This document shows, in pieces, positions 1 through 64,000 of a stretch of 64,000 nt of DNA. The position numbers and the translations under genes were made by a program. Origin of the DNA: Chrysoperla carnea (taxonomy: Eukaryota; Arthropoda; Insecta; Neuroptera; Chrysopidae). The notes under the pieces are model-generated. The model saw only the letters and a list, made by a program, of their open reading frames with translations. It made no database searches and had not been told where the DNA came from. Numbering within the stretch: position 1 is the stretch's first letter; each line of letters begins with the position of its first letter. Where the stretch lies: positions 38,466,140 to 38,530,139 of the forward strand of contig NC_058342.1 in the NCBI RefSeq assembly GCF_905475395.1, read 5' to 3'.

Positions 1-1837
1 CTATGACCATACGTTGGTAAACCAATAACAATTTTAGAACGATCCATTCCTTTACTGATCCAATAATTAGCTGAATAGTTAATATTCATTATTTCAAAAA
101 TACCCTCATCCTTTGATGTTGAATATAAGGGGGCATTAATACCAGTCCATGGTGTTAGTTTGGAAAACATATGATAGTCATAACACATTATATTCACATA
201 ATCCACAAATCTGCAACAAATTAACAAATTTGATTCGATTCGATTAGCTACGCTATTTTAAATAGTTTTAAACAAAGTATTTTCGCTCTAAAAGTTGTTT
301 ATTAAAATAATACAGTGGAACCTCGATAACTCAAACCTCATTAAATCGTAATTCTCAATAAGTCGAAAAAAATGCCATTCCCTTCCGCTGAACCATTAAA
401 TACGCGGTAACTCGAATTATTTAGACTTTGTAACACGAATGGTGAATGGTGATATGGTGATGTGGTGATTAGTGATTAAAATACTTACTGATTTAAATAT
501 TGGACGTCATAAGCGGTATCAATAATACTTGGTATGGATCCAACTGCAACCGATAATAAAAATCGCTTTTGATCCGATTCACGATTGATTTCCGTTCGAA
601 TTTCTTCTAATAATTGGGTAAAATGTTGTTTTTGTCGCTCATCTTGGACATTATTATCCCAACTTGGAAATTCCCAATCTAAATCGACGCCATTCAATTG
701 ATAATCGTGAATGATTTTTACAAACGATTTGATAAATTGTTTCCGGCTGGAATGATTGTAAACCATTTCTGGAAAACCTGGTTCGCCGGCTCCTCCAATT
801 GTTAACAATGTTTTTAAATTCGAATTTTTCTGTTTAAAACTTTGAAGTCTATTTAGAACCTAAAAATTTTTATTTTATGAAAATAAAAACGAATGGAATC
901 AAAATAAGAGGGGGAATGAGAAGAAATACGCAATAGGCCTTTGTTTGGCAATATGTGGATAACGATAACTAACCTGTTTCTGTTGATCGGAGACAACAAT
1001 TCGATGATTTTCAATTCCAAAGAATCCAATGTTTAAATGAGTACATAAATCCGGTTCAAAATTTCGAAATAGTTGATCGATATCATGCGTAAATATAAAG
1101 TAACAAACTAATTTATACGATGGATTCGATACTGATACTTTCGTTGATGATATACTCTTAGTCGAATCAGAGTCGGAATCAGGATCAGGATCAGGATCAG
1201 GATCCACGACCGGTGGTAACACAGTTAAGTTATCCGGTAAATACACAACGGATGTATAATTTGAATTAAAAAATGTTTTTAAAATATGTTCGCTTTGAAT
1301 TTTTTTAAAATAATAGTAACTGTTTAAAGAGCGCTGCGGTTTTTCAAATATTTGCATTTTGAAATTTGTGAAATTATGATAAACGTAGCATAAAATTATT
1401 AAGAAAATTATTAAAAATAACATTGATATCAACATTAAAAAAATTTGTATCGTTGAATATTTTGGTCTGAAACACACAAAATTTAAAAATATATTTATTT
1501 ATTTATTTATTTATGATTGCAATCAAAAAAACAAGCTAAAATATCAACAGTTTTATTTTTATATCAGCAGTGGAATCAAACTACTATCTGTTACATGCAA
1601 TCTAATCGCTTCATAAAAATTAAATTTACGAAACAGTATCCAAAATCAGAGATTGGTTGGGGGCTGGGGTTGATTTAAAATTTGAACATTGAACACAATA
1701 ACCCCCAACAAACAACAAAGTGATTAAAATTATAGCCTTGAAAAATAATTAAAATTTGCACACATAAAACATAAGACATACCTTTTAATATTTGGTAATA
1801 ATTCATATTTGGCATTATGCAGTTTGGGCGATGTCAT
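1..1837 (-). CDS. Membrane-anchored GH18 chitinase-like protein, 5' part (3' end beyond the window)
   Basis: Exons on the minus strand: 1837-1782, 1466-974, 859-489, 210-1 (continuing off the left edge); all junctions are GT-AG and keep frame, giving about 376 residues. The ATG at 1837 starts MTSPKLHNAKYELL. A hydrophobic segment at about residues 23-47 with no cleavage site suggests a type II membrane anchor. An acidic Asp-Pro/Asp-Ser repeat linker follows, then the GH18 barrel: strand 1 (KLVCYF), the GG of motif I, the catalytic segment NGVDLDWEF with the proton-donor Glu near residue 246, and the YVNIMCYDYH and TGINAPLY segments. GH18 chitinases hydrolyse beta-1,4-GlcNAc polymers in cuticle or peritrophic matrix. 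Deviations are seen: the first Asp of DGxDxDWE is Asn, the Trp after GG in motif I is Ala, and the Gly of MxYDxxG is Met. The catalytic Glu and the two central Asp remain, so activity is possible but not assured. An N-terminal anchor is known from insect group X (Cht11-like) chitinases; assignment to that group is inference. Confidence 0.85.
313..334 (+). repeat. Possible single terminal repeat of a pogo/Tigger-like DNA transposon
   Basis: In the chitinase intron a TA dinucleotide is followed by CAGTGGAACCTCGATAACTC, which resembles the terminal inverted repeat style of pogo/Tigger elements (CAG...CCTCG). No matching opposite end was found nearby, so at best this is a solo end or decayed copy. 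Confidence 0.35.
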
Positions 1838-4355
1838 TTTTTAAAAGAACTATTCGATGGTATTTTACATTCGTAACGTAATCAAATTAAAATTTGATTC
1901 AAGAATTTCGATTGAATTTTCTTTTATTGTTTTGTATATACAGTACAGTACAGTACAATAAAGTACCTACTTTCTTTGATTGAATTGCTTGATTTTGAGT
2001 TTGACACTTTGAAATCACATGTGCGCAGTTCATATTCACTATCACTGTCACTATCACTATCCTGTTCTATCAAATGTCATCTTGTATATGTATTTGTATT
2101 TATATTTGTATGTATTGTATATTTTATGTTTATCATTGTTTAAAAACATACCTTATAAACAACGGAGGTCGGAGGACGGAGATCTTCACTTCATCTCTGT
2201 ATATAAAAAGTGTCCACGAACTTCGTCTGTGGACACGATAACTCCAAAACGAAATTAGATATCAAACCGAAATTTTTATAGCGTTCTCAGGATAAAGTCG
2301 TAAATGAGTAATATGGGTTAATTGGATTTAGATCTTTTAAACTATTAGAGGTAAAACAAAAGATTAAACGCAAAAAATGTTCTTTATAAAAAAAAATAAA
2401 CAACTTTTGTTTTAAACATTTTTTCGTTGCGTCACTGTTTATACACGAGGGCGCAAATTAGGACAAAACTTTGATGTCCATTTTCTCCAAAACTATAAAA
2501 GATAAAGAATTGAAAATTTGCAGGTAAGTTCAACTAGCGGTCTTGTGAAATATTCTCGAAAAACAAAACAAAATTTTAGAAAATTTTCGAAAACCTAATA
2601 AATGTGATGTTTCAATAATTAACTCAGTTAATTGTTTGCTTTCACATGCTTTTTATTGTATTTAACAAGAATAAAGTTTCAATTAAAACAGCCGTATCTC
2701 ATTTTAATCACATATCACATACCAACTTGGAAAGAGGTGATCTTCAAACGGCTGGAAAGAAGCCCGAGAATTATATTGCCTAGAGGGCCCCACATGCTTA
2801 AGTCAGCCATGTGTAGATAGTTTCTTGATAATTTTGTTTCTTCATCTTGACAATTTTTGTCGTTTTCTAGTAATGAACGCATATAACGCATTTAGGAAAA
2901 CTATTTGAAAGCTGTCTGCATACTTCTAGAAGCGTTTCTTGTTCCTATATATTACAATTGTGAAAGTAAGGATATGTAAAACAATCTCTACTCCTTTTCC
3001 CAGTGTTATGGAAGGGGATTAAATCATTAAATTAGATTAAGAGAGCTGGAGACAATAAAGCGATGGTTTTTACTTTTAAGCCGCATTTTAGTGAAATTGT
3101 GGAATTTTTAAAATAAAAACCCAAAATTGAAATTAGACATTAAAATTGTATTTATTACTTACATAATATTTTTGAATCTTATTTACAATTTAAATTTATT
3201 TTATATAACTTAAACTCAGTGATCATTTACAACTCGAACTCTTCATGTAGAGTTTTATTGGACTCAACCCAATCATAGATCATCATAGATTGAAGTACCT
3301 GGGGAGAGGGGTAAAAGGTAAATAACTGTCTATCTATTAAATCATATATTTTGATGACAAAACAGTAACATCCCCTTCCTAACAAAACCTTGCAGATGAT
3401 CAATTGAAAATATAAAATATGAGATTCAATCAGAATTTTAAGTTAAGTTGAGTTGAGCACAAAATCTTCCTACCTCCCTCCCTCCCTCCCTCCCTCCATA
3501 TCTATCTAAACATAAATGCATTTATTTTTAAATATTTATTATTTATTGTTAGTTTGCAAAAATATTCACAGTGCCAAAAAATACATTTACTTTTTGTAAA
3601 ATTTATTAAAACCTAAAAATTGCAAATATTTTTGATTTTGGAGAGATATCACTTCAAAAAGTTTCTAATCAAATTCTTTAGTTTACAAATAGTCTCACTA
3701 CGTCACACGTCATACGTCATACGTCATACGTGACGTGAAACAGCGACGGATAATTTTTAATTGATGAGGTTCATTACCCCTCAATGGCAAATATCATTTT
3801 GATTTTCAACTAAATACAATCATAACATCATTTTTATAGGGTTTCACTCCACCCTATCTACAGGGAGTAAAACATTATTTTAAAAACGATGACACATTTT
3901 TTTTTAATCCAATTAAATTTGTTTTAAATTCGTGAATTTTGTGGGTAGGTCTTTTACTAAAACTCATCTACCAGTCAAGACAAGCAAGAACACTAGAAGT
4001 GGAACACCAGAATGATGTAGATGTACCTCAACCCAACGGGATGAGATGCTGTATTGTATTGCATAAGTCGTTTGTAAAAAATAAATACTTGACCAGTTTT
4101 AAAATGGATCACGTTGTACATGTTGGACTTCCTGTACACCACTTACTTAAAACGTACCTACTGTATAATGAAAAAAAAATCTAATCACTATTTTTTTTAC
4201 AAAATTTGTTCATTACGTCATTTTTTTTTTTTTGAGCAAAAAATTTGTATATGGTGTTTACATAAAATTTAGCTAAATGAGAGGACTGAGGGGCGATTTT
4301 TTGGAATGTAAGTTGATGGTCGTTAATGATGCTGATGCAGATGCAGATGCAGATG
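1838..4355. other. Intergenic region between the chitinase-like gene and DENND6
   Basis: No coding sequence recognised. It holds the upstream region of the chitinase-like gene with a (CAGTA)n stretch near 1940, a dispersed-repeat copy at 2280-2510, a (CCTCC)n/(CTCC)n tract near 3474-3497, a tandem ACGTCAT motif near 3700-3735, and the presumed DENND6 3' UTR, which begins with a GCATCT hexanucleotide repeat a few bases after the stop codon. Short open frames at 2019, 2632 and 3939 show no family resemblance. Confidence 0.6.
2280..2510 (+). repeat. Dispersed repeat, copy 1 of a four-copy family
   Basis: Shares diverged blocks with 16200-16440, 21240-21400 and 48125-48305: a 'TTCTTTATAAAAAAA..AACAACTTTT' block, a 'CATTTTTTCGTTGC..GTTTA' block, 'GAGGGCGCAAATTAGG' and 'CCATTTTCTCCAAAACTATA'. 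Copies 16200 and 21240 lie next to or within the TTAA-flanked MITE-like family, so this copy is likely an internal fragment of a related non-autonomous element. Confidence 0.55.
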
Positions 4356-6333
4356 CTACCGTTCAACTTGTAAAATATTCCTAAGATCTTCTGGAAGCGC
4401 TTCAAATAACTCCTTTAGGCACTGTGTTAACTTGTCACGAGTCTCTTCATCACTACTGGAGCGGGCAATTTTATGACGAATATTTAATACCATATCAACA
4501 ACTTCTACTTCCGCTTTTCCTTCAACCCATTGTTTTAAATTCTAAAATTAAAAAATATGTCAAATATCACAAAAATGTTCAAAACAAAGTTTTCAAAAGT
4601 TAAGTTAAATGAATGTTTGTTGACTTCGAATTTAGTCATATGGAAAATAAATTCAATCAGAAATTTTGGCCCTGCCCTTTTGTATTCGCGAATTGATATA
4701 AAATTGCGTAGGTACTTACCACACGCGCTAACGCCTGCAATTGTAGGGTATGTAATTGACGTGACAATTCTGTGTACCTCTGATTAAACCATACATTAAA
4801 ATTGGGTGACCTCAAAAATTTCCTATACAAGCCTTCCCAATTACCACGCACACCAGATGTCAATTGTGGTCCAGACGATGCTAATGTTGCAAAAAATTTA
4901 TCTGGATTAAATGGCAAAGGTGTGACAGATCCTTTAAATGGTGACACATTTTTCTGTAAAGGCATCAACGATGCCATGTACCGTTCCAATGGAATCATAA
5001 AGCTTTGTGTTAACTCCACCAGATGTCTACGTAGCAACGCTGTATGTGCTTCAGCTTGGCGTCGTCCTAAACGCAAGCGTCGTGACAACGATCGATCCGC
5101 ACGTAAGAACGGTTTGTATACAGTACGTACATCACCGATTTCAGCTAAACTCGCGCCACCATTTGAATCGTGTATATGTTTTTTGGATTTATGGCCACCA
5201 ACCGTCTCACATAATCGAATTGTATGCGGCCAATGTTGTAAAGTTTTTGAAAAGAATGGATTCGTTACACCTAAAATAGCTGCCGGGGCTTCACGTAATC
5301 CACTCGTGAACTCCTTAAATTCTGAATCGTGTATCGTAAAATATGGTCGGTAATCGCCGCTATACACGAGCGGTGAAATCATTCCAACTAAAGCTAAGAC
5401 CGTTTGAGAGCATAATGTCGGATTCGCAGCAAATACAATTAATGGTTCAGCCGTTAAAACTAATTCCCATAATAGTTGAGCATGCGCAGCAATTGGCATT
5501 AGCCATGAATTTGCAATGCTTGTTTCTGTTGATAATGTTGTATCAATTTTAGTTCCAGGTAAGTGTAACGAGATTGGAGTTTGAAGTGAGATTGTTTCTG
5601 GGTCTGGCCATTGTTTTGATAATCGATAGGTCTCTTCTAATGCAATCATACCACCTGTGAAGTATGCGTCTGCCACAATAGCACTCACATTACCCAGAAT
5701 CCCAACGTGTGACAATGTTGATAATACTACCACACTCTAAAATTATATTTAATTATAATTAATTAAAATCAGTTATATTATATTTAGATTTAGTATTCTA
5801 TCTGTATCTATCTGTATCTAGATAGAAATCGTTTGGTCTCATCAATCATATTAAGTAATTTTAAAACAAAAAACAATAATCAATGAAAATCATACTTTTT
5901 GAAAATATCCTCGAGGTAACGTAATATCCTTAACTTGTCGAAAATAAACATATCCCCATAAAAATTGTTTGGGTGGTGAGGCATGCCTTCCATATGCGCT
6001 CGAACTACAATCCGGTTGTCCAGGTGATCGTCGTAATCGTACTGTAAACTGTGTATCACCCATACATCCAGAATTTGAATCGGGAAATGCCAAATAACAT
6101 ATATTTGACATTTCCTGTTTTGTAATTTGGGCATCTTTTGGATGTACACTCTAAAAAAATGTCCAAATTGTATACGAGTTGTATAAAAATAAAACAATAT
6201 TGTTTAAAATGAAACTAACCTCAATAACTTGGCCCAATTCCAGATCGAATGTAATCACACATATACAATGGATCCATGATGAGAAATTTTTATCATTTGA
6301 TGTTGCTGAATTTTTAGGGCCGTTTTCACCCAT
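4356..6333 (-). CDS. DENND6: DENND6 (FAM116), DENN-domain Rab guanine-nucleotide exchange factor
   Basis: Four exons on the minus strand: 6333-6220, 6150-5896, 5736-4720, 4541-4356, all GT-AG and all phase 0, giving 523 residues (human DENND6A is about 608, with a longer N-terminus). Conserved family blocks are visible in order: [20 protein letters not shown] (residues ~18-37), the [17 protein letters not shown] segment, [17 protein letters not shown] across the exon 2/3 junction, the [14 protein letters not shown] and [18 protein letters not shown] blocks, [27 protein letters not shown] and the C-terminal LPEDLRNIL. Family members are GEFs acting on endosomal Rab14 and regulating recycling and adhesion-protein traffic; that role here is by homology. 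The ATG at 6333 sits in an A-rich context and opens MGENGPKNS. The gene appears intact. Its 3' UTR starts with a hexanucleotide repeat. Confidence 0.95.
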
Positions 6334-6655
6334 TGTTTTGGAACACTGTCAAAGTGTTACAAACATTTTGACATACTGATTGATTCTGATTCTGAACAGT
6401 GAACAGAACAACTGAATGTTTAGATAGAACTCAGCTAAGTGCACTATTTATTCTTGTTTATTAAAACAAAAAGATCACTTAACTCACTTCAAATTGTTTA
6501 AATAAAAAATAAATGGTGAATTTAGAATTTTAACTTTGTAAAACATTTCAATGTAATGTACTTGTACTTGTACTTGTTGTAATTAAAACCATACAAGTAC
6601 AATACAATACAATACAATACAAGTTACAGTTTAATAAAACTAATTTTACAAACTT

Positions 6656-6758
6656 AGTTTATTTTTAATCTACAGATTACAGATTAAGTGACATTTTACA
6701 TCTGTCAGTTTATTTTTAATCTACAGATTACAGATTAAGTGACATTTTACATCTGTCA
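6656..6758 (+). repeat. Two near-perfect tandem copies of a 51-bp unit
   Basis: The unit running from AGTTTATTTTTAATCTACAG to ACATCTGTC is repeated head to tail with a 51-bp period. It lies a few hundred bases upstream of the DENND6 start codon, on the promoter side of that gene. Inside each unit is a smaller CTACAGATTACAGATT duplication. Confidence 0.8.
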
Positions 6759-7096
6759 GTTCACTTGTTTCAAGTTTGTTCCATGTGAATGAACTCACCT
6801 CACACTTCACTCCAGCGTTCAGTGTTTAATGTTCAGTGTTCAATCACAGAATCACAGATAGATCACAGCTACTCGGTCTGCTCTGCTACAGCTCAAATCT
6901 TAAATAAAAAATGTAAACATCTTCTAAACTTATTAAGAATTGCCTCAAAATTGTCTAATATCGAAAAATTTGTTTAAATGCACCTCTAAAAAATTATCTC
7001 AAAATATGAGTATTTAATATTAATAGGAAGTTCCTTCCTCATCAAAGTTTTGCATTTTTATCCCAGTTCCACATAAAAAAATCATATCTTGCCATT

Positions 7097-7185
7097 GTAT
7101 TTTCATCATGACGCTTGACGCTGACTTTGAGCGTCAAATTAAGTCATGTGGTGCGTCAACTTCAGCAGCGTTAAATCGTAAAAAG
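7097..7185 (+). mobile_element. MITE-like family A, single-ended fragment
   Basis: GTATTTTCATCATGACGCTT followed by GACGCTGACTTTGAGCGTC matches the terminal inverted repeats of the longer elements at 18381-18915 and 20075-20330. Only one end plus some internal sequence (GCAGCGTTAAATCGTAAAAA) is present, so the copy looks truncated. Confidence 0.6.
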
Positions 7186-8572
7186 CTAAACAATGTTTTA
7201 CATGGAGGAATAAGATAATTGTCAAGCGAAACGGGCGGGTTACTACTAGTATACATAAAACATATGTTTAGTGCAAGTGTCTGAAACATCTGATATTTGC
7301 GTGTGGTTTTTTATGATCACAACTTCCTGTTTTTGTAATGTTTTTAGTCGAATCTTTGATGTAAAAGATATTAAGATATTATTTTGGTTAAATTATTAAT
7401 TAGTGGAGGCGTAATAACCTTATTTTTTGATTAAAAAAATTTCAAACAAATATCACGTTCAAGTAAATCTAATCACTTGAAAATTCAATTAAATTTTTAA
7501 TAATATTTTTGTAAAACGAAAAATTATCAATGCCAAAGGTCAACCCTAATAATTATTTATTTATTTATACATTTAGGGCTCCGTTGCTAAATCGCACAAG
7601 CGGAATTATGTTGTAAATAAGTTAAAAGCTCTAAGTGGATGGTGGATGTTGGATGGCATTTCACTATGGAAGATAACTACTTAAGTTTTCTATCTAATCG
7701 CTAAAAGTCGTGTGTGAATAAGAATCGCCCTTAGATCTTTATTCTTAAATCCAGCTTTATTAACCTTTATTGTTAAAAGGTTATGTTTAAGGAGTCAGGA
7801 GTCAGGAGTGGGATGGGATAATAAATGAAGGATATAAAAATAATTATAAAATAAAAGCTAATATGTAATTTTATTTGTTTTTCATCAATTTTTTTAAAAT
7901 TTTGTTACCCATTTAAACACTGAACTCAATACTCATAATTATGTACAAAATTTATGTAACAACTTGCCAATCTTTATGACATTGACAACGTGAGACGTTA
8001 ACAAATGGAGCTTTTATTCTTTAATCTGCCTTTATAAAAACATAAAGCTCAACTTTTAAATATCCTATTCTATTGCTATTGGATGAATTGAATTTATTTA
8101 AACAGCTCAGCTCCACTTATCAGTCACTTATTAAAAGTTATTACATTTACATTTACAGGCAGTCACCGTCACCGTCACCGAGCCATTTTAAAAACATTCA
8201 AAACTCATCATTAAATAAAACTTTCATCCAACTTTAGATTCTCAACTTTTTTTATTTTCTATTTCTGATATCTTTCTCATTTTATTAAAAATTAATAAAA
8301 TTTTATTTTACAGCCCATTTTAAGTTGACACTGATACAGTTTCAACGCGACTCACAAATACTCAAGGTTGTTGGTCGTCAAGGAGGACCCTGGACCAGTT
8401 CGGAACCGTTCCGGTAGATCGTAGATCGTAGATCACAGTAAGCCTTTGTCCTAGTCCTAAAATGTATGTATTGCCTCAATCGACGTTCGTTGGCGAGCCA
8501 AAACATCTTGTAAAATCCATTTTTGGATTGGTGTAACATCAAAAACTAAAACTAAATATCTAAAAGGAAAAA

Positions 8573-8640
8573 ATTAATGCATCCTTCAAATTTTATTTAT
8601 ATTAGTTGTTTATAGTGTAGAGTGTAAAAATAAGTGCAGC
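8573..8640 (+). mobile_element. MITE-like family B (TTAA-TGCATC), end fragment
   Basis: TTAATGCATCCTTCAAATTT and the following ATTTATATTAGTTGTTTATA match the left end of the complete element in the DCTN5 intron (20997-21512), again preceded by TTAA. The right end was not found, so this is a partial copy. A short hairpin built on AGCTCTTAGGGG follows. Confidence 0.5.
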
Positions 8641-9527
8641 TCTTAGGGGTAGGGGCGTACTTAACCCCTGAGAGCTGGACTGGACTATATTAGACTATAA
8701 ACCTTTCATGTTTATCGCGTTAATCGCTTTAATTTCAAATCTTATCATTTATTCGCGCACATTTTCAAATTTTAACGAGAGATACATTGAAATCGACACG
8801 ACATCAGGACAAAGGCCTATTCTCCAATTTTAGTCGGATAATGTTCATTGATCCAGCATCGTAATGGATTTTCTTGCAATCCTTTAGAATAGAAAAGCCT
8901 TTTAAAAATATGCTTTGTATGTTTTTTTTAAATGATTCCATTTAAAAATTCAATTAACAATATCATTTTTTTGAAACTGTTTCATTTTGAATACCTTTCA
9001 AATTTGATTGAGTGAAGTTTATCTAAGTTTTTATTATTATTTATTTACAAAATCTTCTTTTTTTTTTTTCTTTGTTTTCCTTTTAGAAATGCGTGTGATT
9101 AGGAACTTTTAAATTTACATTTTAGCTTAAACTGTTTAGTTAAAGTTATTTTTTTGCAAATTTTAGATATTTACCTAAATCAAAAATTACACGATTAGTT
9201 CTCATACAGGTCTTAAGCTATGTCCATCGAGTCACCAACACCAACACCCTGTATATTTACACCCAGAAATTTCAAAAAACATAAACACTTCTTAATTTTC
9301 ACGGAAAAGTGTATTACTTGACTCTGTATTACTGAAGTTCAAGTTGAAAATCGCAGTAATTTTGATTTGATAAAACCTTGAATCTCAAAAAATACTCGCA
9401 GTGGATTGATAAGGACACATTTGAGTCCAAGCCCGTACAAAATTTATTTATCATTTGTTGAAAATAATTCCCAAAAACTGAAAAAATTAATTTTTTTAAA
9501 TTAGGATTCATATAGGAACACTAAAGT

Positions 9528-9543
9528 GGGGGGGGGGGGGGGG
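9528..9543 (+). repeat. Homopolymer run of 16 G
   Basis: An uninterrupted run of 16 guanines in AT-rich intergenic DNA. Comparable C runs occur near 16599-16609 and at 33280-33293. Such runs are assembly-sensitive and can form G-quadruplexes. Confidence 0.9.
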
Positions 9544-10523
9544 TAGAGCATCCTGAATACAAGGAGTCCGTATCAATCCACTTGGATATTTTCGACTTTT
9601 TTGAAGTTTGTATCCAATTTTTACTTAGATAATAATAACAAAGAGAAAATTAATTGTGAACAACACAGCTCTAAGCAAACTTTGGTGTTCCAGTTTGTTT
9701 GGTGTTTTGACGATCTGACTTCCATTTTTTGCTCGGAGTAGGATGCTTTTTTGGCTATCTTTGTTTCCCTGTATTATAATTATTGAAGTCAAAGATACCG
9801 TACCAACTTTAAAAAGGTCTGTTTGTGATATTTGGAAATTTGGTGAATTTACAAAAGACTTGATTTGAATTGAATCGAAGAAAAATGGGTAATATTAATT
9901 TGTATCATCTAAAATACATACTCATACATATTTACATTTTTTTTCTTCGAATTTTCGATTTAAATTCGAAACGACAAAATAAAAATAAATAATTTCTATG
10001 AAAAAATATTGTTTTTTGTTTTTGTTTTTTACAAATATTATAAATTATTTTTTACTTTTTAGTCAACATCTTACCAGTTATGTCGAAGAGATCCACCAGA
10101 CAGACCATCAACGTCTTTAAGCCAGATCAATCAGTTATCAGTATTCTGACGTGACATACTGATACTAGTACGTACTAGTATGGCTGGCTTAACACAAGGC
10201 TAAAGCGATTATCTTTCTAACATTCTAGTGTTAGTGTTAGTGTTAGTGATAGTGCTAACTTCGTAGGTCCTAGCACTGTATTAGGTACCATTCTGGCTTA
10301 AAATGGTCTAGTGTATCTCGTATCTCGGTCAACCATAAACATGAGGATATGTTTTCACATTTGAACATGTACATGTGTAGTGTAATGAGGACATATCGAT
10401 ATGTTTATGGAGCGCTTTAAATTTATTATGATATACGTACGATAGCGATAGAATGAATGAATGAATTAGATAGAATACATAACATGATTACTTTAAAGCA
10501 GCATTTTCAAATGCATGTTTTTA

Positions 10524-10546
10524 CAGTCAAAACCCGTTATAACGAC
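10524..10546 (+). repeat. Possible terminal end of a pogo/Tigger-like DNA transposon
   Basis: CAGTCAAAACCCGTTATAAC preceded by TTA resembles pogo/Tc1-superfamily terminal repeats of the CAGTCAAACCCGCTTATAAC type. The partner end was not located; nearby ACGACATTCAAAGC and ACGACATCTACAA suggest a decayed subterminal repeat. Confidence 0.35.
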
Positions 10547-13500
10547 ATTCAAAGCATCTACAACGACATCTACAATTCAATTATAATGTAGATGTCATTA
10601 TATCCTTCGAAAAAGAAAAATGAAAGTTCACCAGTCAGTTCACAAGGACAAGCTAGCACAATATTTGGGTGCGGAGGATGATTTTGATGTGCTAGCCATC
10701 AAATGGGTCTCTGATAATAACTGATGGTTAACTAGAATTTATATTGATGTTGACTCTGGTGGTATTGCATGCAAACGACCCCAGACCCAGACCCAGACTA
10801 CAGATTACAGCTCCAGCTCAGTAAAGTTTGTGTTATAATCGCTTTTTGACTGTTGTATTTTTTTTAAATTTTGGTTTGTAAGTTTATTATTATTATTATT
10901 ATTATTTTTGCTTTTTACAAAATTACTAGTATCACTTTTAAAAATTTTCAACATATGTGTTCAATACATTCACGTTCAAACAGACTCAGATTACAGTGAA
11001 TGAGTTTCAACTCTCATTCTCATTCTCATTCTCATTCTCGCTTCTACAATCAAAATCAAAGTTTTCCCAATTATGAAAGATGAAAAGTTTTTTAAAATAA
11101 ATACTTGATTCTTTTAACTTCGTTAACAAATCATTTGAATATTATTTAAAAATGTTTTGGAACATAAACATAAACATAAACATAATGTAGGTGTAGTTAG
11201 TTCTATTCTTACTAACAAACATCAAATCATCGTTCATCGTTCATCCAAGTTCAAGACAATCATTTTGATTTTGTAATGTGAAACACGGACGGACGCTTCA
11301 CATGATTTTCTCCGCGACCGTTTCTCACTTCTCAACTTAAAATTGGATCACAAAACATTCTTTTTTTAATATTCACAAAATAAAATAAAATAATTATAAT
11401 CATTCTTAATTTTTATATTCAATAATTCAAATAAAAAATTGCGTTCATATTTTCTTGCACATTCAGAAGACAGGCGTTTTTTTGGAAATATTTTTGACCT
11501 ATCAACAGTATCGTTTGGAAATTAAGTAAACGGATCGTGAATTATATTCTGTTAATAAATGTATAAATATAAATAGCCATTCATTATTCATGCAGAATAG
11601 CCCACGAAAATCAAAGTTTTTCTACTTAAAATATTCAAATGAAGCTTTTTCATCAGAATCTTTTTCATGTTCCAATATATCCTGTGATGTTTCTAATAAC
11701 AATAAATGATGAAGATTAACCCAAAAATCATTTGAAAATCTGATGGTTTTTGGTTTTTGGGTGAATCTGTACACTGTACACTGTACACTGTACACTGGTA
11801 CACTGTACAAAGAACTTTAGTGACAAGTGATAATCAAATCAATCAAATAAATAATATAAAAATAAAAATAATAAATAGATAATTATGTAACATAATATAA
11901 TAAAATATAATATGTAAATATTCTTGTAAATCATTCTTTAAAACAATTTAAATTCTTTAAAACAAGGTTGTAAGGTTGTAAGGTTGATCTGGGTTTAAAT
12001 CAAAATAATGCAAGTAATTAAACCCCTTCACTACCTACCTCCCTTTTGATAATCATTAAATCACTGTTTGTTCGATAATTAAATATTATGCATTACATTT
12101 ACTTCAAGTAAATAACTAAAAAGAAGATTCTTAGCCAATTCCAATTCAATCAATAATCTTTACTCATACTCATACTCATACTCATCAATAGTTTTACGTC
12201 TACGCACGTAACGTTTAAAAGGAGAACAAACAATTCAAGTGGAATTACTACATGATCTATGATCTGTCTCTTTTTACAAGTTTTCGTTGAGTTGACTTGA
12301 ATCCGCTTTTTAATTATAAAATTTTTCAAAATAAATAAATATAAAAAATAAAAATAAAAAAATAATAAAAAAGAAAAGAAAACAAATTTTTCAATCCATA
12401 ATTTTTAAAGTCCTCATACACGTTCGGCCCCCTTCAAATCAATCAATTTGTTTATTATGCATTCAAAGCTGTATACTAAAATCTGAATAATTTAGAATTT
12501 TTAACGATTTCGAAAACTGTCTCGAAATAGTTTATAGATCTATAGGTCTATAGTCGCATCAAGTTAGGTACAATTATGCAATAGGTTTACTGAGCTCTTT
12601 GGGTTATGGCCAAAAGTTCAGGAAATCTATGCCAATTTTTAGCTTTTTAGTTCAATAATGCCATTTTGTAGAATAAAAATTTTCACATTTCCAATCTTTC
12701 GCATTTAATTATTATTAATATATATATTCGAGCCATACATACTATTATATGTATTTTTGTTTTCCGCCCTCTAGAAGTGAAAATTATGAATCGGAAAAAA
12801 CTATATATACACCTACCTACACATCGATTGAAAATTTTACACTCTACATCTTTGTATGTAGTTAGTTACTAGAGTATTTTTAAAATAAAATACACAGTAT
12901 TTGAATAGTCTACGGAAAACTACGGCAAACGCGGAAAATTTTATTTAAAAATCAAATGTGATCGATTGAGACATATACAGATCAAAATATACAGAGATCG
13001 ATTTTAAGTTGAACAACTAAAATTTTATCAAAAGTATATTTTCACTAAATGCAGTTTTTAAGAAAAATTCAAAAACCAACCAAAACCACGCAAAATTGTA
13101 AGATTTATTTTTACAAATCGTTCGGAAATTTTGCGCTCGGTTTATTTTTTATCTAAAAAGTATAGTTATCGAGTAAATAGAAAAAAAATTGTGCAAAAAC
13201 ATGGAAAAGTGTGAATTTTTCCTAAAATCACCTTTTTTTCTGCACATATGAAAATTTTGATCAAAAACTAAAGTTTGGCATAGATGGCATTGCTGAACCA
13301 AAAAACTTGAGTAAATTTCACCTAACTTGATAGGACTGTGATTGGTTATCTCATAATCGTTGTTCCTTCAGCGTGATTGTTGCCTAGCGAATGGCTACTT
13401 TTGATTTTAATCGACAACATTTTGAGGGGGTTCACAGGAAGGACAAAATAAAAAATTTCGTTCTCGATAATTATTGAAAAAAAAAAAAAAATGTTTAATG

Positions 13501-13763
13501 TCTTAGAATTAGCCATTCATGAACGATTTGAATTAGTTACGTACTGTCAATATGTAGATGTCTTTAAGAAGACATGATGCGACGCGAAGCATTTCGTTGC
13601 GTTGCGTTGCGTTACCGTTATAGTTATTGTTATAGTTATCGTTATCGTTATCGTTATAAAGTTTGTATGGTTTGTGTTTGAAGTGGTTTTACTATATTTA
13701 AGTAATATAATTTAGATAATAATATACGTAATATTATTAGCAATATCATTCATAACAATTGGG

Positions 13764-13802
13764 TGTAAGTGCGGATTATTCGTTGATAAATCCGCACTTA
13801 CA
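13764..13802 (-). promoter_or_regulatory. Perfect 14-bp hairpin just after the stop codon of the Ser-rich gene
   Basis: TGTAAGTGCGGATT (13764-13777) is the exact reverse complement of AATCCGCACTTACA (13789-13802), with an 11-nt loop. On the minus strand the stem begins 8 nt after the TAA stop (13813-13811) of the upstream gene, so it would fold at the very start of the 3' UTR. The reading frame after the stop stays open for 32 sense codons. Possible roles are stop-codon readthrough stimulation, mRNA stability control or masking of the GTAAGT donor-like word in the stem; none is proven. Confidence 0.7.
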
Positions 13803-13810
13803 AATTCGAA

Positions 13811-16800
13811 TTATGGACGCATTTGAGAAGCCCGCAGCTGAGAAGTATTGTTATTGTTGTTGTTGTGGTTGACGGTGCGCGATCGATTCAAATGGTTCAA
13901 GTTGTTCAAACATTGTTTTAAAGTGCTGTTCATTTGGAAGTCTTGCAACAAGTTCGGTGTGATCGCGTTCCCAACTTTCGAACGTGCATGCGGTTTTGAA
14001 ACTAATTGTCTGAATTGTAAACCATTCAATTGTGGTAAGTTGCTCAATTGAACAGAGCAGCGAGAGTCGTCGGGAAGGGCAGCGCTCTCAATGTCATAGA
14101 GTCCACTAAACATATTTACAAAGGTAAACTCTTCATCGGTTTCATGCACAACACATTTCATGCACTCGGGCGTTTGAGGCGTTCGTGGTGCACTTTCTTC
14201 TTGTTCGATATCAAAATCGAATGTTGCTAGTTTCGTTAACTTCCAATCGTTATCATCATCCAAATCGTTCGTCGCTGTCCGTTCGTCGTAGATCCCTGGA
14301 TCGGCTTTGATACGATAGAATGGTTTCGTCGCTTCGATTTCGTAAATCCCACAAGGTAACGGTTCAGGCGCATCAATTGTTTCCTCTAATTTCATTATAA
14401 ATAAATTCGAAGTTCGATCTTCGTTCGATCTGGATTCAAATGGCGAATATTTAAACTTAACTATTTTCTGTTTGTTCTGTTCTAAACTATCCTCGTCACC
14501 ATAAATAATATCCGTTTCCGTTATAAATGGATCGTATTTAACGAATTTCTTCGCTGGTTCAACATCTTCGTGGTGTGTAAACAAACTTGGATGTTTTAAT
14601 TTTAATTTATCTATACTGAGTTCATCCACTGAGATATTTATTAAACTGATCGATTCACTTACAGGGCCTTTACTCTGACCCTGACCCTGACTCTGACCTA
14701 TTGAATGACCCGGACTACTTAGAGGCGTTTGCGTTTGTTCAACTTTGATTTGTGTGTTTTCTAAGAACGTCGGTTTAACGTCGCTGTCATCGTCGGGCAG
14801 AGCTGGTTCATCCGTTGGTTTTGTTGGTGATCCAGCTGTTTCTAATAATGTCTCAACGACCGTTGAGACAGCATCCTGTAGAATTTCAACAGTGGGAGTA
14901 CTTCCTTTGAGCGCAATTAATTCAGTTCGTGTTCGGCATGCAGTTGGTTGCTCAACTAGACCTGCTAGACCAGCTAGACCTGATACTGAACTAGATTCAG
15001 TAACAGTTACAGTTATATTATCACAGGGAGATTGTTTATTTTCTTGAGGTAGATTGATTGTGTCGCGAGTGTCACGACTACGACTTAATCGTGGATTAAC
15101 ATTAACATTAACATTAACGATTGTTGTTTTACGTTCTCGTTCTCGTTCTCGTTCCCGTTCCACGACATGTCCTGAACTATTCGTGTTCGTGTTCGTGTTT
15201 ATGTTCGTATTCGTATTCGTCGTACTACTTGTACTGCTAGTTGAACTAGTTGTTCGTTTACTAGTTGAACTTGAACTTAAAGATGAAGTCGAACTTAAAG
15301 ATGGTGACGGTGACGGATGATTGGATGATGCTTGAAAACGTTTTTTACTAGATGTAGATGTAGACGTAGACGTAGATGACTTCTCTAACTTGTCCGATGA
15401 AGATGAGTTTAGTGTTGATGTTGGTGTTGGTATTGTCTGTTGAATATCAGTAATTGTTGTATCTAAATCTTGGTTGTAACTACTCGATGATGCCGTCGAA
15501 GGGGAATGACTTGAGAACGCACTATCATGTTCACTTTCTGAATAATTGATTAAGGGTCGTTTTCGTGATGATTTCGCTAGAGATGATGTCCCAGAACCGG
15601 TGTAACTAGGTATTTCTAAACATGCTATTACATTGTTGTAACAATTAACAGACGCATCGTTCAGTGTGGACGATGTCGATGAACTAGACGAAGAACTGGA
15701 CGATGAACTGGAACTGGAGAATGAAATCGATGAAGAGGTTGAGTTGTATTTAGTTGCTGTTGGTCGTATTATACACGATAATGCTGAGAATGATTCTAAT
15801 ATTGGTATCGTGCCAAATATATTTAGATCTGAGTATGTTGATGTTGATGTTGACTGTGACTGTTCTTTGTGATCTCCTACATGCACATCTAAACGCGCCT
15901 CTAAAACCAAACAAACACAACAAATTTATTTATTATAGTATGTAATGTACCTTTATCTACCTACTACACTACACTACAAATAAATATCTAAAGTACAATT
16001 AATGAATGCATCTTTAAAATTTTATTTACTTATATTATGTAGGTACTTTTATTAGTTATTTATATTATGTAGGTACTCTTGGTGGTTGGGAGGATACTTA
16101 AGTAGCGATTATAATCACTTTTTTTATAAATTACATAAAACTATCAATCAATTATGAATTTTTAAAAATTATCTAGTTCTAAAAGTTCTAGAGATTTTAA
16201 AATGCCAATTTTAAAATGAAATGTTTTGCTTATTCAATCAAATGAAAAATTATCCATCTTGTAAACCGTTACAGATACAACAAAACTTTAAATGTAAGAG
16301 TTATTCCTTATAAAAAAATTAACAACTTTTATTTGAAGCATTCTTTCGTAAACATGATTGTTTAGACGAGAGGGCACAACTTAGGCAAAAATTTTCACGT
16401 CCATTTTCTCCAAAACTATAAAAAAGTGTGTTATTTTAATTTCAGGTTAACTTAAATTAATGGTTAAATGAGCGGTAAGGTGGGCTGAAAAGTTGACATC
16501 CTAAAAGACACATCCTATACTAAACTGTACTGTACTCAAATTTAACATCATAAAAACCGTCCATAAATTGTATTTTAAGAAGCATGAAACGGATTTTTTA
16601 ACACCCCCCCCCCATCTACATCATCCCAAGTTTACCTTCGATAAAATGCATAAATCTATATTTTTAGGGTATATGACTTAAAATTTTATACAAAATGAAC
16701 CGATTTTATCCATTCACGAATACAACAGCTAAAAAACTTCAGGTCGCTATTGTTTTTCAGTTTTGGAATACCGTATAAATGGACGTTAATCGCGAAACAA

Positions 16801-17524
16801 GAAAACGAAGGTTTTTTTCTATTCATATTTCTAATCGTTACAAATTTGGAAGTAAAAAAGCATAAATTACGAAACTATAAAATGAACAAAAACAAGGGGC
16901 TAGCATTAAAATTAATTATAACCTTCAAGTGAAATTGTAAAAAAATTTAGCATTCTCGAAAAATAATTCGAATCTTTATATTTTTTGGTCATATTCGTTG
17001 AAATTTAAAATAAAAAGTCGAAGTTAAAATAAAAAAAAAAAAAAAAAAACATTGATTTTAAAAATTTCAAATTTGGTTTTAGATTTAGATAAATTGTAGG
17101 TTAAAATTAAAATGAGCTTCTGAGAGAGACAGATGATAAATTTAAAAAAAAAAAGGATTTCAAAACAATTTGTATTTATGTAGGACATGCACATGCTTAG
17201 CAAATAAAATTTAAAGCCCCCAAAACAAAATGTAAACATTGGATTCTAAGTTTAAATGAATAAACTCAAAAAATTCGATAACATTTCTAAAAACAAAAAA
17301 CAGGCAAACAATCGAATTGAAAAAAAAAAAAAAAAACAGGTATGGCATTAATTAAGGATGAGAAGATAAAGATATTTACCTTTTTTACAAGGAGCTGTTG
17401 TTTTTGTAGTAATTTTATGATCGCTATCTCGTAAATATAAAAACCAAGATTCATTTAAACAATGAACTCCCATATCCGAATGATCGGATTCAGCATTTAA
17501 TTCAAAATCAAAATCGATCTCCAT
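13811..17524 (-). CDS. Unrecognised Ser-rich low-complexity protein, two exons
   Basis: Two minus-strand exons, 17524-17380 and 15900-13811, join through a GT-AG intron in phase 1 (G|AG = Glu) and give 744 residues. The ATG at 17524 has an AAT-ATGG context; the frame stays open upstream, so an earlier start or upstream exon is possible. I do not recognise the family and see no zinc finger, bZIP, bHLH, kinase or membrane segment. The N-terminus is acidic (MEIDFDFELNAESDHSDMG). Residues about 100-330 are dominated by Ser, Ser-Thr, Asn-Thr and Glu-Arg repeats and an NVNV repeat. The C-terminal half is ordered-looking and acidic with aromatic clusters (KFVKYDPFITETDIIYGDED, CGIYEIEATKPFYRIKADPG, MFSGLYDIES), followed by a poly-Asn run near residue 727. 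The composition is like that of an insect transcriptional regulator with acidic activation segments; this is inference. The long frame, intron and non-repetitive C-terminal half argue for a real gene. Confidence 0.75.
15901..17379. other. Intron of the Ser-rich gene
   Basis: AT-rich intron of about 1.5 kb containing a diverged copy of MITE-like family B (from about 15998), a C run near 16599-16609 and A runs near 17031-17050 and 17321-17336. No coding potential recognised. Confidence 0.6.
15998..16440 (+). mobile_element. MITE-like family B, diverged copy in the intron of the Ser-rich gene
   Basis: Starts with TTAATGAATGCATCTTTAAA and continues with internal blocks shared with 20997-21512 (GCTTATTCAATCAAATGAAA, AAATTATCCATCTTGTAAAC, TTCCTTATAAAAAAATT) and with the dispersed repeats at 2280 and 48125. 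The right inverted terminus was not identified. Confidence 0.55.
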
Positions 17525-18380
17525 ATTTAAATCTGCCACCTGATTTTGAGTGTTATTATCGTGAATCGTCGTCGTGTTTCTGAATCTGAATCTGTATCTG
17601 TATACTGTACCGTGTATCTGTATCTGTATCTGTATCTTGAGAATCGTGTATAACCAATAAAAAGTTATTTTGATTAGCTAGCAAACCCACCAAAAGAATA
17701 AAAACAATGCAATGATTTAATTTAGAATTAGAATTGATGGTATTAGAAAGAAACTAGATGATCTCATGTCATGATTGATATTCAAGAACTTGTATTTTTT
17801 ATTTTAAGAACTTGTGTTGCACTTAACACAACACAACACAAAACAGTTACACTTCAACTTCAACTTGAAGCACTTAGGTAAGCACTTTGTTGCTTTTGCT
17901 GGTATTTTTCTTATTGCTTGATACATTCATCACTTCTTTTAAGTTTCAATTATAATGGAAGTATTAATTTTAAATCGTAATCGCATCTTTATTAATTAAT
18001 GTATTAAATCTCGTTTCTTTTTCTTAATACAAAATAAAATCCAATCGAATCCAATCCAAATGACAGTTTGTTCTTGTTCTCACTCTCAGAGTCAGATTCA
18101 CGTTAAGGTTGGACTAACTTACAACACACTCGTAGTGTACGTAGTGTACTAGTGTACTAGTGTAGTACTGTACTGTAGTGACTGTGACTGTGACAGTCAA
18201 TCCTCAGTCAGTAGTCAGTAATGAAGTAGTCATACACAGCACACCATAGACAGAGATAATGAATGTATGCGTTCCTTCTCACTCTCAGTCTTCTAGTTTA
18301 CAATACTGAATACTAAATACTGAATACAAACCATAGACATATAACAATAACATATTGACTGAAGATCTATATAGCATTAA

Positions 18381-18915
18381 GATATTATGTCATGATGACG
18401 CTTGACACTGCCTTTGAACGACAAATTAGTATTTCATCTAGATGAAAAAAATTGAACTATGTGCAGCGTCAAATTGTAAAAAGGAGCGTCAAAAGACAAA
18501 AAACAAAGAAGTTTATTAATACATAAGATCATTTGTAATAAGACATTGACACATGGTAATGATAAACAACTACATCCAGAATGGGTACTGAATATCATTA
18601 ATGGCAATCAATTGAAAATAAAATATTTTTTAAATGAAACCATTTTAGTTTTATTAAAACATTAAAAAATATTTATTATAAATTTATATATTTAATACTC
18701 TCAAAATTAATCCTGATAATAAAAACAGATTATGCTTTTGATGATAAAAAGGCAATTTATGCCGTGCTGCCATCTGGATGGAAAACAACGTCAGCAATGC
18801 AAATAGTAAAAAGTCAAACATTTTTCCATTCAGATGGCAGCACGGCCTAAATTGACCACATGACCTAATTTAACGCTCAAACTCGGCGTCAAACGTCATC
18901 ATGAAAATACACCTT
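18381..18915. mobile_element. MITE-like family A, two-ended copy of about 535 bp
   Basis: The left end (ATGTCATGATGACGCTTGAC, then CTTTGAACGACAAATTA) is the imperfect reverse complement of the right end (TAATTTAACGCTCAAACTCG, then CGTCAAACGTCATCATGAAA). The inverted repeats are about 40 bp. No transposase frame is inside, so it is non-autonomous. It also carries an internal near-perfect inverted repeat at 18761-18846. Similar ends occur at 7097 and 20075. Confidence 0.7.
18761..18846. repeat. Internal 21-bp inverted repeat within the family A element
   Basis: GCCGTGCTGCCATCTGGATG (18761-18780, plus one G) pairs with CATTCAGATGGCAGCACGGC (18827-18846, preceded by C) with a single mismatch, separated by about 44 nt. 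The same CTGTGCTGCCATCTGGGTG word recurs in the element at 20075-20330. Confidence 0.8.
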
Positions 18916-19723
18916 AAATCAGCGCCTCAGTGTGAGTAATTGGGAACTAAAAAAACCATTCTGATTCAAGGCATATGTTATGTGTTCTATTTCACATCAT
19001 TTGGTGGCGCTAGTATGTATCTCAAACATATCATAAATTCAACTTCAAATTCAGACCAATTTCAATACATGGGATCCTCTATCTATATGTTATATATATT
19101 TCTATATTCTATGATACAAACACATTGTACAATTCTTATTCATGTATGTCTGTCTCTGTCATGTCTGTAGTAGTCTGTAGAGTGTAGTCTACACTGCAAA
19201 CCATCTACGATCTACCACAAGATCAGCTGTCTCTGTTACAGTCAAACATCGCTATATTCTACCCACCTTTACTCTAGATATAGTCAAACTCCTATATTAC
19301 AATAAATTATTTACACCATCACCTCATCTATTAATTATTATTCTATTATTATACTCTGTATATATGAAATATATATCAAGGTGTACTAAGTTTAGTCCCA
19401 AGTTTGTAACTAAAGCTTAAATTAATTGATGATACGAACAAAATTTTTGTATAGGTGTTTATAAAATCATCTAACGTACTATAGAGCATTTATTTGTTAA
19501 ATTCGATTACTAAGATATATAGTGTCCATATTAGGTACTTACCTCATAATTCAAGTGTAGGTACAGTAGTTTATCTGGGCACATCACATCACATACACCA
19601 GTCATCAGTATTGGTCTACATTTATATCAACAGATGTGGACACTATACTACGACTACCTACATTAATGCACATAAGATGTCGCGTCCTACATCAGTCTAC
19701 ATTTATATTGATAGATGTAGTAT

Positions 19724-19844
19724 ACTCACTGTCAAAAAAAATGCCACAGTTAAAACATTCTAAGCGTACTCATCATATGTTATGCTATAATAGTAAACCT
19801 TAGAATGTTTTAAAACGAGCATTTTTTGTGACATTGAGTGTACC
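19724..19844. mobile_element. Short Tc1/mariner-like MITE flanked by TA
   Basis: ACTCACTGTCAAAAAAAATG with TTAAAACATTCTAAG on the left is inverted on the right as CTTAGAATGTTTTAAAACGA with CATTTTTTGTGACATTGAGT; TA dinucleotides flank both sides. The element is about 120 bp with a ~34-nt loop. CACTCAATGTCA-like ends and TA flanks fit the Tc1/mariner superfamily. No coding capacity. Confidence 0.7.
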
Positions 19845-20074
19845 TATAACTAAAATTCGTAAATTATCGTTCAATTGCTTTCCTTTGATACTTCTTTGGT
19901 TCTTTGGCTTAGGTTACAGTTTCTATCAATTGTTCGGAGAATATTTCACCTCGATTTCGTTGTTTATCACTGCCTGCTAATATACGACATGCTGTTAACA
20001 ATATATGATGTGCGGGTTTCTTCGTCTACTTAAAATATGGGATCATTATAAAAAGTAAAACGTTCTTCATGACT

Positions 20075-20330
20075 AAAGGTGTATTTTCATAATAAAGCTT
20101 GACGCTAAGTTTGAGCGTCAAATTAACGTTACTTGGTCAGTTTAGGCTGTGCTGCCATCTGGGTGAAGAATCTTATTACAAATGATCTTATGGATTAATA
20201 AACGTTTTTGTTTTTTGTCGCTCCTTCTTACAATTAGACGCTGCATATAGTTCTAGTTTTTTCGGCTAGGTGAAATCCTAATTAGTCACTTAAAGCCAGC
20301 TGCAGCGTCAAGCTTCAACATGAAATAACG
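20075..20330. mobile_element. MITE-like family A, short copy of about 255 bp
   Basis: The left end AAGGTGTATTTTCATAATAA, then GCTTGACGCTAAGTTTGAGC, mirrors the right end GCAGCGTCAAGCTTCAACAT, then GAAATAACG. It shares internal blocks in inverted order with 18381-18915, including ATTACAAATGATCTTATG and a GCTGTGCTGCCATCTGG word. It lies about 180 bp upstream of the DCTN5 start codon. Confidence 0.65.
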
Positions 20331-20512
20331 TATTTATAGTTATAGATTGATAGGTACATATAATGTGTGTGCAGAACGTACCCTACGACTCGGACTAGTG
20401 AGTAGTATGGTAACTATGATTGTGAGAAAATGTCAAATGGTATTGAATACTTTTTTGACAGACATGTTATTATACAATTTTCATAATTTTTCTAGTTAAA
20501 AGTTATTAAAAA

Positions 20513-22338
20513 ATGTCCACATATATGAATCAAAAACAACCAAAAATTGCTATGGAATTACCAGATATTTATTTCGATAAAAACGAATATGTGGAAACCG
20601 TAAGTGAATTTTGTAGGTATATTGTGACGGTAACGCTAAGAAACAAAAGTATTATGTTTTATAATTATTCATTTCAATTCGAACGTAATTCTTACTTACT
20701 AATTACGCTAATTGGTTGTGCGTCGTCAGTCGCAAGTGTAGTGATAAATATTAAGATTTGTAATTGATTTCAGGCGTCTGGTAACAAAGTATGTCGTCAA
20801 ACAGTTCTTTGTGGTTCACAAAATATTGTATTAAATGGCAAAGTAATTGTTCATACCGATGCAATTATTCGAGGTGATTTAACGAATGTACGAACGGGTC
20901 GTTATTGTGTTATTGGTAGAAATTCGGTTTTACGACCACCATTTAAAAAATTTAGTAAAGGGTAAGTTTAGTAAGATCATGGCAATCAAGAAAAACTTAA
21001 TGCATCTTTGAAATTTTATTGATATTACTTGTTTATTAGGTTATAAACACTGCGTAGAAATAAGACCAACTCTCAGGGGTGTACCTAACTCCATTTTTTG
21101 AAAGGTAGTTGAAGGTTTTAATCAATTTTTCATAAATTATAAAAAAACTATGAATCAAACTAAAAAAGAAATTATGAATCAATTAAAAGTTCTATCTCAA
21201 GTATTTGTGCACAGTTTCGTAAATTTTCGACTTTCTAGCTTTAAAGTTGACCGAGATATGCCAATTTTAAAATGAAATTTTTTGCTTATTCAATCAAATG
21301 AAAAATTATCCATTTTGTAAACCGTTACAGAACAAAAGTTTAAATGTAAAAGTAATTTCTTATAAAAAAATAAATAGAACTTTTAATTAAACTTTTATTT
21401 TATTTGATTGATAGTTTTTTAATTTTTATTTTCCGCCACTGAAAGTTGCACTTTTTGTACAAGCTAATAAAAGTACCACCATAATATAAATAAAATTTTA
21501 AAGATGCATTAATTGTACTTAATTGTATATATATTTTAGATATGTAGTTGAATTGTACGAGTACTAGGTATAGTTTGAAGTACTAGAAGTACCTACTACT
21601 ACTACCAATATTATCATTAAAATGGAACACTCTGTATAATTGTGATTGTGTTTATGTAATGTAATGTAATGTAATCTTAAGTTAATAGTTTAATGTTTTT
21701 GTTTACAGACTTGCATTTTTCCCTTTACAAATAGGAGATCATGTTTACATTGGTGAAAATTCCATCGTGAATGCTGCCTTTGTTGGTTCATATGTTTACA
21801 TTGGAAATAATGTTGTAATTGTACGTAATTTATAACAATAACAATAACAACTTTCACTATCTCTCTCTTCTTTATTGTTTAAATACAATATCTTCTTTGT
21901 TTCTTCTAATTTTATAACTATTTTATAGAAAACAAGACTCGCTAGTTCAAAAGTTAGACTCCAAAACTTTACATGTATATCTGTTCTCTTGTAATGTACT
22001 TGACTATCTGATCAGTGATCACTTGATCAGTGATCAATGATCAATGATCAGTAATCACTACTTTAATACTCGTGAGCTGAGCTAATGTTATATTTGATGT
22101 GAAATATTTTTAGGGACGAAGATGTGTGCTAAAAGATTGTTGTGTGATAGCCGATAACGCAGTGTTAGCACCTGAAACAACTGTACCATCCTACATGCGA
22201 TTCGAAGGTTCTCCAGCTAAATGCAGTGGCGAATTACCAGAATGTACACAAGATTCTATGATCGAATTCACCAAAAGTTATTATGAACATTTTACAGCAG
22301 CTAAAACTATTACTCAAGTATTAAATATTAAATATTAA
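20513..22338 (+). CDS. DCTN5: Dynactin subunit 5 (p25)
   Basis: Four exons: 20513-20599, 20774-20961, 21709-21820, 22114-22338, all GT-AG and in frame, giving 203 residues (human DCTN5 is 182). The protein is a left-handed beta-helix of hexapeptide repeats. Conserved blocks include [20 protein letters not shown] (from the exon 1/2 junction), [30 protein letters not shown] (exon 2/3 junction), [12 protein letters not shown] and [15 protein letters not shown] near the C-terminus. The protein belongs to the pointed-end complex of dynactin and supports cargo and membrane attachment of cytoplasmic dynein. The ATG at 20513 adds about 13 residues before the MELPD that matches the usual start; the internal ATG at 20552 ([13 protein letters not shown]) could also be used. 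The gene looks intact. Confidence 0.97.
20997..21512. mobile_element. Complete MITE-like family B element with TTAA flanks, inside DCTN5 intron 2
   Basis: TTAATGCATCTTTGAAATTT at the left is inverted at the right as AAAATTTTAAAGATGCATTA followed by A; the inverted repeat covers about 27 bp with two mismatches. Both ends abut TTAA, the target site of piggyBac-type elements. The ~515-bp interior has no coding frame and shares blocks with 15998-16440, 2280-2510 and 48125-48305. This is the only copy here with both ends readable. Confidence 0.75.
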
Positions 22339-23339
22339 ATATTATTCATTCAGTATTTATTTATAAATTCTCATCAAAAATCAACTTGCGCTCAATAACA
22401 GTGGCGGATGCGGATGCGGATGCGGATGAATTTGTTTGACTCTGACTTGAGCTTGTGTTTACTTCAATTGATCTTCTTGTTCACTTCACTTTTTAGTCTT
22501 CACCATTCATTTTTTATTTTTAATTGAAGTCGCTCATGGATTGCATTTGGATTTACTAAATCCGCCACTGGTCACTGTCATTCTCAAACTCGCTACTGAA
22601 CAAGAATATCCCTTCGTTTGAATACCTGGGGTGGGTTGGGTTGGGTTGAGTATATTGAAATCCTTTAATTTTTTTATATTTCAGATGCAGTTGGTTCAAC
22701 ATTAAATTTATTGAGGTTTTTGGTTGAGGATGAAGTTTTCTGCCTTAACTCTTATATTGTTTTGTTACTCGTAAGTGAAAAGTGATGTTTTCAAAACAAA
22801 AAAACAGTATCCAGCCAAAAATATTGAACGTCTGCGGTCGCTTACACTAAATAAATAAATTATTGTATTTTATATTTAATAAATTAATAAATAATACGCT
22901 TTTTAAAATTATCACGTATCAATTCATTGATTGAGCGCTCGCTTTCTAAATCTCGACAGAGGCTCCATCTATTCAAGAATCTAAACTATACTCGTTGAAA
23001 AGGTCTTGGCCAAATTAGGTCATATGTATTATACTCGTTGTTGATGTAAAGGTGTTGACGAGAAGAATCAAAAAATTACATATATTAAAATCGGTCTTTA
23101 GTTATGTTATGTTTATGTATTAAATGTCAAAATCAATAACCAGTTTGACCACAATAAAGTTAGCGTGTTAATAATAAAATTTATTAAATGATATATTCAA
23201 AAATTGCTCTCTAAATTCTCCTTCAGATTTCATAACTGCTCCAATTATTAAATTATCATTTAATTAAATATTTGCAATTAAAAATACAAAATTTTATTTT
23301 TTAATATCTCAGTAAATTGATAGTTATTCCTTACGTTTT

Positions 23340-23880
23340 TGCTCCCTTATATGCAAATAAAAAAGAAAATGAAAATCTTAGTGTACTTACCTGGCATTAT
23401 ATTCTCCTAATACAAATTGAAGAAAATTGCAGTAATTTTGGCCAAAAAACACAAAAAAATGAGAAAAAATCATTCAATTTTTAAACAAAATTTTCCATTT
23501 TCACGAATTTTCCGGATATTTTTCATCGATGTTATTTGGAAAAACATTCTTAGCAAAAGATTTAGAAGATGCTCAAAATTTTCGCCCTTTTTGCCCTAAA
23601 ACCAACCGTTTTCGAGATATAGCCAATTTTCCATTTTCACATGTCACTTTCAAAACTAATTTCACCAAAAATTATGAAAATTTTTAACATTTGTATTAGG
23701 AGAATATAAGTTACAAGGGAAATAGTAGTACCTGATAGGGAAATGGTAAGTAAGTGTTTTCGCCCTGAAAACCTTTTTCTTTTTTCTGGTATTAATTAAT
23801 TAGTATAAAACTTTTAACTATTTGTTCGTTTCGTTTCGTTTATATAGCGAATTATTTGCACCTTTTAGTCTCTGTGTACT
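23340..23880 (+). repeat. Copy 1 of the ~520-bp repeat unit; contains a 313-bp inverted-repeat element
   Basis: Contains TTATATTCTCCTAATACAAA at 23397-23416 and its exact reverse complement TTTGTATTAGGAGAATATAA at 23690-23709. The flanks AAATGAAAATCTTAGTGTAC and GGGAAATAGTAGTACCTGAT are shared with copies 2 and 3. No coding frame supported. Confidence 0.8.
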
Positions 23881-24167
23881 TGATAAGCATTTAATGAAAT
23901 AGTTTTGGGTATAAAATTAATAAACAAATCAATAAACATTATAAACAAAATATTTTGATTTATTTTTATTTAATTGATTTTATTTCATTAATTAATCAAT
24001 TAGTTATGATTATGTAAAAATAAAACTCTAAAACTGTCATTTTGACTAATTAATAAATTTTTATTTGATTATTTGTAGTAAGGAAAACATTATATAGTAA
24101 AGTATGAATTTTAAAAATTGTTTTAATAAAAAAATTTAAAGATTACAAAAAAAAAATACATCTAAAT

Positions 24168-24600
24168 GCCATCTATGGTAAACATATTGAACGAACTTTT
24201 AATTTCGACGGCAGTGCCATCTATGGTAAACTTGTTGAACTAACTTTTAATTTCGACGGCAGTGCCATCTATGGTAAACTTGTTGAACTAACTTTTAATT
24301 TCTACGGCAGTGCCATCTATGGTAAACTTGTTGAACTAACTTTTAATTTCGACGGCAGTGCCATCTATGGTAAACTTGTTGAACTAACTTTTAATTTCGA
24401 TGGCAGTGCCATCTATGGTAAACTTGTTGAACTAACTTTTAATTTCGCCGGCAGTGCCATCTATGGTAAACTTGTTGAACTAACTTTTAATTTTGACGGC
24501 AGTGCCATCTATGGTAAACTTGTTGAACTAACTTTTAATTTCGACGGCAGTGCCATCTATGACAAAATTATTGAACTAACATTAATTTCGATGGTGGTGC
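24168..24600 (+). repeat. Minisatellite, about nine copies of a 48-bp unit
   Basis: The word GCCATCTATGGTAAAC recurs at 24168, 24216, 24264, 24312, 24360, 24408, 24456 and 24504, with a diverged copy at 24552: an exact 48-bp period. Because 48 is a multiple of 3, the plus-strand frame beginning with GCC stays open through the array and would encode a 16-residue repeat (AIYGKLVELTFNFDGS). No ATG precedes it in frame, so coding is doubtful. Confidence 0.9.
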
Positions 24601-25249
24601 CTCTGCCGCTAATTTATGAAACTAACATTTTACCTCGATTTATGATTAAAAATTTTAAAAGCTTCAATAGGACTTTTCATCATGTCATAAGCGCATGTGC
24701 AGAGTTTATTTTTTCGTACTGACAGCAATAAGTAAGACTAAGATAGAAGATATTTGTTATTCATTTTATCACATTGGTTATAAATCATTTAGTTCGAAAC
24801 AAATGTGAATCGTGATTTTAAAATGAAAAACCCTATTCAAAACTATGTATTATATATTAAAACAATTGCTTTTTGTATTTTTTTTTATTTATTTTATTTA
24901 AGGTCGCTTTTAACTTCTAGGTCACTTTTTGTATTATTAAATAGCATTTATTGAAATAGTTTTGTGTATAAAATTCATAAACAGATGCAATCAATGAACA
25001 TTATAAACAATATACATTGATTTATTCATTTATAATATTTGAAATTAAATTTATTATTAACAAAATAAATACATTCATTTTATTTGGTTTTCCTTTTTTT
25101 TTTGCAATAAAACCAACCTGATAGAGAAATTGTAAGTGAGTGTTTAAACCCGAAAAACCCTTTTCTTGTATAAGTATAAAACTTATAATTTTAACTATTT
25201 TTTCGTTTCGTTCCATTTATATATCGAATTATTTGCACCTTATGTGCAA

Positions 25250-25770
25250 ATAAAAAAGAAAATGAAAATATTTTGCTGAAAATCTTAGTGTACTTACCTG
25301 GCATTATATTCTCCTAATACAAATTGAAGAAAATTGAAGTAATTTTGGCCAAAAAACACAAAAAAATGAGAAAAAATCATTCAATTTTTAAACAAAATTT
25401 TCCATTTTCACGAATTTCTGGAAATTTTTCATCGATGTTATTTGGAAAAACATTCTAAGCAAGAAATTCAGGAGATGCTCAAAATTTTCGTCCTTTTTGC
25501 CCTAAAACCAACCGTTTTCGAGATATAGCCAATTTTCCATTTTCACATGTCACTTTTTCAAAACTAATTTCACAAAAAATTATGAAAATTTTTAACAGTT
25601 GTATTAGGAGAATATAAGTTACAAGGGAAATAGTAGTACCTGATAGGGAATTGGTAAGTAAGTGTTTTCACCCTGAAAACCTTTTTCTTTTTTCTGGTAT
25701 TAATTAATTAGTATAAAACTTTTAACTATTTGTTCGTTTCGTTTCGTTTCGTTCCATTAACATAGCGAAT
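25250..25770 (+). repeat. Copy 2 of the ~520-bp repeat unit
   Basis: Same organisation as copy 1, with the inverted ends at 25304 and 25599-25617 and shared flanks. It starts at a small hairpin, ATTTGCAC-cttat-GTGCAAAT, which also marks the start of copy 3. Confidence 0.8.
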
Positions 25771-26270
25771 TATTTGCACCTTATGTGCAAATAAAATAGA
25801 AAATGAAAATCTTAGTGTACTAACCTGGCAATATATTCTCCTAATACAAATTGAAGAAAATTGCAGTAATTTTGGCCAAAAAACACAAAAAAATGAGAAA
25901 AAATCATTCAATTTTAAAACAAAATTTTCCATTTTCACGAATTTTCCGGAAATTTCATCGATGTTATTTGGGAGAACATTCTAAGAGGTTCAGGAGATGC
26001 TCAAAATTTTTGTTCTTTTTGCTCTAGGACCAACCATTTTCGAGATATAGCCAATTTTCCATTTTCACATGTTACTTTTTCAAAGCTAATTTCACCAAAA
26101 ATTATGAAAATTTTTAACATTTGTATTAGGAGAATATAAGTTACAAGGGAAATAGTAGTACCTGATAGGGAAATGGTAAGTAAGTGTTTTCACCCTAAAA
26201 ACCTTTTTCTTTTTTCTGGTATTAATTGGTATAAATAAAACTTTTAACTATTTGTTCGTTTCGTTTCGTT
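25771..26270 (+). repeat. Copy 3 of the ~520-bp repeat unit
   Basis: Tandem to copy 2 with a 527-bp offset between the left inverted ends (25304 and 25831). Inverted ends lie near 25832 and 26121-26139. It carries more substitutions and ends in a GTTTC pentamer repeat. Confidence 0.8.
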
Positions 26271-26652
26271 TCGTATTGTGTTATACAATCCATTGAAAGA
26301 CTCCTGCGCTCACTATAACAAAATATTTATAATTTAAAATTGCTCACTGGTGAGTGGTGAGGGCCTGCTTAGTGAGTCTTTGATTCAATGGTCTGGTTGT
26401 GAATTTGTGTTGTAGAACGGAACCATTGTAGAGAAGTCATAGGCGTATGGAAATAACAAATAATTAACTTTGACAGGACAGTGACACAAGACACAACATC
26501 TGACATTCAATATAAATGACAGAAGTAGAATATTATTTATAAAAAAAAATTATTTTAGTGGTAAAAAAGGGAGGAATTCGATTTTTTTTTCGTTTTTTAT
26601 TTGTTTTTTAAAAAGAGCGTAAGATTGAGATACGATAAAAATCAGAATCAGA

Positions 26653-29600
26653 ATGCATTTAAACGCTGATATATCCAGTGCATTACAATTGTTACACAAT
26701 ATCAAACAAGTTGTGGATGATTTAGATGATCCAAAATTATTAACAAACACATATCAAGATATGGATCTGTTGATATCAACGTTAGAGAATCCAATATTCC
26801 GTGGCATCATCACTGTGCAAGATTCGTTGAGTGAATTAAGTCAAGAGTTAATACAGCATCCTTCAATATTACCTGTTGACTTTGATATTACTACATCAGG
26901 TTTGTACTTTGTATCTTAAATCTTTTTATTTTATTCAAAGATACTTTTAACAATCCAAAACACATCTCTCAACTCTTAACTCTCAACTCTCAACCCTCAA
27001 CCCTCTTTAATACATTCTTTTAAAATATACCGCTTATTTTAAAGATTCCATTTCATTGTCTAGTTTTGTCTCACTTGCGTCTGCTCTGAAGCGCCCGAAG
27101 TCGTCTCGCCATCTCAAAAATTGTTTGGCGAATCGTTAATTAATTAATTAATTAAATTTATGTATTTGTGGGCCTATCTTCGTTGATTTTTATCTGAAAT
27201 AAAAGCAAATTTTTTGTAATTTCAGAGTTTTTTAGTAATTTTATTTAAATATATAACTAAAATAAAAATTTAAAATTATTTGTCTAATAATGAAATGAAT
27301 TGCTAATTAATTGTGTATTATTCTGTTGCTGGTTGCTGGTTGCAGATTGCGAGTTAGTTTGTTTGAATATTATACTTACTTGCATTACTTGAATTTAAAT
27401 ATGTACTTAACTTATTAAGTATTGATTGAATCGTAATCGTAATAATAAAATACTAATTAAAGGTTAGGTAGTTATTATTTCTGTCTTGAACTTTAACTGT
27501 TTTAGGTGAATTGGTATTGAATGTACCGTCATCAGTGGATCTATACGATCCATCTCATTATCATGATCGGAACGGAAGTGCTCGAAGCAGTTGTTTATTG
27601 GACACACAAGGTAGTGGACTCCTTGGAGTAGGAGTAGGAGTGGATCGAACGTTGGATCGTAACGATGAACAACGGGTGCCATCTGCACAACTATCACCTG
27701 GCAGTCCTCAGCCACCAATACTTAGCACATTCACTAGTCACAGTCACAGTCACAATCACATGATACCATTATCACCTACAACTGGTGTCACACCAAATGG
27801 TCCTATTGATCATCAAGGTAACATCATTTTGGGACGTACGGTAACTACTGGACAGACGGCTTCCACGCTTTCAAACAATGTGATTACAGCAACTGAACTT
27901 CAGCATCAGCATCAGCATCAGGTAATTACCAATTCAATGATTCAATGATTTTATGATCAGAACAATACAATACAATACATTACAATAAGTGTTACAGAGT
28001 AGAGTGTCTTTCTTTTTTAAGTTCATATATGTTTGAAACTCGCAGCCATTCAATCAATGAAAAGCTCACTCTCTTCCATAAATCGATATGGTAATGGTAT
28101 GGTAATCGATAGATGAACACTTTCAATTATAAACTTGTTATTCATTAAGTTACATTTTTTTCGTTAACGGTACAGTTTAGACAAAAACAAACTGAACAGT
28201 TTTATCCAAAAATAGCTTTTTCTTATGTCTTCTGTGGAATCTAGAAACTTTTCGAAACAAATTTTTCAATACGAGTGATTTGTTTTCTATAAAGATAATT
28301 TTTGTTCAAATTGAATGGAGAAACGCACAAAAACTTATTATTAAGTTTCTCATACGGTCTTAATGTTTGCGCTTTTATAAAGAACAACTTTCTAATTTAA
28401 AGTACATACGCCTAATGTTTGTCAGTTATGAATCAGAGGGAGCTTTTAATTGAATTGGAAACTTAGATTGAATTCAATACTTGTATAAGATGTGTGCCTT
28501 TGAAATTAACATTTTTCGTTTCTAGCATTTTCTTCAATTAAACTTATTTTCCGAGTTTCACACATGTGTCCAGTAAAAAAAAAGAAAAAAAAACATTCTG
28601 TATATGTGACCTATTGTTTTATTTTAAGAATCGTACTTTTGTAATAAATCTAGTCAGATTCTAAAATGTCGATAAATTTTAAGCGCACCATAACATTTAC
28701 AACGTTTTCCAACGTTTTTGTTATCTTTAGATTATAAACTAACAAACAATGTTTGACAGTATTAGAGGACACTCTGTATTCATGAATTAATGTAATAATG
28801 TAATAATGTAATGTAATGACAGGCACTTAGCTTACAAAAATCAAGGGGATTAGTTGAATTAGTGGTGACAAGAAATTTGAATCAAAGTGGTGGAGGCGGT
28901 GGTACGAATCCAAGTGTAGAGGATGAAGACACAGTACATCGATCACCGTCAGCTGTCAGTGACACATCGAAGGCCAGTTCTGATTGTTTACTAAATTCAG
29001 AATGGGCTCAAGTAAGTAATAAAATAAATAAAATATGATGACAGTACACAGTACACAGTACAGAGTACAGAGTGTATCGTGTATCAGATCAGAGTATCGT
29101 GTATCGTGTATCAGATGACGTGCTTGTTTCAGGTTGAAGCAATAGAATTAATAAATGATGGAACAGGTCTTGGCTTTGGTATTATTGGTGGACGCACTAT
29201 GGGTGTCGTTGTTAAAACAATATTGCCTGGTGGTGTTGCGGACAGAGATGGTCGCTTAAAAAGTGGCGATCATATATTACAAATTGGTGATGTAAGTTTT
29301 CAACAGATTTTCTTTTCTGTATTCTGTAAGTACACACACAAGTTGAAGTATTATATTTGATTTTAGGTGAATTTACATGAAATGGGTTCAGAACAAGTGG
29401 CAACTGTTTTACGTCAATCAGGTACACGTGTAAAATTAGTTGTGGCACGACCAGCGGAACCACCTCATCCACAAATCGTGCCAACACGACTGCTAAACAA
29501 TCCGACGGATATCGATCGATATTTGATGCAACAAGGCTACTCAGAAGTGTTCAATAAAACTTTCCAATTACCTCATTATGATAATGCATCAACTGCTGCT

Positions 29601-32600
29601 GTTGTCAACTGTTCTGTTGCCACTGCTTCTGTTGTTGTACAAAGATTACCTGGTTCACCGTCTTCCAAACGATTAAATCTAGATCTTAATTTACCTGTCA
29701 ACGAAATGGAAAAGTTTGTTATTGAATTGAAGAAAGATGCTAACGGTCTTGGTATTACCATCGCAGGTATCAATTCATTTGTAATACTTTACTACTTACT
29801 ATGTACTACATATTTAGTTATCATTATCATACTATCAAAATGTAAGCAGCTAACAGCTAGCAGCTAGCAGCTTTGCTCTCATTGTTCCATTCTACAAGAA
29901 GATCAACATGGTATATCTGGTATATACATGGTATTTTAACAATTAATTCTATCAGTTGTTTTTAATTACACCATTTTGTTTTTCAAATTGTATGTTGTGT
30001 TGTAGCCAGCCTATTTCATAACGAACAATTTGTTGAGAGGGTTACTTGAAGACTCTATGATCATTGATCTCTAGAAGCAAAGCTATAAGCATATTTTGAA
30101 TAAGATAAATTTTTGAAAACAAAATTTTCCTTGAATACCAAATTAAAATACGGAATAAAACATAAAATTAAAAATCAAATTACCTAAAATAAAAAAATAA
30201 TTGCACTTAATTATTTGAATACGGTGATAGGTGATAGGTGTGAAGTGTGAAGTGTTACTAATAACACAACATTCTGTAATTTGAATAACACAATTGAAGA
30301 CCATGAACACTGTAACTATCACGATAAGAAAGTAATTAGTAATTTGATAATTAATTGTTTCAAATCAAATCAAATAAATAAATGGTCGTGTTAAGTTTGT
30401 TTAATATTTGTGTTGTTATTGTTAGTCAGTTTTAATAAATATTAAATATTAAATATGTAATACATTTAATAATTATTTATATATAAATTAAATATAGTCC
30501 GGGAGGTCAAACCATTGTTCGTTCTTTTAATAATATGTAATAAGTGCAAGAAGATAATTGAACAATCAATTTAAAAAGTCGTTTTGTTCGAATTTGAATT
30601 CAAGAGGATTGATTTGTATATAACGTACAAGTATCTCAGTGTCACAAGTCACAAAAAATGAACAAATTACAATTGTAATTCGTGACACATCATCATAATG
30701 AGATACATCCTCATCTTCTTTAATTCAGTTTCAGTTCAGATAAGTAAAACGACTTTTTAAATTTATTGTTCAATTATCTTCTTCCACTCATTCAAGAAAT
30801 AAAAAAAGGACATCCGTACGATTTACAAAGTTTGCGGGCGATTCAATAATTTCCAAATATTGTATACAAAAAATTTGCATAAATACAAAATTTAGGCGTC
30901 CCGTGGAAACGAATTCCCTTAGGAAATATTAACTTGATGCTTATCCAACCCGAAAAAATCGTTAAGTCTCGCAGACCTAACGATGTATATCTGTAGATGT
31001 ATTCTATGTATTCTATGTATGTACGTGTATAGGTATGTAGGTGTAGATAATGAATTATAATAAATAAAATAAGAATGTATCAAATTAAATGAATAATAAT
31101 AATAATATTGATAATAAAATATAATATAATAATAATTGATTATAATTATAAAATTAAATATATATTATATTATCAATAATATAATATAAACATACATTTG
31201 TTGATAATGATATGATATTTAATTACAATCTATAAACAAACTTAACTAAACTCAACTCAACTCATATAAATATTTATATTTATATTTAAAGTTTAAACAT
31301 ACATACATTTTACATTTTACATTTAAACTTATGAATATTAACTAACTAAATCAAATCATTTATTATTATCATTAGACCTGTAGGTGTTAATTACTAACTA
31401 TACCAACTACGTGTACCTGTACATGAGTTTAGAATATATTTACATTTTTAAAAATGATCAACATAATCAATTTAATTGAAAATCTATTTCTTGTTTTTTA
31501 ATTTTCAACTTGAATTTGATGTGTGAACCAATTTGATTTTGTTGCAGGTTACGTATGTGAAAAAGAAGAATTATCGGGAATATTTGTAAAAAGTATAAGT
31601 GCTGGAAGTGCAGCTGATTTAAGTGGAAAAATCCAAGTAAATGATCGAATTGTGGCTGTGGACGGACGTTCCTTGCAAGGATATACAAACCACGAAGCTG
31701 TCGAAGTACTACGCAGTAGTGGCAACACTGTTACCCTTTGCTTAGAACGCTATTTACGTGGCCCCAAATACGAACAACTTCAAATGGCAATTGCAGCAAA
31801 TGAAATGAAATTACCAGCAACACCTTCACTGGAGCCACCCACTCCCAGTTTGCATCGTCCACGTTATTCGTCCACATCACTGGATGATCCAAACGATACG
31901 GATGATCCAAATCCAATTTTGGAACAGTTACGACCAATTGAAGCAAGTAATCTACATGTGATCGCCAATCATAATACAACAAATGACAATCAACCGCCTA
32001 TACATCGATTACAAATCCAAACCCCTTTAACGTCCACCCAAGAACAAGCGCTTATCACCAAATGGAAGAATATTGTGGGCGACGATACAGAAATTGTTAT
32101 TGCTGAGTTACGTAAATTTGGTGAATCCGGGGGCTTAGGGATCAGTCTTGAGGGTACTGTGGATGTCGAGGATGGCCGAGAAGTACGTCCACATCATTAC
32201 ATTCGATCAATACTTCCAGAAGGTCCTGTAGGACGTGATGGTATGTCATTCTATCGAGTACCAAGTACCGAATGTTTCAAAAACGACTCGAAACTACTAA
32301 ACTGCTAGGCTAATAAAAACTCGTACAATGAGCTCAATAAGCATTACTGTATGCTGTGTTGCTGTATTGCTAAGATTATGTTTTCCTTTCGAAGTAGTTG
32401 AGTCGCTTTGAACTAAAAAGGTAGAGGAGTTCAAATGATAATAAATGTTTTTTGCAGGAACACTGATGTCTGGAGACGAATTATTAGAAGTAAATGGATG
32501 CCGTTTATTAGGAATGAATCATATGGAAGTGGTGAGTATTTTAAAAGAACTGCCAGTAAACGTCCGAATGGTATGCGGACGATCTCCACGAGCCAAAGCA

Positions 32601-33191
32601 GTTGCAGGCGTTGCAGGTGTACAAGGTCGTACAAGCAGTCTACAAGATTTACTTCCAACAACGGATCGTTTAGTCAAAGCCAAATCCGATGGATCCTTAG
32701 CCACATCAATTCCAGGAACCGATGGTTTATTAAGTAAAATGCGTTCACGTTCTCTGGAACCTTTAACAGGTCTAGCTATGTGGAGTTCCGAGCCACAAGT
32801 CATTGAACTAATTAAAGGTGAACGTGGCCTTGGATTTTCCATTCTGGATTATCAAGATCCAATCGATCCAAACGATACGGTGATTGTAATTCGTAGCTTA
32901 GTTCCAGGTGGAGTTGCTCAAATTGATGGTCGTCTTATACCGGGCGATCGTTTATTGTTTGTTAATGATACGGTCCTAGAGAATGCTAGTTTAGATCAAG
33001 CAGTACAAGCGCTTAAAGGTGCTCCACGTGGAGTTGTACGAATCGGTGTTGCTAAACCATTACCGGTTCCGGATACATTGACGCAAGCGCAACAAATGTC
33101 TACATCTACACTACCAGCAAATCATGTTGTCAATGTTAATGATGTGACATCTTTGACATCACCTCTTCCATTGACATCATTGACTCATTAG
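26653..33191 (+). CDS. Patj: Patj, L27 and four-PDZ scaffold of the Crumbs polarity complex
   Basis: Seven exons: 26653-26899, 27506-27921, 28823-29011, 29133-29291, 29367-29766, 31548-32240, 32458-33191, all GT-AG and in frame, giving 945 residues (Drosophila Patj is about 870). The N-terminal L27 domain ([14 protein letters not shown] to [11 protein letters not shown], residues 1-80) binds the Stardust/Pals1 L27. Four PDZ domains follow, with binding loops GLGFGIIGG (PDZ1, ~285-365), GLGITIAGY (PDZ2, ~451-538, split by a 1.8-kb intron), GLGISLEG (PDZ3, ~650-742, split by an intron) and GLGFSILDY (PDZ4, ~812-899). The scaffold works at the apical junction of epithelia and photoreceptors. Exon 2 encodes a His/Ser-rich linker with tandem HQ and SH repeats. 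The stop is followed by a C run and AATAAA near 33477. The gene appears intact. Confidence 0.97.
29767..31547. other. Patj intron 5
   Basis: This 1.8-kb intron splits PDZ2 right after the carboxylate-binding loop. It contains the inverted-repeat element at 30540-30791 and AT-rich tracts with ATA/TAAT repeats near 31090-31190. No coding sequence recognised. Confidence 0.6.
30540..30791. mobile_element. Fold-back MITE-like element with ~45-bp terminal inverted repeats, in Patj intron 5
   Basis: AAGTGCAAGAAGATAATTGA followed by ACAATCAATTTAAAAAGTCG (30542-30581) is inverted at 30747-30789 (GACTTTTTAAATTTATTGTT, then CAATTATCTTCTTCCACT) with only a few mismatches. A second inverted pair lies inside (GTATCTCAGTGTCAC and GTGACACATC..GAGATAC). 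The element is about 250 bp with no coding frame. Confidence 0.75.
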
Positions 33192-33279
33192 TCTGTTATT
33201 AGTTTGTGGAATGCTGTCTTTGATTTGAAATCTTTGTCCAATCAAAATTCAAGATATTAAATGCTCTTCACCTACCACA

Positions 33280-33293
33280 CCCCCCCCCCCCCC
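33280..33293 (+). repeat. Homopolymer run of 14 C in the Patj 3' UTR
   Basis: An uninterrupted C run about 90 bases after the Patj stop codon, in otherwise AT-rich sequence. Confidence 0.9.
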
Positions 33294-36200
33294 ACTTTAT
33301 TTTAGTTTTTTATATATTCTGGTCTGGTCTGGTATGGTATCTTGAGAACCAATCATCAACTGACCACAATCACCAACATTTGTACATTCATTTGTTAAAA
33401 AGGGAATGACAAGACATCTTAGTCCATTGCTCCCAAAATATCTTAGCCCAAAGATGAAAATCCAATTCATTTCACAAATAAATCTAAAGAATCAGCCAAA
33501 AGTTTTATCAATGAGTTAGGAATTAGTCAAGCTTTATGAATGAGTTGGGATTAAAGTAGTTGATTTTTGGGGAAACTCTGTTTTACTACATCAAAAAGTA
33601 CAGTTTTCTAATTGGATCTTGAAGTGTAACATCCTCTCCTATAATAAAAAAAAAACTTTTGGATAGGTCATTACTTATTGATTGGACAAATATTGTGAAA
33701 ATAGAATGTTTCCACAAAATCAATTTAATTCAATCGAAATAATCAATAATCAGTCATCTTTAGGTGTTGGAATTTAAAAAAATGAATATCATAGATTTGT
33801 TCAAAGGGGACAGAGAACAGAGAACAGAGAACAGAAAACTATTAAAATTTAATTGTACAGGGTGTTTAAAACACTCTATTATTGTAGATACACAAAAAAT
33901 GTAAGGCATGGGTTCAGATTTTAAGTACAACTTTAAAAAAACAATTGCAATAATATTTAAAAAATTTCTTAATGTGTTCGAACTACAATCCTATTTTATG
34001 GCAGCCTTTATGCACCGATTTATGAGAGGCAGATGCACAAATAGTTACGTCCAAATTTATAGACTTTCGTCGATAAATACCAGTTCAGGAATTTTGAAAT
34101 TGATCCCGTGTCCTGTTAAATAAGAGCGTCGAATTAAATAAGATTGTTACTAGTTACTGGTCACTGATCACAGATCACTAGACCAGTTTTAAAGTTAGGA
34201 ATGCAGAAGCTGCTCAAATAGTAATAGATATTTTGTTTCTTCCACAAATGGCAATAATAGATAGCTTAGCTTAGTTTAGCTTAGCTTAGTTTAGCTTAGC
34301 TTAGCTTATACCTCAAGGTTTTTTGACCTACACCACATCACATCACAATTGTTCATTTTTAACGCTTGCTCAATAGATTTAATATTTTCTGCATTTCCTA
34401 AGAAAAAGCTTAAGCTAACAAATGAAGTGGGGGGATACGGATACAATTAAATATCAACAAGAATTGACTGGCGATGGTTTGAGCTCGAATGGTTTGACCA
34501 TATCGGACTCTGACATTGGTCTGGGTTAAACCCGAAAACACATAAAATCCGAAGTACGTGTTGACATCAAATGGGTATAGGTGATCGGTTCAATTCATAC
34601 TGATTGGTCACATCGTCACGTAACAATTTTAATGGTAACTCATGCAAATTAAATTTGAACGTAAAGTTTTTTTTGTAATAGTTTTTGGATTTGCTATTAA
34701 TTGACAAACAAAAATTTACAAAATTCTTTAACATTAGGCAGTACAGTGTACAGTGTACAGTGTCTTCTTCATATTCTTTGGAATCGTGAATCGTGAATAA
34801 AATCGATTCCAAAAAAAAAACCTCATGAATTACACATACATTCCAAAATAAAACAAAACAAAACAAAAATACAAATTTTAATCACTTTTATTAAATCTAC
34901 GTTTCGAAATCGGTGTTCCTTATTCGTATTTCGTAGAAAAACTTCCAATATACGCTTATCGTGTACTTAACAAATTTTATGGTTCGAATTGAGATAACTC
35001 ATTCAGTGGCGAATTTAAGCAATCGAAAAAGGTGCAGTTGCTCCCCCTAGCATGGTCCTTATTTCATCTATGTGTGTGGTTGTGTGTGTGACATTTCAAT
35101 TTGATCTTGTCTTGTGAGTGCAAATTAAATCATTAGGGGCTTATTTGGTGGCTTTGGTAACTAGAACACTATTCAAAATAATTGTTATTCGAAGAAAAAT
35201 AAAAGGCCGGTAGTGTCAAAAGATCAAAATCAATTTTTAGCGTAAAAAATGAAGCGTTTTATAGGAATTGAATATTTTTCTTAAATCCGCCACTGAAAAC
35301 ACTACAAATTAAAAAAATGTATAAAGCAATAACAACAATTTTTTATAAATTTTTTAAAATCATTTTTCAATATTTAAATTAAATCGATCGGATTTTATTA
35401 AAAAAATCAGGTCACTAATTTCAAACAAACAATAGTTGTTATTCTTAACAACAACACAGGCAGCAATTCTCAATTTTTTTTCCATGGTTTTTGACTCTAG
35501 ACATGACTCTTCATTTTCTGTATGTTCGGGCTTCTAAAAAGAAGTTTAAAATGTACAAATAAAATTCATTAATTCATTCGCCAATTTAGAGAGCCAATCT
35601 TTCTTTTTTCAACAAACAATTTTTGTGATTCATCACGAATTCAAAGATTCATCCAAATTGATTCATTTTTCTCAATTACCGACCCCAAAGTTATTTTCTG
35701 AGTGAAGAATAAGTTGTCTAAATATTAGTATTTTTCATTTTCGCGTTCTATTTTACTATTCTTATAATAAATATAATAAATATAATTTTATTCAGTATTG
35801 ACAACATTTTCCGAACATTCTGAAAATTGTAAGGGAGTTTTCATTTAAAATGATAGAACTTTAAACTTTAATTAAACAACTTGTGAATGAAATTTTTAAT
35901 TGAAGGAGTATTTAAGACACAGCTTCGATCAAACAAGGGGTTTATACATTCGGTTTAATATCATAGATGGCATTTTTTGTGCTTACTTTTAAGGGCTTAA
36001 AATGTTTGAAGTTATACTACTTTAGGCGCCTTATGAACAAATGATGAGAGTGCATTTTTATGATACACCACACGAGCAAAAACTATGAAGTTAGTTGATA
36101 AAACGAATTGTCACTCATAAGAGACAAGGATGGATAGATAATGGATGTATGAAGTGTGATTTATGAACACAATCGATAAATAATAGGTGTTTTAAAATAT

Positions 36201-36466
36201 TATTTATAAATTATTATATTTGTTATGATAAATATTAAAGAAATATAAGTTGTAAGGTGCGCGCGTTACAATACACACATCCTTTTGTTGTTTTTTAAGT
36301 TATTTAATTTAAGTTTAAAGTTCAAGATCATTTTGAATCGAATGGAATGGATGGATATCTTGGATGTCAAATCAAATGTCTAGTTCGAGTCAGAGTCAGA
36401 GTCAGAATCAACTTAGAATTTAATAAAACTTTCACCTAAAATAAAATCTTCCTTCCATAATTTAGA

Positions 36467-36501
<35 letters not shown>

Positions 36502-39276
36502 TTAATAATAATATTAATTTGATTGTTTTAAAATCACTCTATTTATGAATCCTAATTGGTTTTGAATTCAGATCTAGGATCTAATTGATCAATGATCCAT
36601 AAGCTGCATTCAAAACGTAGCTAGGTATTAATCATTTTACACTACAGAGTGCACTGCAGTACAGAGTGTACTACAGTACAGACAGTATTTTAGAATAAAT
36701 ATTTGTTATTAGTCAAACTATTTTACCAACATTTATAAAAATAGAAAAACAACACCATTTTAGATTTTAAATAAAACTATATTTTATTTATTTGATTTAT
36801 GTTCTGTTCTGTTCATATTAATTAATTAATATTCATTCAATACAATACATTGTAACATTTTTATTTTAAATTCTTATACTACTTAGACTGCTATTTGTTT
36901 TCAATAAAAACAATTATCTTTTCAAAAATCTTTTTATTTTGATCCGTTGCCTTCCTCACAAAACTTCAGATATCATCATAAGCCAAATCAGCTTAAGAAC
37001 TTGCATTACAAATAAAGTACACATAAATTAAGGAGTTGTAGTTGTAGTTCTGTATTATATACTCTGCTCTTCACATCAGCACATTCACACATTGACATTT
37101 ATTCATTTTTTATGTTAAGACTCGCGTCAAAATAAACTCAACGCTCGACTCAATGTACCTACAACAGACTAGACTGATTCAATTCAATTATATTATTATT
37201 ATTTGTGGACACATCGTACATCGTACATCGATTTGTTTATGCCACATTTACAGGATCGATCGATGTTTCAACCATCGCAACCATAATAGTTTATCAAATT
37301 TTACTTGTCTTCTGTCTTCTCTATAGAATACAAAATCTTCATCAAAGACTCCGTGACAGCGAAAGTGATATGAACTAATTAACTTCAATATGTAGTTCTC
37401 GTGTCATGTCATCCTTTGCGCACGTATCATACAAATTCACTCATCATTTCTAAAGAAGTATAGCTTCAAAAACGTATGAATAATTCAAGACATTAATAAA
37501 ACATTTTGTTTCTATTGCGATTATAACCGCAATTCAAACAGTTCAGTTCAAACAGTTATAGTTAGTCTGTAATATAATCTCTAAGGAATTTTAAGTCAAT
37601 TTACTCTTAACTTTTGATTTATAAATTCGTAAATACTCGGGGCCGCACATTTTAGTAAGTAAGTAAGCTCTCACAGTGACAGCAGTACTCGGTACAGTAG
37701 GTGTGCCTCTGAATTTGGTATTTAAATCGAGTGGTAACTGAATAAGAAATTAAATTCAATTAGGACCATTTAAAAGAATTGAAGCACAATTATTGATCAC
37801 TATACTGACTGACTTGAATACTGATCAATTACGTGCGCGTTTGATTAATGATTATTGGACATTAGCAGATGTGAGATGATTCATGGATGTGAGATGTGAG
37901 ATGCCAGATGCGCTACCTACTACAACTACTTTGATATTTACGACTACGACAGACATGAGACAATTATCATTTCAGATAGGATAACAGTGTTTATATAAGT
38001 ATAGGTATTATATTTATATGGATCTCAATCAAGTTGATGGTTCGACTTCGTTTAGATTGATTGATTGATTGATTGATTTAATTAGGTCAATATAATTAAC
38101 ACGTTTAATAAATCATTAATTATTTATCAAATTTATATTTTGTTTAGTTTAGTTTAGTTTAGTTTAGTACCTACTGTACCTATAACTATAACCTATAACA
38201 AATGTTGTCAGTCAGCACATGCGCACTTACAACTATACTATCTCTACTATAGACTTGTATTATTCAATTCACATTAGATATCATTTTTGAAAAACTATCC
38301 TAGAAATATATGGCCCATAGGGAAAAAATTTTTGATCATCAGGACGCAGTGAATTTAAAAAAAATGACTCCAGTAATCCAAAATCCTTAGAGTACGGTAA
38401 GTTAGTTAGAGTACGATGGCACGAAATTTGAAAAATGTGAGCCGAAGGAGTTTTTGTTAAAATTTTAATTATCAGTTAAGATTTCAAAACACAGCAGAGT
38501 CTACTTAAGGTATTCTGTTCAAATAGGCTATCACCTTTTTCGGTACCAAACCAATTATAGAACCTCCTAAAGAATATATTGTTTGGATATTTACATAGAA
38601 AAGTAATTGACAAAATTTACTAAATATGTATTATATTTTAAATCGAAATTTAGACAAAGTTCATTTCGAAATAAAAGCTAATCGTTTCACGTATTGTATC
38701 ATGTAACTAAAAAATACATCTAGGCCTCATTAAAGTCATATTTCTCCCTCATTACATTCAAGTCATATTAAAAGATGCTTTTTATTAAAAATGTTATTAA
38801 ATTTCCTATTTTAGTAACAGTTTTTGAAAATTTACAATATATTCATAAAAGAGTGGTAAAGAGAGGAACCGGAAAGTTGGCAATTTACACACTGATTCTC
38901 AAACCCGTAGCTCCATTTAGGGAGACTGCACTGCAGTTTTAAGGTTTAAAGCCATAAAACATCGAAAAAGCTGATTGTCCCCTGTAAATCCGCTTTAAAT
39001 TAGTCCCCCTTCCTTTTTAAATTAACATTGATCCGCATAAAAAACATAGGGTCAAGGGTCAAGGGTGTAGAATACGGATTTATAACACACTTCTATTCCT
39101 CCCCGACCACTTCTGATACAATACATAAGTCTATATTTTCGGGTAAAATATGACTAAAAATGGTGGTATCCTAAAAATGATTGATTGAAATTATGAATGA
39201 ATTGTAAAAGGTTGTATTTTGCAAAGACATTTTGTAGTATCAGTAGTCAGTACTGAGTCTGAGTACAGTATACAGT

Positions 39277-39298
39277 GTGTACAGTGTACACTGTACAC
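39277..39298. repeat. 22-bp perfect palindrome within a GTACA/GTATAC tract
   Basis: The 22 bases from GTGTACAGTG to CACTGTACAC read identically on both strands. Flanking sequence (CAGTATACAGT repeats to about 39331) extends the self-complementarity. Similar GTACACT tandem tracts occur near 11770 and 34742. Confidence 0.85.
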
Positions 39299-39356
39299 AA
39301 TACATTATACAGTATACAGTATACAGTGTATACATACAATTACAATGACATGACAT

Positions 39357-39370
39357 GTATGTACTATGTA

Positions 39371-39401
<31 letters not shown>

Positions 39402-39403
39402 GT
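39357..39403 (+). repeat. (GTATGT)n microsatellite
   Basis: Six- to seven-fold repetition of GTATGT in intergenic DNA. Confidence 0.85.
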
Positions 39404-39535
39404 GGTATTCGTTTGTTTTTTAGCCCTTTCTGTTTAACTAACATGATATGAGAGAGATCAACAATTACAACACCATATTTTAACATTTTGTTGGGGGTTT
39501 TTTTTTTCAAGATGCGTAGTTCGCATTCGTAGTAC

Positions 39536-39623
39536 AACACAACACAACTACTACAACTACAACTACAACTACAACTACAACTACAACTACAACTACAAAC
39601 ACAAACACAAACACAAACACAAA
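39536..39623 (+). repeat. (ACAACT)n then (ACAAAC)n microsatellite
   Basis: Compound hexanucleotide array. The minus-strand frame across it encodes only Cys/Ser/Val dipeptides and is not a gene. Confidence 0.85.
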
Positions 39624-42600
39624 CTGTAAACAAAATAAACGATATAGACGATTAATTTAAATAAATAATATCAATTCATTAATTATAATTAGTTTAATTA
39701 GTGACCAATTAACAAGTCACTCTTTTGATTTTGTTTCAAAAATTACTAAGTTTTGTTTTTAGTTCAATTTAGTGTTTACTAATGCAGTACAGTGCAGTGC
39801 AGTGTAGTGCAGTGCAGTGCAGTGTTAGTCTGTCTAGTTCTAGTATTACAAATAACTATTAACTAGCTCAACTAAATCAAATTTTTTTAGAAAATTTTAT
39901 ATAAAAAAGAAAATACATTTTATTAGAGTGTCTGTGTCTGAAAGATCACGATCACGTTTAGGTGCAAATCCGAGCACAGACCACAGACAATCGTATTTCG
40001 TAGGTTATGTGAGATTATGGAAAATTTAAATTTGAATTGTAAGTTTTGAAATGCGTAAATTATATGTGTTTTATATTGCGTATGATTGCAATGTTGCGTA
40101 TTAAATTTAACTATTATCATTCATATCGAACAAATCAAATAAATATGGCGGGTTTTTTTTATTTCTAGAAATTGTCAACGTTTTTACAAATATTTTTATT
40201 TTAGAGATATATTTTTGTCAAAAATTATTTTTAATTGTTTTACCCGCCTTATTTTTTAACTAGTAGCTGTAGTATTTTTTATTTTGCTACTGTCATGAGT
40301 CGCTTAGAATCTATTACACGCGCTACTATTTATCGGGGCATTCAGTCAAAAAATTACATTATATTTTAACCAAATATATAAATATAAGTGTTATTTGACC
40401 GTCCATTTAATAATTAATAATCAAGGGGAGTTGTAGCCTGTATTCTATGCCGAAACAAGCATATTGGATGGTATCGAGAAAATGGAACATTTGTCTTTGG
40501 ATCTAGAGTCGTCAGAATCTTCGCATTTGAGATTTGTACAAATATTTGACTACACTCGATTCTATACTAAATCGATTATAGTATTTTTTTCAGTAATTTT
40601 ATTTCATTAGGAAGACAATGGAAAAAATACTTAATAAAACCAATTTTGCTCGTTGAGGCCATGGCCACAAGAGTCCTGTCAATAATAGTTTATGAATATT
40701 GAATGTATTGAGTAACTGAATCGTCTGATTGTGTTGAGTAACAACCTTAGACTGATCTGGGATCTAGGCACCAGGTCCAGATCATAAACACAGCTAGATC
40801 ATTTAACTGTGTTAAGTTGAAACTCACTAGAATACAGTTAATTTCACTTTTAAGGCCTGCATGGAGGACAATGAAATCTCCAAACATTTGCACCTGCAGA
40901 TAATCAGAATGTTTAGATCTAAAACTTTAAACCTATAAATCCTGAGAGCAATGCCGACGAACAAGAAGTGGGCTTTTTGCACAGTCTCTAACTTTGTCAG
41001 AATTATATAATTTCATCTGCTTATCCGAGTGACAAGCTCTTCTCAAAGAAGGCACTAAAGATTTTTTGGTTTAAGTGCGGTGCTAGAGACCATCTTACGG
41101 TATGCTTCTTTGATTCTTATTAGTTAAATGATGCCGCGTGTAACAAACTTAAATGTTTTCATACAAATACGCATGCGTTTATTTTGATTTTGTGTGTCGT
41201 TCTTTTATTTGAGTAGGTATTTAAAAATGGACTTTAAAAATTTAAATTTTATATGATGCTTGTTAACACACAAAAGTTAAGTTTTTATTGGTTAGCAAAT
41301 AAAAATTTTGGTTGAAAACTACTGGTACTAGTACTAGAGTAGCAGTAGCAGTAGCAGTAGCAGTAGCTATGATTTATAGTAAGAGTAAGAGTAAGAGTAA
41401 GACGAATAGAATAATATTTATGAACGTTTTATAGTAAAAATTTACTATCAATTAAACAAAGATGGATAAATGGTTGGGCTACATCATGCATAAACTGAAT
41501 AAAGATAGAAGATGTTGACAGAAGCGATCCGATACGTTACGATACGATACGATATCATGATATGATACGTCGCTTTGTCGAGCTCTTACCGTAGCTGTAG
41601 TCTTAGTCTTTCACTATTTGCATTTATTATGAATTGAATGAGATAGAATGAGAACACTACTATTACTATGTGTGAGTGAGTAATGCTCTTTTATAAAAGT
41701 ATGTATACACTTACCAGTCACATCAGTGCCAGATTTATATCATCCTTTCATTTTTCATTTTTTACTGAAAAAGTCATCAACTTAGCTCTCACTGACATTT
41801 CATTCTGAAAGATAAATTCTAGAGAGCTAGAGAAAGAGACTATAGAACAAGGGCGTCGTCTGCTAATTTATCAGAGTGGTGGGGGCTAGTTGACAGATTT
41901 GAGGAATTCACGATTAGTAAGGAATAGCACGATTATACATCTTCAAATAAATTAGTGGCATTTGATTGATTGTTTGCAGTCTTTAAAGGAAGGAATTTTG
42001 TAGCGATGCGATGATTTAAATAATGAACTGAACTGATATTTGTTTTATTCACTTGTTAAATAAAATAAAATAAATAACATACATATTCCATTCCATTCAA
42101 TTAATATTTATTTTGATAAAAACTTGTCAAGTTTGGTTTATTTGATTTTTATATCAAAATAATAAACTGGTAACAATAATTCTTGTTATGCAATTCATAA
42201 ATAAGTTTTTTTAATATTTTTGTAATTAAATAAGAAACTTAATATTGATTGATATCAATTAAAAGAACCAATTGAATAAATATTATACTTTTGACTATAG
42301 GTACATAATTTATATTTGTATCCGGTGATTTTGGGATATACGGCATATTAATTGTTATAGAATTCAATGACGGATGATCGCTATAACTGACAATGACAAG
42401 TCAGTTGATCGATCCTATGATGTTATAATTCATGATTGGTGGTTTATAAACGATGTCGATGTCGATATAAATGTATATAACTTTGAATACGTAAAGTTGT
42501 GTTTAAACGTTGAATAGTGGTAGTGTTAATGTGGCTTTAGTGTGTTATTAATATAGTAAGTAGATAGAGTAGACCCAGAGCGATAGAAGTAGAAGTAGAA

Positions 42601-43568
42601 GTAAAAATAGAAGTAGAATAGCCACTAGAATGATGTTGTAGTGTGTGTCTCTGTCTGGCTCTGGACTTAAGTGTTGTCTGTTACTGTTAGTGGTAGTGGT
42701 AGTGTCAATGGTACGTACTATGGTATGGTAGTGGTAGTGGTACTAATAGTAATAACTTCGTATTAGAACTCTATACTCGTTTGTCGCTAGTGTATGATGT
42801 CGATGCGATGTCTGTACTCTGTTTCACTACTCAAGACTCAACTCAACTCACTCTAGTACACAGTACACTCTCATAGTCTCATTGCTGTATGTATATCGTA
42901 ATATCGTTATCGTATTCGTATTCGTATTCGTATAGTTGTGTTGTATCAGTATCTTGTATAGTTCTAGATGTTTACATTTTAAGTGTAAATGTGATTGTGT
43001 TGTGGTGTTTTATTTAGTGGCATGCTTCATCTATTTACTATTATATTATTATTTATTAGTGAAGTTCAATCAAAATCAATCCGACAACAACAATTTTCAT
43101 ATTAAAATGTATGTTACGTTATGTTATTTTACTTTACTTTACTTACTGTATTATTTAAAACTTATTTCAAACACAAATCAATCAAACTTCATTTGTTTTC
43201 TTTCTACAAATTGAACTCTAAATCTAAAAACTAAACGCAACGAGATCAATCGTCAGTCCTTCAAATCATATCATATTTATTTGTTTTTATTTAGATTTAG
43301 ATTTAGACACTCAAATCTATATTCTTATTCTTATTCTTATTCTAATTCTAATCTTTTATTTATAGTTTTTTATTTCTAACAAACTCATCATGTGCATTTT
43401 TTTTTACAAAATTCTAAATTGTGTTTTTTTTTTGTTTTTAATGCAGTGTGCAGTGTTTTTATTTTTATATTTTTGTGTATCTCGAATCTGCTTTTGTTTT
43501 GAAGTCGTCAATTGATATTTTGAGTATGTGTTTGTAATGTGTATATATTTTTAAAAATCTAACCTTAA

Positions 43569-43571
<3 letters not shown>

Positions 43572-43602
<31 letters not shown>
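43572..43602 (+). repeat. (TA)n microsatellite
   Basis: About fifteen TA dinucleotides, with further TA-rich sequence to 43660. Confidence 0.9.
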
Positions 43603-43610
<8 letters not shown>

Positions 43611-44731
43611 TAGTATATATTTATATATATCTCATAATAAATATGTATATATATATATATAATTTTTTTTTTGAGAGTAGATTTTTAGTAGTAAAACCCC
43701 ATTTTTCGCACACGTTTTAGAAGGTTCATTCATGAAATTCGGTTGGTGTGGCTGACTTTATAAAAACGAAAAGTAAATTTTACGAATGTTGAAAATAAAT
43801 GTTGTTTTGAATTTTTGTGATTTTTTTTTTTTGAATGCAAAATTTTTTGTTTTTTTCATATCTGTCACATTTTAGTGCGTGTGTCTCTGTAAGCAGTTTG
43901 TGGGGATGTGTGATTATAAAATCTCATGTACGTATTTTTTTAATTCAGTGTTTTTTCAGGATATCTATCTGAAATCCTTTTTGTGTTTGTTAAATTTCCC
44001 GAGAGGAATTGATACAATTTTTGAAATAAATATGAATGTTTTTTCAATAGTAAAAATTTTCACCCAAATTTAGCCCCCCGAAGAAATACAAAATTATCAA
44101 ATATAGTCGAGTCAGTAAAGAATTAAAATTGTAATTTTTTATGTTACTACAAAAATCATTGGTATCATTTTTGAGTCATAAATTACTTTTTTAATAAACG
44201 AAAATAACAATAAACTTTTATTTTTTATTTTGCATACACTTTTCAAAAGAAAAAGTTGTAAGTAATTTTTTTCAAGTACAACTTAAATTTTTCTTCTTCT
44301 ATTATTTTCGAAAATAATCGTTTTTTAAGAATGCCAATTTTGAATGATACAGTTTTTACTGTGAAAAGTGAAAGTTAGGTCGTTGTCGGTCAATCCAGAA
44401 CCATTTAGATTGAATTAGATTAGATTTGATTTGAATTGAGTTGGGAGTAACAGTACCTAATTCTTATAAAATATTTTGTACGGCGACCAGTTCGATCTTT
44501 TGTTTCAAAGATGTTTTGCATGGTCTACAGTCTAGACTCTAGATGCTCTAGAAGCAATATAGCACTAATAAATTCTCTTCATCAATTCAAAATCTGCAGA
44601 CATCGCGATCGTTCACGTGCAAACAGTGAGTTAGCTTTTGTAACAAACGCTCTGAAACCTTTTCCATAAAATAACTTGTGAGGTGTTTCAGGCAAGTTAT
44701 TCATGTAAAATCCATTCTACCCTTTTTTAGT

Positions 44732-44920
44732 TTAAATTGTGCTTTTCGGTAGTCCATAAAATGGTTCATGGCCGTTTAACGATGTAAATGTATTTTGGCT
44801 AATTTCTTCCTTCCTATCGATTCCTAAGTGTCCGAGCACCCAATCAAAGTTCAAGATCCAGTGTTCCAGTTTGTTTTTCGAGAAACAAGAGTGTAATCTC
44901 GAAAAAAAATGAAACCCCAA
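44732..44920 (-). pseudogene. Decayed RNase H fragment of a non-LTR (Jockey-like) retrotransposon
   Basis: A minus-strand open segment of about 62 residues contains FDWVLGHLGIDRKEEISQN and GHEPFYGLPKS. These resemble the WVPGHxGIxGNExAD motif and the following GPEPFFGLxxS segment of RNase H domains in arthropod Jockey-type retrotransposons. The catalytic-region Asn-Glu and the following Ala-Asp are altered (RKEEIS), and no reverse transcriptase remains recognisable upstream, so this is a dead remnant. The identification rests on this short stretch only. Confidence 0.5.
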
Positions 44921-46081
44921 ACTCTTACCTTTTTTCTTCCAACTTTGTCTTTTGATTCTAAAACTTTTCTTGCTAGACGTATCATTCGTTGGAAAATCGG
45001 TTACTTGACTTGCCTTATGAAAACCTCATCATATTCGATTCTGTTTTGAATATAGGTTGCCATTATCAATCTTGATAAAAGTAGGAAGATTCTTTAAAAC
45101 ATCCAAGTTTTTTAAAAGTATGAGAAACGTTTCAGATAAATATTTAATTTAAAAAAAAAAAAAAAAATTGAATTTTTCTGCTTTTGCTATAAAAACCCCA
45201 TCAAAATTGATTTTATTTTTTAATACATGTTGTGTTTAGTACATGTCACTCTTTATCGAAGCATGAAGAATTGTTTTTGTTTGGAAGGTTTGAAAGTTTT
45301 GTATAAAACTTCTGACCTTACAAAAATTGAATTCTTGTGATGGATTTTTTTGAATAAATTTTTACAGAATTGGTTTTGAATTAATTATGCTTTTTTTTCT
45401 TTCAGAAAAATAATTTCGAAGATAAAGAAAAAATGTGAACAACTACTGTTCAGTGTCCAGTGTTTAAGTGTCCAGGACTAGAATAGTTTGTATGGGTGGT
45501 ACTTCAGTGGTGTCCACGAACCAGACCTATTATGCAATTATTCGCCGCAGCAGTTCTAAATGAAAATGCGGTTATTTGTACAGTTCTAGGTGATTCGAAT
45601 AGTCGTTGGTCTAATGGACATAGAAATTTTTGTGTTAAAAATGTAAAAAGAACGTTGAACTATTGTTATGAACTTTTTACGAAATATTTGTAATAGACCC
45701 CCAAAACATCGGGAGAAAAAAAACAATTGGTGGTGAGAAACGTTCAAAAAACAAACGTACGCGCAACGCAACGCAACGCACGCGAGTGTTTTTACAAAAC
45801 CTTTTTCGTTTATAAACAATGGTATGACAATACGCGAATTTTGAGAGTGTGGTCCAAAGATATTTTAAACTCAAAATAAATAACAATTTGAAAATTTTTA
45901 GTTTTTTTTGTTTAGTTTTTTTGTTTTTGTTTGTTTTTTTCTTTTGGGTAGGAGTAGATTTGGGTAGTGGGAGGGTTAGCAAAGTTAGCGAACGAACAAA
46001 ATAAGTCGTTTTGTTTTTGATTCAATGAAAATAAAAGAAATTCGTTGAGTGCTTTGAATTTGTTCCGTTTGATGTTTGAAA

Positions 46082-49000
46082 ATGTTTTTTTCATGCAAGA
46101 ATGCGATTTTGTGCTGTTGTCAAATTTTTCAACAGTTACGAATTTTTTTAATTGTTTTTGGAATTTTATCAATTCTAATAGAAGCCGACAACTACTCATC
46201 AAATTCAGACAATAATGGAAGTAAGTTTCTAATTTTTATTGATCTTAGTAGTCGCTAGTCAAGTATTTTTATTTTTTATTTTTCTACTTGATTTGTCTTG
46301 ATTAGCTTTTTATAAAAATTAAAGTATGTATAATTATGTTCAAAATAAATAAATGTCTAAAATTAATTTTTATACAAATGTCATTATACTGAAATATATA
46401 GAAAGTTACATGATTAATATCAGTATTAGTATCAGTATCACTAACAGTATTGGTATCAGTATCAGTATCAGTAGATAATTAGGTACTATCAACACTAACA
46501 TGGCCAGTATTTCATTTCCTCCAAAATATTAAAAGCCAAAGAGTTCATAACTGAAAACATTGAAAGTAAAGTAAATGAAGTGAAGGGTATGATGAATAAA
46601 GTTATTGGTAACTGATCCTGATACTGATACTGATAGTAAAGTATTTTGAATTATATATTAATAAAAGAATTTAATTGGAGAATAAATGAATTAAATTTTA
46701 ATAAAAATTGATATCAGATCAGATCTAAATAGAAGAAGAAGAAGAAGAAGAAGAAGCATTCACAACACAACACCACACCACACCACTATTTAATTTAGTT
46801 TTATTTAGTTTCCAATACAATTACAAATATCATATTTAAGTGTCACTGTTTTAATTATAATTATAATTATAATTTAAACAGTTGTGTACCTTCTACTTCT
46901 ACTTCTACTTCTCTACTTACTAGAAATTCTTTCACCAAGTCAAATGTACTGTTCACTGTCAATTTTTATTTTTTTTTTTTAATGTAAAATAGTCATAATT
47001 CATTGAGTATGTCATAACAGATGATCATTAATTGAACTCTTATATTTTAATGTTTATCTAATTTATATTAGATGGTGCAGTGTAATGTCAGACTAAATTT
47101 TATTTTTAAAATGTATCTTTATAATAATATGTATCTTTATTCTGATGTATAAACTATAGTATTATAAAATTTCAATGAAATCCATTCAGTAGTTTTTGCG
47201 TAAAAGCATCACAAACAAACAAACAAACAACTTTACTTTCACATTTATAATATGTAGTATGAATATCATTTGAAATGAATCAAATATTTAGTTAATTTTG
47301 ATTAGAAGCTCGTAATTAAAAGGTAGTTTTCTTTTGTTGTGAATCGAGCACAACAGCACAACAGTACAACAGTAAGGTATAACTGGTGAGGTGAGACCAG
47401 ACCTCCATTACATTGTTCTGTTGTCTACGTCCCTGAATTCATATTATACATAATACAATACACACGATTTAGGTAAAATACCAATCAATACTTTAATTAA
47501 ACTTAATTGAAATCAATTAGATTCATTTATTATAAAGATAACTAAATTTTTTATTTCATTTATACGTACGTACGTACGTGCATTATGTACAGGGTGATTC
47601 ATTTATAATTCATCCATCTTAACTCAACTCAATATTGATTTCTCTTGAATGATTCAATTAATTTTTAATTATAAATAAGTAATGTAAAAGTAGACTTGTC
47701 AAAGTTTGCCATAATTCAATCAATTTTAAACTTATTTATTGCAAGCACATGAACATTTTTTTTAAATGTTCACTATGAGAACCATTCAATCATACTTCAA
47801 GTACAACTTATCAATCAATATCAATCTCTTTCTTGCATGACGGACGCGGTCTTAACGTAACATCTGTGATTCTCCTTTGTCTTAATTAGGAATATCAAAT
47901 CTCCATATTTTGCGTACTTCTAAAAATTTACAAAAACCAACTTAACTTTTCTGTCCGTGCTCCGTGCTGCGTGCAATGAGAATTCTTTACCTAAAGTAAT
48001 TTCAAAAAATTAATCATCATTCCAACTGAGCGATGCAAATGTTCTATGATAAAATATGAATATATAACTAAAAAAAAAAAAAGGAGAGATATCAAGTTCA
48101 AAGTTGTATAGTGTACTCGGCACGTAAAAAATGAGATTGAGTTCGTAAATGAGCAAAATAGGTCAATTGGATCTTGTAAACCGTTAGAGATAGGACACAA
48201 GTTTAAATGCAAAAAATGTTCTTTATAAATAAACAACTTTAGTTTGAAACATTTTTTCGCTAACATCATTGTTTACTCATGAGCGTACAAATTAGGTTAA
48301 TAACATTATATAGTATGTATTATATCTGAATATCAATTATGTATGTATGTGTGGCACCACACGATTGTGACTATCTTTCTTTATTGACATGACAAGTAAA
48401 GAAAACAAACGATTGCGTAATAAACACCGCGCCGTCTATACATAATATTTCAACAATTAACCCAACCAATTGTATTGTTTTCACTTATTTTTGCAAAGAT
48501 TACATTGTATTGAGTTGAGTTGAGTTAAGATGAGACTCCTAACTAACTATTGATATTGATAATGAAGTAGGGGAGTGAGTGAGTGGTTAATAAAAGACAA
48601 AGTAAAATGAGAGTCGTAGAGTATGAGAGTATGGCCCCCGGTAATTAATAATTTTTGTCTATAAAATCTATCAAATGTAAAGTGAAATTGAATTGTTGTA
48701 TAAGACACAGATAATGGATCACCTTGTACACTTTGTATGTATCGAATTCAATGCATATCATATCATATTTACACACTTTTGTCGATGTCGATGTGTGACA
48801 CGGTGTGTGTCAAAATATATGTGTCACAGCACACCATACCACACATGTAGCTGGCTGCCTACACTCACTCGTGTGTGTGTGTGTGTGTGTGTGTAGTCAC
48901 TTGTGACATTTTTAAAATTTATCCAACAATTATAATAATTGTATTCATTCAATTAGAATTATTTTTTATCATAATCATAAATTTTATATAATCAATCAAG

Positions 49001-52000
49001 TTCATTGTTTTCATATTTTAATATTCTAATTAAAATATTTGAAATTGATCAGAAAAATCGCTCTTTGCTCTTTGTATGCAACTTTGACCGATTCTTGTCA
49101 AAATTAATTGTCATGTACCGAATTTTATCCGAACTTTGTGAAAAGAAGTAATTTAGTTAATTTAGTACATAGTATCAGTATCAAGTATGTAAATTTTATC
49201 ATCGAAGCACTCAGATGGAGTGCGATGGATTTCTCGCATCGACTTTAAACTGCTTCTTAGCGGAATGCTAAAAAATGAAAAGCTCGAGAATCAATTATAA
49301 AAATAGATACATTTATCTATGTATCGACCTCTCGACCTCCTTAACTTTGTAACTAACATATTTAATAAATACTACGTTGGGTCCCAAAAGTTAAAATTGC
49401 TTATCTGATCCAAAATGTAAGAAGTGAATTGGATCTTTGGATCGATATTTTTGTGGTTTTTAAAATTGTTTTTTTTTTATTTTTTTTTATTTTTGCAGTT
49501 TGCAGGAGTGTTGACATACGAAGTACAACAGCAAATTTTAAGAAATTAGAAGGATGTCGAGTGGTTGAAGGCAACGTGCATATTTTACTACTGGACCATT
49601 ATACGCCAAAGGATTTTTTAAATGTTACATTTCCAGAATTAACTGAAATAACTGGCTTCTTACTCTTATACCGTGTTGAAGGTTTGGAAACATTGGGTAA
49701 AATGTTTCCAAACTTAACTGTAATACGGGGCCGAGAACTGCTTTACAACCATGCCTTCATTATTTTTGAATTAAGTTCAATACAGGTACAATAACAATAC
49801 AGTGTGTTACAATGTTTTAGTAAACCCACATATAATTTTATTCTCAAATTCTAGGAAATTGGACTTTATTCGCTGACAAATATTGAAAGGGGCGCCGTTT
49901 ATATTTCCAAAAATCCAAACTTATGTTTTTCATCAACGATCGATTGGGGTTTAATCGTTAAACAAGGATCTGCAAATAATGTTATAACTGTAAGTATATC
50001 TGATTTATAGTTCGTCATCATCAAAATCAGAAAACCAGAATTTCATTTTCGCATGCTTACAAATTTTTCAAAATATTGTCTTACTAAACAAATTCCAAAC
50101 ATTTTTCGTTTTTCGTCTTTGTTAAAACAACAACAATAACACTGTTACTACATTCTTTATTACACATTACACATTATACTGTAAAATAAATTAAAATGGA
50201 AGAATTGTTATCTCATACATACAAACGTTTGCGAAAATGATATTGTTTTTTGGACTAACGACCTACGATCTACTATTGAATTATTGATTTGAATTTTTAG
50301 TTTAACAAAATCGAAAATGAATGTGGACTATGCCGAGGCGATGAAAAAAATGGTTACGATGTTGAAAAAGATTCTCATGTAAAAACATGTCCTGTAGCTT
50401 TCCATCATGAATACAGTGGGAAATACAGTCCGCAACCAGGCCGACATTTGTGTTGGAATCGAGATAACTGTCAAAAAGTATGTCCGAAAGAGTGCGGCAA
50501 CAACACATGCAATAGCAAAGGACAGTGCTGTAAGAATGATCAATGTTTGGGCGATTGTTATGGTGCAAATTTGGATCGTTGTAAAGTATGCAAAAATTTA
50601 AGCATTTGGAAGGATGGCGAAAGTTTATGTATGCAAAAATGTCCGGTTACTCATAATTATGTGGTAAGTAAACTTAAACGTTACATACACATACTTTTAG
50701 GTTAAAACTAAAGCTACAGTCATACTATGTAAGTAAAGTACTGCTCCTTACGTTCAATTATGTTACATTACGTTACGTTACGTATAGTGTGTTCAATTAA
50801 AATAGCCTTAGATAGCTGACTTGACTTGGGTTCTGCTGACTTTTGATTTGTTTTAGTACTTAAATCGACGATGTGTTAGTGCTGATCAATGTCGTAACAT
50901 CACTAAACCAAAAGGTGACTTAGTTCGACGCAATAAACCGCATAAACCGTTCAATGGTTCATGTCTGTTAGATTGTCCACTTGGTTATGAAGAAGACGAA
51001 ATCAATGGCCAGTTATCTTGTAAAAAATGTGAAGGTATACGATACGATACGATAAAATGTGACGCTACGCCTTCATGATATTTATGATGTTTACGTTTGA
51101 TCTTTGATTTGCAGGGAAGTGCGTAAAACGTTGTGGTGGCGCTAGTGTGAACAGTATTCATACTGCACAAAGTTTAAAAGATTGCACCATAATAAACGGA
51201 TCGTTAGATATCCAGCTACGAGATGGCAGTGAGTCTTTCCTAAAGTCATATACGACTCATCTTTAATTTTGGCTTCTTTCATTTTATTTTTACAGATATT
51301 GTACACGAGTTAAATGAGAATTTGGGCCAAATTACGGAAATCACTGGATATTTGAAAGTCACACGATCGTATCCGTTAATGTCACTTGGATTCTTGAAAA
51401 ATTTACGGATCATTCGTGGTTATCATGTTGATGCACAGAACGGGTATGTATTTCATTCCTTGCATTCAGCACGAAATTTATTTGATGTGTCCTCGAAAAC
51501 TCGAAAAACCTTTAATTATTTTACAAGACCACACACGACCTTTCTGGTTCACTCTGGTTCTTTGTGAACAATCATCTTAGAATTTAATTTCTATTTATTC
51601 GTTGCGTGCTGCGTGCTTTGCTGTCTATTAACTGAAGTTCTTCAAATATTTTAAATTGATGGCGGCATTTTTTTTTTTTTTTTAATAGATATTCGTTGAT
51701 TGTAAAAGATAACCAAAATTTACAAGAGCTCTGGGATTTTTCGAACCACACCAATCACAAATTACAAATTTTAAACGGTCGCGTACAATTTCATCACAAT
51801 CCAAAGTTATGTATCGACAAAATCGATGCGTTGGTGGCGATGATTGGCTTAAAAAATGTACGTGAAGATGAAATACAACGCAAAACAAACGGTGATAAAA
51901 TTGCATGCAACTTAGTCGAATTACCCGTGAATTGTACCCTAAACATGTACGGCGCCACTTTAGAATGGCGTCCCTTTAAAATGACCATGAACGATGAACG

Positions 52001-55000
52001 TCATCTGTTGGGCTACGTAGTCTTTTGGATGAAGACTGATCGTAAGAACATATCTATTTACGAGTCCCGTGATGCTTGTGGAGGGGATGGATGGAATGTG
52101 GACGATGTATTGAAACCGACGGGCGATGATTTTATTTACCATCCGCTTACCAAATTAGAATCGTATACGAATTATGCGGTTTATGTGGAAACCTATACAA
52201 TTGCATCCGAACCATTTGGTGCTCAAAGTAAAATTCTTTATTTTCGAACACTTCCTGGAGGTAAGTCCACTTTTCTGTTCTTTTTTTTGTTTTTTTTTTT
52301 TTGTTTGTTTTGATATATTTGGTTAATGGACAAAATCGTCCATGCAAAGTTTTTATAGATTTCTTTTAAATAGAAATCACAATCGTTCTGGGACTCTGGA
52401 AGCTAAAGGCCATGTATCAGTCAATAAAATTTCTGATAATTTTAAATATATGGGATGGGAGGAATGAGGTAAATGCAGTACGAAGTAGCTGGAGCTAACA
52501 TACCCTCCCAAATAGTGCTTCACTTGGATACCACGTCCTTAGATACCGTGTCCCCTTGTAGCGAAACATTGGTCCTTAATCCAAGCGTTTTGTGTTTTTT
52601 TGATGCAAATAAAAAATGTTTTGATAGAAATCGAATAAAAAAAAAACAACTAAAATTTGAATATAATTTCAGTTCCTACATCAGTTACGAATTTGAGTGC
52701 GGTATCAAATGATAGCAGTTATCTTCTTATATCCTGGAATCCTCCTTTGAAACCAAACGGCGAAATCACACATTACAAAATAAAATTAGAAGTCGAGAAA
52801 CCGACATCACCCGATCAACGAAACTATTGTGAAGATGGTCCAAAAGAAACGACAAACGTTGGAATCGACGAACCACCTGACCGAACATCAGAAAATGGGG
52901 AAGATGATAGTGAAAAAAACGCAACGAACAAGAAAACCAAATCCGAGTTAAAAGATAAGGAACCAGAAGCGGAAGCGGCTGCATCGTTTGAAGATGCCCT
53001 CCAAAATTGGGTTTTTGTGAAACGACCAGAATATGCGGCCGATAAACTGCATGAGCGTAACAAGCGAGAAATCACTAATGGGATTCTCAATTATGCGAAT
53101 AGTTCAAGAGTAGAGGGGGGACATAGCAGTGGTGATAAAAACAATAAATCGGAGGAGAATGGTACGATTTTTTATGAGACATCGAAAACAATGTTAGTGA
53201 TCTCGAATTTAAAGCATTATCGTGAGTACACGGTGAAAGTGAAAGCGTGTCGTCAGTTGTACGGTGCGAATGATAACGAGTCGCGCGCATGCAGCGTAGA
53301 AGCGTTTAAAACACAACGAACTCTTGCTAAACCTGGTGCTGACAATGTGACCAATATTCAATTAGAGATTCGGACTACAAATAAAAGTTTGGGTGTTGTG
53401 AAATTGACATGGAACGAACCATCTGACCCGAACGGAGTTATACAAACATATCAAATCGAATACAAGCAACTTGATATTGAAAATGTGAGTACCTATCTTT
53501 ATTACATTTTTATTTTTATTTTATTCCAATCCAATCCAATATTAATTCATTCCAAATAAAGCCAATAGCGTCCTTACCAATCGCTTGTAATGACCTGAAC
53601 TGAACATCTAAACTGCATCCAACTACATCCAAATCAAAATACTCTCTACTATCTCTATAAATATATAAAAACAAGGAGTCCCATTGAATCATTTGAACCT
53701 CACCGCCGCCCCCCCCCCTCCCCAGCCTTTAATACCGATCACGTAGCTACCTATGTACGATATAATAAGCTGCCAATTAGAATCGTATCTGTTGCTGCTA
53801 GTATCGCAGCTAGTATAACAGCTAGCAACTAACTAGTGAGTGCGTGAGTGACTTGAATAAAATATAAATAAAACGTAAATATATAAATTAGATGTATGAT
53901 ATGGATGGGATGGCCTGGTTTTTCCTTCATTCTTAGTAAATCAATTACATTGTAATTGATTTTGAGTGGAGTGGAGGTGTATATATATATATATATATAT
54001 ATGGAGGTGGTGTGATAATAATTGCTTGTGTTGTGTTTTTTAGGCTAAACCAACAGTGGTATGCATAACACGTAAAAAGTTTCGTGATCAAATGAATTCG
54101 TATCCAATCAAAGATTTAAGTCCTGGCAACTATAGTTTGCGATTGCGTGCAACCTCTTTGGGTGGAGAGGGTAGTTATAGTGCATACAAATATTTTTATA
54201 TACCTCCAGCTTCCAGTTCGTCAACGTTTCAAGTCGCTTTGGGAGTTGTTATCAGTATCGTTATTGTAAGTTATGTTATTTATTACCAACTGAACTGAAC
54301 TGAACTGAACTGAACTGAACTGAACTCATTCATTGTTACACCTTCAATTTTATTGGTCCTGTTCACCCCCCTACCACAAGTTCTGTTTGTAAGTAACTGG
54401 TTTGAATCCAAAACTATAAAAGAAATTGTTTATTGTTTACATAATTATGTTTATGATAAAGCTGTAAAATGTAACGAGTAGCTTAATGATTGCTAGTACA
54501 CCAAAGAGGTGGTGTTTGGAGGACACCTGAGACAATAATATTGAAACGTTCAATGATTTTAATTTTAATTTTAATTGAAGCAGTCAAGAGCAGTTTAAGT
54601 TTAAATTGAATTTTACTTTTTAGGTAATATTAACATTAGCTGCGTTATTTTTATACTTTCGACGATATTATTTATCAAATGTACCAAATATGAAATTAAT
54701 CGCATCCGTGAATCCCGAATACGTGAGTACTGCATATGTACCGGACGATTGGGAAGTACCACGTAAAAAAATAGAATTATTAAGAGAATTGGGTCAAGGT
54801 AGTTTTGGTATGGTTTATGAAGGGGTCGCACATGATGTAGTGAAGGGGGTCTCTCAGATGCGTTGTGCGATTAAAACAGTTAACGAACATGCAACTGATC
54901 GTGAACGAATTGAATTCCTAAATGAGGCGTCGGTTATGAAAGCATTCGATACTGCGCATGTTGTACGCTTATTGGGTGTTGTCTCCCAAGGACAACCGAC

Positions 55001-56248
55001 TTTAGTCATTATGGAACTCATGTCGAATGGTGATTTGAAGTCATATTTGAGATCCCATCGACCTGAAGAGCAGGACGCTAATGGTGGCAATCCACGACGT
55101 GAAAATCCGCCATCTTTGAAGCGTGTCCTACAAATGGCGATTGAAATCGCTGATGGTATGGCGTATCTAACAGCGAAAAAATTTGTTCATAGAGATTTAG
55201 CTGCCAGAAATTGCATGGTAAGCATTATGGATTATGGATTACTTGAATTAAACTGGGATTGGTTGATTGATAGAATTTTTTTTTGTTCTGTTTAGGTTGC
55301 TGATAATTTAACTGTTAAAATTGGGGATTTTGGAATGACCCGTGATATTTACGAAACAGATTATTATCGTAAGGGATCTAAAGGTCTGCTACCGGTACGA
55401 TGGATGGCACCAGAAAGTCTTAAAGATGGTGTCTTTCAAAGTAGTAGTGACGTGTGGAGTTATGGTGTTGTACTTTGGGAAATGGCCACATTGGCATCTC
55501 AACCATACCAAGGCTTATCCAATGAACAGGTATGATTTTTAATTTTAATTACATTTATCAAAGACCTTTTTACTACGAATTACTACTGCTTTTGGTTGCA
55601 GGTCCTTCGATATGTAATCGATGGCGGTGTCATGGAAAGACCTGAAAATTGTCCAGATAAATTATACGAGTTGATGAGACTGTGTTGGCAACATAAATCG
55701 TCAGCACGACCCACATTCTTAGAATTAGCAAGTATTTTATTGGCTGATGCATCTAATGAATTTAGAGAGGTTAGTTTAATAACAAATCAATAATAATTAG
55801 TGATCAATAATGTTTGATGACTGATGACTGATTATTGATTATTGGTTTTGTATGTTATTTTATTTTATAGGTAGCATTTTATTTTACAAAGGCTGGCCAA
55901 GAAGCGTTGGCCGCACAAACCTTACAAATTCAAGATGAGGCTGAAGCAACAACTCCATTACGTCCTGTAAATACTGCCGATGAAGATGAATTCTCATTGG
56001 ACAGTTGTTCAGATCGTGAGGACGGAGATGTTGAGGACGGTTCCGTGGATATGCATGAACATGAAGGCCGTGTCAGTTTTCCCGGATCGAGTTTTTTAAC
56101 AGCGGCGTATCATGACAAGTCTGAACCAAACAGTGTGGTGAACGGTTTTATATCAATACAAGAACCCCCTATGCAACAGCAACAAGCCCCTCATGCAACC
56201 AACACACCCACACCCACATCTAATTTAAACACCACCACTCAATGTTAG
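46082..56248 (+). CDS. InR: Insulin-like receptor tyrosine kinase precursor
   Basis: Fourteen exons: 46082-46220, 49499-49785, 49855-49989, 50301-50663, 50857-51034, 51115-51228, 51296-51443, 51689-52260, 52673-53484, 54044-54265, 54624-55217, 55296-55529, 55602-55769, 55871-56248; every junction is GT-AG and in frame, giving 1447 residues. In order: signal peptide (hydrophobic [14 protein letters not shown]), L1, furin-like Cys-rich region, L2, fibronectin III domains, alpha/beta processing site RNKR (~777), membrane helix (~978-1002), juxtamembrane NPEY (~1021), and tyrosine kinase with GQGSFG, the AIK lysine, [11 protein letters not shown] and activation-loop YETDYY (~1206). The receptor binds insulin-like peptides and signals through IRS/PI3K, controlling growth, metabolism and reproduction. 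The alpha-CT segment reads [11 protein letters not shown]. The tail after the kinase is short and lacks YxxM. An AATAAA lies near 56696. Insects often have InR1 and InR2; which paralogue this is cannot be decided here. Confidence 0.97.
48125..48305 (+). repeat. Dispersed repeat, copy in insulin receptor intron 1
   Basis: Matches 2280-2510 in order: GTAAATGAG.AA.AT.GGT.AATTGGAT, CAAAAAATGTTCTTTATAAA, AACAACTTT.GTTT.AAACATTTTTTCG and the CACTGTTTA-like block. Mismatches are scattered, so it is an old copy. Confidence 0.65.
48871..48894 (+). repeat. (GT)12 microsatellite
   Basis: Twelve GT dinucleotides in insulin receptor intron 1. Confidence 0.9.
53982..54002 (+). repeat. (TA)n microsatellite in insulin receptor intron 9
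   Basis: About ten TA repeats some 40 bases before the exon 10 acceptor at 54043. Confidence 0.85.
54289..54326 (+). repeat. (CTGAA)n pentanucleotide array in insulin receptor intron 10
   Basis: Seven tandem ACTGA/CTGAA units lie about 25 bases after the exon 10 donor site. Length variation could influence intron size close to the splice site. Confidence 0.85.
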
Positions 56249-59200
56249 TTACTAATCAAGATTACAACATAAAAACACCCATCTGAACGAACCCCCAGTA
56301 TTCATGTGCCCTTCTTAACAGATCTTCCTCTGATCCTTCTATTCACCATTATTAATCACATACTGGTCCTCCATGACAACCCTGAACCCTGAGCCCTGAA
56401 CCCACCCCAATCACATATAAGGGCTACGTATAGAAATTGGTTGTAATTTGAAAATATTTTTCATTGTGCCTGCAATTCTGCAACTAAATATAATTTTGGC
56501 GTCAAAATTATATTTATCAAAAAAAATTTCGAATTTTTTATTTTATTTATTTTATCTATTTATTTTCTAATTTTTATTTTTTTGAAAAATTAAAACAGAG
56601 AAACAAATTAAAAAAAAAAAACACACAAACAAAAGTTCTCGCACTTGTGTTGCATGTACGTATGAAATGCGCATGAACATAAACGGAACGGAGGAAATAA
56701 ACGGAACGATTGAACACTACTTGTGTGATTGAAGACGAAAATTCACAAATAGTGCCCATATGTACAAATTGTTACACCTCACAATATAATATTTGAGCTG
56801 AAATTGTAAGGTGGTGTAACTTTTTGAAGTCTTTTTATAGGACAAGTACGAGAACTAAATCAAGTAAATAACAATTTCCATCCAATAATATCCCGCCATG
56901 TTTATCATCACGCCATCACGTTTTTTAATTTTAATATCAAACAATATTTGATTTTCAATCTATTTAAAAAAGTTGTTTTTCTTTTATATTCATGTGAATC
57001 GACACAGACGCTAAAATCAATACAATTTAAATATAAATATATATATATGTATGTGTGTGTGTATGTGTGTGTGTGTGTGTAAGTGTAAGTGTAAGTGTGC
57101 ATGTAACAAGAAACCTTGAAACAAGACTAAGCGTAAGCGACGCCACGATACAAGATAGAAGTACAAGTACGTCGTTCCAAATCATTATTTTAAGCTTTTG
57201 AGTAACTTTAATAATTTTTTCTCTCAATTGACTCCGTTTCAATATAGGATACAAGGATACAGGGTGCAGTACGGTTTATAACAACGTATAATATTCGTGC
57301 GATTATATCAGGTTTAGGTTTAAGATCTAAGTACCATGAATTTCATTTTTATTTCAACAATACAAAAATAACCAATATTTAGCGCTCGTAAATTAAAATG
57401 TTGCCATAAATCCGCCCCTTGTATTTAAACCAATCGCTTTTCATATATATATATTTTTTTTTTTTTTGAATTAATGATTTAGATTTTTTTTATCACAATT
57501 TTTCCTTTATTAGTTTGAAATTTGCGATTAAAACATTAACAAAACAAAAACCAGATCGAATTTAAGTCTTTTCTAAACCCAAAAAACCGTAAAAGTTTGA
57601 AATTCTTTTGAAAATAATAATTTTAAGTTGGTTAAGTTACCGTTTGAAAATTAGAGAACAAATTCAAATCCGATCTGGCGATTCAGAATAAACTTTTTAC
57701 TTTGGATTTGAACAAAACTTTATTTTTTTTTAAGTTCGTGCGATTTTAAAATTTTGAAGAAAAAAATTGTGGTATCTTCATTAAAAAAAAAAAAAAAAAA
57801 ACGGAGTGAAAAATAATTATTTTCGAATAGTTTTCGAAATTGATTTACAAAAAAATCTATAAATAACAATAAATGAAAATTGAAAAACCTCGCATTAATT
57901 AAAAACAAAAAATTCACTTTTTTTTAAATAACAAAGAACCCTGCAACAATCATATTCAAAGACCTTTCGATCAAACTGTTTGGAAAAATGATCTTTGAGA
58001 CAATTTGATCGAAATGCGTTCTGCATTGAAATTGTGGAGTTTCCTTAAATAAAATTACACTGTTAATATTGTTCCTGTTTTAATCGTGTATAAAATAAGG
58101 GTCCTAGTTTAATGTTTTCGAACCTTAACAAAATAAAACAAACATTGTATTATAAATTTTGTAAACTTGTAACCTTAAGACCATCAGTAATCAAATCACA
58201 TTTTTTAGACTATGAAAATTTAAATGTAATTTTCAACGATAATTTACTATTCCCAAACCTTTTTATTTCTCCCAGTCCTACTGCCACTCCTCATTAAATT
58301 GGGTCATTGTAAGTGATTGACTGTTTGTTTGTTTGTTTGTTTGTTTGTTATAAATAAATAGATTATTTGTAAAGACAGACAAAAACAGAATAGATAATTC
58401 TAATGCTAGTCTGAGTCTAATTCTTATCTTTTATTTTAGATCAAACTCAAACAAACTGTCAATGACTTTAAGATACTGACGAATCTGACGAGTCTCTCCT
58501 TTGTCCAGGTATCTGTTCGTTTCCTAAAATCGGGAAATCGAAGTTTAATCATAAAAACACAATAAACAGTATTTTTCTTTTATAAAACAAATCAAATATC
58601 CCGCCATTTTTCATAATATTAAGTATTAATTTGTCAGTTTTACAACAATAAAAGAACATCATAGATGTTTATACTCTTCTTGGATCGCTACCAGTTGGTA
58701 AATACACCTTGGTACTTGTTTGATCGATGATTCCAGCCAAATAAACAAGCAAGTTTGACGCAACGTGTCAATTCAATTTTAAGCAACCTTAGAATATACA
58801 AATTAAGGCCATCAAATTTAGAATATGTATAAGGCTGAAGTAATTTTCTGATGAGTAAGTCATGACATGATGATATGACCTTGACTTAACTAAATAAATT
58901 GAACAGTATTAGCGATCTAGATTGATAGCGATATAAAACTCAATGATGTTTATTTATTTTGAAATAAAGCTTATTTCACACCATAGTTTTAATTATGTTA
59001 TGTATTTTAATGTGTAATCTCAATAACTTGGTTCGGTTCTTTGCAATACTGACAACTTAAAAAAAGAAATTTTTATCAATAATGAATTCTACTTAAAGAA
59101 AAAGAAGTTTTTTTTTATTTTTTGAATTCGTTTTCAAATACTGCCGAATAAAAAAATTTTTGGGGGAAGATTAAAATTAATTTGTAGCACCTTACAAAAG

Positions 59201-59310
59201 TCATTTGTGTATATTTTATTGTTTGTTTTTGAGGAAAGCTACACAAATTATTGTTGATTTTCCTCGAAACTGTTGGTAACACTGAATGAATCGGTGTTTT
59301 TTTTTTTCTA

Positions 59311-59341
59311 AATTCACGTCGATGTTTTATTGACGTGAATT
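59311..59341. repeat. 10-bp perfect inverted repeat
   Basis: AATTCACGTC (59311-59320) pairs with GACGTGAATT (59332-59341) across an 11-nt loop. Function unknown. Confidence 0.7.
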
Positions 59342-60962
59342 ATATTATTTCAAAAAGTAATATTTTTACAATAATTAAGTTTAATTAGATGAGAAAATTT
59401 GTACATATTAATTACTGAATATTAATTAAATAACAATGTATTAAATTAATAATTAAAAAAATATACAATCAAAATTGATTATAACGACGCGAGGTTAAAG
59501 ACTTACATCAGAATAACATTCTTGCGGTAGCGATATGTACATTTAGAAACGTAACTAGCAGCTAATTTAGTGACTAAAACACAAAAAATGGAAGCTTTTT
59601 TAAAAAACGAGCTCGAGTTAGGGTGCCGCGACTACATTTGAATGTGAATGTGAACGTGTCATTTGTGAGATATCATTTTGTTTATTTGCATTCAACATTT
59701 ATCTAACTAAGCTCGTCCTTCTCTCTTGTCTTTTGACGACCGAACTTTCATTTTTCCTTCGAAGATGATCGATTTTAGTTTTAAAATCACCAAATTAGCC
59801 TCTAGTTGTCGTTGTGGACAACTAATTCAGTCAGGATCTTTCCAGTACGTCGTTATAACCAATTTTGTCTGTAAAAATAAAAAAAAAACAAAAACAAACA
59901 AACAAACAAAAAAAAAAAAGAGAATAAGATTTAACATAAAATAAAAATGCTCAAGCCTCGTCCTCGTTGTCCTACATAATAATCGAGGCTAAAATTTTAG
60001 AAGAATATTCAATATTTCTTAGTTATACCATTTTTAATTTTGAATTATGATTTGAGTAGAGGCGTATGTATGATTTTTGGATGTGTTTTGATTTTTCTGC
60101 CATGAATGATTGATTAGTCATGATTTTTTTATAAATACGCCTCTGTATGTTTGTTTTAAGTACATATTGTTTGTTCCTATTTGATTTTATTTCGCGGCTA
60201 AATTTTATAACATTTACAAGAATTTTTGTTTTTTTAAAATCAACACAAAAATATTTTGACGAGACGTTGTGTGCGGTTGTGGTTGTTGTGCGTTTCAAAA
60301 GTTTCGCAAACGGTAATCCACGCAACCATTTTTATGATCGTATGAATGGTAGTCGTACCGTATCACATCGCATCCAATTTGAATGAAATATTTTTTTGTT
60401 TAAGTTATTACACTACCATTATTGTAATTAATCACAATCACAATGGATCATACAGATCAGGATTCATACAGACGCTCAACAATATGTTAAATAACTCTCA
60501 ATGTTCATTGTTGATTGATTGATTGTTGTAATGATTTAATGATCATGTTCGGTTGCTATAACTGACATGTCGACATTTAGTCTGTTTTTATTTTAATGTT
60601 TAAATTTGGTCGATTTAAAGACATAGTATGACATATTTTGAGCGTTATGAATTTTAATTATTTTCAAAATGATACGTTTACACATGCATGATGTGAACAG
60701 ACTTTTATTATAATCCAAACGTTTACCAAATATTATACAGTATTTTTTTTTTTTCGTTTTTAATTTTTATTTTTATTTGTTTTAAAATGTTTAAAACTTT
60801 TGAAACGTACTGTACTATGTTATGTTAGTATGGATAATTGACGAATTTTAAGATGGAGCGTGCGTCAATTTTAATAATTCCTTGCAGCTTTTTATTATTC
60901 TTTCACAATAAATGAATCTTTTTTTTTTTCTTTTTTTTTTGTTACCTGTAAAAATAAATATT

Positions 60963-60966
<4 letters not shown>

Positions 60967-60993
<27 letters not shown>
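60967..60993 (+). repeat. Homopolymer run of 27 A
   Basis: The longest uninterrupted A run in the window. It could mark the 3' end of a retroposed sequence, but the upstream DNA shows no recognisable element. Confidence 0.85.
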
Positions 60994-63900
60994 TGATGAC
61001 TGCTATTTTTGACAGCTGACTTTGCATTCCAATGAAACTAATTTACTCAACTCAGACACTCAGACTCACTCACTTTCTCACTGATCATTATTTATTTATT
61101 TGTAAAACAACAAGTAAAACATATGTTTCCACAAACGGATTTTTTTTTCCAAAATTTATTGAGGGTATAATACGAATTCATTATGTTTTTTTAAATTAAA
61201 TCTGGCATCTGGCATCAACACTGGTTTCCAGATCAGATTGCCATATTGTCGTTGAAGTTCAATTATACTTAACTGAACTTTATTAAAGAGGGGGCGGAAC
61301 GGGACACCTTTGTAAACAAATAGAAACATAATTAATTTTTGGACCGAATAATTCGCAACAATTGTTTGATTAATTATTGAGTTTCTTAATATGACGGTTC
61401 CTTCGCAATACTTCGTAACTTTACAATTTTAATGCCATGAATTTATTGAAATGTGATTTTTTAACGCACAATCAACAATAGATCATAGATCATAGATGGT
61501 TATATTTAACTTAGATCAAGCAGTTGATCTTTCAGTGGTGGGGAAGGGAATTTCGTTTCGTTGATATTTTTAATAGGATTACCTACTGTAAATAAATTGA
61601 AACTTATTGTTTAAAATTAAGAAATGATAAACTAACAAAGATATATCATAGACATAGACATCTATGTTCATGTTATATAACTCAGATAGACGTCTCTTTA
61701 GAATCACATTCATATTAAAATTACTTATTTCTGATGGAAAGAATGGTGAAAAAAAAAAAAACGAATAAAAATGTCTCTCTAAGTGAATTCGTGTTACCCA
61801 CAGAGACAATATTGGCTAATTTAAAAAAAAAATAAATAAAAAATAGTCACACACAATACATTCCATTGTGGTTAAAAACAGAAATAATATGCTCAATGCT
61901 CAATCTGCCTGACGCACTTATGCTAAAACAATTCAATTCCTCATTACTCAAATACTGCCATCACATCGAAAAGTAGTTACGTAGGCAACTGAACTCAACT
62001 CAACTCAACTGATGTTTACATACACCAATATTAATATTACTGTCATAGTCAAAGTCAAAGTCAAAGCCAATAAAAAACAAATAGCTACTTATTCTTTTTT
62101 AATGAAATACTTAAAATGTTTGAGGTTTAAATAATATGTAATATGTAATATGTAATATATAATATGTGATCCGATCCGATCCGATCCGATCCTACCCTTG
62201 TTTCTCGATATGCACTGCAGTAATAATAAAATTGGGATACGTTCACTCCAGTACTCTTTTAATACATAAAATGCTCATTCATTATATTCTCAAATATATA
62301 TATTTTTTTAAACACATGGGGGGAGTTCGTTCAACATCACAATATGTTTTATTTTGTTTTTCAATTGTTTTGTATATGTTTTTGTTTTTAGTTCAAGCTC
62401 TCCCCTAGCTCTTCATTATTTTTTATTTTTTACCAAAATTTATTGATTAGAGGAAAAATTAAATCTCGTACTTGTCACGATTTATTCAAATATTCAGAAT
62501 ACGTTCTAGGACCTCACTATCTTAGGACCAGGATAGGATGTAGTAATTATAGGTAAGGAGATATTTAGCCTTGCTTTAATATCTCATTTTAGTCCCACTG
62601 CTCATCATTCTGGCTTCTCCAGCCAAGTTGTTTATGAGAAAGTTAAATTAAATAATAATCTATGCATGCATGTGCATTTGCATGTGTATGGTTATGGTTA
62701 TGGTTGTAAGTGAAAGTGAGATGTAGACTAGACTAGACTAAACTAGAATGTACTGTACTCACAACAAGACTAGAAAAGAGACCAGGAGAGTTAACTCTGG
62801 ATCCAATACATTCGATGGGCCCATACCCATAACGTCCGACACGTAGATATAGCATGAATAACCCTGTAATCTGACTTATGCGTTGTGTAATTGTAATTGT
62901 TTGTTTAGTGCGTTCTTTACATTTGATAATTATCGGATATTAAAGAATAAAATTAATTTGTTTCTCATAAATAATTATTTCATGCAATAATTATTTATTT
63001 TATATAACAATTTAAGTGCTGTATCTATTAGATATATATTATGATGATTATACCCTATGATCGTTAGATACTTCACGATCAACGCCGCCAAGTGCAACAG
63101 ATACGCGAAGTTACAAGTATCGGAGGTCACACAAGTGATGTCCAGAGTTAACTCTCTTCTCCTGCTTATCTAGTCTTTCTGTATACTTATCAAGATACAG
63201 ATATAAGATTCTGCTCTGTTACGTTTTTTCAATATCACATTAATTGTTAAACATTTTTTATATTTTATATTTAGATCGAGCGAGATAAAATATATTCTCA
63301 TCTCATCCTTTTTAAAATAGTTACCGTATTGTATTGTATAAAAAAAGTGAGGGAACCCTTCAAGTGATTAGAATTCTTTTTGCAATAAGTGACGAGTGCG
63401 AGAACTTTTTTTCGTTTTTGATATTATGCCTAAAAATCTCTTAAAAATGTAACTACACAGACGTTGACGTTGACGTAGACATAGACGTAAACATAAACGC
63501 TGACGCAGACGCAGTACAACATAAAATTGAATATTGAAATGCATGAATAGTAGTTCGGTTATTATTTTTAAATGTCTTTTTAAGTCACATATTTTTTATA
63601 CACATCACACAAACTTCGTACAGTCCCAAAAAATTTAACACATGCTCCATTAATTTGCTTTTCAAATGAAAACTTTCAATCAATTTTTTATCATTTTCCT
63701 ATATGGTCTTCATCATCGTCTTCAAACCAAAAAACATTCATTTCTAATTTTTTTTAAAAATCATCACATTTCCTCGGTCGTACTTTTCAAAATAATCAAT
63801 TTTTATTTACTTATATTAGCTAATTTTAAAAAAGATGTTCATTTTAAGAAATCTTCCTAATAAAAATATATTCGAAATTTCGCTAATAACTTGTTTGTGC

Positions 63901-64000
63901 GATGTCTTTAAAATTTTGTCGTGTCTTTGGTCCGATCACATCCACATCCATAAAAAATATGTGAGCTAATATTTTATAAAAAATACTATCGTCCATAAAA

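Follow-up and report, generated by a model that had tools for sequence, protein, structure and literature searches.

A perfect hairpin lies directly behind the UAA stop of a Ser/Thr-rich coding sequence in the 64,000-nt stretch of Chrysoperla carnea DNA analyzed here (the window). Such a hairpin exceeds what chance gives, the stop stands in a non-leaky context, and the open frame behind it is of chance length. The hairpin is described here as statistically striking and as sitting at a suggestive position. The best explanation, to which we give about an even chance, is that template switching placed a hairpin in the proximal 3' untranslated region (UTR) and that translation ends normally at the UAA; we infer both the template-switch origin and the absence of readthrough. 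Ordinary termination, with a hairpin that was made by mutation or that acts in the 3' UTR, is likelier than programmed readthrough.

The first-pass annotation had described a stem of 14 perfectly matched base pairs that starts 8 nt past the TAA and closes an 11-nt loop, a frame that stays open for 32 codons up to the next TAA, and a GTAAGT inside the stem. All of these were borne out by the coordinates given in the table. The 3' arm is the exact reverse complement of the 5' arm, which also holds the GTAAGT. Counting the T of the TAA as +1, the stem-loop spans +12 to +50, measuring 39 nt in total and being free of bulges. Each arm is G or C at 6 of its 14 positions and is thus richer than the window, which has 31% G+C overall. 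A second inverted repeat, this one imperfect (19-nt arms, 79% complementary, 5 nt apart), is found at 13707-13749 and overlaps the second in-frame stop.

Table. Positions of the stop, the hairpin and the surrounding gene features in the window
Feature	Position	Strand	Detail
Putative coding exon 1	17380..17524	minus	ATG 17524 to donor AAG/GTAAAT; read by eye
Putative coding exon 2, ending in TAA	13811..15900	minus	after acceptor TTTTAG/AG
First stop codon TAA	13811..13813	minus	context CGTCCA TAA TTCGAA
Stop-to-stem spacer, 8 nt	13803..13810 (read 13810-13803)	minus	TTCGAATT
Perfect 14-bp stem with 11-nt loop	13764..13802	minus	-20.2 kcal/mol alone
5' arm of the stem	13802-13789	minus	TGTAAGTGCGGATT
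Loop, 11 nt	13788-13778	minus	
3' arm of the stem	13777-13764	minus	AATCCGCACTTACA
In-frame open stretch, 32 codons	13715..13810	minus	FEFVSADLSTNNPHLHPIVMNDIANNITYIII
Second in-frame stop TAA	13712..13714	minus	
AATAAA polyadenylation-signal matches	13104..13146 (starts 13146, 13109)	minus	consensus match only
Further polyadenylation-signal matches	ATTAAA 13499, 13411, 12709; AATAAA 12945	minus	consensus match only; searched 13811-12600

In our by-eye gene model, the host gene has two coding exons. Exon 2 lies in a 704-amino-acid stop-to-stop open reading frame (ORF; 15925-13811, minus), and the phase between the exons (G/AG) fits, giving a spliced product of about 744 residues. The encoded protein is rich in serine and threonine and carries acidic stretches. 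A Pfam search yielded no match for the 704-amino-acid ORF at E values up to 1 and none for the exon-1 frame at E values up to 0.01, and a PDB sequence search with the ORF yielded none at E values up to 1; the protein is therefore left unnamed. Pfam holds the Headcase domains, and the empty result for the 704-amino-acid frame therefore also means that no Headcase domain was matched in it. Comparing the 3'-terminal 300 codons of the ORF with bacterial and archaeal contigs, a set holding no animal genomes, gave 226 pattern matches of which none was confirmed, as expected for an animal gene. Since the AATAAA matches starting at 13146 and 13109 lie downstream of the stem, the stem would stay within the 3' UTR.

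On the minus strand, the neighboring genes are represented by an exon with a GH18 match and another with a weak SPA-domain match, and on the plus strand by DCTN5, a PDZ protein and a receptor with furin-like and kinase domains (all by Pfam). Such a gene content would suit an insect chromosome. The SPA-domain neighbor is presumably DENND6-like, and with the Pfam domains as a guide, we take the names DENND6, Patj and insulin receptor to apply among these neighbors. The plus strand also carries a tandem array at 24167-24591, with 8.9 copies of a 48-bp unit at 95% matches, which stays open as a repeated SAIYGKLVELTFNFDG-like peptide in a 204-amino-acid ORF.

The 14-bp stem behind the TAA is not a chance product. 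When stems are required to be perfect over 14 bp or more and to enclose a loop of 3 to 40 nt, the window holds three. In 100 order-1 Markov copies of it, built in 2-kb blocks, their number averaged 0.09 and never exceeded 2; under an order-3 null (60 copies), it averaged 0.08 and never exceeded 1. Only the stem at 13764-13802 has at least 6 G/C among these three, and none of the 100 order-1 copies contains one of this kind. Folding pointed in the same direction: the 141-nt stretch around the stem reached -35.2 kcal/mol (z = -5.95), a value as low being found in none of 200 shuffles. The 60 nt past the stop fold at -20.9 kcal/mol, which is reached by 28 of the 8842 stop trinucleotides on both strands; these are trinucleotides in any frame rather than known gene stops, and the 28 include the site itself, neighboring stops that share one hairpin, and the same stem approached from the opposite strand (13753, plus). 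The flanks do not lengthen the stem, as 386 of 500 flank shuffles, which preserve single-base composition only, folded as low or lower. For this reason, we rejected an extended hairpin that would bury the stop codon, seen in the 141-nt fold as a pairing of CAUAAU with GUUAUG. Elsewhere, at 8613-8697 on both strands, the sequence following stop trinucleotides is predicted to fold more strongly than at any other place in the window, reaching -34.5 kcal/mol; no gene was recognized there, and the repeat finder shows no short-loop inverted repeat.

Perfect stems are also found in other parts of the window. Lowering the threshold to 12 bp gave 12 perfect stems, compared to a mean of 0.95 and a maximum of 4 in 60 order-3 copies. 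Eight of the 12 are devoid of G/C, and four of these eight belong to a single AT repeat at 43573-43603, whose stems are included in the observed counts for both nulls; the general excess of hairpins is therefore weaker evidence than the raw count suggests. Restricting the count to those among the 12 that have 4 or more G/C left two, at 13764-13802 and 49682-49713, against 0.05 expected. The latter (plus strand) pairs 13 bp without a mismatch around a 6-nt loop and lies within the open frame 49369-49794, which resembles an insulin-receptor ectodomain exon. The longest perfect stem in the window with a loop of at most 40 nt, at 19750-19813, has 15 bp, which include some G/C, and a 34-nt loop, and lies upstream of the frames matching DCTN5, at a place where no exon was recognized. 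Judging from the stems at 49682-49713 and 19750-19813, such structures therefore also arise where readthrough is irrelevant.

Template switching during replication is reported to create perfect stems in a single event (PMC8794818). At our locus, one such event would have made a local inverted repeat near the start of the 3' UTR, the arms would be perfect because the hairpin is young and not because a readthrough signal has been maintained, and ribosomes would terminate ordinarily at the UAA. In favor of this reading count the excess of perfect short-loop stems, seen also away from this stop, the chance-level open frame, the non-leaky UAA context and the flanks that do not lengthen the stem. 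Counting against this origin, the excess of hairpins consists mostly of A/T stems, the 6 G/C of the stem exceed those of the other 11 stems, its spacing matches known readthrough stimulation, and the extension behind the stop scores nearer to coding sequence than most noncoding stretches do.

The 32-codon open frame is no longer than chance gives. At least 32 open codons trail 462 of the 4508 TAA trinucleotides on both strands (10.2%), and the same holds for 10.6% of 20,000 Markov copies of the 3' flank. To score the coding-likeness of the extension, a codon log-odds model was trained on 11 stretches of exon from the window; two of these contained one stop codon, which was left unscored. At -0.004 per codon, the extension scored above the average of open noncoding stretches following a TAA (-0.22), and 4.3% of 185 such stretches reached its score; they overlap one another, and the noncoding set is assumed rather than annotated, with possible exons in its region 33500-49000. 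Among windows of the training exons, which represent conserved exons, the average was +0.21, and 4.4% were as low as the extension. The coding-likeness is thus ambiguous, falling between coding and noncoding, and the score may be partly due to the composition of the stem itself. Because the own exon of the Ser-rich gene averages just -0.05, the model discriminates poorly for this gene. The frame continues past the second TAA for a further 54 codons without a stop (13711-13550, minus). The noncoding-like score of this stretch, -0.24, leans toward noncoding because most of the stretch was part of the noncoding training set. It also contains a 12-bp tandem repeat (13611-13658), and given the score and the repeat, we hold a second readthrough segment there to be of low probability.

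The first-pass annotation had likened the UAA and its stem to an arrangement that drives readthrough. In programmed readthrough, the stem at the mRNA entry site would slow termination and a near-cognate tRNA would be accepted at a low rate, a mechanism that we regard as unlikely here; equally unlikely is its product, a protein extended by 33 residues, of which one would be inserted at the stop and 32 would come from the open frame. The geometry proposed for this arrangement stood: a stable stem-loop is present within about 60 nt past the stop at a permissive spacing, starting at +12, and its span is comparable to the one predicted in Drosophila drifter/vvl (dfr), +9 to +59 (PMC13170385). Other fly stem-loops are reported to raise readthrough in six of six cases, in a construct with the dfr UAG and its +4 to +9 block (PMC13170385), and for headcase, 20% readthrough of a UAA has been reported from tracheal cells of the larva (PMC2754532). 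The codon score of the extension, which few noncoding stretches match, also speaks for readthrough. Against readthrough count the non-leaky stop context and the chance-level length of the open frame. Stop codons are reported to leak in the order UGA > UAG > UAA, UAA being the most effective terminator, and altering the +4 to +9 block lowered readthrough in dfr (PMC13170385); instead of a leaky stop or a leaky block, the sequence here reads UAA UUCGAA, which differs from the CAAUCA of dfr. A published screen is described as selecting stem-loops of at least 35 nt with loops of 3 to 10 nt and bulges of at most 2 nt, and the hairpin, while long enough and bulge-free, falls outside it by its 11-nt loop. 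Furthermore, the extension scores no higher than the lowest few percent of the conserved-exon windows.

Base rates in flies also enter this comparison. In D. melanogaster, 1012 genes are reported to pass a stem-loop screen of the first 60 nt, but only 50 of them overlap evidence from conserved extensions or ribosome profiling, which therefore sets a prior of some percent for readthrough. We take the strong stem to increase this prior and the UAA context to reduce it. From the effects of the dfr stem and the six fly stem-loops, the stem at 13764-13802 would probably help readthrough if it were placed behind a leaky stop. For the UAA as it stands, a headcase-like case, in which the stem would overcome the tightest stop and a poor +4 to +9 block and yield a regulated, short C-terminal extension, seems a little more doubtful than readthrough as such, and we keep the readthrough reading overall within this low range.

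A 3' UTR control element, with the hairpin binding an RNA-binding protein and tuning mRNA stability, localization or translation while termination is unchanged, is possible, although we consider it rather improbable. The hairpin is strong, is formed on the gene's own strand and lies directly past the stop, and all six polyadenylation-signal matches in 13811-12600 are downstream of it. Nevertheless, in 13500-14200 no Rfam 15 family attained its gathering score, the better of the two matches obtained (MIR8706) having 17.8 bits against the 95 required, and no known motif was recognized by eye in the hairpin loop. With a single 14-bp stem and a sub-threshold Rfam match, a microRNA precursor is likewise held low. 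Inverted repeats of this sort are typical leftovers of mobile elements, and the 39-bp repeat with its comparatively G/C-rich arms could be a remnant or solo end of such an element, or could represent a palindromic repeat with dispersed copies. This origin is very unlikely, given that seven matches to the arm were found in the window at up to 3 mismatches, two being the arms themselves, against 5.42 expected, and that no direct target-site duplication was seen by eye. We give even less credit to a splice donor (TTT/GTAAGT) concealed in the stem, which would serve a 3' UTR or alternative intron. The GTAAGT is one of two matches to GT(A/G)AG, by consensus only, on the minus strand between 15909 and 12600, but no downstream coding exon was recognized among frames of at least 80 amino acids in 9000-20000 and of at least 110 amino acids in the window, a threshold below which short exons are possible. 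A donor that would excise the stop was ruled out, because it lies behind the TAA and cannot remove it.

Controlled readthrough is reported as experimentally shown for a handful of Drosophila genes, five of which are named in PMC13170385. Readthrough has been inferred to be abundant in most of the insects examined, Tribolium castaneum and Apis mellifera being given as exceptions. A natural UAA followed by a perfect and correctly spaced stem would offer a clean test of whether an efficient terminator can be overridden by a stem alone. Should the hairpin be neutral, it would illustrate how strong hairpins can be put at regulatory positions by single mutation events, and it would call for caution with stem-loop screens on one genome.

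Like the template-switch hairpins described in PMC8794818, the one behind the TAA has perfect reverse-complement arms and is explicable by one mutation event; those hairpins were inferred from phylogenies, whereas ours is seen in a single genome. Similarly to the locus studied here, dfr has a stable stem-loop several nucleotides past its stop and an open frame behind it. In dfr, deleting +12 to +57, shifting the stem by 3 to 9 nt or destabilizing it is reported to lower readthrough, while a stabilized stem boosts it 2- to 3-fold (PMC13170385). However, dfr carries UAG-CAAUCA in place of UAA-UUCGAA, which is combined here with an 11-nt loop and a 32-codon extension. According to the same source, the dfr stem-loop is fully conserved up to +53 in 29 Drosophila species and two other dipterans, and its extension is conserved coding sequence (PMC13170385); the extension described here is known from one genome. 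The second system, Drosophila headcase, shares with our locus both the UAA stop and a stem-loop behind it, but its much larger readthrough product (120 kDa) is described as function-tested and regulated, compared to the 32 codons predicted here (PMC2754532, PMC3609751, PMC8417969). Headcase is itself reported as a UAA exception to the rule that readthrough occurs at leaky stops (PMC2754532).
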